64,000 bases of DNA from positions 620,001-684,000 of the forward strand of contig NZ_AUFX01000004.1 of assembly GCF_000426725.1 (NCBI RefSeq). The letters run 5' to 3'. Below, in pieces: positions 1 to 64,000 of the stretch; the stretch's first letter is position 1; each line of letters begins with the position of its first letter. The translations under genes were made by a program, and so were the position numbers. The DNA is from Sporocytophaga myxococcoides DSM 11118 (GTDB lineage Bacteria; Bacteroidota; Bacteroidia; Cytophagales; Cytophagaceae). The notes beneath the pieces are model-generated. The model saw only the letters and a list, made by a program, of their open reading frames with translations. It was not told the origin of the DNA and did not search any database.

Positions 1-120
1 GAGATCCCACCCTAAATCCCTCTCCTTCAGGAAAGGGATTTGATGTAATCTAAGATAGAAATACATATTTTATTTTCGTAGACTGTTCCCTTCTCCTTCA
101 GGAGGGTTGGGGATGAGGGC
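1..120. repeat. Palindromic interspersed repeat element, copy 1 (possibly cut by the window edge)
   Basis: The left end reads CCCACCCTAAATCCCTCTCC and the right end GGTTGGGGATGAGGGC, which are imperfect inverted repeats of each other. Each half also contains its own short hairpin (CCTCTCC-TTCA-GGAAAGG type). A better-preserved copy lies at 20771-20910. The element sits just downstream of the minus-strand permease gene, so as RNA it could act as a transcription end. The class (GC-rich, non-coding palindromes of about 140 bp) resembles REP/MITE-like intergenic elements known in many bacteria. Confidence 0.65.
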
Positions 121-143
121 ATTTGGGATATCCCAACTAAATA

Positions 144-1250
144 CTAATCCTTTTTTTTAAACGGCCATACTCTTTTATAAAAAGGCTCTTTGTCTTCTTC
201 CTTGTCAGATGGAGGTTCCCCAAGGATAAAACCGTAAGGCTTCAGTGGATCAATTGCATCAAAGATTACCTTAAGAATAGCTGTGAACGGGACAAAGAGT
301 ATCATTCCCAAAGGGCCCCAAATTGCGCCACCTATCAATAGTGCAAGTATGGAAGCAAATGGATTCAGACTGACTTTACCTCCGACTATATTCGGTGTAA
401 TAAAGTTTGACTCTAGTAATTGAACTATCCATAAAGCAGCACCTGCTCCAATACACTGAATCAATGAACCTCCCTTGAGTGCGGTGTATACTATAGGAAG
501 AGTGGATCCTAAAAAAACTCCGATATATGGAATAATATTCAGCATGCCGGCAAATAGCCCGAAGAATATTGCATACTCAACTCCGACTATATAGAGGCCG
601 ATCACGTTGAGAATTGAAATTATTGAAATAACAATAAGTAATCCTGAAAGATATGACTGGGCTACCATTTCAATTTTCTCAATCGTCTTTATTACATCTT
701 TATGGCTTTCTTCCTTAAATAACAGAAGTAAAAAATCCTTGAAAAACGATCGGTAATAAAGCATGAAAAATATAAATACAGGAACAAGACCAACTGCAGT
801 GAATATGCCAGTAGTAACAGAAAGAGTCGTTGAAAATATTGCCGTACTTTGATGAAGTAAATTTATCAGCTCTTCTTTTAGATAAATTATGGTCTGCCCT
901 CTTTTTACACCCAGATACTTTTCAAAGAAAGGATTCCCTTGCTCTACAAGTTTGGTAAGTCTTTGAGTAATATCAGGAAGGGATTCCATTAAATCTACCA
1001 ATTGAGAATATACGAAGATGCCAACCAGGCCCAGGACAGTAATAATCAGGACAAGACCTATAAGAATTGCAGGAGTAGAAGACATTCTTCGCTCAAGTCT
1101 TCGGACCAGAGGAAGCAACAAAAGAGAAATAAGTCCGGCAAGAGCCAGTAATATTAAAATATTCTGTGCCTCTATAAAAACATAGACCAATAGGATAAGT
1201 CCCAGAAGAATAGTCGTAAGCTTGAAATATATAGGAAAACGAACTTCCAT
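144..1250 (-). CDS. AI-2E family transporter (UPF0118/PerM-like permease)
   Basis: A 368-residue polytopic inner-membrane protein of usual length for the AI-2E transporter family. There are hydrophobic segments in the first 90 residues, a hydrophilic stretch at about 90-140, then a membrane-rich C-terminal half with the family-typical 'NIIPYIGVFLGS' and 'GPLGMILFVPF' segments. Family members export small molecules such as autoinducer-2 or act as Na+/H+ antiporters, and the substrate here cannot be told. The C-terminus is cytoplasmic and lysine/glutamate-rich. It appears to be a single-gene unit on the minus strand; a palindromic repeat follows its 3' end. Confidence 0.9.
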   Translation of the reverse strand: MEVRFPIYFKLTTILLGLILLVYVFIEAQNILILLALAGLISLLLLPLVRRLERRMSSTPAILIGLVLIITVLGLVGIFVYSQLVDLMESLPDITQRLTKLVEQGNPFFEKYLGVKRGQTIIYLKEELINLLHQSTAIFSTTLSVTTGIFTAVGLVPVFIFFMLYYRSFFKDFLLLLFKEESHKDVIKTIEKIEMVAQSYLSGLLIVISIISILNVIGLYIVGVEYAIFFGLFAGMLNIIPYIGVFLGSTLPIVYTALKGGSLIQCIGAGAALWIVQLLESNFITPNIVGGKVSLNPFASILALLIGGAIWGPLGMILFVPFTAILKVIFDAIDPLKPYGFILGEPPSDKEEDKEPFYKRVWPFKKKD

Positions 1251-1341
1251 CGGAAATAGAAAAGTTTATAGTAAAACACCATAAAGCATTCTTGCTTAGA
1301 AAAGTTTTAGTTGTATCTCCACGGCATGTTACAACGATGGC

Positions 1342-1372
1342 TTTTCCCGTTTAAAAAGCTTTATTACATTTG
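1342..1372 (+). promoter_or_regulatory. Candidate Bacteroidota-type promoter for the lipoprotein gene
   Basis: TACATTTG at 1365-1372 matches the Bacteroidota -7 element TAnnTTTG. A T-rich TTTT stands about 19 bp upstream where the -33 TTTG is expected. It lies about 75 bp before the start of the next gene. It is a consensus match only. Confidence 0.35.
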
Positions 1373-1448
1373 CATAAAAATTTCTGTAGATTTATAACAG
1401 AATTTTTATTGATCTGCAAATTAACATCTTATTGACTAAAAAATCATC

Positions 1449-1829
1449 ATGAAAACCACGCTTTTAAAAAGATTCGCAGCTCTGATCGTTCTTACCTTAC
1501 TTGTAACGGCTTGTGCTAAAGAAAAAAAGGAAATGATTGCCAAAGACTGGAAGGCAACTGAACTGGTGCTTGGAGGAACAACAGTTTCACCGGATGCAAT
1601 TGGAGGTGTTTATTATTCATTTACCAGCGATGGCAAATTTGAATATACTGAAGCTGGACAAACTCAGGATGGAACATGGGAGGTAAATGACAATACAATT
1701 ACTTTACACTATAACGAAGGTGGCAAAACTGTTGAAAAACAAATCAAAGACATCAGTGAAGAAAAGCTCTCTTTTGAAGGTGAAGAGCATGGTATGCTGA
1801 GAGCTGTGACGCTTGTTCCTAAAAAGTAA
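1449..1829 (+). CDS. Lipocalin-like small lipoprotein
   Basis: A 126-residue protein with a signal peptide and lipobox (LVTAC, Cys at about residue 22), so it is probably anchored in the outer or inner membrane. The mature part (WKATELVLGG..., then YYSFTSDGKFEYTEAG, then GTWEVNDNTITL) has the pattern of the lipocalin-like/DUF5004-type beta-barrel lipoproteins common in Bacteroidota. In that pattern 'W' opens the domain and 'G.W....' repeats follow. The function of these proteins is unknown. It is monocistronic, with a candidate promoter upstream and a strong terminator downstream. Confidence 0.75.
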   Translation: MKTTLLKRFAALIVLTLLVTACAKEKKEMIAKDWKATELVLGGTTVSPDAIGGVYYSFTSDGKFEYTEAGQTQDGTWEVNDNTITLHYNEGGKTVEKQIKDISEEKLSFEGEEHGMLRAVTLVPKK

Positions 1830-1877
1830 TAAGTTATAAGTATTAAGTTATAAGCTAAAAGCTGAAAGCACAAAGTT

Positions 1878-1915
1878 AAAAAGGCTGACCAATTTGATTT
1901 GGACAGCCTTTTTTA
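1878..1915 (+). terminator. Rho-independent terminator
   Basis: The inverted repeat AAAAAGGCTG / CAGCCTTTTT has a 16-nt loop and is followed by a T-run. It ends the lipoprotein gene and may also serve the converging methyltransferase gene, since the stem is flanked by A and T tracts. Confidence 0.8.
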
Positions 1916-1955
1916 TTAGATTAAAAAAAACGTACAATGGTGATTTATCTTTATT

Positions 1956-2579
1956 TTATATGCTCCTGGTTTTTCTGCATTTAATTAAATAAAACGGATA
2001 GTTCTCATTAATTTCCTTGATTTCAAATAGCCCTGCCTTGTTAAACTCCGAGGCAATCGTCTCTCTATCATAAAAATACATTTTAACCCCACCAAACATT
2101 TCATACCGATCCTTACTGATCAACCGGCCTTTTCCATAAGTAGATGCTTCTTTGGTAATAGCTGTAAATATCATGTAGCCTTTATCTGCCAGTTGGTTAT
2201 AACAATCACTGATTAACTTCTCTCTTTCCTTGCTATCCAATAAATGAATGAGGCCATAACAAAAAATTCCATCATACAGACTGTTATCAAAAGGCATGTC
2301 GGTTACAGAGCCATGGTAGATTTTCATCTCACTACCGTAATGTTTCTCCGCCAATTCTATGGCAGTTTTTGATATTTCAATTCCAGTAACACTTATTCCG
2401 TTTTCTCTGAAAATTTGTGCATTTCTCCCATAGCCTATCCCAGGTATGAGGATGTTTTTCACTGAATTTTTTACAAAAAAATCCTTCGCCAAAATTGCTG
2501 CATTTGATGGCTCAAAGCCCCACATTTCCTGCTTTTCAATAAAATTGATTTCCCAGAATTCCGGCTCTTCATTTTCCAT
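1956..2579 (-). CDS. Class I SAM-dependent methyltransferase
   Basis: A 207-residue soluble protein with a Rossmann-type methyltransferase core. Motif I is 'NILIPGIGYGRNA' (about 43-55), followed by an acidic residue at the end of strand 2 ('VTGIEIS') and a motif II/III region 'MPFDNSLYDGIFCYGLIHLL' around residue 100. The motif I glycines differ slightly from the classical GxGxG. The substrate cannot be predicted; thiopurine or tellurite-type small-molecule methyltransferases look similar. The gene stands alone between convergent and divergent neighbours. Confidence 0.82.
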   Translation of the reverse strand: MENEEPEFWEINFIEKQEMWGFEPSNAAILAKDFFVKNSVKNILIPGIGYGRNAQIFRENGISVTGIEISKTAIELAEKHYGSEMKIYHGSVTDMPFDNSLYDGIFCYGLIHLLDSKEREKLISDCYNQLADKGYMIFTAITKEASTYGKGRLISKDRYEMFGGVKMYFYDRETIASEFNKAGLFEIKEINENYPFYLIKCRKTRSI

Positions 2580-3009
2580 ATCTTTATGAGTAGTTATTAG
2601 TAAACTAAAGCAAAGGGATCTTATTATATTCTTTGTCTTTTGTGGTATCGAAGGTGAACAGTTTGGAAAAGAAGTTCCTCCGGCGTTAGCACCTTAATGT
2701 GAAGTAGAGAGCAAAGCTGCCTTTCCATTTTAAAGTTTTTCCGATTTGTCAGAATGTTGTAACGTTCTGATTAGCCACTGCCTTTTCCGCGCAAAATAAA
2801 GAATTGATTAATTTATTATCTCTTTATCTCAAGTGATAAATCATTTATCAGAAGTTGCTAACCTGCAAGCAAGGTATAAATTTGACAAAATATTTTTTGG
2901 TTTACTCTTGTCTTATAATTTTGACAATGAAATATTTCAACTACACTCTCCGCCACCTTATATATTCTGAAATTCAGGAAAGACTAAGGCAGAGATTAAC
3001 CAAGAGACA
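2580..3009. other. Intergenic region with an imperfect palindrome
   Basis: No credible gene was found in these 430 bases. At 2749-2770 the arms TCAGAATGTT and AACGTTCTGA form a near-perfect palindrome with a 2-nt centre, about 240 bp before the Crp/Fnr gene. A stretch around 2640-2800 is richer in GC than its surroundings, but every frame I read has stops. It could be a decayed gene or a regulatory leader. Confidence 0.4.
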
Positions 3010-3573
3010 ATGGGTAAATTGAAATCATATTTTCTCAATAATGGTATGCCTGAACCAGACTGTGATATTATTGTAAAATACTTTGAAAAACGACAGATCA
3101 AAAAAGGAGACTATTTTGTAAAAGAAGGCAAAATCTGTTCGGAGATTGGCTTTATTGAAAGTGGACTTTTTCAATACTTTTCAATTTCTGAAAAAGGTGA
3201 AGAACGGACAACTTATATTTCATTACCGAATACATTTGTTACTTCTTTGTTAACTTATCTCACGGAAACTCCTGCCAGAGAAAACATTAAAGCATTGGAA
3301 AATACAACACTATGGGTAATAGGAAAAAAGGATGTTGTTGAACTGCAAAATCTAATTCCACATTTCAAAGATTTTTATATTAAACTAATTGAGTGGCAAG
3401 TGTGCTGTATTGATAAATCAAAATTTGATCTGATAATGCTCTCTGCAGAACATCGATATGAAAAACTCCTGAAAGAAGAGCCTGAGCTTTTGCAACATGT
3501 ACCGCTGCAATACATTGCTTCAATGCTGGGAATTACTCCCCGCCATCTTAGCCGATTAAGAGCAAAAAACTAA
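3010..3573 (+). CDS. Crp/Fnr family transcriptional regulator
   Basis: A 187-residue protein. Residues 10-120 form a cyclic-nucleotide-binding beta-roll ('KKGDYFVKEGKICSEIGFIESGLFQYF'). The C-terminus has a short helix-turn-helix ('LQYIASMLGITPRHLSRLR', about 166-184) as in the single-domain-HTH Crp/Fnr regulators common in Bacteroidota. It lacks the cysteine cluster of FNR, so oxygen sensing is unlikely. Two membrane-protein genes follow on the same strand and may be its targets. The ligand is unknown. Confidence 0.88.
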   Translation: MGKLKSYFLNNGMPEPDCDIIVKYFEKRQIKKGDYFVKEGKICSEIGFIESGLFQYFSISEKGEERTTYISLPNTFVTSLLTYLTETPARENIKALENTTLWVIGKKDVVELQNLIPHFKDFYIKLIEWQVCCIDKSKFDLIMLSAEHRYEKLLKEEPELLQHVPLQYIASMLGITPRHLSRLRAKN

Positions 3574-3651
3574 CCATCATAGATTCTGGACATTTGTCCA
3601 GTAACATCCCTTTTGCATTGCTGAACTTTGCGTTATCAATTAATCAATGAA

Positions 3652-4107
3652 ATGATAAAGCAAATTCTCTTCATACTTTTGATACTTACAGGAAACTTTA
3701 CACTGGCCCAGGAAAGATTTCCCAAAAACCAGCTTAGCATCAATGCTTTTCGCAATCCCTCATTGGGATTAGAATATCATCATAGGCAATTATCCATTCA
3801 CGTAGGTTATTACCTTACCAATTTTAAAAGAGCTGTAACAACCGAGTTTTTAAAAACCGGTATCAGTTATTGGCTTCTCCCCTGGGGTAAGCAGGCCATA
3901 CCCTCATCGTTTTATATTGGCTTATCCTACCTGCGTGGATTAACGCGTGATTACAAGTATCAAAATGCGATAGCCTTTGAAGCCGGGGCAAGGTTTATGG
4001 TTTGGAAAGGGCTTAATTTCCGTTTGGGTGCAATTGCTCTCTCTGCTGAAGGAAAAAGCCTGAAAGTAAATCCCACACCAAGTATCAATTATACTATCAA
4101 ATTATAA
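3652..4107 (+). CDS. Outer-membrane beta-barrel protein, function unknown
   Basis: A 151-residue protein beginning at the ATG at 3652; an in-frame TTG eight codons earlier is less likely because the ATG is followed directly by a signal peptide. The signal peptide is 'MIKQILFILLILTGNFTLAQ'. The mature part shows alternating aromatic/hydrophobic strands ('LEYHHRQLSIHVGYYL', 'FYIGLSYLRGL', 'FRLGAIAL') typical of a small barrel. It lies 4 bp before the DUF4386 gene and downstream of a Crp/Fnr regulator, so the three are probably co-transcribed. No specific family was recognised. Confidence 0.7.
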   Translation: MIKQILFILLILTGNFTLAQERFPKNQLSINAFRNPSLGLEYHHRQLSIHVGYYLTNFKRAVTTEFLKTGISYWLLPWGKQAIPSSFYIGLSYLRGLTRDYKYQNAIAFEAGARFMVWKGLNFRLGAIALSAEGKSLKVNPTPSINYTIKL

Positions 4108-4111
4108 TACT

Positions 4112-4831
4112 ATGAAAACAGGAAAAACTATCGGAGCATTGTTGATAGCGGGAGCAATTGGTGTGCTTGTTCCCTACACTATTTTAACAATCATCTTTGA
4201 CTATCCCGATATTTTAAGACAGGAAGCAGGAACAATTCTGACCAGATTTCACGCGGGTGGAAATGCTTTAATCTGGACCTGGTGGGCTTTTGCTTTTTTA
4301 GGATTACCTCTTCTTCCCGCCTTTGTTTTACTTGGTCAGGAGTTAGAACATAAATTAACATTTATCAGATGGACAACCGCAATAGGAATCTTTGGTTTAC
4401 TAGCGCAAATGGTTGGTTTATTGCGTTGGACATTTGTCGTTCCTGTTCTTGCCAATAATTTTGTTACAGGTAATGAACTCATTAAAGAAGCTTCTAAGGT
4501 CTCTTTCCAGGCTATTCACCAATATGGCGGTGTAGTTTTGGGCGAACACCTGGGGCAAATCTTTACCATCATTTGGACAGTAATGATGACTATTGCATTT
4601 TCGAGATTACTTTTATTCCCCCGATGGATAAGCTGGCTAGGTTATACTTCTTCTTTCATTTATATAATAGCACAATCAGAACTTTTTGCCAGCATAATGC
4701 CAAATGTTCCAACTTTAGATTCCGCTGGTTTCATTGGCAGCACCTTATGGATTATCTGGCTCATTGTGATTGGAATAAAAATCAGAAGAATCAGTTTCGT
4801 TGAAGCGCAGGTAGAAAAACAGCCCCTTTAG
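4112..4831 (+). CDS. DUF4386-type integral membrane protein
   Basis: A 239-residue protein with about six hydrophobic segments. It has the layout of DUF4386 proteins: N-terminal 'GALLIAGAIGVLVPYTILT', central 'GLLRWTFVVPVLA', and C-terminal 'FPRWISWLGYTSSFIYI' followed by a last helix ending in basic residues. The biochemical role of the family is unknown. It is the third gene of a probable operon with the preceding barrel protein and the Crp/Fnr regulator. Confidence 0.8.
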   Translation: MKTGKTIGALLIAGAIGVLVPYTILTIIFDYPDILRQEAGTILTRFHAGGNALIWTWWAFAFLGLPLLPAFVLLGQELEHKLTFIRWTTAIGIFGLLAQMVGLLRWTFVVPVLANNFVTGNELIKEASKVSFQAIHQYGGVVLGEHLGQIFTIIWTVMMTIAFSRLLLFPRWISWLGYTSSFIYIIAQSELFASIMPNVPTLDSAGFIGSTLWIIWLIVIGIKIRRISFVEAQVEKQPL

Positions 4832-4910
4832 ATCGAGCGCCTTGATTCTGACATTTTCATATATGTAACCATAAATGCTGGCGGTGATTACGCGCCAGCA
4901 TTTAATTTTT

Positions 4911-5282
4911 TCAAAACTGAATTTTGAAATTATTGTCCAATGCAAGCATGACTACAGTAAGAATGCATACTATCAATGAATTATAATAGTGCTGATATTC
5001 CTGATGTGCCATATGTGCTGTGAATGCCCCAACCGAAAACGGGACCAATAATAAAATTCCCATATTTCTAAACTGGGGTTTAATCAGTCCTGCCACAATT
5101 AAGATGACTCCTAACAATTCACCAATTCCAATGAGAATAGTCCAGGTTTTATTAAACCCAAGTGAAAGCATACTATCCATCATAGATTTTTTTTGAAATA
5201 CCTTGAAAAGAGATGCATATCCAAATACATAGAGATAATAAGCATAACTTGCCCAGTAAAATACAGCTTTGATTGTTTCCAT
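4911..5282 (-). CDS. DoxX family membrane protein
   Basis: A 123-residue protein with four hydrophobic segments and the DoxX_2-like pattern 'FKVFQKKSMMDSMLSLGF ... GIGELLGVILIVAGLI'. DoxX-like proteins are small quinone-linked or redox-stress membrane proteins of mostly unknown mechanism. It is transcribed divergently from the HxlR-type repressor at 5380, the classic arrangement for a target gene controlled by its neighbour. An inverted repeat at 5341-5363 lies between them. Confidence 0.85.
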   Translation of the reverse strand: METIKAVFYWASYAYYLYVFGYASLFKVFQKKSMMDSMLSLGFNKTWTILIGIGELLGVILIVAGLIKPQFRNMGILLLVPFSVGAFTAHMAHQEYQHYYNSLIVCILTVVMLALDNNFKIQF

Positions 5283-5340
5283 TTTTAGTCGTTTTTAAAT
5301 CTTACTTTGCAAATATTTTGATTTATTTACAGTGAGGAAA

Positions 5341-5363
5341 GTACCTACTTAATTGTATGGTAC
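5341..5363. promoter_or_regulatory. Candidate HxlR operator
   Basis: The inverted pair GTACC ... GGTAC is separated by 13 bp, in the divergent promoter region between the DoxX gene and the HxlR gene and 17 bp before the HxlR start. HxlR-type repressors commonly bind such GTAC-type dyads near their own gene. This is a pattern match only. Confidence 0.35.
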
Positions 5364-5379
5364 TAACAAAAAAGTGTGT

Positions 5380-5739
5380 ATGAATTCAAGAAAGGAACAT
5401 TCTACCAATAGCATTAATGAGAAATACTGGAAAGAGCATTGTGGTATTACTCAGATTTTATCTTTAATCGGAGGGAGATGGAAAATTAACATCCTCGTTT
5501 ATCTTCTGAATGAAAAAAAACTCCGCTACAATGAACTGAAAAAGAGACTGGTTGGCATATCTGAAAGAATGCTTATTGCAAAGTTAAAGGAACTGGAAAA
5601 TGATGGATTGATCAATCGAATTGTTTACCAGGAGGTACCTCCTAAAGTAGAGTATGAGTTGACAGAACGTGGTAGGTCCCTTGAAGATATATTAAATAGA
5701 ATGGAAAAATGGGGAGAGGCTAATCTTCCCCTAAAGTGA
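5380..5739 (+). CDS. HxlR family winged-helix transcriptional regulator
   Basis: A 119-residue protein from the ATG at 5380; a TTG nine codons upstream would overlap the candidate operator. It has the HxlR signature: 'CGITQILSLIGGRWKINILVYLL' (helix 1-2), 'RYNELKKRLVGISERMLIAKLKELENDGLI' (recognition helix) and a wing 'VYQEVPPKVEYELTERG'. HxlR proteins sense reactive electrophiles or redox stress, often through an N-terminal cysteine; a Cys lies just before 'GITQIL'. It probably controls itself and the divergent DoxX gene. Confidence 0.88.
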   Translation: MNSRKEHSTNSINEKYWKEHCGITQILSLIGGRWKINILVYLLNEKKLRYNELKKRLVGISERMLIAKLKELENDGLINRIVYQEVPPKVEYELTERGRSLEDILNRMEKWGEANLPLK

Positions 5740-5905
5740 TTTCAACTTACGCTCAATCCTTTTTACAGGGAAAGCTTTACTTATAAAGAGTTAACGTTTG
5801 CCAGATATATATTGCGCCATTCCACATACTTCAGAAGCATGTTACTGAAATTCCTTTTGTATAAGCCATTTTGAAGACTGATCCGTCTGCTTGTGAACCA
5901 TCAAC

Positions 5906-6778
5906 CTATTTATTGAATTTAAAACTGTACAGACATTTCCTTATAACTGGATGAAAAACTTTATTCCAATTACCTAATTCAAAATTATTTCTGTTGAATA
6001 AGATATAGCCATCTGAAAAAGTACCCTCTCCTTTCAATTTCTTAAAGAAATCTGGTATTACTTTATAATCATCAGGTCTATGATAAGTTGTGATCTGAAT
6101 CAACTTTAAATTTTCAATTACCTGATTGCTTAATGAATTCAATAAATTCAATTCCTCACCTTCAATGTCAGCTTTTAAGTAATCAGGAAGAGGTATATTA
6201 TACTGTTTAATTATTGAATCTAATGTATCAAATTGAGCAGGACCGGATTTAAAATTCAATTGCTTCGGACTATCAGAAACACCCAGGTTCAGCAATACAA
6301 TTCTTCCTTCACTTACTTCCTTTTCAAAAGTCCTTTCCAGGGTTTTAAAAAATTCTTTATCAGGTTCAAAAATGATTATTTTCTTAACGTTCTTCGTCCA
6401 AAACTTTGACTGTAATCCTTCTGCTGCACCGATATCATATATTACCCAATCTTCATTGATATTCTCAATATACTTATGTGGCGACATAATTGTATTCACA
6501 GCAGTCTGCTCATTTAGTATGTTATTAAAATTTTCAATGATTAAATCATTATTCCAGGATTTGTCATAGGCCACTTTGTCACCTCTAAAACCGACCATTT
6601 TAAAATCAGCATCCTCAACAAGAGATAATTCAGGCTTATAGTTCACTTTAGGAAATGCTGGAAAGAATCGTCCATTAAGTAAGTACTTTATCAGGACATT
6701 CCAGGAAAAAAACGGTTCTCTTCGTCTGTTGATTATTACCTGAAATACGATCAACAGTCTAATAATAAATTTCTTCAT
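5906..6778 (-). CDS. FkbM family methyltransferase
   Basis: A 290-residue protein with the FkbM SAM-binding motif 'VIYDIGAAEGLQS' (about 122-134), an acidic 'IIFEPDKEFF', and the family signature 'YLKADIEGEELNLL' near residue 205. FkbM-type enzymes O-methylate sugars or other hydroxyls in glycan and natural-product pathways. The N-terminal 80 residues are basic and amphipathic and are not part of the core. It is near other glycan genes (GT2 and Gfo/Idh at 9-12 kb), so a surface polysaccharide is a plausible substrate, but this is inference. Confidence 0.85.
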   Translation of the reverse strand: MKKFIIRLLIVFQVIINRRREPFFSWNVLIKYLLNGRFFPAFPKVNYKPELSLVEDADFKMVGFRGDKVAYDKSWNNDLIIENFNNILNEQTAVNTIMSPHKYIENINEDWVIYDIGAAEGLQSKFWTKNVKKIIIFEPDKEFFKTLERTFEKEVSEGRIVLLNLGVSDSPKQLNFKSGPAQFDTLDSIIKQYNIPLPDYLKADIEGEELNLLNSLSNQVIENLKLIQITTYHRPDDYKVIPDFFKKLKGEGTFSDGYILFNRNNFELGNWNKVFHPVIRKCLYSFKFNK

Positions 6779-6889
6779 TCAACGAAATAAATTCTATTAA
6801 TGTAAGATTTTTAAAAAAAACACCAAATGAATCTTAAAGAATTCGGCTAACTTCACTACTAAGTTAAACCTTCAAAATTAATTAATTTA

Positions 6890-8851
6890 ATGGCTTTCAT
6901 CCGATTATTTATTTTTATTTTCTTTATTTCTACTTCCAATATTTCATTTGGACAGCTTGAAAATCATAATTGGTACTTTGGTACATCTCCTATAGGAGGT
7001 ATACGTTTTGACAAAGCTAATAACCCTTCAATTATCCCTACTAAATATGCTTCATATGGAAGAGAAGGCGGTTCTGTAGCTACAAATCCATTAACAGGAA
7101 AGCTTATTTTCTACACTGATGGATTGGTAGCTGTCGATGCCCAAAATAATGTAATGCCAAATGGGTCCGGATTAATTAGCTCTACAATCACATATACAGC
7201 TCAGACAGGAACAATTGCACCCGTTCCTAATGCCTGTACTCAATATTATATTTTCACTACAAATGCAGATGGCCAAGCTGGAACGCTTTATTACAGCATA
7301 GTAGACATGTCTTTAAAAGGAAATGGAACATCCGCTGCTCCCCTTGGAGATGTTGTATCAACAAAAAAGAATATTACTTTATCAACCGGTGTATCTGAAG
7401 CTATGATTTCAATACCAGGGTCGGATAATAATACCTACTGGCTATTATCACCTATTTTCAATTCAACTAATATTCAAATTTTCAAAATTACCTCAACTGG
7501 TATTCAACTATTTAACACGTTCAATACAGGGGTTTTAATGCAGGATCAACGCAGTATAAGGTATTGTAAAACTAAAGGGAAGATTGCTCTTAGCTCATTT
7601 CACGGAGCAGATCCCCTCATCACTATGGATTTCAACAATAGCAATGGTGCCATTTCTAATATTACAAAAGTTCCGGGAACTCCACTAGAAGCTAATAGTA
7701 GCACTTTTTATGGTATTTTCGATCAAGTATTTTCTTCAGATGGCAGTAAACTATATATTTCGCTTTACAGAGGGTACAATCCTTCCTCGGGAGGAAAATT
7801 GTTTCAATATGATTTTAACAATTCAACAGCCGCTGCCCAAGAAATTTATAAAATCAACACAAATGATATTTATTATGCTTCTTTAGGACTTCAGTTAGGA
7901 CCTGATAACAAAGTTTATTGGTTATACACGAATCAAGCTTTTGGAGATAAAAGAATTATAGGCAGAATTGAATATCCGGATTCTGCCGGCGTCAATTGCA
8001 TAGTTAATCCAAATTGGACCGATCTTGGACAACCTTTTAACGGAGTTAAATTCCCAGAATTTTTACCTTATAATAATCATACACCCTTACTGCAAAATGA
8101 CAATTACACATTGAATTGCGAAGTCAACAGTTTAATAATAGATCCGTTACTAAACGACTCCGATCTGGACAATGACAATCTAACTGCATCAATCCTTAAA
8201 GTTAAATTTGGTAACGCAACTTCTACTTTGAACAAATTTAATTACCAGCTTAATTCTAGAATTCCAGGTGAAGTATTTGACACTATAAATTATAAAGTAT
8301 GCGATGTTACTTGTTTTAATAAATGCGACAGTGCTGTAATTGCAATAAAAATCCAAAATACATCTACTGTCGATATTGGAAAGGATACTTCAATTTGCGA
8401 AGGTTCAACAATGCAACTTAATGCAGGACTAAATTATAGCTCTTATAAATGGCAAGACGATTCCAATTTACCAACCTATATAGTTTCACAACCAGGAAAA
8501 TATTGGGTGACATCAACAACCGCGTGTGGAATTGCAAGTGATACTATCATAATCTCTAAAAAGGCTTCAGGTTGTGAAATTACTAAAATCATTTCAGTCT
8601 CTAATGAGGATCAGACAAGGTTAAACCTAATTCCAAATCCTTTTCAGAAATCATCTCAACTCGCTATAGTTTCTCCATATAGCACCTACTCAGTAATTGT
8701 GTTAAACCTGTCGGGGATGGTTGTTGAATCTGCTGAGAATCTTAGAATAGAAGAGAACATTGAAGTGGGAGCCTCATTAGGCTCAGGTATGTATCTTCTA
8801 AAGGTTGTTGTCAATGGAAAGGCTTATCATTTGAAGATGATTAAGAATTAA
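6890..8851 (+). CDS. Secreted protein with T9SS type A sorting domain
   Basis: A 653-residue protein. The signal peptide ends near 'SNISFGQ'. The N-terminal half has the pattern seen in many Bacteroidota T9SS cargo proteins ('NWYFG...G.RF', 'GKLIFYTDG', 'MPNGSGL', then beta-propeller-like strands). Around residue 495 there is a 'DIGKDTSICEGSTMQLNAG' Ig-like segment of the type found in gliding-associated adhesins. The last 75 residues are a type A sorting domain ('NPF', 'VIVLNLSGMVV', 'GSGMYLLKVV') that directs export through the T9SS and attachment or release at the cell surface. The gene is monocistronic with a good terminator. Its substrate or ligand is unknown. Confidence 0.88.
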   Translation: MAFIRLFIFIFFISTSNISFGQLENHNWYFGTSPIGGIRFDKANNPSIIPTKYASYGREGGSVATNPLTGKLIFYTDGLVAVDAQNNVMPNGSGLISSTITYTAQTGTIAPVPNACTQYYIFTTNADGQAGTLYYSIVDMSLKGNGTSAAPLGDVVSTKKNITLSTGVSEAMISIPGSDNNTYWLLSPIFNSTNIQIFKITSTGIQLFNTFNTGVLMQDQRSIRYCKTKGKIALSSFHGADPLITMDFNNSNGAISNITKVPGTPLEANSSTFYGIFDQVFSSDGSKLYISLYRGYNPSSGGKLFQYDFNNSTAAAQEIYKINTNDIYYASLGLQLGPDNKVYWLYTNQAFGDKRIIGRIEYPDSAGVNCIVNPNWTDLGQPFNGVKFPEFLPYNNHTPLLQNDNYTLNCEVNSLIIDPLLNDSDLDNDNLTASILKVKFGNATSTLNKFNYQLNSRIPGEVFDTINYKVCDVTCFNKCDSAVIAIKIQNTSTVDIGKDTSICEGSTMQLNAGLNYSSYKWQDDSNLPTYIVSQPGKYWVTSTTACGIASDTIIISKKASGCEITKIISVSNEDQTRLNLIPNPFQKSSQLAIVSPYSTYSVIVLNLSGMVVESAENLRIEENIEVGASLGSGMYLLKVVVNGKAYHLKMIKN

Positions 8852-8887
8852 GTAATAGTTGAAAGTATAAAGTTGGATATACAATGG

Positions 8888-8917
8888 AAGGCTATCTTAT
8901 TCAGATAGCCTTTCTTT
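8888..8917. terminator. Bidirectional terminator
   Basis: AAGGCTATCT / AGATAGCCTT forms a perfect 10-bp stem with a 5-nt loop, followed by a T-rich tail. It lies between the converging T9SS cargo gene and GT2 gene. Confidence 0.85.
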
Positions 8918-8973
8918 ATTTCTCTAATCCCTCAGCTTTTACAGTGAAATCCCAGCAATATTAAATTTTGTGT

Positions 8974-9921
8974 TTACTTCCTTGAAAGAACCCTCGCTCC
9001 TAAAGAAGTCACGAATTTAGCTGCAAAAAAGAACCTAAGCTTTATAAATAATTTTATTCTATCTAAGTTGCTTAAACCATAGTAGTTATTTTTATTCATT
9101 AAGTCTTCAAACTTATACTTAAGTTGAGTAACCTCTGCAACACCAAAAGCTATTCCTCTTGCATATCTTTGATAAACCTGAACACTAATATCAAAGACTG
9201 TATCTTTTAAAAGATTATAGTTAATCAAACTATCATCCTTATATTTTTTAATTATATAAAAACAATCAGAAAATCTTATAAAAGAAAAGCGGGAATTACT
9301 TGTTACACTACCTTCCCATTTTGAAGGGTTTCTATCGCAGTTAACAATATCCGAATGAAATGCATTAAAGCCCAGCTTTGCAATCTTGAGATAAATATCC
9401 ATTTCAGGTCCGTACTTCAGATTCTTGTCATACTCTAATGATTCCAATTTTATATATACTGCCTCAGTTGGTGCAGGAACGTTGACCATAGAAAAAATGT
9501 ATCTAAAATAATCATTGGATTGAATCAATCCCATTATCGGTCTTCTTACTCTGCTTTGATTAAGAAATGCAATAACTCCCAAATTTTCATTCTCTGAGAT
9601 AATTTGGTGAAGATCCACCAAAAAACTATCTCTCAGAGTATCATCGTGATGAGCAAAGGATATATACTTACCTCTTGCCAATTGAAGGCATTTATTCCAA
9701 TTCCCAGTCATCCCTAAATTTGTCTCATTATAATAAACCCTTACTCTGGGCCTCCCTTCGTATTGCTTTATTACCTGAGCAGTATCATCTGTCGAAGCAT
9801 CGTCCACAATTACAATTTCATAATCTTCAAACTTTTGATTTAAGGCAGAATCAATTGCTTGTTTACATAGACTTGATGAATTATAAACCGGAATGCAAAT
9901 CGAGACGAATGGGTTATTCAT
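8974..9921 (-). CDS. Glycosyltransferase family 2
   Basis: A 315-residue GT-A fold enzyme. 'FVSICIPVYNSSSLCKQAIDSALNQ' opens the nucleotide-sugar domain, 'IVIVDDASTDDT' follows, and the metal-binding acidic motif is in 'ISFAHHDDTL' (about residue 90). The C-terminal part has no membrane helix. It is the last gene of a minus-strand group with two sugar-oxidoreductase-like genes (10 bp after the upstream gene), so it probably adds a modified sugar to a surface polysaccharide. Confidence 0.88.
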   Translation of the reverse strand: MNNPFVSICIPVYNSSSLCKQAIDSALNQKFEDYEIVIVDDASTDDTAQVIKQYEGRPRVRVYYNETNLGMTGNWNKCLQLARGKYISFAHHDDTLRDSFLVDLHQIISENENLGVIAFLNQSRVRRPIMGLIQSNDYFRYIFSMVNVPAPTEAVYIKLESLEYDKNLKYGPEMDIYLKIAKLGFNAFHSDIVNCDRNPSKWEGSVTSNSRFSFIRFSDCFYIIKKYKDDSLINYNLLKDTVFDISVQVYQRYARGIAFGVAEVTQLKYKFEDLMNKNNYYGLSNLDRIKLFIKLRFFFAAKFVTSLGARVLSRK

Positions 9922-9931
9922 AGTTTATGAG

Positions 9932-10885
9932 TTATATACCTGCAATCTTTTCATACCATTTAACATTCTCTACCTGCTCTTCAATTGTACAAAATCTTTC
10001 CAATTGATTAGATAAGAAGTTTTCAACTTGCCTGTATACTCCTGGCTTAAATTTTTTATCTATTTCATCCTCAATAACTACAGTATTTACCTGCACAGAA
10101 TCTATATCCTGAATCTGTAAACTTTCCATTGGCTTAAAATATAGACGATGCTTATTAGTCAATACCTCTACTACCCATCTACCAGGGGCCGTCCAGTTAG
10201 CTTGATAAGAAAATAACGCTCCCCTTTTACTTATCCCTGCACCTGAAAATACTGCCTTATCGTGCCACTCTAAACTTCCGCCAGAATAAGCTGACATCTC
10301 TTTAGGCTTACCCCCAAGAAAAAATGCCAGATCTATTACATGTGTGGAATTAGCTAAAAGCCAGTTTTCTTTTACTCCTGGGGCTTTCTCGATATTCTTT
10401 ATTTTATTACTCCACTCTGTAAATTCAAAATTAAAAGAAGTAACTCCGCCGTCTTCCTTTATTATATCAATTGCCTTTTCAACCGATGAATAGAACCTCC
10501 TGTTGTAGGCTATTAAAACCTTCGCAGCCTTCTCCTTTGCTTTTATCGCAACCTTCTGTATTTCTTCAGAATTTAATCCGGCAGGCTTTTCAACAAGTAT
10601 GTTCTTTATCCCTGTTTCCAATAAAGCAAAAGTAGCATCTGCCAGTTTCTCAACCCCAACGGAAACAATGGCGAACTCAAAGTTTTGCTTATTGTTACTT
10701 AAGAATTTTTCAAGACCCCCGACATGGGCTTTTTTCTTAGTTGCCTCTTCAAACTTCTTCGAAGATTCCTCTCCCCGACCAATGACTTCAAAAGAACAAC
10801 CCAAATGCATTAATACCTTTGCATATTCCACTGCCATGGGTCCGGCACCAACCAATAATATATCTTTATTTATGTAATGAGACAT
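9932..10885 (-). CDS. Gfo/Idh/MocA family oxidoreductase (first of two)
   Basis: A 317-residue protein. The N-terminal Rossmann fold has 'DILLVGAGPMAVEYAKVL' (about 8-25). The central catalytic motif 'ILVEKPAGLN' (about residue 97) supplies the family Lys (EKP). A C-terminal alpha/beta domain follows. Members oxidise or reduce sugar hydroxyls with NAD(P)H. It overlaps the upstream oxidoreductase gene by 16 bp and precedes a GT2 by 10 bp. Together they look like a small pathway making and transferring an unusual sugar. Confidence 0.85.
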   Translation of the reverse strand: MSHYINKDILLVGAGPMAVEYAKVLMHLGCSFEVIGRGEESSKKFEEATKKKAHVGGLEKFLSNNKQNFEFAIVSVGVEKLADATFALLETGIKNILVEKPAGLNSEEIQKVAIKAKEKAAKVLIAYNRRFYSSVEKAIDIIKEDGGVTSFNFEFTEWSNKIKNIEKAPGVKENWLLANSTHVIDLAFFLGGKPKEMSAYSGGSLEWHDKAVFSGAGISKRGALFSYQANWTAPGRWVVEVLTNKHRLYFKPMESLQIQDIDSVQVNTVVIEDEIDKKFKPGVYRQVENFLSNQLERFCTIEEQVENVKWYEKIAGI

Positions 10886-11844
10886 TCCGTCGTTTTTTTA
10901 CCTTGAGTTCTTTCTATAAATGATAAAATATTATTCAGAAAAGAATGATGCAGATAGGCTGACTCCTCGTATGTAGTGAGCCCGCAAGTATCTGTAGCAA
11001 CCAACTCTTCCACCACAAGATTTGTCAATTTACTTTGAAACCTTATTGCAAACTTCTTTTGCTCCCATGCCCAACCATTAGAAACTGAAGAGTAAAAGTA
11101 AGTACCAGAACCCTCTTCTATAATGATCCTGAAGTTTTCATTGAATATTGAAATAATCAGAGGACTATTCCCTGATGGGTAAGAAGTAATAAGAAACTTA
11201 CTTCCATTGTTTGTCCCGGTAATTGTTCCGGAAAATTCAACATAGCCAGACCTTTTGCTTGGTATCACTTCTTCATCAATCCAATCATTATTTAACGTTA
11301 ATTCCTTAGTTTCAGTAAAAAAGCAAAACAGATCAAGCAAATGTATTCCATTACAACCCAGGCCCCAATTAGATCCTGCTACATTAAAAATCAAATCCTT
11401 TTGATCCTTCAATAAATCTTTAATTTCAATATAATCTGGATATAACCTTCTCGGACAGTTTACAAATGCTTTTATCTGCCTCTCATTTATAAGGTTTTGA
11501 ATCACCTCATAATCTCTGATATCCGAAAACAAGAATTTTTCCAATAGCAGATATTTAACTCTTCGGCCCTGGACCAGCTCTTCAATTGCCCTTCTTCTTA
11601 CTTTTGAACTGGTAGCAACAATAGCTACATGAATATCATTAACAACCTTGTCAAAATTACTTAGAAATTCAATTGTGATATTCTTCTTATCCTTTGCTAC
11701 TTCATAATACCGGTCTTTAGCAATCCGCAATGATTCTTCTGAAGGATCAAGAACCTGAATCCTTATATTTTCATCTTTAAGCAATGCCAGACCTTGCAAA
11801 TGTCTGCTACCTATTTGCCCGGCACCAACTAATACTATATTCAT
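10870..11844 (-). CDS. Gfo/Idh/MocA family oxidoreductase (second of two)
   Basis: A 324-residue protein. It begins with the NAD(P)-binding motif 'MNIVLVGAGQIGSRHLQGL' and has 'LLLEKFLFSD' where the catalytic EKP normally lies, so the proline is replaced. The 'VNCPRRLYPDYIEIK' segment matches the strand-helix after the catalytic site. It is the first gene of the trio with the oxidoreductase at 9932 and the GT2. Because EKP is altered to EKF, it may differ in activity or act as a partner of its neighbour. Related pairs occur in acetamido- and nonulosonate-type sugar loci. Confidence 0.8.
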   Translation of the reverse strand: MNIVLVGAGQIGSRHLQGLALLKDENIRIQVLDPSEESLRIAKDRYYEVAKDKKNITIEFLSNFDKVVNDIHVAIVATSSKVRRRAIEELVQGRRVKYLLLEKFLFSDIRDYEVIQNLINERQIKAFVNCPRRLYPDYIEIKDLLKDQKDLIFNVAGSNWGLGCNGIHLLDLFCFFTETKELTLNNDWIDEEVIPSKRSGYVEFSGTITGTNNGSKFLITSYPSGNSPLIISIFNENFRIIIEEGSGTYFYSSVSNGWAWEQKKFAIRFQSKLTNLVVEELVATDTCGLTTYEESAYLHHSFLNNILSFIERTQGKKTTECLIT

Positions 11845-12063
11845 AATGAAGTATATTTTTCACTAAAAAACCGCAAATTCTTAATCACTTGGTGTGTATA
11901 TCCACTGATTTTATTGGCCTTAAATAATAGGGTCAACTAACAAAGATATAAAATGTCTCATAACTTACGACATATTAAGGGCATGTTATCTGGAGAATTG
12001 TTTTTTTAATGTTTTAACTCTATTATTGTTACAAAACACAGATATCCAATAAGTTATAGGATT

Positions 12064-12317
12064 TTATAAAAAATAAAGCTCTTCCTCATTATCTTTAAAT
12101 AGAAAATAAAAGGACATCTTAAATTTTTTAGTGGCATCATCCTTCTGAAGAAATTTATTTGAAGTATCGTTTGTGAAAATCGTTTCTAACCCAACTTCTA
12201 ATTCGCTAATTTTTGTTATTAAAAGTTTTTCTTAAACATTGCTATCGGTCTAATTGGCACCAAAAGCTCCGAACTTAAAGCTGCCTGCATCATTATGCTA
12301 CTATAGCTTTGTGCCAT
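12064..12317 (-). pseudogene. Small gene split by a -1 frameshift in an A-run, function unknown
   Basis: Reading the minus strand from the ATG at 12317 gives 32 codons (starting MAQSYSSIMMQAALSSELL) and then two stops. Moving to the -1 frame at the A-run (T-run on the plus strand at 12226-12230) opens 53 further codons (ELEVGLETIFTNDTSNKFL... ending NEEELYFL) that have no start codon of their own. The joined product is about 84 residues. It starts 18 bp after the 12335 gene, so it was probably its operon partner. The simplest reading is a one-base deletion. The site (G AAA AAC) also loosely resembles a slippery heptamer, so programmed frameshifting is possible. No family was recognised. Confidence 0.5.
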
Positions 12318-12334
12318 AGTTCTTACTGTTTTTA

Positions 12335-12871
12335 TTATTCACCTTCTATTGATCCAATGATTACCACAATCCAGATAATGGCCCCAATTACTATTAAAGC
12401 AACTTGCCTTCCATTGAACGAATCCTGCTCCTTAACCTGAAACTCATTCGAGTTTTGCTTTGCAAAATTAAATGCGGTAAAAGCAGGTATTAAGAATACA
12501 AAGCTTAAAATCGAAATCCACCAGAATGGATCCGGTAAACCTGAAAGTAAATTGAGCACTATAAAGCCAGTTGCAAGACCTGCTGAAGAATAATTTTCGC
12601 TGTATCCCTTTTCTTTAGCGAAGGAAAGTATTTTTCCCAATAAAGAATTAATAAAAAAAATACTAAAAATAGCTCTTGCTACTGGATTTATATCGGATTT
12701 ATCCTTCTGCTGATAAAAACGCCAGGCTTTATACATCCACCAAATCTCATAAGCTCCCAAGCTTATAAATGACAAAAATAAGAACCTCCAAAGACTAATT
12801 ATCTTTTGTTCTTCAATGTTGTTATCAATTATGGTCCCATCTTGATTTAAAATAGTCGTTGGATATTCCAT
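12335..12871 (-). CDS. Integral membrane protein, DUF4234-like
   Basis: A 178-residue protein with a short hydrophilic start, then four hydrophobic segments. The 'FLSFISLGAYEIWWMYKAWRFYQQK' segment (about 32-56) resembles the DUF4234/YckC-like pattern in which a membrane helix is followed by a tryptophan-rich cytoplasmic edge. The function is unknown. It lies directly upstream of the frameshifted small gene at 12064-12317. Confidence 0.6.
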   Translation of the reverse strand: MEYPTTILNQDGTIIDNNIEEQKIISLWRFLFLSFISLGAYEIWWMYKAWRFYQQKDKSDINPVARAIFSIFFINSLLGKILSFAKEKGYSENYSSAGLATGFIVLNLLSGLPDPFWWISILSFVFLIPAFTAFNFAKQNSNEFQVKEQDSFNGRQVALIVIGAIIWIVVIIGSIEGE

Positions 12872-13041
12872 TATTCTGGGTTAATTTTTTTTGTTTATAC
12901 CGTTTAGTCGTTTTACGAAGCTTGAAAATCAAGATTATGGTCTATTTAACCTTTGTTCATATTAATACTGTGGAATCCGAAAGTTAAATAGCTCCATATT
13001 TTTATATTGCTAACCGCCATGAGACAAGCGGCTTCTAATTT

Positions 13042-13570
13042 TTAGAATATTACATTAAGCCAAAAATTCGATATAAGGAATTTATTATTCCGGTATGTAT
13101 ATACATCCTTTAGCTTTTTCCATTTGGCGTTTTCCAAAATTACTAATCCCATCGCATCATATAGCCTTTCTTCACTATTTATAGCGACAGGCATGTACAA
13201 ATCATCATCATCATTATCACTAAAGCTAACCCAAATATCTAATCTAATTGACTCTTTATCCTTGGGTTTAAGTTTCTTAGAAATTGGGGTTACGAAGAAA
13301 GCATTCTTTGAATTAGGATCTTCTTTAATGCTTGCGTGGTTTCCCGCTTCTTTTAAAGAATATTGAATTTTACCTAAAGCTGAATCTTCCTCTAAAGCCC
13401 AGATCTTTACAAAAATTCCATTAGAACTATCTGCTCTCATAGTCGAAATAGAGTATCGTGAAGAAGGCCACCTCTGTATATTAAGAATTATTTTATTCTT
13501 AATCTTAATAGAATCCTGGGAATATGCAAGATGAGAAAGGGAAGCTAAAATAATAAGATAATGTTTTCAT
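13042..13570 (-). pseudogene. Secreted protein gene with a frameshift in its start region, function unknown
   Basis: The intact frame (13042-13440 from an internal ATG) continues upstream without stops for 41 more codons and encodes a clear signal peptide, 'KHYLIILASLSHLAYSQ'. The only ATG placed to start it, at 13570, is out of frame because the following A-run has one A too many (four instead of three, 13564-13567). Removing one A gives MKHYLIILAS... and a 175-residue secreted protein. Its mature part is rich in charged residues with a DNDDDD stretch and a hydrophobic end. It may be a real mutation, phase variation or a sequencing error. The family was not recognised. Confidence 0.6.
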
Positions 13571-14096
13571 TCAAAATATATACTTGGAATTTTAAACCTG
13601 TGTTTGACTAGCCGGAGATATAATACATATACTTAAGTATCAATCATAATTTGATAGGTAAAGGGTTGCCGTTTACATGTAGTTTTAAAAAATGATTCAC
13701 TGTAACTGCTTTTTACTTCTGCTTAAATAAGTCTTCCAAAAACTCATTTCTGACCATGATTTCGTTTTACAGACCATCCGTTCAATGCTTGCCCACTCGC
13801 TAAAGTAAACCATCCCTTGTAAATAAATATAAACAAAAAGAGCGGTGTTTAAAGTACAGCACTTAGAAATTTTCACATCATCATACAATAGTTGTCCCCT
13901 AATGTTTTAATGAGTAATTACTTGAAAATAAATTCCCAAGAGTCAACCCTATCTATATACCATTGATTTTTAATTTTTCACTTGGTAGACCAGTTTCGGA
14001 AAGAAATAAGGTTTCCAGGTTACAATTAGACTAAGTATCTGTAGATGATTACATAATAATCACATTCTATACGCAGGTAAAAAACACCCACTTGTC
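13571..14096. other. Intergenic region without a recognisable gene
   Basis: 526 bases between a divergent pair of secreted-protein genes. The only open frame of note (13697-13888, minus, 63 codons) has a composition unlike its neighbours (many Trp, Cys and Tyr) and no similarity I recognise. It may be remnant sequence. No hairpin terminator or repeat was seen. Confidence 0.4.
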
Positions 14097-15047
14097 ATGA
14101 AAAAAATTTTATTGTTTTTAGTATGTTCATTAACACTATTCTATCAAACTTTTGCTCAGGTTCAGATTCCTAATGGGGGATTCGAAAGCTGGGGCAATCA
14201 CATACGGACTCTAACCCCTACTCATTATCTTTGCACCAACGATTTTTATGCCCAGTTCGATTTCATTGCAGGTGTAAGGCGTACAGAAGGAGTGACCAGA
14301 TTCACACCATCAAATTCGGGAGATAATGCAGTAAAAATAGCCAACGTGGTCGGCAGACTGGCGGAAGACAATTCTGTTCTGGATACATTGCCCTCTTTTC
14401 TAGTGAGTTCAAGCAATCCATCTCTGGAAGGGCAAGATTCGGGTTTTCCGTGCAACCAGCGGCCAACCACCTTAAATGGCTACTTTCAGTTTAATCAGGG
14501 ATCCGAATCTAACTTAAATAAAGATACAGCTGTCATCGCTGTTGCTTTTACAAAATGGAACGCCACAAAGCAGGCTCCGGATACAATTGGCACTGGTTTC
14601 TTGAAAATTCACCAGACACAGTCTGGCTATTCATTTTTTTCCGTACCTGTTAATTATTTATCTGAAACTACTCCTGATTCTGCAGCGATATTTATTACTT
14701 CTGCTATAAATTCCATTATTGCTTCACCATCTACATATCTGGTTGTTGACGACCTTTCTTTTGGTGGCCTAACTACCGGTGTTAAATCAACAGATTATAT
14801 AAATGGGCTGGTTCCTGTATTATATCCCAACCCTGCAATAGCTGATGTCACTATCAATAATATTGTTCCAAACGCTTCAGCCATTGATATTATGGATATG
14901 ACAGGCAAAGTTATCCAGACAATGCCAATAAACGGAGAAACTGCTACATTCAATCTTGGCGGATTAAAAGCTGGCATGTACCTATACCGCATGGTTGACC
15001 TCTCTCATAATGTTCTATACACAGATAGATTTGCGAAAACAGAATAA
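14097..15047 (+). CDS. Secreted protein with T9SS type A sorting domain
   Basis: A 316-residue protein with a signal peptide ending 'FYQTFAQ'. The mature N-terminus 'QIPNGGFESWGN' and the beta-rich middle resemble carbohydrate-binding-like jelly-roll modules of T9SS cargo proteins, which often start with '(P/L)NGGFE(S/T)W'. The last 80 residues form a type A sorting domain ('YPNPAIADVTI', 'IDIMDMTGKVI', 'LKAGMYLYRMV'). It is monocistronic, followed by a strong terminator. The ligand is unknown. Confidence 0.85.
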   Translation: MKKILLFLVCSLTLFYQTFAQVQIPNGGFESWGNHIRTLTPTHYLCTNDFYAQFDFIAGVRRTEGVTRFTPSNSGDNAVKIANVVGRLAEDNSVLDTLPSFLVSSSNPSLEGQDSGFPCNQRPTTLNGYFQFNQGSESNLNKDTAVIAVAFTKWNATKQAPDTIGTGFLKIHQTQSGYSFFSVPVNYLSETTPDSAAIFITSAINSIIASPSTYLVVDDLSFGGLTTGVKSTDYINGLVPVLYPNPAIADVTINNIVPNASAIDIMDMTGKVIQTMPINGETATFNLGGLKAGMYLYRMVDLSHNVLYTDRFAKTE

Positions 15048-15072
15048 TTTGAGAGAATCTGTTTTAAATACA

Positions 15073-15108
15073 AAAGGCACCGACTTAGAACCGGTGCCTT
15101 TCTTTTTT
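15073..15108. terminator. Rho-independent terminator
   Basis: AAAGGCACCG / CGGTGCCTTT forms a perfect 10-bp stem with a 9-nt loop and a T-run. It lies between the T9SS cargo gene and the converging cupin gene and may work on both strands. Confidence 0.88.
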
Positions 15109-15123
15109 CATCTGAATCATGTT

Positions 15124-15465
15124 TTAACTCTCTAAAACATCTTTAAGTCGCTCAACCTTGTCGTGCTTTGAAAGAGAAAGTCGGACAATAGAATTCTCTT
15201 TCGCAGTTAGGTCGTGAGGGACGTTTCCATCCAATGCAATGATTTCGCCACTTCTCATATTATGAATTGTTCCATTAACACCTAGCATAATTTCCCCTTC
15301 TAAAATGTGGATTAGAATTGGAAATGGCGTTTTGTGTTCCTTCATAATTTGCCCTTTGCTTAAAAGGATTCGTATCTCTTTGGAAAAAGAAGTTTCTATA
15401 ATAACTTTTGTCTTAACTCGACTTGCGTCAAATTCTAGCTCTGAATTAAATGATTCTATGCTCAT
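15124..15465 (-). CDS. Cupin domain protein
   Basis: A 113-residue single-domain cupin. It shows the core strands 'LLSKGQIMKEHKTPFPILIHILEGEIMLGVNG' and 'MRSGEIIALDGNVPHDL'. Metal-ligand positions are only partly kept (His in EHKTPF and His in VPHDL), so it may bind a small molecule without metal catalysis. It lies 27 bp downstream of the NADAR gene in a minus-strand run. Confidence 0.8.
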   Translation of the reverse strand: MSIESFNSELEFDASRVKTKVIIETSFSKEIRILLSKGQIMKEHKTPFPILIHILEGEIMLGVNGTIHNMRSGEIIALDGNVPHDLTAKENSIVRLSLSKHDKVERLKDVLES

Positions 15466-15492
15466 AGCTTTGTTTATTTGCTGAAGGCTTTC

Positions 15493-16044
15493 TTATTTTT
15501 TATTTAACCTATCTCTCACTTCCATCAGCGCGAATCCTAAAAGATTCAAGCCATTCCACTCTTCCGGATTCTCTATTTTCACATTATCCTTTGCTAATCC
15601 TACACCCCAGATATTGTCAACAGGACTTGCCTCAACTAATACCCTGTCTTGTGTATTCAAAAGAAATTCTTTCAATTCCGGATATTGGGTAAACTTATGA
15701 TAATTTCCTTCGACTACAATTTCAAATCGTGAGGCTTCCCACTTCTCCTGATTAAATCCTGATATCCTGCGTCCCAGGTCCTTTGCCTCTCCTGACGATT
15801 TAGAATTTATGATCTTCTCGTATATTTCTTTGTCCCCAAATAATTCTGCCTTCTTTGCCATCATCCAGTGCTCTGCAGTCTTATAGGTAATTCCATCTAC
15901 TTTAAAATCCGCAATCCACCATTGACTGAAACATGAGTTGGTTATTGTCCCGTCCTTACTTGGCTGATGTCCCCAGAAATAAATGTACTTCAGCCTCTCG
16001 CCGTTGTTGATTCTATTTATTAGGTTTTGTATTGAGTAATTCAT
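15493..16044 (-). CDS. NADAR family protein (YbiA-like N-glycosidase)
   Basis: A 183-residue protein matching the NADAR domain along its length: 'YFWGHQPS', 'CFSQWWIADF', 'YKTAEHWMMAKKAELFGD', 'EAKDLGRRISGF', 'WGVGLAKDN' and a closing 'LGFALMEVRDRL'. Known members cleave N-glycosidic bonds in riboflavin intermediates or remove ADP-ribose from guanine, which links them to damage control or to ADP-ribosylation conflicts. It lies 46 bp downstream of the zinc-ribbon/DUF4272 gene. Confidence 0.88.
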   Translation of the reverse strand: MNYSIQNLINRINNGERLKYIYFWGHQPSKDGTITNSCFSQWWIADFKVDGITYKTAEHWMMAKKAELFGDKEIYEKIINSKSSGEAKDLGRRISGFNQEKWEASRFEIVVEGNYHKFTQYPELKEFLLNTQDRVLVEASPVDNIWGVGLAKDNVKIENPEEWNGLNLLGFALMEVRDRLNKK

Positions 16045-16090
16045 TTTGTTTTAATACCGATGTGTCAAGTAAGCAGACCATTCTAATATT

Positions 16091-17017
16091 TTATGTCGAA
16101 GTATCAGTTTCGTCCCAAAGTTCTCCAGTAACTTCACCCCCTTCTTCATAATACGTTCTCAGCCAATTTAAAACTTTGTGCCTTTCATAACTTACCGATC
16201 TATTTATTCTAGTTGTGTCCTTTTTTCCGTTAAACAGTAAATCCCTGAAATATGTGGTAGCTATTTCATTAAATAAGTTCTCTTCATAAACATCTTCCAA
16301 ATTTCGATATTCTACCCGAGACAAGAACAGAATTAACGAATCTCCCAATTCTGGCAAATTTTGCTGGGACTCCTCAACTACATTATTTTCATCATTCAAT
16401 CTCGGTAAAACTTCTACCTTTTTTAAACACCAAGCCAAGGTTATAGCACCTTCGATACACCAAGATAAATCCAAAAGCATTCTCTCTTCTGGAGATGGAT
16501 TCATTAAAAACTCCATTTCCTTTGGTGATACTTTTTCCCAAATCTTTTCAGTCTTGAACCAATCAATAAAAGCGGGTCTCTCATCCAAGTTATGTACTAA
16601 ATATGCAATTGCATAAAGAATTATCATTCTGCAACCGGCATCATACGCTGTTTGGAACTTTTCCTTCGAATGATCCAGATACTCCAAATGACTTACTCTG
16701 TAATTCTTTATCCCATAATCAATGAGTCTTGATTCAAGAGACTTCTTTTTTCGCCTTAATACAAGGTCTCCTGTGGTTTCAATTTTTTCAACCTCCTCTT
16801 TAGTTTTGTACCAATCTTTATGAGGCGTAGACTTCCCACAGCCCGGACACCATGTATTCTCCCATTGCCTTTTACAACTAGGACATTTCCCTTTCGTTTT
16901 AAAGGTATTCCACCTATGCCCGCAGCTACAGGCTCAATGTATTTCCCCATCTGGCCGCCACTCACATATAGAACATTGGATTATTAGATTTTCTTTTTTC
17001 CTATTCCAGAATAACAT
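16091..17017 (-). pseudogene. Zinc-ribbon + DUF4272 protein with one in-frame TGA
   Basis: Read from the ATG at 17017, the minus strand gives 309 codons in one frame, broken only by a TGA at codon 28 (16934-16936). Around it are zinc-ribbon cysteines: CSIC at 15-18, then TGA, CSCGHRWNTF from 30, CPSC at 45-48 and CPGC at 57-60. Residues from about 125 to 300 match DUF4272 ('LYAIAYLV', 'WFKTEKIWEKVSPKE', 'DLSWCIEGAITLAWCL'). From memory, related ribbons have Trp at the TGA position, so TGG to TGA is the likely change. The only open part with a start is the TTG at 16687, which would drop the ribbon. The gene begins 4 bp after the membrane gene at 17022. Confidence 0.75.
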
Positions 17018-17021
17018 TGAT

Positions 17022-17519
17022 TTAATATAACCTATTTATATTTTTAAACTTTCCCAAAAGGTATCCAATCCCAAATAAAGAGACCAGAAGAAAGACTTGA
17101 AATATAGTTATTAGATTTAAAATAAATGTGTACGAATCGCTATCATTTTCTGATGCTATCGCTTCAGGAAGAGCGCTTAGAGGGGGATATGTTGTAAAGT
17201 CACTACCGAACAATTCAAGTGGAGAAATATTCCTTGAAAATACCATAAGTAAAATAATTAACGAAAGATTGGAACATCCGAGAATAATATATCTGGTTGA
17301 AGTAGCCTTATTTATTAAAGATATCCCAGCATAAGTCAAGTAAACAATTAAGGTAAAGAATATTAAACATAACAGAATAGGGGATACAAAAATATGGCTA
17401 TCATTAAATTGAATATCCAATCGCGTTTCAACTATAGATTTAATACCAAAAATTAATGAGAAGATTGTAAGTGTTATAATAAGTATTATTATGACAAGGT
17501 ATAATTCTTTAAGTCTCAT
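17022..17519 (-). CDS. Integral membrane protein, unknown family
   Basis: A 165-residue protein with four hydrophobic segments (about 5-27, 47-70, 80-97 and 132-155) and one longer polar loop of some 30 residues after the third. It is basic at the end ('GKFKNINRLY'). No family was recognised. Its stop is 4 bp before the start of the zinc-ribbon/DUF4272 gene, so the two were probably co-transcribed. Confidence 0.6.
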   Translation of the reverse strand: MRLKELYLVIIILIITLTIFSLIFGIKSIVETRLDIQFNDSHIFVSPILLCLIFFTLIVYLTYAGISLINKATSTRYIILGCSNLSLIILLMVFSRNISPLELFGSDFTTYPPLSALPEAIASENDSDSYTFILNLITIFQVFLLVSLFGIGYLLGKFKNINRLY

Positions 17520-17610
17520 TTTTATTATTTAAAAACTGAGGGTTTAATATTATATATTGCTTATTCCAGCCTATGTGACACCACCTGGGAAGTTTTGTTT
17601 GCGCTAGGAG

Positions 17611-17937
17611 TCAATGCCTATTAGCTTTAATCCGCTCCATTATTCCAATGACTGTTGAGTTCAAGCCACTTTGATTACATACATAGTCTTTAATCTCGCC
17701 GTGCTTATCGTACTCAGAGACATTAAATCCTTCTTCAATGTCATTATAAAAGATAACGTTTCTACCGAAGACTGCAACGACCCAAAATCCGCCAGAGTCT
17801 TGCCCGTAATTCCTTTCTGTCCATTTCTCTGGCTCAATCTTAATAAGGTCCCAAAAATTTAATTGTTCATCATTTAATTCCAATTCCCCTTTTAGGATTT
17901 CGTTTCTTAATTGATCGATTTTAATTGGAGGCCACAT
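17611..17937 (-). CDS. Small soluble protein, unknown family
   Basis: A 108-residue acidic protein with 'GGFWVVAVFGRNVIFYNDIEEGFNVSEYDKHGEI' in the middle, reminiscent of small immunity-like or SMI1-like proteins in which an aromatic beta-hairpin carries the conserved residues. I cannot assign it to a family. Codon use and base composition are like the neighbours, and the frame is complete with an ATG start, so it is probably a real gene. Confidence 0.55.
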   Translation of the reverse strand: MWPPIKIDQLRNEILKGELELNDEQLNFWDLIKIEPEKWTERNYGQDSGGFWVVAVFGRNVIFYNDIEEGFNVSEYDKHGEIKDYVCNQSGLNSTVIGIMERIKANRH

Positions 17938-18041
17938 AATTCCATTTATTAATTCTTACTTGATGCTTTGGTCACAAAGAGTTTACATAAACAGCAAGCG
18001 CATATCTGGTTAATCACATTTAATATAAGAACCTTAAAAAC

Positions 18042-19394
18042 TTACCTCCCCAACCCCCTCTCCACCAACTCCTCAATCTTCTCCCAAACCTCCCTCTTCT
18101 CCGTCAAAGCCTCCACATCTTCAATCTTCATAATCTCTTCCATCAACCTGTCCTGCTTTTTTCCTTTATCCAAAGCCTCATGATACGGAAGATCACTAAA
18201 AGTGACCATGCTGTATAACGGAAGATAACCTGGAATTTTATGGTGAATCTTTGCTTCTATCTTTTTCCTCAGCAGAAACTTTTTATCGCCAACGAGGTCG
18301 CGCATCTCGATAAAGTTCTGAAGGGCCAATTGTCCTACTGCATCTCCTGCTGGTTTCCTCAGCCCCTGGTACTCCTGAAGACTTGCTTTCAAACTTCCAT
18401 TTTTTGTAATCAGATCATACAATACTCTGCAGTCTTCAAAGCCAGCGTTCATGCCTTGTCCATAAAAAGGCACTATAGCATGTGCAGCATCACCTATCAG
18501 TGCTATGCGATTTTCATAAACCCATGGATAGCATTTCACAGTAACCAATGCTGAAGTCGGATGCTCAGCGAATTGCTTGTTCAGCTCTGGTATGAGGTCA
18601 GCGGCATCTGCAAAGTACTTCTTAAAAAATGCTTCAACTTGTGAATCAGTCTTTAATGATGCAAATGAATTTTCCCCTTCAAAAGGCAGAAAAAGCGTTG
18701 CTGTAAAAGTCCCATCAAGATTTGGCAATGCAATCAGCATGAACTTCTCTCTCGGCCAGATATGCAAGGCATTCTTTTCCATTCTGTGCACTCCACTATC
18801 TGATGGTATCGTTAATTCTTTATATCCATATTCAAGATATTCCTGAGAATAATTGAATCTACTCGTCGGCAACAGCGCACTTCGTACCTGAGAGAATGCC
18901 CCATCCGCTCCGAACAGAACAGAAAACTCTTTGTTCTTTATCGTTCCGTCCTGCTTATTTTCAAATTCAATATTGAATTCTTCAATGTTGACCTTAACAC
19001 ATCTTTCATTAAAGAACAGATTAACATTGTGCGCTTCTCTTGCTTTGTTCAGCAACGTCTTGTTAAGATCTGCTCTGGAGACAGCATAAATAACCTGACC
19101 CTCATCTCCATATGGTTGAAAAGAATTGGAACCGTCCTCATGATGAATGTATCTTCCTTTCATAGGAATGGCAATATTCATCATTTCCTGTTCCACTCCC
19201 GCCGCCTTTAATGCTCTGATTCCGCGGTGACTTAGTGCAAGATTGATGGATCTCCCTTTTTCAGGAGCAGTCATTAATGGGTCCGGCCTCTTCTCATAAA
19301 CATCCACTTCGTAACCAGCCTTGCCCAACAACAAGGCCAGTAAACTCCCTACCAGTCCACCGCCGGCTAAAACAACTTTTTTATCCTCTATCAT
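18042..19394 (-). CDS. kmo: Kynurenine 3-monooxygenase
   Basis: A 450-residue FAD-dependent aromatic hydroxylase converting kynurenine to 3-hydroxykynurenine with NADPH and O2. FAD-binding GxGxxG-like motif 'VVLAGGGLVGSLLALLLGKAG' variant at 8-28, the KMO-typical 'GRSINLALSHRG' near 48, and the second FAD motif 'RIALIGDAAHAIVPFYGQGMN' at about 297-317. The length is normal for the family. It is the last gene of the kynurenine group, 3 bp after kynU. Confidence 0.95.
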   Translation of the reverse strand: MIEDKKVVLAGGGLVGSLLALLLGKAGYEVDVYEKRPDPLMTAPEKGRSINLALSHRGIRALKAAGVEQEMMNIAIPMKGRYIHHEDGSNSFQPYGDEGQVIYAVSRADLNKTLLNKAREAHNVNLFFNERCVKVNIEEFNIEFENKQDGTIKNKEFSVLFGADGAFSQVRSALLPTSRFNYSQEYLEYGYKELTIPSDSGVHRMEKNALHIWPREKFMLIALPNLDGTFTATLFLPFEGENSFASLKTDSQVEAFFKKYFADAADLIPELNKQFAEHPTSALVTVKCYPWVYENRIALIGDAAHAIVPFYGQGMNAGFEDCRVLYDLITKNGSLKASLQEYQGLRKPAGDAVGQLALQNFIEMRDLVGDKKFLLRKKIEAKIHHKIPGYLPLYSMVTFSDLPYHEALDKGKKQDRLMEEIMKIEDVEALTEKREVWEKIEELVERGLGR

Positions 19395-19397
19395 TTC

Positions 19398-20699
19398 TTA
19401 ATTTATAAACTCGCAGAAATCAGCAAACTTCTCAACAAAGGTGTATACCTCTGTATATGAATTGTAAAGCGGTGTCGGTGAAACTCTAAGCACGTTAGGC
19501 GATCTCCAGTCAAGGATAATACCTTCTTTGGCAAATTGCTGCACCAGTTTTTTGCCATCACCTTTTTCAAAATAAATCGAAAGCTGAGCTCCTCTTCTGG
19601 ACGGCTCTGTCGGAGTTATTATTCTGATTTTGTAAGGTTTCTCCTTTTGAGCCGGAGTACACTTAATTTTTATCAGAAACTCCAGATAGGCTGTCAGCTG
19701 CTCGCTCTTTTTGAAAATCTTTTTCAAGCCTGCTTTCTGAAAAATATCCAATGAGGCTTTTAAAACAGCCATCGGTAATATTGGCGCATTACTCAACTGC
19801 CAACCCTCCGCTCCAACAGATGGTTCATACTCCGGCTTCATCAGGAATCTTTCCTTTTCATCATTGCCCCACCATCCGGCAAATCTCGGCAAATGAAAAT
19901 TTTCACTGTGCACAAACAGACCTGCCGTAGCGCCAGGACCGGCATTCAGGTATTTATAAGAACACCAGGTTGCAAAATCTACCTGCCACTCGTGAAGATT
20001 TAAAGGTATATTTCCAATAGCGTGCGCCAGATCAAAGCCAACATAGGCGCCCGCATTATGAGCAGCTTCTGTAATTGCTTCCATATCAAAAGCTTGGCCG
20101 GTATAGTAGTTCACACCACTCATCATCACCAAAGCAAGCTCATCTCCCAACTCCTCAATCTTCTTAATGATATCTTCATCACGAAGGGCAAACTCCCCTT
20201 CACGTGGTCCAACTTCTACCAGACATTCGGCAGGATCAAAACCTCTGATTTCAATCTGTGAAGTAAGAGCATATATGTCCGATGAGAAGCTCCCCGCCTC
20301 TGTAAGGATTTTTACCCTTTTCTCACGAGGCCAGTAAAAACTCACGAGCAAAAGATGAAGGTTCGCTGTAAGACTGTTCATGGCAACTACTTCTTCAGGT
20401 AAGGCTCCACAAAGTGCCGCCAGAGGTTTTCTGAAAAGTTTGTGATAATCTGCCCAAGGATTGGTTCCTTTGAAATGCGCTTCGACTGCCAGCTCGGCCC
20501 AGTCATTCAGTTCAGTTTCAACATATTTTTTAGCCGTCACAGGTTGTAATCCAAGTGAGTTACCACAAAAGTAAATCTGGCTGTTTTTACCTTTTCCCGG
20601 AGTTAAAAATTGTTTTTTGAAATCTTTTAGAGGATCTTTTACATCCAGACTTTTTGCATATTTTTTATCCGTGGAAAACTTCATATTTCTCATTGCCAT
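19398..20699 (-). CDS. kynU: Kynureninase
   Basis: A 433-residue PLP-dependent hydrolase that splits 3-hydroxykynurenine to 3-hydroxyanthranilate and alanine. It shows 'YFCGNSLGLQP' near the N-terminus, 'GFDLAHAIGNIPL' (PLP-phosphate region with Asp/His) and the Schiff-base lysine in 'ATWCSYKYLNAGPG' (about residue 245). The start may be any of the Met residues in MAMRNM. It sits between 3-hydroxyanthranilate dioxygenase and kmo. A palindromic repeat element occupies its 5' leader. Confidence 0.95.
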   Translation of the reverse strand: MAMRNMKFSTDKKYAKSLDVKDPLKDFKKQFLTPGKGKNSQIYFCGNSLGLQPVTAKKYVETELNDWAELAVEAHFKGTNPWADYHKLFRKPLAALCGALPEEVVAMNSLTANLHLLLVSFYWPREKRVKILTEAGSFSSDIYALTSQIEIRGFDPAECLVEVGPREGEFALRDEDIIKKIEELGDELALVMMSGVNYYTGQAFDMEAITEAAHNAGAYVGFDLAHAIGNIPLNLHEWQVDFATWCSYKYLNAGPGATAGLFVHSENFHLPRFAGWWGNDEKERFLMKPEYEPSVGAEGWQLSNAPILPMAVLKASLDIFQKAGLKKIFKKSEQLTAYLEFLIKIKCTPAQKEKPYKIRIITPTEPSRRGAQLSIYFEKGDGKKLVQQFAKEGIILDWRSPNVLRVSPTPLYNSYTEVYTFVEKFADFCEFIN

Positions 20700-20770
20700 T
20701 AAGCGGAAGGTGAAAATCTATTTTAGTTTATATTTCTGTGATATGATATGAGGTTCTTGTTAGATCTAAA

Positions 20771-20910
20771 GACCTCACCCTAAATCCCTCTCCTGAAGGA
20801 GAGGGACTTTATATGTGTATGTTATTAGCTTCTATTTGCTTTAAAAAAGCATTTGATTTTTTCTCTGAATTGTTCCCTTCTCCTTCAGGAGAAGGGTTAG
20901 GGATGAGGTC
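20771..20910. repeat. Palindromic interspersed repeat element, copy 2
   Basis: About 140 bp with terminal inverted repeats: GACCTCACCCTAA at the left and TTAGGGATGAGGTC at the right. Each half holds its own hairpin: CCCTCTCC-TGAA-GGAGAGGG (8-bp stem) and CCCTTCTCC-TTCA-GGAGAAGGG (9-bp stem). It is non-coding and matches the less well preserved copy at 1-120. It lies between the dioxygenase gene and kynU, where its hairpins could reduce read-through. It looks like a MITE/REP-like element. Confidence 0.75.
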
Positions 20911-20961
20911 CATTCTACTTCGATGCACAAACTAAATATCTAATACTAATTTTTTGAATTA

Positions 20962-21492
20962 TTACGCCTTTGGTTTAACCGGTGGTTCCATTACAGTGCC
21001 ACAAGCCTTGCAGGTTCTAAGCTCCTTTGAAGAGTAAAACCTTTCCATGATGGGAGGAAGCTGTTTTACTATGTCTGAAATATATTCATACTCTTCGTAA
21101 AGCTTGTTGCCGCAGTTTTCACAAACCCAGATAAAGCCATCTTTCTCTCCTGGTTTTCTGTAACGCTCCATCACCAGACCGATAGTGTTGGCCGGCCTTT
21201 GCGGACAATGTGGTACTTTTCCCGGTAAAAGAAAAATCTCTCCTTCCTTAATCGGAATATCTACAGGCTTGCCATCTTCAAGAATCTTCAGATTGATGTC
21301 ACCTTCCAACTGATAGAAAAACTCCTCCCCTTCATTATAGTGGTAATCCTTTCTAGAATTTGGTCCGCCGACTACCATTACTATAAAATCATCGTTGCCT
21401 TTGAATACCTGCTGATTTCCTACCGGTGGTTTCAGCAAATGCCTGTTTTCTTCTATCCACTTTTTAAAACTGAATGGTCTTTGAACTGCCAT
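20962..21492 (-). CDS. 3-hydroxyanthranilate 3,4-dioxygenase
   Basis: A 176-residue cupin that opens the ring of 3-hydroxyanthranilate; the product cyclises to quinolinate for NAD synthesis. The iron ligands are visible: His51 and Glu57 ('YHYNEGEEFFYQ') and His95 ('LLPGKVPHCPQRP'). The C-terminus carries the rubredoxin-like pair of CxxC motifs ('CENCG' and 'CKACG') found in bacterial enzymes of this type (nbaC/haao). It is the first gene of the kynurenine group. Confidence 0.95.
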   Translation of the reverse strand: MAVQRPFSFKKWIEENRHLLKPPVGNQQVFKGNDDFIVMVVGGPNSRKDYHYNEGEEFFYQLEGDINLKILEDGKPVDIPIKEGEIFLLPGKVPHCPQRPANTIGLVMERYRKPGEKDGFIWVCENCGNKLYEEYEYISDIVKQLPPIMERFYSSKELRTCKACGTVMEPPVKPKA

Positions 21493-21768
21493 AATTTTTC
21501 TCCTTTAAATACTGAACAAGCTCCTTTTATTTAAGTGCACAATTTAGCAATCAATATGGTATTTTTTAATGATCAAAAACTATTTGCCTGAAGAACCTTG
21601 TCATACAGACTGTATATCAACTGGCTTGGATCTCAGAAGCAACCTTGAATAATATTTCCCTGTTAAAAAAATTAAAATACCACAGGTTTATATAACAATT
21701 TATTAACCAGTTCTTTAAACACTATTTAAGGTTCAAGGTTAATATAGCCAAGAATTAAATGACCTTCT

Positions 21769-22785
21769 ATGGCTAAATATCTAGTGTCTGTTGTAGTTCC
21801 GCTTTTCAACGAGGAAGAAAATGTATTTGAGCTTGTTCACGAGCTTGTGTCTGTAATGAATGCTACCGAATACAGCTATCAGATTTTACTGGTAAATGAC
21901 GGAAGCAGAGACCATACCTGGAGTAAAATACAGGCTCTTGCAAAAGAGTTTAAACAAATAGAAGCAATAAATCTGGCAGGAAATTATGGTCAGACGATGG
22001 CTTTGAGGGCCGGATTTGAACAGGCTTCAGGTGAAATCATTGTCGCCATGGATGGGGATCTGCAACATGACCCTCAATATATTCCTGTATTTATTGAGGA
22101 AATGCAAAAAGGCAACTACGACATGGTCGGTGGTGCTAAAATCAGGAGACCCGAGTCCGCTTTCAAAAACTTTCTTGCAGAAACAGGACATAAGATCATC
22201 AAAAGCATTTCAGGGGTAAATCTCAGATATTTTGGTGCCACCTTTAAAGCTTATAGAAGTTATCTCCTGCAGGGCAGTAATATGCTGGGCGATAGCCACA
22301 GATTTCTCGGGGCTATAGTGGCTCGCAAAGGGACGAGATATACTGAGCTTCCAATTGAAATCAGGGAAAGGAAAAGAGGAAAAAGCAATTATAAAATCAG
22401 CAAGGTCTTTTTAGTAATACTAGATCTATTGTTTTTAAAATTCTTTATCTCATACATCAATAAGCCTTTCAGAATATTTGGCCTTATCGGGCTGATCAAT
22501 TTTCTGATCGGAATTGCTCTCACGACGGGCTTTACAGTGGGGTCATTGTTTTTCCAAATGAACATTAAAGAACATTATCTGGCAGAATTTCTGTTCAGTG
22601 TGTTTCTTATACTTATTGGAACCATGTTCCTTTCAATTGGAATAATTGCTGAAATCGGAGTTTACAATTATTTCCAGAAATCATTTGCACCTCCTTATAG
22701 AGTAAGAGAAGTTATTACCGACGAAAAAATTATCATCCCTTTAAAATTAGAGAATCAAGCCTCTGGTCAATTAATGAATGGATAA
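21769..22785 (+). CDS. Polyprenyl-phosphate glycosyltransferase, GT2 (DPM1/ArnC/GtrB-like)
   Basis: A 338-residue protein. The GT2 domain begins 'VSVVVPLFNEEENVFELV', continues 'ILLVNDGSRDHTW', and has the metal site 'IIVAMDGDLQHDPQYI'. After residue 225 there are two membrane helices typical of ArnC/GtrB enzymes, which load a sugar onto undecaprenyl phosphate. It overlaps the YdjC-type deacetylase by 8 bp and starts an operon whose order (GtrB/ArnC-like, YdjC, ArnT-like, flippase-like) suggests modification of a surface lipid. Confidence 0.9.
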   Translation: MAKYLVSVVVPLFNEEENVFELVHELVSVMNATEYSYQILLVNDGSRDHTWSKIQALAKEFKQIEAINLAGNYGQTMALRAGFEQASGEIIVAMDGDLQHDPQYIPVFIEEMQKGNYDMVGGAKIRRPESAFKNFLAETGHKIIKSISGVNLRYFGATFKAYRSYLLQGSNMLGDSHRFLGAIVARKGTRYTELPIEIRERKRGKSNYKISKVFLVILDLLFLKFFISYINKPFRIFGLIGLINFLIGIALTTGFTVGSLFFQMNIKEHYLAEFLFSVFLILIGTMFLSIGIIAEIGVYNYFQKSFAPPYRVREVITDEKIIIPLKLENQASGQLMNG

Positions 22786-23581
22786 ACGTCTCATTATAAA
22801 TGCAGATGACTTTGGTTGGGACGCTTCCGCCACGGAGGGAATACTGGATCTGGCCAGGAAAAACGCTATTTCCAGCACTACCGTTCTGGCGACGCACGTT
22901 ACAGCAAGCGACATAAAGGACCTGATTGCTCTGAGAAATATCTCTGTAGGTTTTCACCTAAACCTCATTGATGGCAATCCGGTATCCAGACATTCTCTCG
23001 TAAAGTCACTCACTGATAAAGAAGGAAGATTTCTTTCCGTTCAGAACATCTATAAAAAATTTCTGCTGAACACATTGAGCAAGGCAGAAATTAAAACTGA
23101 GATTTTAAACCAGATCCATAGGCTGAAAAAAATGGGCGTTGAAATCTCTCATGCAGACAGTCATAGACATATACATCAATACCCTGTTTTAGGAGATTTT
23201 ATTCTGAAAGTTTTAAATGAAGCCGGAATAAAAAAAATAAGAAAACTCAATACAAACAGATTTTCCGATAAGAGGCGGATGATTTTGAAAGCCATGAGCC
23301 TTTATCCTCACAGGGAAACAAAAAAATTTATCAGTCCGCAGATTCTTCTTTCCGATTTTTCTGCTGATAAAAAAGCTGATATGGAGGTGTTTTCAAAGTC
23401 TTTAGCCACTGCTTTTGAAAAGTATCAAACAGCAGAAATGATGACACATCCCGGCATTATGGACAGGCCAGGTTCTTATCTGAAAAGAAAAGAAGAGTAT
23501 GAATTTTTAAAATCCTGTGAATGGAAATCTTTCCTGGAAAAAAACTCGGTCAAGCTGATCTCTTTTAAAGAGTTATATTAA
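22778..23581 (+). CDS. ChbG/HpnK (YdjC) family deacetylase
   Basis: A 267-residue protein of the YdjC fold. 'RLIINADDFGWDASATEGI' at the N-terminus carries the metal-binding Asp-Asp, 'VGFHLNL' supplies His, and 'SHADSHRHIHQYP' supplies further His ligands. Members deacetylate N-acetylated sugars such as chito-oligosaccharides or lipid-linked amino sugars. It overlaps the upstream GT2 by 8 bp and precedes the ArnT-like gene by 10 bp. By position it may deacetylate the sugar on the carrier lipid before transfer (inference). Confidence 0.9.
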   Translation: MDKRLIINADDFGWDASATEGILDLARKNAISSTTVLATHVTASDIKDLIALRNISVGFHLNLIDGNPVSRHSLVKSLTDKEGRFLSVQNIYKKFLLNTLSKAEIKTEILNQIHRLKKMGVEISHADSHRHIHQYPVLGDFILKVLNEAGIKKIRKLNTNRFSDKRRMILKAMSLYPHRETKKFISPQILLSDFSADKKADMEVFSKSLATAFEKYQTAEMMTHPGIMDRPGSYLKRKEEYEFLKSCEWKSFLEKNSVKLISFKELY

Positions 23582-23591
23582 ATAAAACTTG

Positions 23592-25160
23592 ATGTTAGAA
23601 AAAACAGAAAGCAACAATTTCCTTGTTGCTCTTATTTGTATTCTGGCAGTTCCCGCACTGTTCATCAATCTGGACGTCATGCCAACACTCGGGGATGAAG
23701 CAACACGAGCTTTGGTGGCACTTGAATTTATGCTCCGCAAAAATTATATTTTTTCTACAATCAACGGAGAAGCATATTATAATAAGCCCCCTTTATACAA
23801 CTGGCTTCTGGTTTTACTTTTCAATACATCAGGGCGAGCAGATGAATGGATCCTCAGATTGCCTGCAGTTGCTTCTCTCCTGGCTTTTTCTGTTACGATT
23901 TATTTTACCATGAAAAAGCATGTCGAATCTAAAATTGCATTGCTATCTGCTTTTGCCTTTTTAACATTCGGAAGAATGCTTTTCTACGATTCCATGCTAG
24001 GACATATAGATATTCTATTTTCATTGATTCTCTATCTTGCTATTTATTCCATATTCTATTTCATAGTAAAAGAGCGTTATTTTCTTCTGTTTCCTTCAGC
24101 CTATTTTCTCACTTCTTTGGCCTTTCTGATGAAAGGACTGCCGGCATTGGTATTTCTGGGACTATCGCTTTGTATTACTTTCTTTTTCTTTAAAAAACTG
24201 GAAGCTTTATTTCATCCTGCTCATTTTGCAGGTATAGCCATTTTCCTCTTGATCATCGGGAGCTATTTCCTGATTTATAATAAATACAACTCTTCTGACG
24301 ATTTCCTTAAAACTCTGTGGAGTGAGTCTAGCAAAAGGACAGCATTCGAAAATAACTGGAAAACATCATTATCCTTTTTACTCATTTTTCCATTCGAATA
24401 TCTCTTTCATCTGATGCCCTGGTCATTGCTGATTGTGACTTGCGTCCGGAAAGATTTTCTCACGATCGCTAAAAACAACCCCTTCATTTTCTTTTGTCTT
24501 ATCATTATTGCCATAAACATTCCAATCTATTGGATTTCTCCGGAGACAAGGCCCAGGTATTTATTTCTGCTTTTCCCTTTCGTTTTTACAATATTGCTAT
24601 ACTTTTATTTTAAAGAAGGGGCAGAAAAGCAAAAGTTTATAACCTCAATTTTACTGTCAGTTGCATTTGTTGTATTTGTCGTGATGGCCAGCTTCCCGTT
24701 TTTCGCTGAGATCCATGCACAGATTTCTTTAAAAAACTTAAAGGCATCTTTACTGCTTATTGCTCTGACTGTTATTGCATATTTATTCTTCAAAAGCGGA
24801 AGAAAAAATCTGTTTTATCTGCCTCTTGCTCTGATCATAGCCAGGATAGGATTTGACCTTTTTGTATTGCCGGAAAGGGCTACTGTTTCTCCGGAAGTAC
24901 GGTGGAAACAGGATGTAGTAGCTTCTGCAAAGATTTGTAAGGATCTTCCGTTATATATTTATAAGAACAGTTTCATCAAGCACAATCTGACCTATTACCT
25001 TACCACTCAAAATAAAAGAATTGTTCAGAGAGATCATGTCGGAGAAAAAAAGGATGTATACTATATCATGGAAAATTTTTACTTTCAGGAACACCCATTC
25101 AAGAAGCTGTTTGAGTTTCAATTTGATGGCAGGCATTATTTTATAGTCAAAAGTGAGTAA
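23592..25160 (+). CDS. ArnT-like membrane glycosyltransferase (GT39/GT83 family)
   Basis: A 522-residue protein from the ATG at 23592 with about eleven to twelve hydrophobic segments. The first periplasmic loop has the family hallmark 'LGDEATRALVALEFMLRKNYIF', with the acidic pair, and 'YYNKPPLYNWLL', as in ArnT and protein mannosyltransferases. Such enzymes move a sugar from a polyprenyl phosphate to lipid A or another periplasmic acceptor. It overlaps the next gene by 8 bp. It is the likely final transferase of the operon. Confidence 0.9.
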   Translation: MLEKTESNNFLVALICILAVPALFINLDVMPTLGDEATRALVALEFMLRKNYIFSTINGEAYYNKPPLYNWLLVLLFNTSGRADEWILRLPAVASLLAFSVTIYFTMKKHVESKIALLSAFAFLTFGRMLFYDSMLGHIDILFSLILYLAIYSIFYFIVKERYFLLFPSAYFLTSLAFLMKGLPALVFLGLSLCITFFFFKKLEALFHPAHFAGIAIFLLIIGSYFLIYNKYNSSDDFLKTLWSESSKRTAFENNWKTSLSFLLIFPFEYLFHLMPWSLLIVTCVRKDFLTIAKNNPFIFFCLIIIAINIPIYWISPETRPRYLFLLFPFVFTILLYFYFKEGAEKQKFITSILLSVAFVVFVVMASFPFFAEIHAQISLKNLKASLLLIALTVIAYLFFKSGRKNLFYLPLALIIARIGFDLFVLPERATVSPEVRWKQDVVASAKICKDLPLYIYKNSFIKHNLTYYLTTQNKRIVQRDHVGEKKDVYYIMENFYFQEHPFKKLFEFQFDGRHYFIVKSE

Positions 25161-26040
25161 AGAAAACACAATTAAAATATTTAAGCTTCTCTTAAAAATC
25201 TCGGTTTCTTCGGTTGCTTTATTTTTTGTATTCAGGTCAGTAAATATTCAAGATGTTTTTAACCTCGTAAAAAACTCTGATTACTGGCTTCTTTTGCCAA
25301 CTATACTGTTATACTTAATTTCCAAGTACATTACAGCTATAAGGTTTCAGCGTTTTCTGAAAGTTATAGATATCAATATTCCCGATGCCCTAAATTTCCG
25401 GCTTTACTTGCTGGGCATGTATTATAATCTCCTCTTGCCAGGAGGCGTGGGAGGCGATGGGTATAAGGTTTATTATTTGCATAAAATATTTAAAAGTCCT
25501 GTAAAAAGTCTACTGTCTCTGAGTATCATTGACAGAGTGAGTGGAATGGTTGCTATTATACTGCTAGGTGAAATCTGCGCAATATTTATATTCCGACATG
25601 AGCCTCTTTTATTTTACCTTTCTATTATTTCTTTGCCTCTAACTTTTGGAGCTTATTGGGGAGGCCTGAATTTATTCTATAAAAAATATCTGAATGTATT
25701 TCACAGGACAAACTTTCAAAGTATTGCGGGGCAGTTTATTCAGGTTGTATGCGTAATTCTGCTTCTCCTGTTAATTGGCGTTGATAAGCACTACTTGCTC
25801 TATATTTTTGTATTTCTGGTTTCTTCCATAGTAGCAGCTTTTCCTTTTACAATCGGAGGTGTCGGCGCAAGAGAACTGACTTTTTTATATGGAGCGGAAT
25901 TTTTTGGTCTCGACATGAGTGTTTCTGTGACAATCAGTATGCTCTTTTATCTTATCACAGCGTTCTCTTCTTTGTGCGGGATTTACTTCGGAATTTTTCC
26001 TGAAAAGGTTTATGTGCAGGAGTCTTCTGAAAACAGTTAA
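25153..26040 (+). CDS. Lysylphosphatidylglycerol synthase TM-region family protein (UPF0104)
   Basis: A 295-residue membrane protein starting at a GTG inside the end of the ArnT-like gene. It has about eight hydrophobic segments and the family motifs 'YYNLLLPGGVGGDGYKVYYL' near residue 90 and 'FPFTIGGVGARELTFLY' near residue 230. Stand-alone members lack the aminoacyl-transfer domain and are thought to move lipids or lipid-linked sugars. Its place as last gene of the glycolipid operon fits a flippase role (inference). Confidence 0.88.
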   Translation: MSKENTIKIFKLLLKISVSSVALFFVFRSVNIQDVFNLVKNSDYWLLLPTILLYLISKYITAIRFQRFLKVIDINIPDALNFRLYLLGMYYNLLLPGGVGGDGYKVYYLHKIFKSPVKSLLSLSIIDRVSGMVAIILLGEICAIFIFRHEPLLFYLSIISLPLTFGAYWGGLNLFYKKYLNVFHRTNFQSIAGQFIQVVCVILLLLLIGVDKHYLLYIFVFLVSSIVAAFPFTIGGVGARELTFLYGAEFFGLDMSVSVTISMLFYLITAFSSLCGIYFGIFPEKVYVQESSENS

Positions 26041-26043
26041 TGA

Positions 26044-27063
26044 TTAATCCTTAAAGATTTCTGACTTAAGCGATGTGGGACTTTTACCTGTCTTTTTCTT
26101 CATTGCCCTGCTGAAACTCTGAGCACTTTCAAAACCAAGGATAAACGCCACTTCCTGAATCTGCACACCTGGCTTTGCCAATAGCTTAGTGGCACTCTCA
26201 ATAAGATGTTCGTCCAGAATACTTTGATAAGTGTGCCCTTCTTCCTTCAGATTTCTTTGCAGTGTTCTTGTGCTGGTATTGAGCATTGCTGCCACCTCCT
26301 CAATTTTAAGATTGTAATAACTTTCTTTATTAAAAAGTATCCGCTTTACTTTTGAGTAATATCCGGCAGAACGCTGAATGCTGCTAAGCTTTTCCGAACA
26401 AAGCTTTAGCATAAATTCATATGTAAGCTGATTTCCGGAAACAGTTTTTGTCTCTGCCATCTCTTTCGAGAAATGCAGGCTGTTCTCATTTTCTCCGAAA
26501 GAAACGTTATCAAAAATATCCTGATAAAAACTCCTGTCAGATGGTTTTACCTCATAAGTGAAATTGGCTTTCAATGGTTTAATTTTCTGGCCAACCAGAA
26601 ATCCTGAAATTGCAAGCGTCAGACTCATTGCATGCTCTGCTGCCATAGCAGCAGTAACCGGGCTTTTCTCAACCCATACCATTGCGGGGCTATAAATTAT
26701 TTTAACAGAATTGTCTGGTAGAATGAGCATGTTATACTCAAACATATCTCCCATTAATGGAAAAAAATTTACAATGCTTTTCCATGCGGTAAGCAAATCC
26801 GAACTGCTTGACACCAATGGGGAAATCCAGCCGAGAACAGAAAAGGTGATTCTTTTTCCAAAGTTCAGACTAATCTGTCTGTAATCTGACCTTTGCAATA
26901 TAGATTCCCAGACCTTTATACCAGCACTCCAATCCTGCATGCCCTCCGCCTCGCTTAAAGTACCGGCATTAAGTCCGGTGTCTTTATAAATCTCCATCTC
27001 GTCAATTCCAAAATGGGAAGCATTATTAATCAGCGTTTTTAAAATTTCATTGTGTACACGCAT
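26044..27063 (-). CDS. AraC family transcriptional regulator
   Basis: A 339-residue protein. The N-terminal ~200 residues match the arabinose-binding-type domain of the large AraC group ('ISPLVSSSSDLLTAWKSIVNFFPLM'). The C-terminal pair of helix-turn-helices is clear ('LKIEEVAAMLNTSTRTLQRNLKEEG' and 'IQEVAFILGFESAQSFSRAMKKKTG', about 252-330). It is divergent from the DUF4345 gene, with the starts about 90 bp apart, so that gene is a likely target. Confidence 0.9.
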   Translation of the reverse strand: MRVHNEILKTLINNASHFGIDEMEIYKDTGLNAGTLSEAEGMQDWSAGIKVWESILQRSDYRQISLNFGKRITFSVLGWISPLVSSSSDLLTAWKSIVNFFPLMGDMFEYNMLILPDNSVKIIYSPAMVWVEKSPVTAAMAAEHAMSLTLAISGFLVGQKIKPLKANFTYEVKPSDRSFYQDIFDNVSFGENENSLHFSKEMAETKTVSGNQLTYEFMLKLCSEKLSSIQRSAGYYSKVKRILFNKESYYNLKIEEVAAMLNTSTRTLQRNLKEEGHTYQSILDEHLIESATKLLAKPGVQIQEVAFILGFESAQSFSRAMKKKTGKSPTSLKSEIFKD

Positions 27064-27153
27064 GGCGTATTTATGCTAATAAATTGGCGTAAAGAGCAAC
27101 AAGCTTTCTTTGAAGATACGCTTATTTTGTCAGCAGGACAACAAACAACTATT

Positions 27154-27555
27154 ATGAACAGATTTATAAATTATTCCGGAATATTCATCATCTGCCTGAC
27201 AGCTTTAGGTATTCTGATGGTAAGTATAATGGCATTTTCCAATCCCCAGGCAGTGATGGACCTCGTACAGGTAAAACTTCACAATAATGATGCTTACAGC
27301 TCCATCCGGGGAGTTTATGGAGGAGCTGGAATGACAATTTTCATTACTTTAACTTATCTTCTTTTTAAAAACAGGCTTCAAGGCCTGGCATTTGTCGCAT
27401 TGCTTTGCGGCTCTTATTCTCTATCAAGAATTATTACAATATTTTCTGAAGGAGCTCTTGGGAGCTTCGGAACAAACTGGATGTTTATCGAGGGGGTATT
27501 GTGTATAGCAGCTTTGGCTTTGTTATTTGCAAACAGAAAGGTTTCCAGAGTTTAA
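27154..27555 (+). CDS. DUF4345-like membrane protein
   Basis: A 133-residue protein from the ATG at 27154; the frame is open further upstream, but that would run into the divergent AraC start. It has four hydrophobic helices with the DUF4345 pattern: 'SIRGVYGGAGMTIFITLTYLLFKNRLQG', where the conserved Arg-x-x-x-Gly-Gly lies between helices one and two. The function is unknown. It is probably controlled by the divergent AraC regulator. Confidence 0.75.
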   Translation: MNRFINYSGIFIICLTALGILMVSIMAFSNPQAVMDLVQVKLHNNDAYSSIRGVYGGAGMTIFITLTYLLFKNRLQGLAFVALLCGSYSLSRIITIFSEGALGSFGTNWMFIEGVLCIAALALLFANRKVSRV

Positions 27556-27586
27556 TGTAATTTTTTAAGATTGTTCATTTTTAGAA

Positions 27587-27640
27587 TAACCCCTGAAAGT
27601 TTCTGACTATTAAAAATTAGTCTAAAACCTTCAGGGGTTA
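27587..27640 (+). terminator. Long stem-loop after the DUF4345 gene
   Basis: TAACCCCTGAA at the left pairs with TTCAGGGGTTA at the right, with an inner GACTA/TAGTC stem, giving a two-part hairpin of about 54 nt. There is no clean T-run behind it, so it may be a terminator or an RNA-stability element. Its right arm leads directly into the 42-bp repeat array. Confidence 0.55.
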
Positions 27641-27975
27641 GAGTTAAAAGCTTGAAATTTCGACCCCAGAACTCGAAGTTTGGAGTTAAAAGCTCGAATT
27701 TTTAGCCTCAGAGCTCGGAGATTGGGGCTAAAGCTCAAATTTTTGACCTCAAAGCTCCGGAATTGGAGTTAAAAGCTCGAATTTTTGACCTCAGAGCTCG
27801 GAGATTGGAGCTAAAAGCTCGAATTTTTGACCTCAGAGCTCGGAGATTGGAGCTAAAAGCTCAAATTTTTGACCTCAAAGCTCGGAGATTAGAGCTAAAA
27901 GCTCGAATTTTTGACCTCAAAGCTCGGAGATTAGAGCTAAAAGCTCAAATTTTTAAATCTCAGAACACAGAGATT
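27641..27975. repeat. Eight tandem copies of a 42-bp repeat
   Basis: Units start at 27641, 27683, 27725, 27766, 27808, 27850, 27892 and 27934. The consensus begins GAGCTAAAAGCTCGAATTTT and ends TCAGAGCTCGGAGATTG. The third unit is one base short and the first and last are diverged, while units four to seven are almost identical. Each unit carries a small dyad GAGCT-AAA-AGCTC. Because the period is 14 codons, an open frame appears by chance (27763-27978), but it has no ATG and is broken at unit three, so I treat it as non-coding. The array separates the DUF4345 gene from the exosortase locus. Confidence 0.9.
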
Positions 27976-28121
27976 TAAGGTAAGAGAGACTTAATCCAAT
28001 TTTTAATCAACTTTATATTCAGTAAGAATTTTAGTTTTTGTCGAAGAAAATCCTGTCTAGCCCTTAATCCTATAAATCCCTGTTAAAAAAAAGCGTATCT
28101 TAGATATAAGAAATTTTAATC

Positions 28122-28646
28122 ATGAGTTTTTTTAGCCGCAAAAACCCAGTCTTTGTATTCCTTGCAACAGTCATTGTATTGTATATAATCTGGGAAACTT
28201 TTTATGCTTCTTATCTTTGCGCGTCACCCTTTTCATACAAGATTTCATCATTTCTTGGATGGACGAGCAGTTATTTTTTTTCCCTGACTGGCTTGAAACT
28301 TAATTGGATTGAAGCAACTTATTGTATTTCTATCGATGGTCGCCCGGCTCTCTACATAGGAAATTCTTGTAATGGCTTGGCGTTTTTTGGTTTATTTACC
28401 TGTTTTGTTCTCGCTTTTCCAGCATCTTGGAAATCTAAGCTGTGGTTCTTGCCACTGGGAATTCTAGCCATTCATGTATTGAATATGATAAGAGTAATTC
28501 TTCTCATTCTCAATTTTTACTTCTACAATACAAGTTTTGATTTTAATCATAAATACACCTTTAACTTTGTTGTTTATGGTTTTATGCTTTTAGTCTGGCT
28601 TTATTGGGCAAAAAAACAACTACCTGATGCGGCACAAACTGCTTAG
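28122..28646 (+). CDS. Exosortase family protein (transpeptidase-like membrane enzyme)
   Basis: A 174-residue protein with about five hydrophobic helices. The exosortase catalytic set is visible: Cys83 in 'GNSCNGLAFFGLF', Arg124 in 'HVLNMIRV' and His143 in 'DFNHKYTFNFVVYGF'. Exosortases cleave or transfer proteins carrying a short C-terminal tail (motif, helix, basic end) at the membrane. The short length is like the single-domain Bacteroidota type (XrtF-like and relatives). It overlaps the next gene by 20 bp. A protein with a suitable tail is encoded at 32379. Confidence 0.88.
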   Translation: MSFFSRKNPVFVFLATVIVLYIIWETFYASYLCASPFSYKISSFLGWTSSYFFSLTGLKLNWIEATYCISIDGRPALYIGNSCNGLAFFGLFTCFVLAFPASWKSKLWFLPLGILAIHVLNMIRVILLILNFYFYNTSFDFNHKYTFNFVVYGFMLLVWLYWAKKQLPDAAQTA

Positions 28647-29076
28647 TAAAAGAATATTAGCCTGTCTTGCGCTATATCTTTATCAAAGTTTTTTAGACTT
28701 GAACAGGAATTCCATTCTGGATTTTTATCAAAGTTATTCTCCTATAATTGGTCCACAGGTAGCTAAATTTCCTGTTTTCTTTCTTCTGGCTTTCATTATA
28801 CACAGAGCATTTATTCATGGTCTGATTGTAAAAATTTTTACCGGGGAGAAAAAAATCCTCTACTATTATATGTTAACAGACCTCCTCATATTTGGAGCTG
28901 CTGCATTGATTGTGATTTGCAGAAGGATATTTCCTCAGTTTAATGATATTACCGAGCCTCTCACATTTGCCTTCATAAATTTACTGGACACTCCGATTTT
29001 ACTGCTTTTCTTCCTTCCTTCTTTCTATTTATATAAAAAAATGGAAATCACGACATCCCGTCATACCGAAATTTAA
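28627..29076 (+). CDS. Exosortase-associated membrane protein
   Basis: A 149-residue protein with about four hydrophobic segments and the tract 'YQSFLDLNRNSILDFYQSYSPI' near the start. Position and layout fit the small membrane protein that accompanies Bacteroidota exosortases (exosortase F-associated type). Its start is 20 bp inside the exosortase gene, so the two are translationally coupled. The role is unknown; it may present substrate or complete the enzyme. Confidence 0.75.
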   Translation: MRHKLLSKRILACLALYLYQSFLDLNRNSILDFYQSYSPIIGPQVAKFPVFFLLAFIIHRAFIHGLIVKIFTGEKKILYYYMLTDLLIFGAAALIVICRRIFPQFNDITEPLTFAFINLLDTPILLLFFLPSFYLYKKMEITTSRHTEI

Positions 29077-29211
29077 GTTATTGATTGGAAGTTTTTAAAG
29101 CTCCATCGAAGGACGCCTAAATATACCTACCGATGGGTATTGCGCCAAGTGCTCTAAATATAGAGTATTGTGTTGGGACTAATTTTCTCAAACAAAAATC
29201 ACACATACTCT

Positions 29212-32200
29212 ATGCAATTTTTAAAATTACGAAAACCATTGACTGCGTTACTGCTGTCAGCTGCAATTGGCAGCGCCTCTGCTCAAAATTTTGATCCGCC
29301 GGAAGATTTTAAGAACGATGTTCCGGAAAAGGAAACTAAGACCGGGCATATCTTGTATTTAAAAACTTATTATACTGGTTGTGTCATAAAAGACAGTGAA
29401 AACAAGGATGTCGTAAATCCAAACTGTGCGAAATTCAAGGATGTAAAATCATTAACGATTGATTATAAAAATCCGATGAATGACCTCAGCTGGGTTAAGT
29501 ATTTCACAAAGCTGGAGAACCTTTCTGTCAGATGGAACTATGTTAAAATCCTTCCTGATACATTTCCTTCCACTTTAAAAAATATAGATTTATACAGCAA
29601 TGCAATTTCTGTAAATGCAACTGCTGCTTTAAAACATTTGCCCGTTGGCTTAGAATCGCTGTCTCTTGGAAATCAATCGGAAGTTGCTGCGGTAACTGTT
29701 ATTCCTCCATTACCAACGAACCTGAAATATCTGGAGCTAACCTCTAGCAATATTGCTGCTCTTCCGGATAGCCTGCCTTCTAAACTGGCAACATTGTGGT
29801 TGAGAGCAAACAAAATCCAATCTACAAATGCTGCTTTGGCAAATAGTCATGTAAAGACGCTGGATTTAAGTTACAATAAACTGACAGACATAACTTTACC
29901 GTCAGGCTTAACAAATTTGTATCTTAATAATAATACTCTGGAGAACATTCAAGTGAATACATCAATTGATAGCCTTAAAGAGTTTAATGTATCAAATAAT
30001 AAGCTGACAAATCTACCGACGCTTCCCTCTTCTCTTAGTTACCTGAATGCAGAGAATAATTTAATCTCTAATTTGGGAACGCTGCCAGTAAATCTTGGAT
30101 ATTTATCCATATCAAAAAACAAACTGACTAGTTTACCAACTTTACCTGCTGGTCTTAAGGATTTATCAGTATCAAAAAATTTACTTACAAGTGTTCCATC
30201 ATTACCTTCTAATCTGGAGTATCTGTATTTAGATTCAAATAAGATAACAGCTCTGCCAGCTGTGCCGGCAAATCTTTTGTATCTTGATGTCAGTTCTAAT
30301 AGTCTCAGTGGATCTCTTCCTTCACTTCCTGCGACTCTTTATTACCTTAATTTTTCAAATACAAACATATCGTCTTTTGTAGCGCCAGCAGCATTACAGG
30401 TTTTAAACTTTTCGAAAACAAAAGTTACTTCGTATGCTACCGCATTACCAAATGTACTCACAGAACTCTACTGTGAAAACAATAACCTTTCAAGTATTCC
30501 AACTTTGCCTGAGTCTTTGTATAGAATCAAAGCGAAAGGAAATCTTTTCACTTGTTTGCCGAACTTCCCTGAAAATTTAGCTGATAGCGACATCCAACTG
30601 GTTTGCAACAAGAACTGCTGGAGAGTATTATATGGTGACTGGAATAGCAATTCAAGCTGGTCTCAGGGTGTAGTTCCTACACAAAATGATGATGTTTTAA
30701 TTATAAATGGTTCTCCAAACATCAATGCTTCGAATCTTTCTGTTAAAAATCTTGATATAAGAAATTCTATAGTTTCCGGCCCATATTCGCTATCAGTAAA
30801 AGGTGACATAATAAATAGTGGATCATCTTTTAACTACCCTGTTATAATGGATGGAAGCACTGCTAGTCAGATCATAAAAGGAAAATCGACAACTGTCTAT
30901 TTCCCTTCATTAAATGAGTATCAGGACAATAGAGATAACTTCAAACATCTAATCATAAAAAACCCGAATGGAGTAGTTTACAAAGGATCTGATTATAGCG
31001 TTGATACATTGTCAATTCTTAGTGGTTTTGTTGATGCTAACAATGACACTTTATGGGTACAAGCATTGGACAAGTGTACAACTCCGGTAGCTGATTTTGT
31101 CAGAAATGGACTAATTGGAAATGCTCAAAATGTAGTAAGTGGCTGGTCATTTGTTGGTAACCCGATGATTAATCAGACACTTGGAACACTTAATGCATCA
31201 ATCCCTTTGGGCTTCGGAGGAAAAAATCAGAGCATCTATGCATATGACGGCACCAAGACAAGTTTAAATCACTGGGTGGCTCCAACCGGACTAACTAGTT
31301 CATATGCACCAGGAACCGGATTCAGAGTTTATAGCTTCCAATCAGACAGATTAATTTTTGCTGGTATTCCTTTCAAAGGAACAAAAGATTTGAATGTTAC
31401 TTTCGATGCTGCCGGATATGACAATGGTGGCTGGAACCTAGTAGCCAACCCATACCTTTCTCCAATTGACTGGACAAATGCAGCAGGTTGGACAAAGACC
31501 AATATCACAAGCGGCATTTATATCTGGAATCCGGCAAAATCGGCATATGCATCATATGTGAGCGGAGCTTCGACAAATGATGGAGGCCCGACTATTGCAA
31601 TTGGACAAGCATTCTTTATCAAGGCAAATGGTGCAAATCCTAAATTGATTATAAATGAAACTGCAAAATCAAAAGAGTATGCAAGTTTCTTAAGAATCGG
31701 TATTGCTCAGCCTTCTTTAAAAATTTCATTAAATGATAAAGTTGAAGAGCTCTCTGATGAGTTACTTATCCGTGTTGCAGATGGTTCAAGCAATAACTTT
31801 GATGAAAATTTCGACGCTTACAAACTTCCGGGAACCTTCATCAACATCTCAACAAAATCTTCAGATGGAGAAGATCTTTCTATCAGCTCTCTTCCGGAAC
31901 TGACAGGTTCTTATCCTCTACAGGTTTCTGCAGCAAGAACAGGAAAATTCACTTTCTCATTTAAAAATGCAGAAACACTGGAAGGTTCAAGTGCTTACCT
32001 GATAGATAAATTACTTGGCAAAGAAGTGGAAATCACAAATGAGACCGAGTATGAATTTACAACCAATTCAACTGAAACATCTGACAGATTCAGGGTTTCC
32101 TTCACTTCTATTGTTACAGGCAATAATTCTTCAATTACTGAATCAGCTCCGCTAGTATACCCTAATCCTGCAAAGGATCAGGTAACACTTACACTTGGCA

Positions 32201-32373
32201 GAGCAAAAAATGCTGATGTTTTACTTATCAATCCTATGGGTTCAGAAATAGCTCAGTGGTCTAACGTTCAGGAAGGTTCTCTTCAAATGCCGCTTTCTGC
32301 AGGTAGTGGAGTCTACATACTGAAAGTGAAGAGTAATAAAGAAATATTTGTATACAAAATTGTAAAGTTATAA
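29212..32373 (+). CDS. Leucine-rich-repeat secreted protein with T9SS type A sorting domain
   Basis: A 1053-residue protein from the ATG at 29212; a GTG 14 codons upstream would spoil the signal peptide. Signal peptide to 'SAIGSASAQ'-like site at about 25. Residues ~85-440 are LRRs of the short bacterial type (repeats such as 'LPTLPAGLKDLSVSKNLLTS'), like those in YopM/IpaH proteins. Near residue 470 'YGDWNSNSSWSQGVVPTQNDD' opens a beta-rich module common in T9SS cargo. The last ~75 residues are a type A sorting domain ('YPNPAKDQVTLTL ... GSGVYILKVKSN'). It is probably co-transcribed with the small protein 5 bp after it. The target is unknown; adhesion is likely. Confidence 0.88.
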   Translation: MQFLKLRKPLTALLLSAAIGSASAQNFDPPEDFKNDVPEKETKTGHILYLKTYYTGCVIKDSENKDVVNPNCAKFKDVKSLTIDYKNPMNDLSWVKYFTKLENLSVRWNYVKILPDTFPSTLKNIDLYSNAISVNATAALKHLPVGLESLSLGNQSEVAAVTVIPPLPTNLKYLELTSSNIAALPDSLPSKLATLWLRANKIQSTNAALANSHVKTLDLSYNKLTDITLPSGLTNLYLNNNTLENIQVNTSIDSLKEFNVSNNKLTNLPTLPSSLSYLNAENNLISNLGTLPVNLGYLSISKNKLTSLPTLPAGLKDLSVSKNLLTSVPSLPSNLEYLYLDSNKITALPAVPANLLYLDVSSNSLSGSLPSLPATLYYLNFSNTNISSFVAPAALQVLNFSKTKVTSYATALPNVLTELYCENNNLSSIPTLPESLYRIKAKGNLFTCLPNFPENLADSDIQLVCNKNCWRVLYGDWNSNSSWSQGVVPTQNDDVLIINGSPNINASNLSVKNLDIRNSIVSGPYSLSVKGDIINSGSSFNYPVIMDGSTASQIIKGKSTTVYFPSLNEYQDNRDNFKHLIIKNPNGVVYKGSDYSVDTLSILSGFVDANNDTLWVQALDKCTTPVADFVRNGLIGNAQNVVSGWSFVGNPMINQTLGTLNASIPLGFGGKNQSIYAYDGTKTSLNHWVAPTGLTSSYAPGTGFRVYSFQSDRLIFAGIPFKGTKDLNVTFDAAGYDNGGWNLVANPYLSPIDWTNAAGWTKTNITSGIYIWNPAKSAYASYVSGASTNDGGPTIAIGQAFFIKANGANPKLIINETAKSKEYASFLRIGIAQPSLKISLNDKVEELSDELLIRVADGSSNNFDENFDAYKLPGTFINISTKSSDGEDLSISSLPELTGSYPLQVSAARTGKFTFSFKNAETLEGSSAYLIDKLLGKEVEITNETEYEFTTNSTETSDRFRVSFTSIVTGNNSSITESAPLVYPNPAKDQVTLTLGRAKNADVLLINPMGSEIAQWSNVQEGSLQMPLSAGSGVYILKVKSNKEIFVYKIVKL

Positions 32374-32378
32374 TTGAT

Positions 32379-32594
32379 ATGAAGATTTATTATACAGTCG
32401 TATTGACAATATTATTTAGTTTAAATGCATTTGCACAAGCTCCATCTTTTGACACTGGCTCTCCTGAGCCAGTGCCAGCAGGCGGGGCTGCTGCTATCCC
32501 ATTAGAAAATGGTTCATATCTTTTCCTTGCAGGAGGCTTAATTGCAGGTGGTATTCTGCTGCTTCAGTTGAGAAAGAAAAGAAAGACTATCTAG
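32379..32594 (+). CDS. Miniature secreted protein with an exosortase-type C-terminal tail
   Basis: A 71-residue protein. Signal peptide 1-20 (ends AFAQ); a mature stretch of only about 20 residues rich in Pro, Gly and Ala; then a tail with 'PLENG' (41-45), a hydrophobic helix at about 47-63 and a basic end 'RKKRK'. This three-part tail is the layout of exosortase substrates, and it resembles the PID-CTERM type of Bacteroidota (P-I/L-D/E-x-G, helix, basic). It starts 5 bp after the LRR gene and lies 3.7 kb from the exosortase, so the exosortase is the obvious candidate processing enzyme. What the short mature peptide does is unknown. Confidence 0.75.
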   Translation: MKIYYTVVLTILFSLNAFAQAPSFDTGSPEPVPAGGAAAIPLENGSYLFLAGGLIAGGILLLQLRKKRKTI

Positions 32595-32625
32595 AAGATA
32601 TTTTTTATTTTTTACCTGTGGACTT

Positions 32626-32664
32626 AGGGCTGCCCTCTCAATGAGGCAGCCCTGATTTTTTTTT
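32626..32664 (+). terminator. Rho-independent terminator
   Basis: AGGGCTGCC / GGCAGCCCT forms a perfect 9-bp stem with a 10-nt loop and a run of T. It ends the LRR-small-protein unit. Confidence 0.9.
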
Positions 32665-32722
32665 ACCTGTAGGATTATTACTTTTATTCTTTATAAACTG
32701 ACATTCAATAGACTTAGCTCAT

Positions 32723-33172
32723 ATGAAAAACCTCATTGCTCTCTTTCTATTTACTCTCGCTTTAACTTTTTTTTCTACTGATGCATTGGCTCAATACTCC
32801 GGAGATGAAATAATAGGAATCTGGGAAACACCTGGAAATGACAATGCACGAATTGAAATATTTAAATCAGGTAATAAATATTATGGGAAAATAATATGGT
32901 TGAAAAGAAAAGGTGAGAATGGACAAGTGCTCACAGACAAGAATAATCCTGATAAGTCATTACAAAACCGACCTATTATAGGTACAGAAATCCTGAAGGG
33001 GTTTATATTTAATAATGAAGACTTGTGGGAAGATGGTGAAATATATGATCCTAAAAGTGGCAATACTTATAGCTGTCAAATTTCCCTGCAGGATAAAAAC
33101 ACAATGAAAGTCAGAGGATACATTGGCTTTTCACTTATCGGAAGAACAGAATATTGGAAAAGGGTAAAGTAA
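32723..33172 (+). CDS. DUF2147 secreted protein
   Basis: A 149-residue protein with a signal peptide ending 'TDALAQ'. It has the DUF2147 pattern: 'IIGIWETPGNDNARIEIFKSGNKYYGKIIWL', 'NPDKSLQNRPIIGTEIL', 'GEIYDPKSGNTYSCQISL' and 'RGYIGFSLIGRTEYWKR'. Members are periplasmic lipocalin-like proteins of unknown ligand. It is monocistronic. Confidence 0.9.
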   Translation: MKNLIALFLFTLALTFFSTDALAQYSGDEIIGIWETPGNDNARIEIFKSGNKYYGKIIWLKRKGENGQVLTDKNNPDKSLQNRPIIGTEILKGFIFNNEDLWEDGEIYDPKSGNTYSCQISLQDKNTMKVRGYIGFSLIGRTEYWKRVK

Positions 33173-33252
33173 AATGTGTTGTTAGTTTTATAGTTTTTTA
33201 ATTATAAAAAGCTATTTTGTCTATTAAATATCTTATAAATACCTTGATTTTT

Positions 33253-33972
33253 ATGAAGCTCGAAAAGCTTTCCATTATCATTCCTGCCTATAACGAAGAG
33301 AAAACTTTACATAAAATTCTGGACAAGGTAAGAGAAGTGCCACTTATAAATGACATCCGGAAAGAAGTAATCATTATCAATGATGCTTCTACTGATAACA
33401 CCGAAGATGCTATTCTAAATTACATGAAAAGTCATCCTGAATTTCCCATGATCTATCATAAACACGATGTTAATCAGGGTAAAGGAGCTGCAATACACAC
33501 AGGCATCAAACAAGCAACAGGAGATTTTTTAATTATTCAGGATGCCGACCTCGAGTATGATCCCGAGGAATACAATGATATGCTAAGACCTGTGATCAAA
33601 GGTATGGCTGATGTAGTATTCGGCTCAAGATTTATGGGAAGTAAGCCCCACAGAATATTATTTTTTTGGCACACCATAGGAAATAAATTCCTGACCTTTC
33701 TGTCAAACATGTTTACAAATCTAAATTTGACTGATATGGAAACATGTTATAAGATGTTTAATACTAAGTTTGTCCAAAGCCTTGATCTAAAAGAAAAGCG
33801 ATTTGGGTTTGAGCCGGAAGTAACTGCAAAAATTGCCCGTATACCAAATGTAAGGATCTATGAAGTTGGTATTTCTTACTATGGAAGAACCTATGCTGAC
33901 GGAAAGAAGATAAACTGGAAAGATGGGGTTTGGGCTATTTATTGTATAGTTCGATATAATCTGTTCAGATAG
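33253..33972 (+). CDS. Glycosyltransferase family 2 (dolichol-phosphate-mannose-synthase-like)
   Basis: A 239-residue protein from the ATG at 33253 (a TTG upstream is in frame but lies in the leader). The GT2 core is '[18 protein letters not shown]', '[16 protein letters not shown]' and '[20 protein letters not shown]', with the metal-binding DAD. It ends without membrane helices, so it is of the soluble DPM1 type. Such enzymes load hexoses onto polyprenyl phosphate. It has no operon partner on the same strand. Confidence 0.88.
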
Positions 33973-33987
33973 AATTTTCTAAAGGGT

Positions 33988-34689
33988 TCAACGTGCATCG
34001 TTTCCTTTTCCAAACTTGGATACTTTTTTATTTAACTCTACCAATGCATTACCAGCTATCCATTTTGCCGATTTACTATCCATCTCTTTTATCCTTTTTG
34101 CTACTGCAATAGCTTCATTACACAGTTTTTCATTTCTTTTTCCTATCTGTCTCAAAGCCCAGTTCACAGCCTTTTTTACAAAGTTTCTTTCATCATTAGA
34201 ATGCTTTTCTATTAAAGGAAATAATGGTGTAAACCTTTCATCGTCTGCTTTTTTATCATGTACAGCTAAAGTAGCAATCAATACAAAACCTGCTCTTCTT
34301 ACAAATTCATCCTCTTCTTCTGTCCAGGCCATCGCCTTTTCAAAAGCAAAAGGGGTTTTCCTGAAAAGATTAAAACACACCTGATCACATAAATCCCAGG
34401 AATTAAAATCTTTTACCCATAGATCCATTTGTTTTTCATGAACCAGTGAAAAGTCATCAATCATAGAAGCCAGTATTCTCGCCTCATGTATATCTGTTTT
34501 CCAGAGTTCTATGGCAAGCAGGTGATCTTTCTTGTGGTCTTTAGCAATTTTTCTCAATACCGGTATTGATATACCCAGTGCTTTTTCTGTATTGATGCCA
34601 AATTTTGAAAGGGCAGGGAGATTTTCCGGTCGGGCTTGGGATTTTAGCTGTGAGAGTACCTTTTCCAATTCAGATTCAGCTTTTTCCAT
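33988..34689 (-). CDS. DNA alkylation repair protein, AlkD-like
   Basis: A 233-residue all-helical HEAT-like repeat protein of AlkD-family length (ATG at 34689). Family segments are 'GISIPVLRKIAKDHKKDHLLAIELW', 'EARILASMID', 'NSWDLCDQVCFNLF' with the Asp of the active region, and 'NFVKKAVNWALRQIGKRN' near the C-terminus. AlkD glycosylases remove positively charged alkylated bases such as 7-methylguanine and 3-methyladenine. It is downstream of the DUF4380 gene on the minus strand, with a terminator between them. Confidence 0.85.
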   Translation of the reverse strand: MEKAESELEKVLSQLKSQARPENLPALSKFGINTEKALGISIPVLRKIAKDHKKDHLLAIELWKTDIHEARILASMIDDFSLVHEKQMDLWVKDFNSWDLCDQVCFNLFRKTPFAFEKAMAWTEEEDEFVRRAGFVLIATLAVHDKKADDERFTPLFPLIEKHSNDERNFVKKAVNWALRQIGKRNEKLCNEAIAVAKRIKEMDSKSAKWIAGNALVELNKKVSKFGKGNDAR

Positions 34690-34707
34690 CAAATTTTAAA
34701 AAAATAA

Positions 34708-34736
34708 GGGAGATGTGTGACACATCTCCCTTTTAT
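34708..34736 (-). terminator. Rho-independent terminator of the DUF4380 gene
   Basis: GGGAGATGTG / CACATCTCCC forms a 10-bp stem with a 3-nt loop. On the minus strand it is followed by a T-rich run. It lies 5 bp after the stop of the 34741 gene and within the leader of the AlkD-like gene. Confidence 0.85.
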
Positions 34737-34740
34737 CAAT

Positions 34741-35679
34741 TTATTTTTTAACAACTGATCTTACAATCTTTACCAGTTCGGAATTTCCTTCCTCTTTTGT
34801 TACACTGCTTGGTAAAGCTCTTAAGTACCATTTCACCTCCCAGGTTAGTTTTGCGCCTGGAGCAAGTGTCTTGTAGGCCCCCTGCTGTTCCATTTCAATA
34901 AAAGGGTTCTGAGTATCTGCAAAAACCTCTATCTCCCCCTCTCCTGGTGCGCGCTCAGCAGCCTTTGTATCCTCGAATTTTTTAATCAGTAAAAGACCTT
35001 CGTCTGTATTAGCTATCCAACCTTCACTTCCATCTGCATACAATTTAGCCATATTGCCATCAGTGACTCTGTCAGGCGAATAGGCAAACCATCTTATTCC
35101 GTCAATGTCTTTCATTTTAAGAACACTCATGACAGGGCTGCTTTGCTCAAATTCTTTTTCACCTCTGGGATAAAAAGTTATTGATGATTTCTTTGTCCTG
35201 GTATTTTCCCAAGGTGCTACCTTCAGTTCTTTTCCACTCTCGTTAGTGATTGTATAAGTTACTACAAAACTTGAATCTGAGGGATTTGCAGTAATATTCT
35301 TCTTTATTACTACTCCTAATTTCGAATCCTTTTCACTGGTGAATTCAACAGAGTTTTTTGTAGCTGTAACTTTGTATGGCTTGTCGTGATGCTCCGGAAC
35401 CGGAGGCCAGCCCCATGGATCTTGCGGACTTGTCCAGAATGTTGAACCACCAGGTCCGATGATCTCTTTTCCTCCAAGAGTAAAGGAAGTTATTCTTGCT
35501 CCTTGTCCACCGTCAATCGCCATAACCGTGCTGCCCAATGATACTTTGTAAGTATGTTGACCAGCAGCAGGGCTTTCAATTTTCACAGTTTGGGTTGCTT
35601 GTTTTTTTTGTGCAAAAGTGGTGGCAGCAGCCATAAATGCTGCACTAAAAAAAATGGCTTTAATAAAATTTCTTCTCAT
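34741..35679 (-). CDS. DUF4380 secreted protein
   Basis: A 312-residue protein from the ATG at 35679, which begins a good signal peptide ending 'ATTFAQ'. The mature part matches DUF4380: 'GGQGARITSFTLGGKEIIGPGGSTFWTSPQDPW...WPPVPEH', then beta strands 'KKNITANPSDSSFVVTYTITNESGKEL'. The fold is related to galactose mutarotases, which suggests sugar binding in the periplasm or on the surface. It lies 19 bp downstream of the acyl-CoA ligase gene in the same direction. Confidence 0.8.
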   Translation of the reverse strand: MRRNFIKAIFFSAAFMAAATTFAQKKQATQTVKIESPAAGQHTYKVSLGSTVMAIDGGQGARITSFTLGGKEIIGPGGSTFWTSPQDPWGWPPVPEHHDKPYKVTATKNSVEFTSEKDSKLGVVIKKNITANPSDSSFVVTYTITNESGKELKVAPWENTRTKKSSITFYPRGEKEFEQSSPVMSVLKMKDIDGIRWFAYSPDRVTDGNMAKLYADGSEGWIANTDEGLLLIKKFEDTKAAERAPGEGEIEVFADTQNPFIEMEQQGAYKTLAPGAKLTWEVKWYLRALPSSVTKEEGNSELVKIVRSVVKK

Positions 35680-35698
35680 GAAATATATTTTAGTCTTG

Positions 35699-37465
35699 TT
35701 AAGGTTCTGAATACATCCTTTCAATTACATCTTTAAAGTTTTCAAGAATTACTTTTCTTTTAAGCTTTAAAGTGGGTGTCAGTTCTCCGGACTCTATTGT
35801 CCATAAGTCTTTTACCAGGTGAAATTTCTTTATTTTTTCGAACTGAGCAAAATTTTCATTATAAGCCTCTACTTCTTTTTCAAACTTTTCAATTACAGCC
35901 GGGTCCTTTAAGAGAGAAGATTCATCCGAAAATTGGATTCCTTTTATGGAACACCAGGCTTTAAGACCTGTAAATGAAGGCACAATCAAAGCTGAAGCAA
36001 ATTTTCTTCCATCTCCTACCACCATAATCTGCTCAATAATCCTTGACTCTTTGAATTTATTTTCAATTACCTGAGGTGCAATGTATTTACCTCCGGAAGT
36101 TTTGAACATTTCTTTTTTCCGATCTGTGATCTTGAGAAATCTTCCATCAATAAATTCACCAATGTCGCCGGTATGGAACCAGCCTTCGCTGTCTATTACA
36201 TCTGCTGTAAGGTCAGGCTTATTGTAGTAGCCTTTCATTACATGTGGACCTTTTGTTAGAATTTCTCCATCAGGAGCAATTTTGGCTTCCACATTTTCCA
36301 ATACCAGTCCCACAGTTCCTACCATACTATCCCCTTCTTCCGGTCTGTTAACCGCTATAACCGGCGAGGTTTCTGTGAGACCATATCCTTCCATCACTTT
36401 TACCTGAGCCGCCCAGAACACTTTTGCCAATCTGGGCTGTAATGCAGCTCCACCTGATATGATCACAATTATATTTCCACCGAGAGCTTCTCTCCATTTG
36501 TTAAATATAATCTTGTTAGCCAACCAAAGCTGAAAGTTATAAAAAATACCTTGATTTACATTATTTTCGAATTGGTGTCCCAAATCGAGGGCCCAATAAA
36601 ATAGTTTCTTTTTTATTCCAGTCAGAGAGGTTCCTTTTTCTACAATCTTGTCATAAACCTTTTCCAAAAGTCGTGGAACTGTAACAAAAATGTGAGGCTG
36701 TACTTCCTTCAGATTCTCTGCAACTGTATTAATATTTTCTGCATAATAAATAGAAATTCCGCAACGAGTGTAGAGATAAATAAGCATCCTTTCATAAACA
36801 TGGCTAAGCGGCAAGAAGCTCAGAGCCCTATGGTGATGATTGACTGGCAACAGAGGTGCACAAGCTTCTACGTTACTTAGAATATTTGCATGCGTCAGCA
36901 TTACTCCTTTCGGATTTCCGGTTGTCCCGGAAGTATAAATCAATGTGACCAGGTCCTCAGATTTAATCGATGCCTTTATATTTTGCAGTTCAGTTACATT
37001 AATTTCTTCACCCAGCGATTTAATCTCTTGCCAGTTTTTTACCCCGGAAATGTTATCAAAAGAGTAAATTTCTTTGATCGATGTTACTCCTTTTGAAGCA
37101 ACTTTTGATTTATCATATAGCTCCTGGTCAGCCGCAAAAATCAGTTTTATGTCTGCATCCTGAAAGATAAAATGGTAGTTGTCAACAGTATTCGTAGGAT
37201 AAACAGGAACGCTAACTGCGCCTATCTGCTGCAGGGCTATATCTACAAAATTCCATTCCGGTCTGTTTGGGGAAACTATAGCAACTTTATCATCCTTTTT
37301 GATTCCCAGTTTGAGAAGGCCGCTGCTTAGTTTATCTGCTATGGCTGCGTATTCCTGTGAACTGTATTTTTTCCAGTTACCACTTACTTTACAGGCTAAA
37401 GCATCATCTTTTGGAAAATTTTTTACCTGAAAATCAAGTAAATCAAATAGTCTTTTAAATTCCAT
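35699..37465 (-). CDS. Long-chain fatty acid--CoA ligase (AMP-forming)
   Basis: A 588-residue adenylate-forming enzyme. ATP-binding motif 'LIYTSGTTGNPKGVMLTH' (about 173-190), 'VMEGYGLTETSPVIAVN' (A5), 'GWFHTGDIG' (A7) and 'FKTSGGKYIAPQVIENKF' (A10 Lys region). It matches the FadD15-like bacterial branch in length and order. It activates fatty acids for beta-oxidation or phospholipid synthesis at the inner membrane. DUF4380 follows 19 bp later. Confidence 0.92.
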   Translation of the reverse strand: MEFKRLFDLLDFQVKNFPKDDALACKVSGNWKKYSSQEYAAIADKLSSGLLKLGIKKDDKVAIVSPNRPEWNFVDIALQQIGAVSVPVYPTNTVDNYHFIFQDADIKLIFAADQELYDKSKVASKGVTSIKEIYSFDNISGVKNWQEIKSLGEEINVTELQNIKASIKSEDLVTLIYTSGTTGNPKGVMLTHANILSNVEACAPLLPVNHHHRALSFLPLSHVYERMLIYLYTRCGISIYYAENINTVAENLKEVQPHIFVTVPRLLEKVYDKIVEKGTSLTGIKKKLFYWALDLGHQFENNVNQGIFYNFQLWLANKIIFNKWREALGGNIIVIISGGAALQPRLAKVFWAAQVKVMEGYGLTETSPVIAVNRPEEGDSMVGTVGLVLENVEAKIAPDGEILTKGPHVMKGYYNKPDLTADVIDSEGWFHTGDIGEFIDGRFLKITDRKKEMFKTSGGKYIAPQVIENKFKESRIIEQIMVVGDGRKFASALIVPSFTGLKAWCSIKGIQFSDESSLLKDPAVIEKFEKEVEAYNENFAQFEKIKKFHLVKDLWTIESGELTPTLKLKRKVILENFKDVIERMYSEP

Positions 37466-37561
37466 AGCTTTAAAGAATTTAGTGAAAATATTTATCTAGA
37501 AGAGAATAAACGCAGATATAATCCGCGTAGCGGGAAAATTTTTTAATGTCGAGCGAGTGGA

Positions 37562-39400
37562 TTAAATTTTATCGCCGCGAAGCTTTCTGAATCGCTTTCT
37601 TGCTTCAACATTAAAGATGCTTCCAGGATATTTAATCATAAAGTCCTGATAAATCTGCATCGCTTTCTGATTATCCTTTTTGTTTTCCTCATATATGATT
37701 CCCGTCAAAAACAAAGCATCATCACCAAGGATATCAGTAGAGAAAGAAGTATTTATCTTCTCAAGTGCAAGAAGGCTTTTATCGAAGTCACCTAATTTTC
37801 TGTAAATCTTTGCTTCCAATAAAAGGACCTCATCCGCCAAAGAATGCTTTGGATATTTTTTTAAAATTTCCTCTGCTCTTTCAATAGCCTCAATATTTTT
37901 ATTTCTGAAAAGAAGAAAATCAATCTTGGCATATTCCTTCATTGCTTCATTTGTTGTATCTGTATCCAGAATAGTATTGTCCTGGATCAGAAGGCTAAGA
38001 TTCATCGCATCATTTGAAATTTCTCTGGAGGTAGCAATTTTAAGGATATCAAGATGTTCCTGTGCCAGGTCAAATTCACCTTTGTAATAATTTAATTTGG
38101 CATTTTTTAGCTTTGCTTCATGACCGATCGGATCCTCTTTCATGGCTTTTTCTGCTTGAGAATACAATAATGTTGCTTCCCAAGGTTCTTCTTTTAAGAG
38201 ATAAATATCCCCAAGATCAATTTTGATTTTTGCTGTTAAACGGTTATCATTCCTGGAATAATTCAATGCGTCGTTTAATATAATTACAGCAGTATCCTTA
38301 TTGTCCAGATAAAATGCTTCCAGTAAAGCCATGTTTTTCATAGCTTCAGTGGTATAAGGAGATTTACCCAGTTCTTTGATAAGATTTTTGTAATCAGTTA
38401 TTAACAATCTGATCTGAGTTTCATTGACAGGAAATGTATTTTTAACCAGTTCTTCTCTGGAATTAATCAACATTCTTTTTGCCTGGCCATAATGAACTCC
38501 GTTCCTGTATTCATCCACAACATATTGGAAAAATTTTGACGCTGCTTCGTAGTCTTTGTTCTCCATTGCAATTCTGCCCACCTCAATCATTTTCATTCCC
38601 TGCATTTTGTATCTTTTATCCAGAGCCTTCGATTGCATAAACGCTTTGGTGAAATTTTTCTGCTGAATATTCATCCAAAGAAGCATTTCATTAAATGCAG
38701 CATCATTGGGGTCTTTTTGTATTTTTTCATACAAAGTGGTTTCCAGCAAATCAAAATCTTCTTTTTCTGTCAGAATATTCTGAAACTGGTTTTTCACATT
38801 TTCCAATTCGTTTGGATCATTTTTCAGATAATTCAGCATTTCTTCAATCATTAATGCATTATTATTCTGAATTTTATAGAGTTCAGCTAGTTTAAAACTG
38901 TATAAATTTCTGTCATTTAGTGACTTTCGAGAACTTATATACAATTCCGCAGCTTTATCCACATTTCCGGATTTCACCAGATAATCCGCAATTTTTTCTG
39001 TTAAAGAAGGATTTTCACGAACAGCTTCAGAAAGGTTTGAAAATTCCTTCTGCGCTTTGTCCTGTGAAGAGAATTTTTGTAAATGAAGGAAGAGGTCAGC
39101 TTTATAAAAAGATTCGTTAGGATTGCTCTTAATCATCTTTTTGATGAGCTTCTCTCCCTCAGTAATATTTTTTTCGTGGATTAAAGAATTATAGAAATTA
39201 GAATAGATCAGCGGAAGGTTTTCAGACTTTTTACTGATTTTTTCGTATTCAGAAAGAGCTTTACTGTATTCCTGGTTATTAAAGTATTCATTGGCAATTT
39301 TTATTTCAGGAGAGACTTGTGCATATAAAAAGTTTGTAGTTGCCAAAAACAAAAATGCAACAAGAGTGGTTAAGGAAATATAAAGCTTCTTCACATTCAT
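37562..39400 (-). CDS. Secreted tetratricopeptide-repeat protein
   Basis: A 612-residue protein from the ATG at 39400 (a TTG three codons upstream is also in frame). Signal peptide ends 'NFLYAQ'. The whole mature part is helical TPR sequence ('EYFNNQEYSKALSEYEKISKK', 'AAELYISSRKSLNDRNLYSFKLAELYKIQNN', '...FLTGIIYEENKKDNQKAMQIYQDFMIKYPGS' style). The last repeats resemble YbgF/Tol-Pal-type TPRs, which scaffold envelope complexes. The specific role is unknown. It flanks the AT-rich gap with DnaA-box matches. Confidence 0.8.
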   Translation of the reverse strand: MNVKKLYISLTTLVAFLFLATTNFLYAQVSPEIKIANEYFNNQEYSKALSEYEKISKKSENLPLIYSNFYNSLIHEKNITEGEKLIKKMIKSNPNESFYKADLFLHLQKFSSQDKAQKEFSNLSEAVRENPSLTEKIADYLVKSGNVDKAAELYISSRKSLNDRNLYSFKLAELYKIQNNNALMIEEMLNYLKNDPNELENVKNQFQNILTEKEDFDLLETTLYEKIQKDPNDAAFNEMLLWMNIQQKNFTKAFMQSKALDKRYKMQGMKMIEVGRIAMENKDYEAASKFFQYVVDEYRNGVHYGQAKRMLINSREELVKNTFPVNETQIRLLITDYKNLIKELGKSPYTTEAMKNMALLEAFYLDNKDTAVIILNDALNYSRNDNRLTAKIKIDLGDIYLLKEEPWEATLLYSQAEKAMKEDPIGHEAKLKNAKLNYYKGEFDLAQEHLDILKIATSREISNDAMNLSLLIQDNTILDTDTTNEAMKEYAKIDFLLFRNKNIEAIERAEEILKKYPKHSLADEVLLLEAKIYRKLGDFDKSLLALEKINTSFSTDILGDDALFLTGIIYEENKKDNQKAMQIYQDFMIKYPGSIFNVEARKRFRKLRGDKI

Positions 39401-39420
39401 ATTTTTCAAACTGACTTATT

Positions 39421-39665
39421 AATCCCTTATTTTATTAATTAAATATTTAAATAATTATTATATATAATATATCCCTGTGAATAAGTTGAAAACTTTAATT
39501 ATTCACGTCTTGATTTTTTGTGAAGTTTATAATTCTTGATTTATATCTTTTTTATCCACAGGTTATATAACGATTTAATGATTGATTATTAGATATTTTT
39601 GGTTTTTATTAACGATTGAAAATTTTTTAATGTGTATTTATCCTTAAACAATGTGGATTGAGGAT
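39421..39665. other. Candidate replication origin: AT-rich stretch with DnaA boxes
   Basis: In the 450-bp non-coding gap between the TPR gene and the Ig-like lipoprotein gene there is one perfect DnaA box, TTATCCACA (39552-39560). A second match to TTATNCACA lies on the other strand (TGTGAATAA, 39476-39484), and a one-mismatch copy, TTATTCACG, is at 39499-39507. Looser matches are at 39631 and 39652. A nearly pure A/T tract of about 50 bp (39425-39472) precedes them, like an unwinding element. Four parS sites and mnmG lie 3-5 kb away. This is suggestive of oriC but not proof. Confidence 0.5.
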
Positions 39666-39854
39666 TGTTATAAATAATCCACCATTTTTGACCATGTTAT
39701 TTTTGCTGAATTTTGGTTCGTTGATAAAAGTTGCATCTCAGATTGTTTTCAGATTTTGAAAATAAATTTCTTAATGATTTAATCACATTGAATGTTGAAA
39801 ATGTTGATTTGTTAAGTCTTTAATATCAGTATTTTATATTTTTATTAATAAAAG

Positions 39855-41471
39855 TTAAAATTCTATGTTGATATCTCTGACTTCCCAGTTAGCTCTTAGC
39901 CCAATTTTCTCCTTATAGTGGATAACAGGTTCTGCTTGGATCATCTTTTCAAGATCTGCATTGTCCCATTTACCATTGTTATTAACATCTACGAGAATTC
40001 GTATATAATACGTTCCTGGATTAAGAAAATTCAATTCGTATTTTTTAGGGTTCTTCAGCGTGAGAATCGGATTGTATTTATCATCTAATAATTCAAAAAA
40101 GTAGTTTTTAGCTTCTGTAGTGATAGTTCCCGAAAGGATTGCATAGTCTTCTTCCTTTTTCACAGTAAACTTCTCCTTTAAGCCCCTATTATAGTTATTT
40201 AAGAAATCCTTTATTGTACTGTCTGGTATAATTAGAAATAGGGAATCTTTATTCTCTGGATAATATATATCCACCTCTGCCTGTAATTTCTGTTTGTTAA
40301 GAGTAAAGTTTTTCTTTTCGAATGGTTTGACTAATGAGTCTTGCTTTATTTGAAATTGACTGAAATCTATTTCTGTGACTGGACTAGAGAAGTTTAATTT
40401 TATCTTGTTTCCTTTAGGATTTAGTTTTCCATTATCGGGGTTAACTGTTATAACTAATGGAGTTTTTGTTTCCGTCTTCTTCTTTGTTTTAGATTCATAG
40501 ATAATTCTAATGTTCCCTCTTCCTATATTTCCAGATGAATCTTCTAACGCTAATCTTATAGGAATACTATCCTCCATTATTTTCCATGTATTGTATATTT
40601 TAATTGTATTGCCTTGATTTTCAATTAAATAGCTTACATTAAATAATGTATCTTTCTGATATTCAATACGTTGTGATTTTATTCCTTCTTTCAGTTTGAT
40701 TGTAAACTCATTTTCGTTAATGATGGAAGTAGATATTATCTCAGGAGCTGTAGTATCAATTTTTGTTAGGTATATATCTGAATTAGTTATGTTACTATCT
40801 ATTGTGATTTTAGTCTTGAAACCTATTTTTTCTTTAGAATCATATTTTAGATTATTACTTAAATCTTCTAATGCATATAGGTCATAAGCGCCTTTTTTAA
40901 TATTGGTGATTTTGTATTGATCGTTTTCAGATTTAGCAAAGTATAGCGGTTTTGAATTGGATATGTTTAATGTATCATTACTTTTATATAGTGCTACAGA
41001 TATATTGGATAATGGTTTATTGGTTAATAAATCTGTAACTTTTCCAGAGATAGTTAATGTATCCAGTATTGGTCCAGTACTAAATGCTATTGAAAAGTTT
41101 TTTGGTGCATTGTTTTCAGTTATATCTTGAATCGCATTCCTGAAGTTTAATGTATAGGTAGTATTTTCTTCAAATGGTTTGTTGAATGTTATTGAGAGTT
41201 TTTTACCTCTGATTTTGTAAGTATATTCAGACTTGATAGTTGGAGAGATTATTAATTGCTCCATGAAATTGTTCTCTTTGATCTCTTCATCAAATTCAAA
41301 TGTCATCGTGTTTGATTTGAAATCTAAAGAATTTGGCTTTGGATATGATTTGACGACTTTAGGAGGTTTTGCATCTTTTGGACCTCCTTGTGGAGCCTGA
41401 ATATTTGCACAGGCTTTCAAAAATATGATTATAAAAATTGCTGTTATTGCTGTAAAAATGTGTCTTATCAT
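39855..41471 (-). CDS. Ig-like (Big_5) domain lipoprotein
   Basis: A 538-residue protein with a lipobox ('IFLKACANI', Cys at about 21). The N-terminal 'QAPQGGPKDAKPPKVVKSYPKPNSLDF' and following strands match the Big_5 Ig-like domain found in a conserved Bacteroidota lipoprotein. A carboxypeptidase-like 'ISGKVTDLLTNKPLSNISVALYK' module starts near residue 140. A second 'VNPDNGKLNPKGNKIKLNFSSPVT' Ig-like segment follows near 345. Probably in the outer membrane; the function is unknown. It overlaps the methyltransferase gene by 4 bp. Confidence 0.85.
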   Translation of the reverse strand: MIRHIFTAITAIFIIIFLKACANIQAPQGGPKDAKPPKVVKSYPKPNSLDFKSNTMTFEFDEEIKENNFMEQLIISPTIKSEYTYKIRGKKLSITFNKPFEENTTYTLNFRNAIQDITENNAPKNFSIAFSTGPILDTLTISGKVTDLLTNKPLSNISVALYKSNDTLNISNSKPLYFAKSENDQYKITNIKKGAYDLYALEDLSNNLKYDSKEKIGFKTKITIDSNITNSDIYLTKIDTTAPEIISTSIINENEFTIKLKEGIKSQRIEYQKDTLFNVSYLIENQGNTIKIYNTWKIMEDSIPIRLALEDSSGNIGRGNIRIIYESKTKKKTETKTPLVITVNPDNGKLNPKGNKIKLNFSSPVTEIDFSQFQIKQDSLVKPFEKKNFTLNKQKLQAEVDIYYPENKDSLFLIIPDSTIKDFLNNYNRGLKEKFTVKKEEDYAILSGTITTEAKNYFFELLDDKYNPILTLKNPKKYELNFLNPGTYYIRILVDVNNNGKWDNADLEKMIQAEPVIHYKEKIGLRANWEVRDINIEF

Positions 41472-42349
41472 TTTTTTATTCTTGCGATGTATATGATACT
41501 AGAGTAGTTTCCTGATTCTTTTTTTGCTTTTAAATTCGATTTATATCCAGTAAAGAAAGCATTTAAAAGGTTATTTGTTCCTTTATATTTTTCACTTAAC
41601 ATGCTTACATAATAGCTGTCGAATTTCATTGGTTTTGTTTCGATCAGTTGAAATCCTGTTTGAGTTAGCAAATTGTTAAGAGCTGTCTTTGAGAAATGAT
41701 AAAGATGTCTTGGAACATCATAAGCTGCCCAAGTTTCCTGGTAATATTTTGAGTCATTAGACTCCAAATTGGGAACCGCTATGATTAGTGTTCCATCTTC
41801 TTTTATTAGTTCCTTTATTTTTGTTATTGCTTTAACGGGATCATGTATATGCTCAAGGACGTGCCAAAGAGTGATTACATTATATTCTTTTATGGCTTTT
41901 ATTTCATTTATGTTTCCATAAATTTCTTTTCCCGTAAGATCTTTGGCCTTTTGTCTGGCTCCATTATCAGGTTCTGTACCTGTTATTCTCCATCCATTTT
42001 CCTGACACTTCTTAAGAAAGTATCCTGTTCCACATCCTATATCAAGTAGGTTTCCTGGTTTGGAATATTTGTTTATTAACTCAAGTTTAGCATTAAGAGT
42101 TATTTTTCTTATTCGATGGTAGATTGCATTAATTATACCTTTCTTAGAATCTGTATGCGATACATATTTTTCGGATTGGTAGTATCTTCCTATGTTCTCT
42201 TCATCAGGTTGTGGTGAAGTGATGTTGAGTTTACACTTAGGGCATTCTAATAAGTTAAATTTCTCCTGTGTAATAGAGTAATCTTTAATGTTTAATTTAA
42301 GTCCTAATCCTGTAGAATGACAAACAGGGCATGAGGTAATCTCTTTCAT
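41468..42349 (-). CDS. Class I SAM-dependent methyltransferase with N-terminal zinc ribbon
   Basis: A 293-residue protein. It begins with a CPVC ... CPKC zinc ribbon (about residues 7-40), then a SAM-binding core 'GNLLDIGCGTGYFLKKCQENGW' (about 96-117), 'GTEPDNGARQKAKD' and 'VITLWHVLEHIHDP'. This ribbon-plus-methyltransferase layout occurs in sugar and tRNA-linked methyltransferases, and the substrate here is unknown. It lies 1 bp after mnmG and overlaps the lipoprotein gene by 4 bp. Confidence 0.85.
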   Translation of the reverse strand: MKEITSCPVCHSTGLGLKLNIKDYSITQEKFNLLECPKCKLNITSPQPDEENIGRYYQSEKYVSHTDSKKGIINAIYHRIRKITLNAKLELINKYSKPGNLLDIGCGTGYFLKKCQENGWRITGTEPDNGARQKAKDLTGKEIYGNINEIKAIKEYNVITLWHVLEHIHDPVKAITKIKELIKEDGTLIIAVPNLESNDSKYYQETWAAYDVPRHLYHFSKTALNNLLTQTGFQLIETKPMKFDSYYVSMLSEKYKGTNNLLNAFFTGYKSNLKAKKESGNYSSIIYIARIKK

Positions 42350-42350
42350 T

Positions 42351-44216
42351 TTATTTTCCTAGATAAATCATTAGGACAGAAATGTCAGATGGAGTTATTC
42401 CACTTATTCGTGATGCTTGTCCTAGTGTTTTTGGTTTAATTCTTTTTAACTTTTCCCTTGCTTCTGCAGATAGAGCAACCAAACTATCGTAATTCATGGA
42501 TTCATTTATTTGAAAGTTTTCCATGTTTGTCATTTTCTTAGCCAGTGCTTCTTCCTTCTGAATATAGCTTTCATATTTTACTTCTATAGAAGTTTGCTCA
42601 ACTATGTCATCGCTATATTTAGAGATTAGATTATTTGTATCTTCATTGATATTTGCCAAGTCTTTTATATCAAGATCTGGTCGTTTTATCAGGTTAAGAT
42701 ATGTTGCCTTTTCTCTTATTTGGGCACTTCCTAGTTCTTCTAATCTGGAGTTGATTTGTTCTGGCTGGAATTTAAATGCTTTTAATTGTTCGGTTAGATC
42801 TGAAACGCCTTTTTTCTTTTCCTTCATTTTTTCAAATCTTTCTCTGCTTGCAAGTCCTAATGCATATCCTTTTGCAGTTAATCTTAGATCTGCATTATCT
42901 TGACGAAGTAGTATTCTATATTCTGCTCTTGAAGTAAACATTCTATATGGTTCTTCTGTGCCTTTATTTACCAGATCGTCAATTAAGACTCCTATATATG
43001 CTTCTGATCTTCCAAGAATAAACTCTTCCTTTTCATGGACTTTATTATGAGCGTTTATTCCTGCAATTAAACCTTGGCATGCTGCTTCTTCATATCCTGT
43101 TGTTCCATTGATTTGCCCGGCAAAGTATAGGTTTTCCAGGATCTTTGTTTCAAGAGTTAGCTTTAATTGGGTAGGTGGGAAATAATCGTATTCTATTGCA
43201 TACCCAGGTCTGAACATTTTTACATTCTCAAATCCAGGGATTAGTTTTAAAGCGTTGTATTGTACATCTTCAGGTAATGAGGTAGAGAAACCATTGACAT
43301 ATATTTCTACAGTATTCCATCCTTCTGGTTCTACAAATATCTGGTGTCTCTCCTTATCCGCAAATCTGTTTATTTTATCCTCTACAGATGGACAATATCT
43401 AGGGCCTAATCCTTTTATCCTCCCAGTATACATTGGAGATTTATCAAATCCTGTCTTTAATACTTCATGTACATCTTTATTTGTATAGGTTATGTAGCAA
43501 CTTCTCTGTGCTTTTGGCGCTGATGTTTCTTCTGAATAGGAGAATTTACCAGGATTTTCATCACCTTTTTGTTCTTCCATTCTTTGATAGTTGAGAGATC
43601 TACCATCTATTCTTGGTGGAGTTCCTGTTTTCATTCTTCCTGCTTCAAATCCTAATTCAACAAGTTGTTCTGTTATTCCTGTTGCGGCCTTTTCTGCGGT
43701 TCTTCCTCCTCCAAACCTTTTTTCTCCAATATGTATTATACCATTTAAGAATGTACCATTAGTTAGAACTACTGATTTGGCTTTTATTTCAATACCCATT
43801 CCTGTCCTAACTCCTACTACCCTGCCATCCTTTACAAGAAGTCCGCTAATCATTTCTTGCCAGAAGTCTACATTAGGTGTTCTTTCCAGAGTCAATCTCC
43901 ATTCTTCAGCAAATTTCATTCTATCATTTTGACTTCTTGGGCTCCACATTGCAGGTCCTTTAGATCTATTTAGCATCCTGAATTGGATCATTGATTTATC
44001 GGATATAATACCCGACTGCCCACCTAAAGCATCTATTTCTCTTACAATTTGCCCTTTTGCCACTCCTCCCATTGCAGGATTACAAGACATTTGAGCTATT
44101 GTTTGCATGTTCATTGTTGCTAATAATACTGTTGATCCCATATTGGCAGCAGCAGCAGCAGCTTCACATCCGGCATGACCTGCACCTACAACAATTACAT
44201 CGTATTCTTTAAACAT
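42351..44216 (-). CDS. mnmG: tRNA uridine-5-carboxymethylaminomethyl modification enzyme MnmG (GidA)
   Basis: A 621-residue FAD protein that, with MnmE, modifies the wobble uridine of several tRNAs. The FAD motif '[21 protein letters not shown]' variant is at 8-28; '[23 protein letters not shown]' and '[19 protein letters not shown]' are family signatures; a GidA C-terminal domain follows. The length matches the family. In many bacteria this gene lies next to the chromosomal origin, which fits the parS sites upstream of its start. Confidence 0.97.
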
Positions 44217-44234
44217 TCTATGAAATTGATTTTA

Positions 44235-44250
44235 TGTTCCACGTGGAACA
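44235..44250. other. parS site 1 (ParB-binding palindrome)
   Basis: TGTTCCACGTGGAACA is a perfect 16-bp palindrome equal to the Bacteroidota form of the parS consensus (TGTTYCACGTGRAACA). It lies 18 bp upstream of the mnmG start. Confidence 0.88.
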
Positions 44251-44325
44251 TAGTTTGATTATTTCGTTATTAACTCTATTAGCCAGAAATTAGTCCAAGT
44301 AGAGTTTTTAGTTTATTATATTTTA

Positions 44326-44341
44326 TGTTCCACGTGAAACA
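44326..44341. other. parS site 2 (ParB-binding palindrome)
   Basis: TGTTCCACGTGAAACA, one step from the perfect palindrome and still within the parS consensus. It lies 91 bp from site 1. Confidence 0.85.
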
Positions 44342-44380
44342 TCTGTTATCGAAATCTTTGTTAGATTTTATTGGTAGAGA

Positions 44381-44396
44381 TGTTCCACGTGGAACT
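44381..44396. other. parS site 3 (ParB-binding palindrome)
   Basis: TGTTCCACGTGGAACT matches parS except at the last base. It lies 55 bp from site 2 and 13 bp before the end of ybeY. Confidence 0.82.
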
Positions 44397-44409
44397 TTAA
44401 TTAGTTTTG

Positions 44410-44868
44410 TTATTTTGTTCCACGTGGAACATTGTATTTTGTGTTTAGGAGGGTGACGTATTTGTTTTCTTTTTCCCTCATTAGATTTTTCTCTTCTTCC
44501 TTTTTGTCTTTGTATCCGCAGAGATGTAATACGCCGTGAATTAAAACTCTGTAAAGCTCCAATTGGAACGTTGTTTCGAATCTTGTTGCATTATCTCTTA
44601 TTCTTTCAATACTAATGAATATATCCGATTCGATTAAAGTTCCATCAGAATTATCAAAAGTGATAATATCTGTTAGAGTTTTATGGTTAAGGTAATCCTT
44701 GTTGAGTTCTAAAAGATAATTATCAGAACAGAAAATATAGTTGATATATCCAATGGATTTCTTCTCCTTTTTTGCCACCTCTTTTATCCATTGGATAATT
44801 TGTTCTTTGTGTAAAAAGCGAAAGGATATATCTTCTTTATGGAAAAAAATTTCAGATGTATTTGACAT
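44410..44868 (-). CDS. ybeY: Endoribonuclease YbeY
   Basis: A 152-residue rRNA-maturation and quality-control metalloprotein. The metal-binding motif is 'YRVLIHGVLHLCGYKDKKEEE' variant at about 110-130, in which two His are kept and the third is replaced as in other Bacteroidota. 'DYLNHKTLTDIITFDN' is the preceding family motif. Its last codons (N-V-P-R-G-T-K-stop) are formed by the fourth parS site, so the DNA signal is part of the protein code. It overlaps the ATPase gene by 1 bp. Confidence 0.93.
   Translation of the reverse strand: MSNTSEIFFHKEDISFRFLHKEQIIQWIKEVAKKEKKSIGYINYIFCSDNYLLELNKDYLNHKTLTDIITFDNSDGTLIESDIFISIERIRDNATRFETTFQLELYRVLIHGVLHLCGYKDKKEEEKNLMREKENKYVTLLNTKYNVPRGTK
44416..44431. 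other. parS site 4, inside the 3' end of ybeY
   Basis: TGTTCCACGTGGAACA, a perfect palindrome 35 bp from site 3. It is read in frame as Asn-Val-Pro-Arg-Gly-Thr-Lys at the YbeY C-terminus. Confidence 0.88.
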
Positions 44869-45272
44869 TAATTAAAGTAAAATGAAAGTTCTACAGTTCT
44901 TCCTTCATTTTTGAATTCGACCTGGTCAGATAAATGCTTCATAAGGAATATTCCTCTCCCTCCTATTTTATCCAGATTTTCTGGTGCTGTTGGATCAGGT
45001 AATGAATCATAGTTAAAGCCTGGACCTTCGTCTTCAATAATAAATTTCAAGTGGTTATCCTGGCATTCTGCAGCTAGGACAACATTCTTTGTTCTGTCTC
45101 CTTTGTTTCCGTGTACAATAGCATTGTTTACTGACTCTGTAACAGCAACCATGATGTTTCCATAGATGTCATCATCAATCTGAAACTTGTCTTTTACATT
45201 GTCGATAAAGCTCTCAACAATTCTAATGTTTTCCGGTAAGGAAGGGATCTGTATCCTAAGCGAATTCATCAT
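44868..45272 (-). CDS. RsbW-like ATP-binding protein (anti-sigma factor / serine kinase type)
   Basis: A 134-residue GHKL ATPase domain. 'VTESVNNAIVHGNKGDRTKNV' is the N-box and 'FIIEDEGPGFNYDSLPDPTAPENLDKIGGRGIFLMKHL' contains the G1 and G2 boxes. RsbW-type proteins bind and block a sigma factor or phosphorylate an anti-anti-sigma partner; no such partner is in this window. It lies between ybeY and the DUF4175 gene in a minus-strand run. Confidence 0.88.
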   Translation of the reverse strand: MMNSLRIQIPSLPENIRIVESFIDNVKDKFQIDDDIYGNIMVAVTESVNNAIVHGNKGDRTKNVVLAAECQDNHLKFIIEDEGPGFNYDSLPDPTAPENLDKIGGRGIFLMKHLSDQVEFKNEGRTVELSFYFN

Positions 45273-45299
45273 TCTTTAACTTTATAATACGGTTTTATC

Positions 45300-48200
45300 T
45301 TAATTGTCTATTTTCTGAAAATATTCATTTACCTCTTGCTTATAGTAAGGGGTTAAAGCAGGAGAAATGGATTTTAAAAGGTCTATTTGTCTTTCTTTTG
45401 CTTTTAGATATTTCTCAAAAGAAGGCGGTATATCTTGTTTTGGTTCTTTAGCAGATTCAGCTTCTCTTTTCTCATCGAGATCTCTTTCCCTAACTGCCTT
45501 TTCTGCTTCCAGTAATCTGGTTAATATCTCCTGTTGTCTCATGATCATTTCCTGAGTCAATTTTTTATTTACCAGATCATTTTCTGTTTCCTCCATTTTT
45601 TGAGAAAGTTGATTCAAATTATTTCCTGGAGCTTGACCTCCATTTTTATTCATCATTTTCTCCAACTCCTTCATTGCATTTCTGATTGTTTCTTGTTCAG
45701 CAGCAAGTTTTGCGAGTTCTTCAGAAAGCTCCTTTCCGGTTTTTCCCCCTTGCTTTAATTGCTGAATTTTCTGATTGAGCTGTTTCTGTAGTTCTCCTAG
45801 GCCTGGTTTAGGGTTTTTTCCAGGTTTCTTGCACATTGAAGAACCGCTTTTCATCGACTGTGCCATTTGCTCCTGCATCTGCTTCAAAACATCATTAAGC
45901 ATTAAGGCAAGATTGTTTATGGATGTCATCGCAAATTGTTGTTTACCCGCTGCTATATCAGGTCTTCTTTCTTTAATTGCTTTAGCACTTTCATCCATAA
46001 AATCTTTCATTTGGCCAACTTCGCGAGTAACAAAAGATTCTATTTGGTAGACCCTTTTTGCTAAAGCTAAAAGACTATCTTCAATGATCTTACTGTCATC
46101 CTTTAGTTTTAACTGTTTTTGTGATAATGCAATGAATCTTGGATCTGTTTGATTTACTTTTTTGAATTCCTTCATTACATCTTCCTGATCAAAAGAGAGT
46201 CTTACAAGGTTTTCTAATATCATTCTAAGGTCTTCCATATTTTCTTCAGCTTGCTCCTGTTCATTGGATTTCTGCATAGAAGACAATTTATCAGCCATCT
46301 CTTTCATTTTTTCGGCTGCATTTTTCTGGGAATTACCTGCTTTTTTGTTTTGATTGTTCTTTAGTTGTTCAGAACTGTTTTGTTGCTCATTAGAAATTTC
46401 ATTCTCCTTTGAATCTGTATTTTCAAGGTCATTTTTGTTTTCCAATGACTCGTTAATCTTCTCAAGGTCATTTAATTTCTCTTGTATATTTTTAAAGTCT
46501 TCATTTAGCTTTTCTTGTTGTTGCTGAAGAGATTTCTGATCCTCCTGTTTTTGATTTGTTTTTTCAGCAAGCTCTTCCTGCTCTTTTGCAGTTTCTTTAA
46601 GGTCATTAATGATTTCTTCTGACTTTTGGTCAAATTTAAGCTGCTTAAACATCTCTAAGGCTCTCTCTAGCTCCTTATCCATGTTGTTTTCCTTCTTCTG
46701 AATGGCATCCAATACTTTTTGAAGATCCTGCTTAGGGGCGTTTTTTTCCATGAGTTTTTGAAGCTCATCATAAAGTTTCTTGGTCTCTTCATCCAGTAAT
46801 TCATTCATGAGCTTTTGTAATTGCTCCATTTTTTTCGCCATTTCTTCACTGGAAGGACTGAGTTTGTCCTGTTGCTGATTAAGCTTCTCATTTGCTTTTT
46901 TCAGCTCCTCTATTTCTTTACGAAGTTCTTCATGCTTATCAAGAAGTTCTTCTATGCTCTTTTTATCCTGCCAATTCAGATTATTCTTCCCTTTTAGCTT
47001 TTCTTCAATTTTATTCAGGTCTTTTTGGATCTGCTGAGATTTGCTCAAAGCTTTTTCCATCTTGTTTTCGGTCTGACTCGAATTTTTAGAAATAGCCTTC
47101 GATGCTTCTTCTTTTGAAGGAAGTTTTATTCCATATGTTTTGGATTTAGAGCTTTTTCTTCCATTTACACCATCATTGTCCCAAACCTGGAGATAGTAGT
47201 CAAGGCTTTCTCCTGGTTTTAAGTTAAGAGAATCAATATTCCAATTGAATATGAAATTCTGTGACAGGAATTTTTGATCTATTGGTACATTAATGGATTT
47301 GAATGGTGATTCCTTCTCTTTATTATCATCTAATGACCTTTTATAAAATAGTCTTAAGCCAGTTAATCCGTAATCATCATTGATGCTTCCTCCTAGGCTT
47401 ATAAAATTAAATAGAGTTGAATCATGATATTCTTCACTAGAAATTTGAGGAAATTGATCCGGAATTACATTAATAGTATAACTAATCTTCTCTTTACTTT
47501 TTACCTGCTTGTTCTGCAGTTCAAGATCGTAGCTTTCTGTCTTGTTAAATGTTTTAGACAGCTTGTAAGCATCGTCTTCTATATTTTCGGTTATCTGTTT
47601 CCCTGTAGAAAACAAAATCTTAATTTGATCAGCTGATTTTGTATTGAACTCCCAGGTAACAGAAGTTCCTTCAGGAATGCTTAAATTCCCTATGTTTTTA
47701 ACCTTTTCAGACTGTTTTTTTAGATAGGATGGGTAGTTTAAATATACATCAAATGATGTAAGCTCGGGTCTATTGATTAGATCAATGGAATATCCGTCGG
47801 AGATAAAACCTGCAGCTTCAAAATTGAAGTCTTCTTTTCTTTGTATATTTTTAAAGAGATATGAGAATTTTCCTCCTCCAAGGTTTTTCAGTTTAGACCT
47901 TTTATTGGCGGAAATAAGGTAAACAGATTCAGGAATAGAATTGCCTTTTATAGACAAATTGATCTCAAAATCCTCGTTTTTAAAGGCTTTTAATGATTTA
48001 TTTTCAAGCATAAAGGCGAATGGTGCTTTATCTTTGAAATCTATATTATAGTTAATTATACGTGCAGTGCTTTCTACAAAAATGTGCGGAAGAAAGAATA
48101 CTATTAAAGCAATTATTACTATTGGTCCGACCAGATAGCGCAAATATCTTTTGTTTTCCTTTATGTTAATAGCGTTGGAAAAAGGGACTATTGATAATGA

Positions 48201-48611
48201 ATTTGTCTTTTGTTCTATACTTGCCCTTATGAGCTCGCTTTCCTTTTCACTCATTTTTTTGAGTTGAAGGGTATTCAAGAGTTTGTCCTTAATTTCTGGA
48301 AAATATAGACCTATCTGTCGTGAAGCTTCTTCATCTGACAGCTGTTTATTGATTGCAAAGTATTTTAAAAGAGGATCTAATATCCAGGTAAAAAATGCCA
48401 GCGATCCGGAAATTAAATATGTAAAGAAAAATATAACCCTAACTATCTGGCTAAATTTTCCATAGTATTCAAGTATTGAGAAAAATAGATAAGTTGAAGA
48501 TAGAAGTGTTAAAAATAAAATTCCACCCTTAAGCATTTGGTTAAGGTAGTACTTTCTTTTGTAGGCCTTAAGGTTTACTAAGAGTTTATCGAAGTTTTCT
48601 GCTGGTTTCAT
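45300..48611 (-). CDS. DUF4175 family membrane protein
   Basis: A 1103-residue protein from the ATG at 48611. It has two hydrophobic helices near residues 30 and 60, a third near 165, a periplasmic beta-rich middle to about residue 500, then a very long coiled-coil and Gln/Lys/Glu-rich tail containing methionine- and glutamine-rich heptads. This matches the large DUF4175 proteins of Bacteroidota. The function is unknown; the shape suggests an envelope scaffold or a regulatory partner. It lies 27 bp upstream of the RsbW-like gene, so co-expression is likely. Confidence 0.85.
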   Translation of the reverse strand: MKPAENFDKLLVNLKAYKRKYYLNQMLKGGILFLTLLSSTYLFFSILEYYGKFSQIVRVIFFFTYLISGSLAFFTWILDPLLKYFAINKQLSDEEASRQIGLYFPEIKDKLLNTLQLKKMSEKESELIRASIEQKTNSLSIVPFSNAINIKENKRYLRYLVGPIVIIALIVFFLPHIFVESTARIINYNIDFKDKAPFAFMLENKSLKAFKNEDFEINLSIKGNSIPESVYLISANKRSKLKNLGGGKFSYLFKNIQRKEDFNFEAAGFISDGYSIDLINRPELTSFDVYLNYPSYLKKQSEKVKNIGNLSIPEGTSVTWEFNTKSADQIKILFSTGKQITENIEDDAYKLSKTFNKTESYDLELQNKQVKSKEKISYTINVIPDQFPQISSEEYHDSTLFNFISLGGSINDDYGLTGLRLFYKRSLDDNKEKESPFKSINVPIDQKFLSQNFIFNWNIDSLNLKPGESLDYYLQVWDNDGVNGRKSSKSKTYGIKLPSKEEASKAISKNSSQTENKMEKALSKSQQIQKDLNKIEEKLKGKNNLNWQDKKSIEELLDKHEELRKEIEELKKANEKLNQQQDKLSPSSEEMAKKMEQLQKLMNELLDEETKKLYDELQKLMEKNAPKQDLQKVLDAIQKKENNMDKELERALEMFKQLKFDQKSEEIINDLKETAKEQEELAEKTNQKQEDQKSLQQQQEKLNEDFKNIQEKLNDLEKINESLENKNDLENTDSKENEISNEQQNSSEQLKNNQNKKAGNSQKNAAEKMKEMADKLSSMQKSNEQEQAEENMEDLRMILENLVRLSFDQEDVMKEFKKVNQTDPRFIALSQKQLKLKDDSKIIEDSLLALAKRVYQIESFVTREVGQMKDFMDESAKAIKERRPDIAAGKQQFAMTSINNLALMLNDVLKQMQEQMAQSMKSGSSMCKKPGKNPKPGLGELQKQLNQKIQQLKQGGKTGKELSEELAKLAAEQETIRNAMKELEKMMNKNGGQAPGNNLNQLSQKMEETENDLVNKKLTQEMIMRQQEILTRLLEAEKAVRERDLDEKREAESAKEPKQDIPPSFEKYLKAKERQIDLLKSISPALTPYYKQEVNEYFQKIDN

Positions 48612-48727
48612 CACTTCTTAACGAGGTCGTCCAGTTGATTATTTTTGTAGGCCTTTTAAATTAAGATGAGCAGGACCGAACTTCGATCCTGCTCAAAATG
48701 GTTATTAATAAGTTTTAATTCAACCAA

Positions 48728-50491
48728 TTACATGTCCGCTTTCTTCGGATACTCAAAGTAGACGTTTGTGAAGTCCCTGTATTGCATTGCATTGTTCGGG
48801 AAGTTCTTAACAAAAGCCTGCATTAATCTGTATCCTTCATCGTACCATAATACCATGATTGGAGCATCCTGCATTACTATGTTTTCTGCTTCAAGGAAGT
48901 GTTTGAACGCTTCTTCCTGAGTTGTGGCTTTTAGGCCTGCCTCATAAAGTTTGTCAAACTTATCGCTCTTGTATCTCATCATATTTGGATATGGTGGTTT
49001 TTCTAGGCTCGCAGGAACAGTTTTTCCATAGAAGAACCACAGGAAGTTTTCAGGGTTTGGATAATCTGCAATCCAACCTCCTCTGAAAAAGTCACTCTTT
49101 CCATTGATCATGTTTTCAACTAACTGAGCGAATGGTACAATGTTCAATTCGATAGAAATGTTTAAGTGCTCTTTAAGCTGTTTCTGAATTTCTTCAGCTA
49201 CTGCAGCATTTCTTTCTCCATCAGAGTTAAGCTCCAGGGTAATTTTAGGGAATCCTTTTCCATCCGGATATCCTGCTTTCTTCAGATAGTATTTTGCAGA
49301 ATCAAGGTTAAGGTCATATCCATTGATTTTGCTAACGTCATAAACCGGATTCTTAAAGATATCTATAGGTGTAATTCCGTGCGTTGCAGGAGCATAACCT
49401 TCTCCGTTAAGCACGAATTCAAGTATTTTCTTTCTGTCTATGGCAAAAGAGAATGCCTTTCTTAAATCTTTATTATTAAAGATTTTACCTTGATTTAGGA
49501 ATGAAAGGAAGTGAGTTGCCATTTCTGGAGTTCTTTGAAGGTCATATTGTCCGAATTGGCCTTTATTTCCTTTTACCTCTTCAAGGATTTCTATGATATG
49601 GTCAGTTGGAAGTCTGTACATCATATCAAGATTTCCTTTTTTGAATTCTAAAAGCTCAGTTTTCTTATCTTTTATAAACTTGATTTTTATAGCATCCAAG
49701 AATGGTAACTTGTTTCCGTGCTCATCAGAACCCCAGTAATTTTCATTTTTCTTAAGGATGATTGAGATATCATCTTCAATGCTGAAAATTTTAAACGGTC
49801 CTGTTCCTACTGCTTTAGTTCTCATTTCAAGACCATATTTCTCCAAAGCTTCTTTAGGGAAGATGTAAGTGAACGGTCTTGCAAGATTATAAAGGAAGAT
49901 TGAATTTGGAGCAGTAAGGGTAAATTGAATGGTATTAGGATCGATTACTTTAATACCGTCCACTTCAAATGATGGTTTTTTTCCTCCCTCTGATGCTTTA
50001 TAGTATTCGTCAGCGCCTTTCAAAATTCCCTGAAATACGCTAAATCCTTGATTGTTAATATTTTGAGTGCAAAGTTGGGTAAAACAGAATTTAACATCCT
50101 CTGCTGTTAACTCTCTGCCTTTTCCACCTGGAAAACATTCATTATCGTGAAAGAGTACTCCTTTTCTGATTTTAAATGTGTAAACAGTTTTACTTGGGTC
50201 TACGGAATAATCTTCAGCTATCCCTTTTATAAGGCTTAGATCCGCTTGATTAAATTTCATCAAACCTTCGTAAACCTGATTTGCAACGCGATAAGATATT
50301 GCGTCGGTTATATTATGAGGGAATAGGTTCTTAATGTAGTCGGACTCATTAACTTTAAACACTCCGCCATAATACCTTCCTCCCTTCGCAGCAGTTAGGC
50401 TGGAAGATTCTCCGCTGCCAGTTTCTTTTGTTGTATCACATGATGATAACAGCACCCCGGCGCACGCTAAGGTTAATAACAATTTCTTCAT
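48728..50491 (-). CDS. ABC transporter substrate-binding lipoprotein (SBP family 5, oligopeptide type)
   Basis: A 587-residue lipoprotein (lipobox 'GVLLSSCDT', Cys at about 19). It shows the family 5 layout: 'YYGGVFKVNESDYIKNLFPHN', 'AISYRVANQVYEGLMKFN', 'DPSKTVYTFKIRKGVLFHDN', and further on 'LRKAFSFAIDRKKILEFVLNGEGYAPA'. Such proteins bind peptides or nickel for a membrane permease. No permease or ATPase gene is nearby. Confidence 0.92.
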   Translation of the reverse strand: MKKLLLTLACAGVLLSSCDTTKETGSGESSSLTAAKGGRYYGGVFKVNESDYIKNLFPHNITDAISYRVANQVYEGLMKFNQADLSLIKGIAEDYSVDPSKTVYTFKIRKGVLFHDNECFPGGKGRELTAEDVKFCFTQLCTQNINNQGFSVFQGILKGADEYYKASEGGKKPSFEVDGIKVIDPNTIQFTLTAPNSIFLYNLARPFTYIFPKEALEKYGLEMRTKAVGTGPFKIFSIEDDISIILKKNENYWGSDEHGNKLPFLDAIKIKFIKDKKTELLEFKKGNLDMMYRLPTDHIIEILEEVKGNKGQFGQYDLQRTPEMATHFLSFLNQGKIFNNKDLRKAFSFAIDRKKILEFVLNGEGYAPATHGITPIDIFKNPVYDVSKINGYDLNLDSAKYYLKKAGYPDGKGFPKITLELNSDGERNAAVAEEIQKQLKEHLNISIELNIVPFAQLVENMINGKSDFFRGGWIADYPNPENFLWFFYGKTVPASLEKPPYPNMMRYKSDKFDKLYEAGLKATTQEEAFKHFLEAENIVMQDAPIMVLWYDEGYRLMQAFVKNFPNNAMQYRDFTNVYFEYPKKADM

Positions 50492-50585
50492 TTATTTTTT
50501 AAAAAATTGGTTGAACATTCAAAACCCAATTAAATTTTTAAAGAGGCCAATTTAATAACAAAATGTATTAAACGAAAATATTGAT

Positions 50586-51350
50586 CTAAACAATTTCAAT
50601 TAGTACCGGGCAATGGTCTGAATGTTTAGCTTCGTTTAATATAATTGCCCTTTTAAGGCGCTCCTTTAAATTTTCTGTTACGGCATGATAATCTATGCGC
50701 CAGCCAAGATTTTTACTTCTTGCATTCATTCTGTATGTCCACCATGTGTAATGATGAGGTTCAGAATTAAAGTGCCGGAATGCATCTACAAAACCGCTTC
50801 CAAAGAATTTAGACATCCATGCCCTTTCTTCTGGCAAAAATCCCGAAGAATTAGCGTTGGATTTTGGGTTGTGTATATCTATTGTTTGATGGCAAATATT
50901 ATAATCGCCACAAACAATTAAACGGGGGAAATCTGTCCTAAGTGTGGAAACATAATTATAAAAATCATCTAACCAGCACATTTTAAAGGCTTGTCTCTCT
51001 TCACCGCTAGATCCTGAAGGCATATATACGTTGAGAATGGAAAAAGTTTCAAAATCTATTCTTAAAACTCTTCCCTCATAATCGTATTTTTCCATACCAC
51101 AACCTACACAAACATTTACAGGTTTAATTTTTGAAAAAATCGCAACTCCACTATATCCTTTTTTAACTGCAGGATGCCAACTCAAATATTTAAATCCTAA
51201 TTCTTCAATTTCTGTAGTATCAACTTGTTCTGGAGTTGATTTTATTTCCTGAAGGCAAATCACATCTGCCCCTGTTGCATCAAGCCACTTTACAAACCCT
51301 TTACTAATAGCTGATCTTAAGCCGTTTACGTTATATGTTAATATCTTCAA
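50586..51350 (-). CDS. xth: Exodeoxyribonuclease III
   Basis: A 254-residue AP endonuclease/3'-5' exonuclease of the ExoIII family. N-terminal 'MKILTYNVNGLRSAISKGF' (Asn ligand), 'VICLQEIKS' (Glu ligand), 'LIVCGDYNICHQTIDIHNPK' (Asp-x-Asn), 'WRIDYHAVT' (Asp) and terminal 'KHSDHCPVLIEI' (Asp-His). All catalytic positions are present. It repairs abasic sites. A small unknown gene precedes it by 11 bp. Confidence 0.95.
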   Translation of the reverse strand: MKILTYNVNGLRSAISKGFVKWLDATGADVICLQEIKSTPEQVDTTEIEELGFKYLSWHPAVKKGYSGVAIFSKIKPVNVCVGCGMEKYDYEGRVLRIDFETFSILNVYMPSGSSGEERQAFKMCWLDDFYNYVSTLRTDFPRLIVCGDYNICHQTIDIHNPKSNANSSGFLPEERAWMSKFFGSGFVDAFRHFNSEPHHYTWWTYRMNARSKNLGWRIDYHAVTENLKERLKRAIILNEAKHSDHCPVLIEIV

Positions 51351-51361
51351 TCAAAAAGGTA

Positions 51362-51700
51362 TTATAGTGTTTTGAAATACTCCTTTATGTGCATTTTGAG
51401 CAGCTTTTCCTGTTCTCTAAGGTCAAATTGGGGCAAATTTTTAACTAACTTCCAATGCGGCCATCCATCCTGATCCTGTCCTTCTAGTTCATAATAACCT
51501 GATAAACTTAAAAGTTTGCATATTCCAATATGCATAAGATCCTGTTTTTCTTCTTTGGAATAGTTTCTTTTTCCTTGCCCAAGCTCTTGCACTCCTATTA
51601 GAAATAGAATAGCATCCATATTTGGCCTTTTGCCAATTACTGCTTTCAAACTATCAAGCAGTGCTATCCATTCCGGGTCAAAATCTTTATCGGCTGACAT
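51362..51700 (-). CDS. Small conserved protein, unknown function
   Basis: A 112-residue soluble protein with 'NMDAILFLIGVQELGQGKRNYSKEEKQDLMHIGICKLLSLSGYY' and a C-terminal 'WKLVKNLPQFDLREQEKLLKMHIKEYF'. I believe similar proteins are widespread next to housekeeping genes in Cytophagales, but I know no function. It is probably co-transcribed with the exonuclease III gene (11-bp gap). Confidence 0.7.
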   Translation of the reverse strand: MSADKDFDPEWIALLDSLKAVIGKRPNMDAILFLIGVQELGQGKRNYSKEEKQDLMHIGICKLLSLSGYYELEGQDQDGWPHWKLVKNLPQFDLREQEKLLKMHIKEYFKTL

Positions 51701-51779
51701 CTTTATTTAATTATAATATTGGTTCAAGTTATGAAATGATAATTAGTTTTACTTTATTTTGATTCACTTTTAACCAGCT

Positions 51780-52466
51780 ATGAAGAACTTATTTTATTCA
51801 TTTTTTGAATTAATATACCCACAATTGTGTGCAGGGTGTAATGATGGTTTGTTAGTCAACGAAGAAATTCTTTGTACTTCCTGCCTTGTAAACTTGCCCA
51901 AAGCCGAGATAGGTCTTTTGTCAAACAACGAATTGGAGAAGCGATTTTATGGTAAAGTGATGATTGACCAGGCTTTTGTTTACCTCAAATTCCAAAAAAA
52001 GAGCATTGTACAGAATATTTTATTTGATATAAAGTATGGAGGAAATAAAGCTGCTGGAAGGTATTTGGGAAAAAAATTTGGTTTGGAAATTCTTAAAAAG
52101 TCTCCTGATTTTATGCCAGACTTGATAGCTCCTGTGCCTTTACATTCGAAAAGATTTAGATCCAGAGGATATAATCAAAGTTTTGTAATTGGGGAAGGAC
52201 TTGGGGAGAGCCTAGGTGTTTGCTGTAAAGAGATTGTAGGCAGGGTTGTTTCAACTTCTACTCAGACAAAAATTAACAGGATTTTGAGATGGAAAAATGT
52301 TGATGGAATTTTTAAAGTCAAAGACGTTTCTGAGATTTCAGGTAAACATATCCTGTTGATTGATGATGTCGTTACAACTGGCTCAACCATGGAAGCCTGC
52401 CTGCTTGCTTTACTTGATGCCGGTGCCTCAAAGGTCAGTATTGCATCAGTGGCTATTGCTACATAA
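51780..52466 (+). CDS. ComF family phosphoribosyltransferase-like protein
   Basis: A 228-residue protein. The N-terminus has a partial zinc-binding Cys cluster ('YPQLCAGCNDGLLVNEEILCTSCLVNLP'). The C-terminal phosphoribosyltransferase fold carries 'PDLIAPVPLHSKRFRSRGYNQSFVIG' and the PRPP loop 'GKHILLIDDVVTTGSTMEACLLAL' (about 188-211). ComF proteins are linked to DNA uptake in competent bacteria and to replication repair in others. It is monocistronic, ending on a bidirectional terminator. Confidence 0.92.
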   Translation: MKNLFYSFFELIYPQLCAGCNDGLLVNEEILCTSCLVNLPKAEIGLLSNNELEKRFYGKVMIDQAFVYLKFQKKSIVQNILFDIKYGGNKAAGRYLGKKFGLEILKKSPDFMPDLIAPVPLHSKRFRSRGYNQSFVIGEGLGESLGVCCKEIVGRVVSTSTQTKINRILRWKNVDGIFKVKDVSEISGKHILLIDDVVTTGSTMEACLLALLDAGASKVSIASVAIAT

Positions 52467-52498
52467 AAAAGCCTTTGGGTATTACCCAAAGGCTTTTT
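52466..52498. terminator. Bidirectional terminator
   Basis: A perfect 15-bp stem (left arm AAAAAGCCTTTGGGT) with a 3-nt loop, between the converging comF-type gene and gldJ. A- and T-tracts flank it on both sides. Confidence 0.92.
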
Positions 52499-52515
52499 AG
52501 ATTTAATTATATCTA

Positions 52516-53706
52516 TTAATAGTTTGTTCCAGCTTGGATCATCGCACAACGGAATCCGATAGTTGCAGTACAAGAATCTTCTGCAAGGTATCTTCTTGTT
52601 CCAGGAGACATCCAGTAAGCAACGTCTTTCCAGCTTCCACCTTTGTAAACTCTTACGTGGTCATCGATAAGAGACTGGAATCCAGCTTTATCGTATCCTT
52701 TTTCTTCGTCAAGGAAGCCGTTTCTTCTAAGTGGGTTCAGGTCATCAAAATCTTGGAAAGAAAGAGGACGGTAAACATCATATACCCACTCGTTTACGTT
52801 ACCAGCCATGTTGTAAAGACCGAAGTCATTTGGAGGATATTCGTAGATGTAAGTAGTGATCATTGCACCATCATTCAATTTACCAGCTATACCGGCATAG
52901 TCACCTCTACCTCTTTTAAAGTTGGCAAGGAACATACCCATTTGTTTTCCATATGGATTTCTAAGAGCGTGACCATCCCAAGGATAAAGTCTTTTGTGTG
53001 TTTGGTTTTCATCCAACCACTGGTTTCCAATAAGTGCCTGAGCAGCATATTCCCACTCAGCCTCAGATGGAAGTCTGTAGTTCGGAAGAACCACACCAGA
53101 CTCAAGAGGAATTCTTCCTCCGCCTTCAGGTACTTCAACACCTGCATCTTTAGCTAGCTCGTTGTTTACAACTCTTGTTCTCCAAGTACAGTAATCAACT
53201 GCCTGAATCCAGTTAACTCCTACTAATGGGAAATAACGGAAACCAGGATATCTTAAGTAGTGCTCAACATAAGGGTCATTGTAAGCAAGCTCACTTGCCC
53301 AAACGTTTGTATCAGGAAGAGCAGATTCATAGAATTCCTGAGAAGAGTCTCTCTGGATATAAAATAAATACTCTAACCAGTGAATGTTTGCAATTTCAGT
53401 TTCATCCATGTAAAAAGACGCTACCGTAACAGTTCTTTCTACGTTGTCTCCCGATTTAAGAATATCTTCCTCGAAAGAACCTAAAACAGTTCTACCGCCT
53501 TCGATGTACACAAGGTTTGGCCCTTCAGGCTGACCTTGGAAATCTTTAACTTCAAAACCGTTTTCTTCATTGTAAGCCAGACCGGTAACCGTGCTTTCTT
53601 TGCCCGGGTTGGTGCTGGTAGGATTTCCCTTTGAACAGGCAGAGATGATTACTGCTCCTGCTGCTATGAGGGATAGCCCTTTTAAAGTGGTGAAAATTTT
53701 ATTCAT
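52516..53706 (-). CDS. gldJ: Gliding motility / T9SS lipoprotein, GldJ-like
   Basis: A 396-residue lipoprotein (Cys24 in 'IISACSKG') with an SUMF1/formylglycine-generating-enzyme-type domain. The start of the domain 'NLVYIEGGRTVLGSFEED' and 'SFYMDETEIANIHWLEYLFYI' match GldJ, as do 'ALPDTNVWASELAYNDPYVEHYLRYPGF' and 'VGVNWIQAVDYCTWRT'. The SUMF1 catalytic Cys pair is not evident, as expected for a structural member. GldJ is needed for gliding and for stability of the GldK ring of the T9SS. GldK could be mistaken for it, but 'ALPDT.VW....Y' favours GldJ. Confidence 0.78.
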   Translation of the reverse strand: MNKIFTTLKGLSLIAAGAVIISACSKGNPTSTNPGKESTVTGLAYNEENGFEVKDFQGQPEGPNLVYIEGGRTVLGSFEEDILKSGDNVERTVTVASFYMDETEIANIHWLEYLFYIQRDSSQEFYESALPDTNVWASELAYNDPYVEHYLRYPGFRYFPLVGVNWIQAVDYCTWRTRVVNNELAKDAGVEVPEGGGRIPLESGVVLPNYRLPSEAEWEYAAQALIGNQWLDENQTHKRLYPWDGHALRNPYGKQMGMFLANFKRGRGDYAGIAGKLNDGAMITTYIYEYPPNDFGLYNMAGNVNEWVYDVYRPLSFQDFDDLNPLRRNGFLDEEKGYDKAGFQSLIDDHVRVYKGGSWKDVAYWMSPGTRRYLAEDSCTATIGFRCAMIQAGTNY

Positions 53707-53981
53707 AACCTGTTTCTTAAATTGTATACACTTCCAGAATAATTTGCTAATTTATGTACTTCCAATATAAAATACAATTAATTAGTTGAATTATATAATA
53801 AATTTTTTTGTTGAGGGAATTTCTCCTCAAACGAACTTTTTCCAAACTATATTACTAAATTATAATTTTATAGACAAATAATTAAATTTTTTGGAAATTT
53901 ATTCAAGGCTAAGTATATACTTGCCAGGTATCCATAAGGTTTAGGTTTTAAAAAATTTTTCTTAAAAGTTTATTTAATTGA

Positions 53982-54710
53982 TTAAAAGGCAAGTATTATA
54001 CCTCCATTTACTCCAATAGAATATAGTCTTTCTTTTTCTGGCACATCTTTGCGTAATGGAGTGAAAAAGTAAGTAAACTGTGGCATAAGCATAAAGCCAA
54101 TATTTTCAGATATAAATGCTTGCACTCCTGTACCTATATTTCCCCCCATTAAAAAATTATTCAAATTTGCATCATCTCGCGTTAATTCCGATGTTTCAGT
54201 TAAAGTGCCTGATGTGTAATAATCAGTTTTTTCCTTTGCTTTTATCAAATAATTGAAAGAAGGGCCAACTCTCACAAATAGAGAGATTTTCTCTTTTTTG
54301 ATATAGCTGTAATTCACGAAAACCGGAAATTCAAATAGCTCCGCTTTAAAAGAACCTTTGGCCTGATCATTTCCATTTACAGGAGTGCTTAATGTTGTTA
54401 AGGGCGTTTTAAAACCTTTTCTGCTGTATCTGCCTCCAAGACCAAAAGCAAATCTATCATTAAGGTGTTTTTCAAAATTTAATCCGAGAGAATAACCATA
54501 AGTCCCCGTTTCTTTTTTGCGCGTCTCTTTAATGTTTGGTTGATCACTTGTAACACTTAAGATTCTGGAGGTATATTCTGGAGAATAATATATAGTTATT
54601 TTCCAGGGATCATGTATATCCTGTGCTATTGCTATGGTATTTCTAAAAGTTAATAAGCAAACTGCAAAGAGAAATATACCAGTAAATCTGTTTTTAAGAA
54701 GTGCTTTCAT
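53982..54710 (-). CDS. Outer-membrane beta-barrel protein
   Basis: A 242-residue protein with a signal peptide ending 'AIAIAQ'. The mature part has repeated amphipathic strands ('GYSLGLNFEKHLNDRFAFGLGGRYS', 'ELFEFPVFVNYSYIKKEKISLFVRVGPSFNYLI', 'GTGVQAFISENIGFMLMPQFTYFF') and a C-terminal 'YSIGVNGGIILAF' ending in Phe, as required for barrel assembly. It lies between GldJ and the divergent GldN-like gene, so a link to the T9SS is plausible, but it is not a recognised Por/Spr component. Confidence 0.78.
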   Translation of the reverse strand: MKALLKNRFTGIFLFAVCLLTFRNTIAIAQDIHDPWKITIYYSPEYTSRILSVTSDQPNIKETRKKETGTYGYSLGLNFEKHLNDRFAFGLGGRYSRKGFKTPLTTLSTPVNGNDQAKGSFKAELFEFPVFVNYSYIKKEKISLFVRVGPSFNYLIKAKEKTDYYTSGTLTETSELTRDDANLNNFLMGGNIGTGVQAFISENIGFMLMPQFTYFFTPLRKDVPEKERLYSIGVNGGIILAF

Positions 54711-54852
54711 TAAGACTGGGATTATAAAAATTTAACCGTGCAGTAGTTATTTTGTTTTTGCCCAATTATCGTCTTTTTGATATGCAATCTGCATTTGACA
54801 GATGAATTAAATAATTTCCGTTTCAAGTTCGTTCTTTCATAAATTATCCGTT

Positions 54853-55548
54853 ATGAAAGGCATCACTTTAATTTTATTTTTCCTCGGAGTTTCAAATTTA
54901 GCCTTAGGGCAAAATCTAAATGTCAGAGAACAAGATGTTCTTTTCAGAAAGCATCTTGTGAGAGCATTTACTTTACAAGATCCAAAGAATGTTGAATTGT
55001 TTGGGGAAAATGCAGTTATGTCAGAAATTTTGCTAAACGCTGTTGAAAAAGGCAATCTTTTAGCTTACAAAGACAGAATGTGTAAGGAGGAACTATCAAG
55101 AGAAGAAATATTATCTAAAGTCATACTATCTGATGAAGACACCATTGGTTTTATTTTTCCGCATTCATTAAAAGAAATAGAATTAGGCGAAGATATTATC
55201 TTTGATAAGCACAGGTCTGAGTTTGTTTTTGATCAAAAATATATTGCTTTGATAATTCCTCAATCAGAAAATTACAGGGGTATTACTGAACCACTTGCCT
55301 ATTTTAGATATTTGGATTGCATTAAAGTCTTTAATCAGGATGAAAGGGCATTTAGCCTCAATTTTTCAGGAGTTAAAATTCCCTTTAATGATTTGTTTCT
55401 GACCCATTCTTACAAATCTTACATAGTAAAAATAGGGAATGGCAATTATTTTGACCAGGTCTATCCGGATCCTCTAAAAGCCTTCATTGCAGCAAGACAC
55501 CAGGAAAACTTGCTTAATGATTACCTCTATAAATTTTTCAATCCATGA
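54853..55548 (+). CDS. Short GldN-like T9SS-associated protein
   Basis: A 231-residue periplasmic protein (signal peptide to 'NLALGQ'). It follows the GldN pattern: 'NVREQDVLFRKHLVRAFTLQDPKN', 'LLNAVEKGNLLAYKD', 'FDKHRSEFVFDQKYIALIIP', 'YFRYLDCIKVFN' and 'FNDLFLTHSYKSYIVKIGN'. GldN works with GldK, GldL and GldM in the T9SS motor ring. This copy is 60-80 residues shorter than typical GldN and is not next to gldKLM here, so it is likely a paralogue. It is divergent from the barrel gene and upstream of an ECF sigma factor. Confidence 0.72.
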   Translation: MKGITLILFFLGVSNLALGQNLNVREQDVLFRKHLVRAFTLQDPKNVELFGENAVMSEILLNAVEKGNLLAYKDRMCKEELSREEILSKVILSDEDTIGFIFPHSLKEIELGEDIIFDKHRSEFVFDQKYIALIIPQSENYRGITEPLAYFRYLDCIKVFNQDERAFSLNFSGVKIPFNDLFLTHSYKSYIVKIGNGNYFDQVYPDPLKAFIAARHQENLLNDYLYKFFNP

Positions 55549-55667
55549 TTAAATATTGAGATAATTAGTAATAACAGAATAAATAGGTACAGGCAATAAA
55601 TGTGTGATCACAAATATTTTTCGGAAAAAAGCCATCGAACGATGAAAAGGTTTCGTAATTTTAGAGC

Positions 55668-56219
55668 ATGGCAAATACTGCTAAAGAAAAAATTCAACAA
55701 GATCACATCCCCGAAGAAGCTCTTGTTGGCCTGTTGAAAGGCAAAGACCAGAATGCATTGGAATACCTTTATGACCATTACTCTCCTGCCGTATTTGGAA
55801 TTGTGTTACGTATAGCAAATTCCGAAAAAGCTGCCGAAAAGATATTTAAAGAAGTATTTTGTGAAATATTAAAAAGGATATCAGAATTCAATCATAAAAC
55901 AGAGAAGTTTTTTGATTGGCTTTTGAGAATTGCAAGAAGTACAGCTTTAGAATTGGTTAGCAAAAGAGGGTTTAAGCAAAATAATTTATCAGATATAGTG
56001 CAGATGAAGACACAAGAGGGAATTCTTGGAAATACGGAACCTGCAGTATCAAGGGATTTTCTCAACAATCTTAATCCTGAACAAAAGCATTATCTGGACT
56101 TGATTTATTTCCAGGGTTTGACTATTAATCAGATTGCTGAAAAGTTTAATCAACCGGCAAATGCAGTAAGAAATAAAGCTAAGGCGGCTTTGCACATGTT
56201 AAAAGCATTACACTCCTGA
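55668..56219 (+). CDS. ECF-type RNA polymerase sigma factor
   Basis: A 183-residue sigma-70 family protein. Region 2 is 'NALEYLYDHYSPAVFGIVLRIANSEKAAEKIFKEVF ... FFDWLLRIARSTALE' and region 4 is 'LNPEQKHYLDLIYFQGLTINQIAEKFNQPANAVRNKAKAAL' (about 127-170). The next gene, 1 bp on, encodes a membrane protein of the anti-sigma K type, its expected partner. Release of the sigma on an envelope signal is the likely regulation (inference from the pair). Confidence 0.9.
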   Translation: MANTAKEKIQQDHIPEEALVGLLKGKDQNALEYLYDHYSPAVFGIVLRIANSEKAAEKIFKEVFCEILKRISEFNHKTEKFFDWLLRIARSTALELVSKRGFKQNNLSDIVQMKTQEGILGNTEPAVSRDFLNNLNPEQKHYLDLIYFQGLTINQIAEKFNQPANAVRNKAKAALHMLKALHS

Positions 56220-56220
56220 T

Positions 56221-57081
56221 ATGACTTCACAAGAATTAATTAATTCCGGAAAACTGGAGCTTTATGTTCTGGGAGAGTTATCAGAATCTGAGTCTCACGA
56301 AATTGAAATAGCGAGCGCAGGAAATCCGGATGTAAATGAGGAAATAAGAACACTTCAAAATGCATTAAGGAAATATGTAATGTGTTTTGAAAAGACTCCA
56401 CCTTTGGGTTACAAGAGACAGGTGCTTGAGGATCTGGCAAAGCAGAATGAATTGCGTGAGTCTGATGAAACCTCAAAAAAAACAATCAATGAAAAGGTAG
56501 AGAAGTTTGAAATGTCAGAGGAGAAAAGCAAAGCTTCCAATATTTTACTTCCGATATTTATTGTTACGTCCGTCATTTCACTTGTAGCCGCTGCATTTTT
56601 TGCTTATCATATGAAAAATGCAAATATTGACCTGGTGAATTTGAATTCCGATAATTCTCTGGTTAAAGAGTCCTCATTAAAAGAGAAAGAAAATCTTTTG
56701 AATGAGATGGTAATAGTTAAAAGTGAATTACAATCTGCACTTTTAAGTGTTGAGGTTCTCAAAGATTCTAATTTTACGAAAATTGAAATGTCTAGTCCGG
56801 ATGGTGCCGTTAAAGTCCCTTTATATTGGAACAAACTAAATGGAGAGCTTTTTGTGGACGGGGCAAATATACCAGTATTGTCTGAAGATAAAACCTATCA
56901 ACTTTGGGCAATATATGAAGGTGTTCCTGGGAATTCAGGATTTGTAGTTGGTCAGGTAAAATCCTTACAGAAAATGACAGGCGTATCTAAAGCAGAGGCA
57001 TTTTCTTTGACTGTCGAATCGAAGGGAAACAACACAGATCCTTCGTTTGAAAATATTTATGCTACGATTACTTTGGAATAA
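56221..57081 (+). CDS. Anti-sigma factor with RskA-type periplasmic domain
   Basis: A 286-residue protein. An N-terminal zinc-finger-like anti-sigma region opens 'SGKLELYVLGELSESESHEIEIAS' (cytoplasmic). One membrane helix lies at about 100-125 ('ILLPIFIVTSVISLVAAAFF'), followed by a coiled coil. The C-terminal RskA domain is 'VPLYWNKLNGELFVDGANIPVLSEDKTYQLWAIYEG'. It follows its sigma gene by 1 bp. Such pairs link surface conditions to gene expression. Confidence 0.88.
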   Translation: MTSQELINSGKLELYVLGELSESESHEIEIASAGNPDVNEEIRTLQNALRKYVMCFEKTPPLGYKRQVLEDLAKQNELRESDETSKKTINEKVEKFEMSEEKSKASNILLPIFIVTSVISLVAAAFFAYHMKNANIDLVNLNSDNSLVKESSLKEKENLLNEMVIVKSELQSALLSVEVLKDSNFTKIEMSSPDGAVKVPLYWNKLNGELFVDGANIPVLSEDKTYQLWAIYEGVPGNSGFVVGQVKSLQKMTGVSKAEAFSLTVESKGNNTDPSFENIYATITLE

Positions 57082-57103
57082 AACAGTGAAGTATGTCTTT
57101 ATT

Positions 57104-57140
57104 AAAGCCGGACAATGAACTCATTGTCCGGCTTTATTTT
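57104..57140 (+). terminator. Rho-independent terminator
   Basis: AAAGCCGGACAATG / CATTGTCCGGCTTT forms a perfect 14-bp stem with a 4-nt loop and a T-run. It lies between the anti-sigma gene and the converging GNAT-like gene. Confidence 0.92.
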
Positions 57141-57153
57141 TTACTAAAAGTTA

Positions 57154-57456
57154 TTAATATGGATAGTAAATTAAATTCCTGTACTCTGGGTGTTCTACAA
57201 GAAAATCCTGGACACAAGAGCAGGAGGCCTTGATCCGTGCATTTTTCATTTTAGCAAAATTGAGTGCATATTCAACAATAGTTGACCGTAGCTCTTTTGC
57301 CTGTTTCAAGGTCTGAGGAATAAAAGCACTAATAAAATCCCAGACAAGATCATTCCATTTTATGTATTTCAAAGTACATTCAACCCCTTCAATTGTAGTG
57401 AAGAATTTTCTTTCTTCTTCGTTATGTCTGATCATTACTTTTGTCGTTCTCTCCAT
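57154..57456 (-). CDS. Small GNAT-like N-acetyltransferase (YjdJ type)
   Basis: A 100-residue protein of the short GNAT group. 'FTTIEGVECTLKYIKWND' forms the first strands; 'FIPQTLKQAKELRSTIVEYALNFAKMKNARIKASCSCVQDFLVEHPEYRNLIY' contains the helix before CoA and the family ending C-x-x-V-x-x-F-x-x-x-H-P-E-Y. The usual CoA-binding loop is altered (no clear RGxGxG), so activity is uncertain. It lies alone between the anti-sigma and DUF434 genes. Confidence 0.75.
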   Translation of the reverse strand: MERTTKVMIRHNEEERKFFTTIEGVECTLKYIKWNDLVWDFISAFIPQTLKQAKELRSTIVEYALNFAKMKNARIKASCSCVQDFLVEHPEYRNLIYYPY

Positions 57457-57509
57457 TGCTTTTTACTCTCCACTAAATCAACCCGGAAAGTTAAAGGATT
57501 GTTAAGAAG

Positions 57510-58232
57510 CTATATTTCAGAAGTTTTTAAATTTAAAAGTTTTAGGTCAAATGCATTTGATAATGAGTAGATAAGGTCGGAGTTTAGGTTATACCAGGCT
57601 GTCATTTTATCAAGCAATGGGCCATCGGTCGTTACAATAATCCCCTTCGAAAGAATTAGCTGTTTGTCTGCGTCGGGAACTAGTTCCACAGTTGTATCAG
57701 GGGAAATTTCTTTGAGAAGGGTTTTAACCCTCCCGCTGTTGGAAACCGGAGCATCAAAATACCAAGTCACCGATCTGGGTTTCAAGGCCCATAAGAAAGA
57801 ACAAATCTGAGACAATGCCTCGGGCGTTTCCATAACTTTTTTATAAGAACCATGAATAGATGCCAGATCTCTTATACATCCGTCCATCCCTAAGAATAGG
57901 CAGGCTCCGGAATAAAATGACTCAATGGTTATTAAAGTATTAAACCCGTCAACAAATACATCTGAGTTTTCGAGTAATGCTGCATCTTTTTGAATGGACA
58001 ACCTATGTTTCAGAGATTCATGTGTACAGCAGCTTCGCCGAATTGCCATTTGCTGACGGAGATTAAGACGATACCTGTCTCCGACTAGTTTAAGTGAAGA
58101 GGCTTCATTATAATTTTTTGAAAGCAACCACGAAAGATCTCTCACTGCTTTCCTTAAATCGGGCAATTTTGTTTCGTTAAAATTGCTTTCATCATCGGGA
58201 TGAGCTCCTCTATGCTTTCTTTTGTCTGGCAT
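57510..58232 (-). CDS. DUF434 domain protein
   Basis: A 240-residue protein. 'PDKRKHRGAHPDDESNF' opens it, 'LVGDRYRLNLRQQMAIRRSCC' is the DUF434 signature at about 48-70, and 'VFVDGFNTLITIESFYSGACLFLGMDGCIRDLASIHGSYKKV' with 'WYFDAPVSNSGRVKTLL' forms the second, probably nucleotide-binding, domain. Its start overlaps the uvrA stop by one base, so the two are co-transcribed. The biochemical role is unknown. Confidence 0.85.
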   Translation of the reverse strand: MPDKRKHRGAHPDDESNFNETKLPDLRKAVRDLSWLLSKNYNEASSLKLVGDRYRLNLRQQMAIRRSCCTHESLKHRLSIQKDAALLENSDVFVDGFNTLITIESFYSGACLFLGMDGCIRDLASIHGSYKKVMETPEALSQICSFLWALKPRSVTWYFDAPVSNSGRVKTLLKEISPDTTVELVPDADKQLILSKGIIVTTDGPLLDKMTAWYNLNSDLIYSLSNAFDLKLLNLKTSEI

Positions 58233-61054
58233 TAGAGCTTATCTTTCAGGAATGAAGCAGTATAATTATTTTTCAGCTTAACCAGATCTTCAGGCACTCC
58301 TTCAAAGGTGACATTTCCTCCTCCGTCTCCCCCTTCAGGTCCCATGTCAATAATCCAGTCCGCGCATTTGATCATGTCCATATTATGTTCTATGACGATA
58401 ACTGAATTTCCTTGCTCAACAAGGGCGTTAAGCGCAGTCAATAATTTTTTGATGTCATGGAAATGAAGTCCGGTTGTGGGCTCGTCAAAGATAAAGAGGA
58501 TATGGTCTTTAGCCTCTGAATTTCCCTTACCTAGAAAACTAGCCAGTTTAACTCTTTGTGCTTCTCCTCCACTTAGGGAGTTGGATGACTGACCAAGTTT
58601 AATATAGCCAAGCCCAACATCAGCGAGGGGCTTAAGTTTCTCAAGAATTTTAGGCTTGTCTCCAAAGAAAGTAAGACTTTCGTCTATCGTCATATCCAGT
58701 ACTTCAGTGATGTTTTTATCCTTATAAATAACATCCAGAATTTCCTGTTTGAATCTTTTGCCATTACAACCTTCACATTTGAGGTGAATGTCTGCCATGA
58801 ACTGCATCTCAACTGTGACTACTCCTTCTCCCTGACAAATCTCACATCTTCCCCCTTCAATGTTAAAGGAGAAATTTCCAGGCTTATAGGCACGCGCTTT
58901 TGCTAAAGGTTGTTCGCTATAAAGATTTCTAATGGCATCGTAAGCTTTTACATAGGTCACAGGATTTGAACGGGAGCTTTTGCCAATCGGGTTTTGATCA
59001 ACAAATTCTACCTGAGAAACTTTGCCAAGTAATCCTCCAACCCCATCGTAGCGACCGGTAAATTCTCCCATGTTTCCATGAAGTTTTTTAAGCGCAGGAT
59101 AAAGGATTTTTTTAACAAGAGTGGATTTTCCGGATCCGCTCACACCGGTAATCATACAAAGTGTGTTCAGAGGAAATTTAACTGTAAGATTATTCAAGTT
59201 ATTTTCCCTTGCTCCTTTTATCTCTACAAAATCATGCCATGAGCGTCTTCTTTTAGGAACTGAAATGCCCTCTGCTCCATGTAAATATCGAGATGTATGG
59301 GAGACATTTTCATCCTTCATTTCTTCAATGCTACCCTGAAAGATGAGTTGTCCTCCATGAGCACCTGCGTCAGGACCTATGTCAATAATTTGATCTGCGG
59401 CCCTCATCACTTCCTCCTCATGCTCTACTACAATGACCGTATTTCCAATATTTCTTAAATCTTCAAGAACAGAAACCAATTTCCTGGTGTCTCTCGGATG
59501 TAATCCTATGCTTGGCTCATCGAGAATATACATAGATCCCACAAGCGCACTACCAAGAGATGTAGCAAGTCTTATTCTCTGATACTCTCCTCCTGAAAGT
59601 GTCGAAGAGACTCGGTTTAATGTAAGATAGCCAAGCCCAACTCTATCCAGGTAGTTTAACCTGCTGGAGATTTCTTTTAAGATTCTGCCACCTACCTGCT
59701 TATCGTGACTGCTGAGTTTTATTTGACTAAAAAACTCAATGCCTTTGCTTATTGGCATCAGCACCAGATCTACAATCGACTTTCCATCTATTTTAACATA
59801 GGATGCATCTTTTCTTAATCGTGTTCCTCTGCAATCCGGACAAGTAGTTCTTCCTCTGTATCTGGACAGCATTACTCTATATTGAATTTTATGAGTTTTG
59901 CTTTCGAGATAATTGAAAAAGTCATTTAACCCATCAAAATATTTATTGCCTTCCCATAGTAATGCTTTTTCTTTTTCATCCAGATCCGAATAAGATCTGT
60001 GAATCGGGAAGTCGAATTTTATTCCATTTTTTAAAAGTGGTTCAGCCCATTTGTGCATTTTTTCGCTTCTCCATGGAGCGATTACACCTTCATACACTGA
60101 TAATGATTTATCAGGAAATACGAGATCCTCATCAATACCAAGGACATGGCCAAATCCTTCGCAACGTTTGCAGGCACCGAAAGGATTGTTAAAGCTGAAA
60201 AGGTTGACGGATGGTTCTTCAAATGTAATTCCGTCAAGTTCGAATTTGTCGGAAAATGTCTCTCTCTTTTTTCCCGGGACTTCTATAATGCAGTACCCTT
60301 CCCCTTCTATAAATCCGGTTTGTATAGAATCAGCAAGTCTGAAGTTAAGGTCTTCGTCATTTTTATTTACCATTGCCCGATCTATCAATAGGTAAAAATC
60401 TTTTACCTTTTTAATAGAGCCGGCATTTTCCATTAATTCTTCAATTGCAAGGACTTCTTCATCTATCAGAATTCTGGAAAATCCCTTTTGCAAAAGCAGA
60501 TTGAGAACATCTTCTTTTTTCTTTTTATCAGGAAACTTTTGCGGGGCCAGAATCTGTATTTTTTCTCCTTCTGGTAAGTTGTTGATATAGTTTAAAACGT
60601 CTTCTACAGAATGTTTTTTAACCTCATTTCCTGAGACAGGAGAAAAAGTTTTTCCGACCCTGGCAAAAAGAAGTTTTAAATAATCATAAATCTCCGTTGT
60701 TGTTCCTACTGTGGAGCGAGGATTTTTGCTGTTAATTTTCTGCTCAATGGCAATAGCAGGAGAAATCCCCTTGATATAATCTACTTCAGGTTTTTCCATC
60801 CTTACCAAAAATTGACGGGCATAAGCGTTTAAGCTTTCCACATACATTCTTTGTCCTTCCGCAAATAATGTATCAAATGCAAGAGAAGATTTCCCGGATC
60901 CGGATAATCCTGTTATCACTACCAGTTTATTTCTGGGAATCGCGACAGAAAGATTTTTCAGATTATTAACTCTGGCATTTTTAATAATGATGTATTTTTT
61001 GGGATCAAGCTGATCTAAAACATCTGATTTTTCCGCCGTAACTATTTTTCCCAT
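58232..61054 (-). CDS. uvrA: Excinuclease ABC subunit A
   Basis: A 940-residue twin ABC ATPase of nucleotide excision repair. First Walker A '[19 protein letters not shown]' at about 47-65, first Cys-rich zinc insertion around '[12 protein letters not shown]', '[17 protein letters not shown]', second Walker A '[18 protein letters not shown]' and second '[15 protein letters not shown]'. UvrA scans DNA and loads UvrB. All hallmarks are present. The gene heads a unit with DUF434. Confidence 0.97.
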
Positions 61055-61120
61055 AAATTATATTGACAACTGTTTATTTCGTAACAATTTTTCTTAAAAT
61101 AAGTATATATTTCCGTTGTG

Positions 61121-61139
61121 TTTTTGGAATATCCAAAAA
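61121..61139. promoter_or_regulatory. Short perfect-arm inverted repeat between uvrA and an ECF sigma gene
   Basis: TTTTTGGA and TCCAAAAA are separated by 3 bp, about 67 bp from the uvrA start and 120 bp before the sigma start. It could bind a regulator of either gene. It is not a recognised LexA box. Confidence 0.3.
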
Positions 61140-61257
61140 TAATAATTAACTTTAAAATACATTAGTTCAATTATTTTATTCAGTTGAACAATTGTTTCAC
61201 CCTAAACCCCTACAATATCGAGATAGACTACTACGTTAACTAAACGTGGAATTGAAA

Positions 61258-61860
61258 ATGAAAAACGCTGCTATTATTAGTGATGCTAAATTGGTATCGC
61301 TTTACATCAGTGGTGACGAAAACTCTTTTGCTCAACTGCTTAAAAGGCATAAAACAAAAGTTTACACTACCATCTATCTCATTGTTAAAGATCAGTACAT
61401 AGCCGAAGACCTGCTTCAGGAGACTTTTATCAAGGCTATTAAAAAACTTAAATCCGGAGATTATAACGAGGAAGGAAAGTTTCTACCCTGGATTGTGAGA
61501 ATTGCTCATAACCTGGCGATAGACTATTTCCGTAGAGAAAAACGTTATCCTACTATAATAATGGAGGATGGGTCGAATATTTTCAATTCACTCGATTTTT
61601 CAGAAGATTCAACGGAATCGTTGCAAATAAAAGACGAAACCCATGCAATTCTGAGGAAATTGATTCAAACTCTCCCAGAACCTCAAAGAGAGGTTCTGTT
61701 AATGAGACATTATGGCGAAATGAGTTTTCAGGAAATCGCTGATGCAACCGGAGTTAGCATCAATACGGCCTTGGGAAGGATGCGCTACGCTCTCATTAAT
61801 TTGAGGAAAAAGCTCGAAAAACAAAATGTAGCCTATGATAAAAATTTTTACCCAGAATGA
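61258..61860 (+). CDS. ECF-type RNA polymerase sigma factor (RpoE-like)
   Basis: A 200-residue protein from the ATG at 61258 (a GTG four codons upstream is possible). Region 2: 'FAQLLKRHKTKVYTTIYLIVKDQYIAEDLLQETFIKAIKKLKSG', with 'FLPWIVRIAHNLAIDYFRREKR'. Region 4: 'LPEPQREVLLMRHYGEMSFQEIADATGVSINTALGRMRYALINLRKKL'. The last 26 bp overlap a 75-residue gene. I believe this type is widely conserved in Bacteroidota. Signals and targets are unknown. Confidence 0.92.
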   Translation: MKNAAIISDAKLVSLYISGDENSFAQLLKRHKTKVYTTIYLIVKDQYIAEDLLQETFIKAIKKLKSGDYNEEGKFLPWIVRIAHNLAIDYFRREKRYPTIIMEDGSNIFNSLDFSEDSTESLQIKDETHAILRKLIQTLPEPQREVLLMRHYGEMSFQEIADATGVSINTALGRMRYALINLRKKLEKQNVAYDKNFYPE

Positions 61861-62062
61861 TGTAATCCGTTTAGTTTACAATGAAGTAAATGATGAAGAA
61901 AGGGACGAAATTTTGCATGCCCTCATTAAGGATAACGACCTGGCGCTCTTTTATGCTGAGCTGCTTGAACTGGAAAGTTCTATGCTAAGTCTTAAAGCTG
62001 AGCCTTCTCAAAAGTCTATCGATGAAATCATCAACTTTTCAAAAACTTACGTTCATCGCTAA
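61835..62062 (+). CDS. Small acidic protein coupled to the ECF sigma factor
   Basis: A 75-residue protein that begins 26 bp before the end of the sigma gene in another frame, so the two are translationally coupled. The sequence is helical and acidic ('VIRLVYNEVNDEERDEILHALIKDNDLALFYAELLELESSMLSLK'). There is no membrane helix and no zinc motif, unlike classical anti-sigma factors. It may be a small soluble regulator of the sigma factor; that is inference from position. Confidence 0.75.
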   Translation: MIKIFTQNDVIRLVYNEVNDEERDEILHALIKDNDLALFYAELLELESSMLSLKAEPSQKSIDEIINFSKTYVHR

Positions 62063-62067
62063 AAACT

Positions 62068-62097
62068 AAAAAGGGTCTTGGTTTAGGACCCTTTTTT
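62068..62097 (+). terminator. Rho-independent terminator
   Basis: AAAAAGGGTC / GACCCTTTTT forms a 10-bp stem with a 9-nt loop and a T-rich tail. It closes the sigma-small-protein unit. Confidence 0.9.
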
Positions 62098-62281
62098 CTT
62101 TTAAAAAGCTTTTTCATAATCTGAAAATCCTCTATTTTTCTAAAATTGAACCGAGATTAAGAATAAAAAATACCATTGTTAACCAACCTGTTAGGTGTTT
62201 CAATCCAGTTATTGATTATAATGATCAAAAGGATTTTTCAATGGTAATGCTTAATTTGGGTTGAACATTCCAGATGCTCTG

Positions 62282-62950
62282 ATGCTGAAGAAAGAACGCT
62301 TTGAAAAATTCCTGGATCATTTTAGCAAAAATTTTCCCGAACCTGAAACAGAATTAAATTATAACAATCCCTATGAATTACTTGTTGCCGTTATTCTGAG
62401 TGCGCAGTGTACTGATAAAAGGGTGAATATGGTAACTCCCAAATTATTTGAAAGATATCCTTCTGCAGAAATTATGGCAAATGCTCCTGCAGAAGAAATA
62501 TTTGAACTTATCAGAAGTATTTCTTATCCCAATAATAAATCCAAACACCTGGCAGGAATGGCAAGAATGCTCATCAATGATTTCAATGGAGAGGTACCGG
62601 AGAAAGTAGAGGACCTTCAAAAATTGCCAGGAGTAGGAAGAAAAACAGCCAATGTTATAGCCTCTGTGATCTATAACCAGCCAACAATGGCGGTAGACAC
62701 ACATGTTTTCAGAGTATCCAAGCGGATCGGACTAGTTTCAGAAAAAGCAAAAACTCCTCTGGAAGTAGAGAAAGAACTAGTCAAACATATTCCTCAAGAA
62801 CTTATTCATAAAAGTCACCATTGGCTGATCTTACACGGGAGGTATATATGCCTGGCAAGAAATCCTCAATGCCATCTCTGTCCTCTTACGTCTATCTGTA
62901 AATACTACCAAAAGTTACCTTCAGCTAAACAAGAAGAAATGAAGTTTTGA
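62282..62950 (+). CDS. nth: Endonuclease III
   Basis: A 222-residue DNA glycosylase/AP lyase from the ATG at 62282 (a TTG seven codons upstream is less likely). It removes oxidised pyrimidines. The helix-hairpin-helix is 'LPGVGRKTANVIASVIY' with catalytic Lys121; Asp139 is in 'AVDTHVFRVSKR'; the iron-sulfur cluster ligands are C-x6-C-x2-C-x5-C in 'CLARNPQCHLCPLTSIC'. The asparagine synthetase gene follows by 3 bp. Confidence 0.96.
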   Translation: MLKKERFEKFLDHFSKNFPEPETELNYNNPYELLVAVILSAQCTDKRVNMVTPKLFERYPSAEIMANAPAEEIFELIRSISYPNNKSKHLAGMARMLINDFNGEVPEKVEDLQKLPGVGRKTANVIASVIYNQPTMAVDTHVFRVSKRIGLVSEKAKTPLEVEKELVKHIPQELIHKSHHWLILHGRYICLARNPQCHLCPLTSICKYYQKLPSAKQEEMKF

Positions 62951-62953
62951 CCT

Positions 62954-64000
62954 ATGTGCGGAATAAATGTAATCGTGGATAAGACGCGTCTGCTTGATGA
63001 CAGCTACATCAAAAAGATGAATGCCGCTACGGTTCATCGTGGACCGGATCATTCGGGTGTTTGCTTTTTCCGGAATTCTTCTTTCAATATATATTTAGGA
63101 AATAACAGGCTGAAAGTTACAGACCCACTTAGTCGCGCGGATCAGCCAATGGTGAGCGAGGATCAGAATTACGCTATTTCTTATAATGGAGAGGTTTATA
63201 ATTTCAAGTCATTAAAAAGCACCATACTTAATGATTTTCCCTTCAAAACAGATGGAGATACCGAAACAGTTTTTTATAAAATCATAAAAAATGGAATTCA
63301 GGCTGCAAATGAATTTCACGGAATGTTTGCATTTGCCTTTTATGACCATGCCAAAGAAACACTAAGCCTTTGCAGAGACGAGAGAGGAATAAAGCCTATC
63401 TATTACTTTGAAGATGAAAAATACTTTATCGCATCTTCAGAAATAAAGGGCATTCTGGCAACAGGGCTTGTAAGCAAAGAACTGAATGATAAAGAAATTT
63501 ATAACTATTTCCTTTTTAAGTATGCGCAGCGTCCAAATACATTTTTCAAAAATATTTTTGAGCTGGAGCCTGGCAAATTTATTCATTTGAATAATCATTT
63601 TCAGAAAGAATCTAAATCCTATAAATTGAATTCTTCCAATGGATATCCTTTTAAGAAGCAGCAATATTCAAAAGAAGAAATTTTAGAAAAATCTGAGGAA
63701 TTAATTCAGCAAGCTATAAGGGAACAGACATATTCCACCGGAGCATCAGGAATTTTTCTCAGCGGAGGAGTTGACTCAACATTGCTTTTGGCTGTTTCAA
63801 AGGAGTTGTTTGGAAGCGGGGTAAAGACTTATAGTATTGTAAATAACAAAGATGAGGCATGGGCAGGCACGGAAGACTTTTCATATTCCAGACTTGCAGC
63901 AAAAAAATATCAGGCATCACACACGACGGTTCAGATTTCAGCTAAAGATCTTGACCGACTGGATGAAATAATCCGAAGGCTTGATCAGCCCATCGCAGAT
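62954..64000 (+). CDS. asnB: Asparagine synthase (glutamine-hydrolysing), cut by the window end
   Basis: The first 349 codons are present and the frame is still open at the right edge. Met-Cys-Gly at the start gives the nucleophile Cys2 of the glutaminase domain ('MCGINVIVDKT'; 'AATVHRGPDHSG'; 'ISYNGEVYNF'; 'GDTETVFYKII'; 'GMFAFAFYD'). The synthetase domain has the PP-loop 'IFLSGGVDSTLLLAV' (about residue 273). Proteins of this type make asparagine from aspartate or amidate other carboxylates in surface-glycan or peptide pathways. It lies 3 bp after nth. Confidence 0.92.
   Translation, partial: MCGINVIVDKTRLLDDSYIKKMNAATVHRGPDHSGVCFFRNSSFNIYLGNNRLKVTDPLSRADQPMVSEDQNYAISYNGEVYNFKSLKSTILNDFPFKTDGDTETVFYKIIKNGIQAANEFHGMFAFAFYDHAKETLSLCRDERGIKPIYYFEDEKYFIASSEIKGILATGLVSKELNDKEIYNYFLFKYAQRPNTFFKNIFELEPGKFIHLNNHFQKESKSYKLNSSNGYPFKKQQYSKEEILEKSEELIQQAIREQTYSTGASGIFLSGGVDSTLLLAVSKELFGSGVKTYSIVNNKDEAWAGTEDFSYSRLAAKKYQASHTTVQISAKDLDRLDEIIRRLDQPIAD

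Follow-up and report, generated by a model that had tools for sequence, protein, structure and literature searches.

A parS cluster upstream of mnmG as the probable chromosomal centromere of a Cytophagales-like bacterium, and the parS–mnmG pair across the Bacteroidota

Four parS sites upstream of mnmG and the cognate ParB

The window analysed here is a stretch of 64,000 nucleotides, positions 620001–684000 of contig C2, in a genome of 6,341,527 bases and 21 contigs. On its minus strand lie mnmG (gidA; 42351..44216), which encodes a tRNA modification enzyme, and the upstream neighbour ybeY (44410..44868), named from sequence and position, whose end overlaps parS. The parS site nearest to mnmG, the perfect palindrome TGTTCCACGTGGAACA at 44235..44250 (0 mismatches), ends 18 bases short of the mnmG start codon. 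It is followed by TGTTCCACGTGAAACA at 44326..44341, with one mismatch to TGTTCCACGTGGAACA, and by TGTTCCACGTGGAACT at 44381..44396, where the single changed base stands at the end. The fourth site, at 44416..44431, is again a perfect palindrome (0 mismatches); it lies inside the 3′ end of ybeY, where it encodes NVPRGT of the C-terminal tail, and is therefore not strictly intergenic. An earlier note on this DNA had placed four sites at 44235, 44326, 44381 and 44416, upstream of mnmG, with uneven spacings of 91, 55 and 35 bp. The sites, two perfect and two with one change, and the spacings are as it claimed, and "upstream" is right, mnmG being read from the minus strand.

A chance origin of the sites was dismissed on shuffles of the window and a genome-wide count. 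Allowing up to 3 mismatches to TGTTCCACGTGGAACA, the window holds 5 matches, against a mean of 0.17 and a maximum of 2 in 100 shuffles. The same search of the genome finds 26 places, made up of the four window sites at 0 or 1 mismatch, one place at 2 and 21 at 3, while the reversed control pattern finds 14. All four genome sites with at most one mismatch fall within 197 bp of the 6.34 Mb searched, and they are the sole good set because no other place in the genome reaches that threshold. The genome-wide count of the motif that had been proposed earlier thus puts every such site in the window cluster. Both the 16 bp palindrome TGTTNCACGTGNAACA or a near variant of it and the concentration at one chromosomal place, as found here, are marks of a chromosomal parS centromere.

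Overlap with the end of ybeY is not confined to this genome. A parS-like site overlaps it in 30 of the 93 loci with a ybeY match, 7 of the 30 touching the stop region only. The overlaps use all three reading frames (13, 13 and 4 cases) and give tails such as VPRGT, MFHVEQ/LFHVEH and CSTWN. Judged from their sequences, such tails look like centromere footprints more than conserved protein.

The genome has one ParB-family match over the cut-off, on contig C3. Directly upstream of parB and in the same orientation lies ParA, recognised by eye from its Walker motif. The solved structures closest to this ParB are ParB, Noc and Spo0J chains. Its residues were numbered by counting from the GK motif (motif spacing), following the Caulobacter numbering in the part of PMC7383237 consulted, and read Q162, G170, K171, N172, R173, N178, Y179, K184, G201 and R204. 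In that part of the same paper, residues 173 and 201 form the switch between parS-type and Noc specificity; K at 184 is usual in Noc, and this position is also variable among ParB proteins. By the motif-spacing count, the genome's ParB is of parS type at both switching positions (R173 and G201). It also carries the GERR motif and keeps five of the six contact residues common to ParB and Noc, the exception being position 172, with N for S. A cognate ParB with parS-type specificity residues (S172 replaced by N; K at 184) and a ParA (assigned by eye) are therefore both present, as in a centromere system. The possibility that the palindromes are Noc-binding sites (NBS) was rejected, since the Noc type needs Q173 and R201 and since the sites themselves fit parS.

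By homology with studied ParABS systems, the single ParB would load on the four palindromes and close as a CTP clamp, which would slide into mnmG, ybeY and their neighbours. ParA would then move the origin-proximal complex apart after replication. The products of dnaA and parAB would act from elsewhere on the chromosome.

Skew turnover, candidate oriC and the position of dnaA

To the left of the sites, raw GC skew is negative in 20 of 20 examined stretches of C2 (−0.036 to −0.133; 18 samples and two window pieces); at third positions, two of these stretches show a slightly positive skew. The stretch just to the right, C2 664331–684000 (44331..64000 of the window), has a raw skew of −0.026 and a third-position skew of +0.076, and two 20 kb stretches beyond the right edge of the window have raw skews of +0.086 and +0.155. 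Over C2 600001–724000, the cumulative raw skew reaches its minimum at 61000–63000 of the window, on a shallow floor 17–19 kb from the cluster. The skew thus turns over, from negative on the left to positive beyond, within roughly 20 kb of parS, as the earlier note had suggested checking. As only about 62 kb of contig lies right of the cluster in this 21-contig assembly, the turnover rests on two full stretches on that side.

A candidate oriC lies about 5 kb from the cluster, at 39410..39854, between a TPR-like and an Ig-like gene. It is a 445 bp intergenic segment of 79% A+T with two exact DnaA boxes, TTATTCACA at 39476..39484 on the minus strand and TTATCCACA at 39552..39560 on the plus strand. 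A third exact box occurs at 38955, inside the gene adjoining the segment. Counterparts were found in G048, G075 and G110, all of one other family of the order. There the 449–450 bp after the Ig-like match hold 3, 3 and 5 TTWTNCACA boxes, against shuffle means near 0.1, and each has an AT-rich run, seen by eye, after a DnaA box. In all four genomes tested, the box counts of the candidate oriC exceed those of dinucleotide shuffles (P below 0.0005 to 0.035, by genome and box definition). No exact DnaA box occurs in the 1.28 kb after the Ig-like gene in G002, G079 and G098, of another family of the class. Over all 117 mnmG regions of the phylum set described below, there are 39 exact boxes (reversed control, 24), and at least two within 500 bp are seen in G000 and G048 only. 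The segment 39410–39854 is, on its sequence, a fair candidate for the working oriC of the chromosome. The closeness of the cluster to oriC is likewise read from sequence, namely from the skew turnover and the candidate 5 kb off, on a contig that extends only 62 kb to one side. In G120 (C2:511373-512988), of the same genus, the match to the Ig-like gene is broken into pieces, the middle one containing stops, which may reflect a pseudogene or an assembly error.

Alternatively, the sites could be true parS while the origin lies at dnaA, so that the centromere would be far from the origin. Here dnaA is on contig C4, apart from the parS contig C2, and the assembly alone therefore gives no distance. 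Distances were taken from 20 genomes, of which 19 are single-contig and were treated as circular, and one (G008) is in two contigs. The two genes lie within 2.1% of the chromosome of each other in 9 of the 20, at 5.3–10.6% in 3 and at 21.6–38.6% in 8. The separation expected under this alternative is common in the own class, where mnmG and dnaA are 21.6–38.6% apart in 6 of the 7 single-contig genomes, the exception being G002; outside the class, 2 of 13 exceed 20%. The distance from parB to mnmG is 7.7–47.2% of the chromosome in all 20. Within the own order, 10 genomes were searched for dnaA. The parS–dnaA distance is 14–31% of the chromosome (rounded lengths) in four of them, a figure that leaves out G162 and G165 (three contigs). 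G168 has only 1-mismatch sites, 124 kb apart, one of them near the Ig-like gene and about half a chromosome from dnaA, and sites with at most one mismatch are absent from G161, G167 and G153.

Skew was sampled at 20 places in each of three single-contig relatives (G117, G094 and G032). The third-position contrast of G117 is greatest in the bin holding mnmG, a value reached by 0 of 2000 permutations, and that of G094 at 2.52–2.74 Mb, with mnmG at 2.76 Mb (p 0.009). Third-position skew places the origin of these two genomes at or next to mnmG, not at dnaA. Their raw skew peaks 0.25–0.45 Mb from mnmG. When the terminus is left free, raw skew fits an origin for G117 at 1.84 Mb, some 0.47 Mb away from mnmG; for G094, two positions, 1.97 and 2.85 Mb, score almost equally well. 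In G117, gene orientation carries no signal. For G032, the raw skew contrast is greatest at 3.45–3.68 Mb, with mnmG at 3.70 Mb (p 0.05), and the gene-orientation contrast at 3.20–3.43 Mb (p 0.001); its third-position skew is opposite in direction, at 0.66–0.89 Mb (p 0.03). Anchored at dnaA, the raw-skew contrasts of G117, G094 and G032 are −0.054, −0.069 and −0.004, and anchored at mnmG they are +0.054, +0.060 and +0.013. The dnaA-anchored contrasts are negative in all three by gene orientation as well.

An origin at dnaA is improbable on this evidence. The own skew turns over near parS, the raw-skew contrasts of the three relatives are negative at dnaA and positive at mnmG (third positions of G032 being opposite), and the 4,380 bp around dnaA yielded no DnaA box. 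In the part of PMC10197239 consulted, ori was placed by parS clusters together with skew in 12 gut species, and dnaA is not systematically there.

The four sites are very probably the chromosomal centromere, a parS cluster, of a Cytophagales-like bacterium, placed at the skew turnover and about 5 kb from the candidate oriC, and not near dnaA or parAB. The earlier note had taken the cluster for the likely centromere and the window for a place near the likely origin; both are supported, because all sites with at most one mismatch are here and the skew turns over nearby.

The parS–mnmG pair in relatives and across the phylum

The other three genomes searched in the genus have 4, 4 and 3 sites at the same place, 2.8–3.0 kb from the Ig-like gene, and one of them (G119) has one extra 1-mismatch site elsewhere. 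Among the own genome and others of its genus, family and order, 44 of 59 have a site with at most one mismatch (114 sites in total; the control gave 12 matches in 10 genomes), and 15 of the 59 searched have none. A site lies within 6 kb of the Ig-like gene in 22 of 24 genomes among the matches listed; in the other two, sites and gene are on separate contigs. Some relatives (L026, L029 and G134:C24:35213-36322) carry 6 to 7 parS-like sites in one cluster.

The spacing of the sites had been tentatively ascribed earlier to clamp loading rather than helical phasing, and this is unsupported. Gaps within the genus differ by a few bases, from 91/55/35 here to 92/57/36 in G119, 88/53/37 in G118 and 89/90 in G120, which has one site fewer. 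The test for helical phase was post hoc, with three periods and three sets chosen after the data had been seen, and an ordinary Rayleigh test was set aside, since the same gap recurs in related genomes. For distinct gaps per family of the phylum set, R is 0.38 at 10.5 bp (reached in 0 of 2000 jitters), with p 0.18 at 10.0 and 0.009 at 11.0; short gaps of this set give p 0.002–0.008, and distinct gaps of the named set described below give p 0.17–0.38. A preferred helical phase is thus hinted at by the phylum set, and the named set gives no such hint. With drifting gaps and a phase hint that depends on the set, the spacing therefore shows neither clamp loading nor phasing. In the named loci L217–L296, neighbouring gaps pile up at 36–39 bp (16) and 43–48 bp (28), with few at 40–42 bp (3), a possible spacing preference that is again post hoc.

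For the phylum, an even sample of 118 genomes, each at least 95% complete, was taken. An mnmG over the family cut-off was found in 117; G115, with a weak partial match, was left out. The mnmG regions (n = 117) comprise 3 kb on each side, five being cut by contig ends. Exact TGTTNCACGTGNAACA is present in 87 of the 118 genomes, the reversed control pattern in 1, and 136 of the 156 exact sites lie within 3 kb of mnmG. Sites with at most two mismatches occur within 100 bp of mnmG in 105 of 117 genomes, within 500 bp in 108 and within 3 kb in 111; with at most one mismatch, 101 of 117 have a site within 500 bp. No reversed control site occurs in the 117 regions. By family, 27 of 31 have a site within 500 bp of mnmG. 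Six of the 117 (G036, G063, G090, G013, G033 and G108) have none within 3 kb; G090 has no site with at most one mismatch anywhere, and the other five carry such sites elsewhere. In G071 the only site beside mnmG has 2 mismatches, and an exact site lies about 26 kb away on the same contig. A single parS-like site of 248, in G016 (L018 2038), falls inside the mnmG coding sequence. A further set of 80 named loci was the best 80 of 584 matches and therefore consists of close kin, their titles naming mostly Cytophagales genera or groups. Within 500 bp upstream of mnmG, 75 of the 80 have a site with at most two mismatches and 70 a site with at most one; the control has 0.

In the own class, 27 of 30 genomes have an upstream site, and 14 of these 27 also have one downstream. 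In the other classes (n = 87), sites are upstream (within 500 bp) in 50, downstream (within 600 bp) in 67 and both in 33. That the mnmG link stems from a shared upstream neighbour was considered and rejected. A ybeY match lies near mnmG in 22 of the 117 regions, in the own class only (a divergent ybeY could escape the query), and the sites persist elsewhere; over the 117 regions the upstream neighbours of mnmG differ between classes while the attachment of parS to mnmG stays tight.

These positions bear on whether the palindromes instead serve an unrelated CACGTG-binding regulator as operators in the control of mnmG or ybeY, and are not a centromere. The sites do lie in the mnmG promoter region, and in other classes they hug the start or the end of mnmG. 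Nevertheless, the match to parS extends over the full 16 bases, beyond the 6-base core, a parS-type ParB is present, and there is no other genome site with at most one mismatch. Moreover, 34 of the 87 genomes outside the own class have sites downstream only, which a promoter operator would therefore not explain. We regard such a regulator as very unlikely. That the cluster is a remnant of an integrated plasmid or mobile element is less likely still and can practically be dismissed, as no support for it was found, the surroundings are core genes (ybeY, mnmG and a methyltransferase), and in the three other genomes searched in the genus the distance between the sites and this Ig-like gene is unchanged.

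With the sites taken as parS, the simplest account of their position beside mnmG is inheritance within the phylum, by descent from an ancestral gidA–parS–oriC region. It is conceivable, though we consider it unlikely, that parS is held at mnmG throughout the Bacteroidota by function and not merely by descent, with ParB clamps loaded at the flanks of mnmG coupling origin segregation to mnmG expression, or the reverse. Such a coupling, if true, would account for a pair that remains tens to a few hundred bases apart while dnaA, parAB and other neighbours change place. What stands out in the result is the mnmG link; the sites themselves are of an ordinary kind. A parS site beside mnmG offers a simple handle for the centromere and likely origin in Bacteroidota, where dnaA is often distant and can mislead. 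With centromere, initiator gene and partition genes separated and one gene–site pair kept, the link also provides a case for testing the reasons of parS position.

Comparison with known systems

In textbook chromosomal ParABS systems, parAB lies near oriC. The present system resembles those of Bacillus subtilis Spo0J and Caulobacter ParB in having an identical 16 bp palindrome, in a cluster close to the likely origin, and in a single ParB with parS-type residues and an adjoining ParA. It differs from them in that parAB and parS are on separate contigs here, and in the distance noted above between parB and mnmG in the 20 relatives.

The passages of PMC10197239 consulted place ori by parS clusters and GC skew in the 12 gut species, of which two are Bacteroidetes; read coverage supports the placement, and ori was chosen as the skew shift nearer parS. 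The window is like these bacteria, which include Bacteroides caecimuris and Muribaculum intestinale, in that a parS cluster and GC skew together mark ori. That ori need not lie at dnaA is already in print. Those passages make no mention of mnmG, the closeness of which was measured here over 117 genomes, and do not name the species in which dnaA is away from ori.

A literature search of limited extent gave no report of a phylum-wide tight parS–mnmG link among the matches listed; absence from print is not claimed. As an origin gene, gidA is long known. PMC2099444, in the part consulted and citing Ogasawara and Yoshikawa 1992, lists gidA, gidB, parA, parB, dnaA and others as often close to origins. 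The present locus agrees with this gene set in one listed member, gidA being mnmG. Unlike in that set, dnaA and parAB in the own class mostly lie a long way from mnmG, whereas parS has remained with it.
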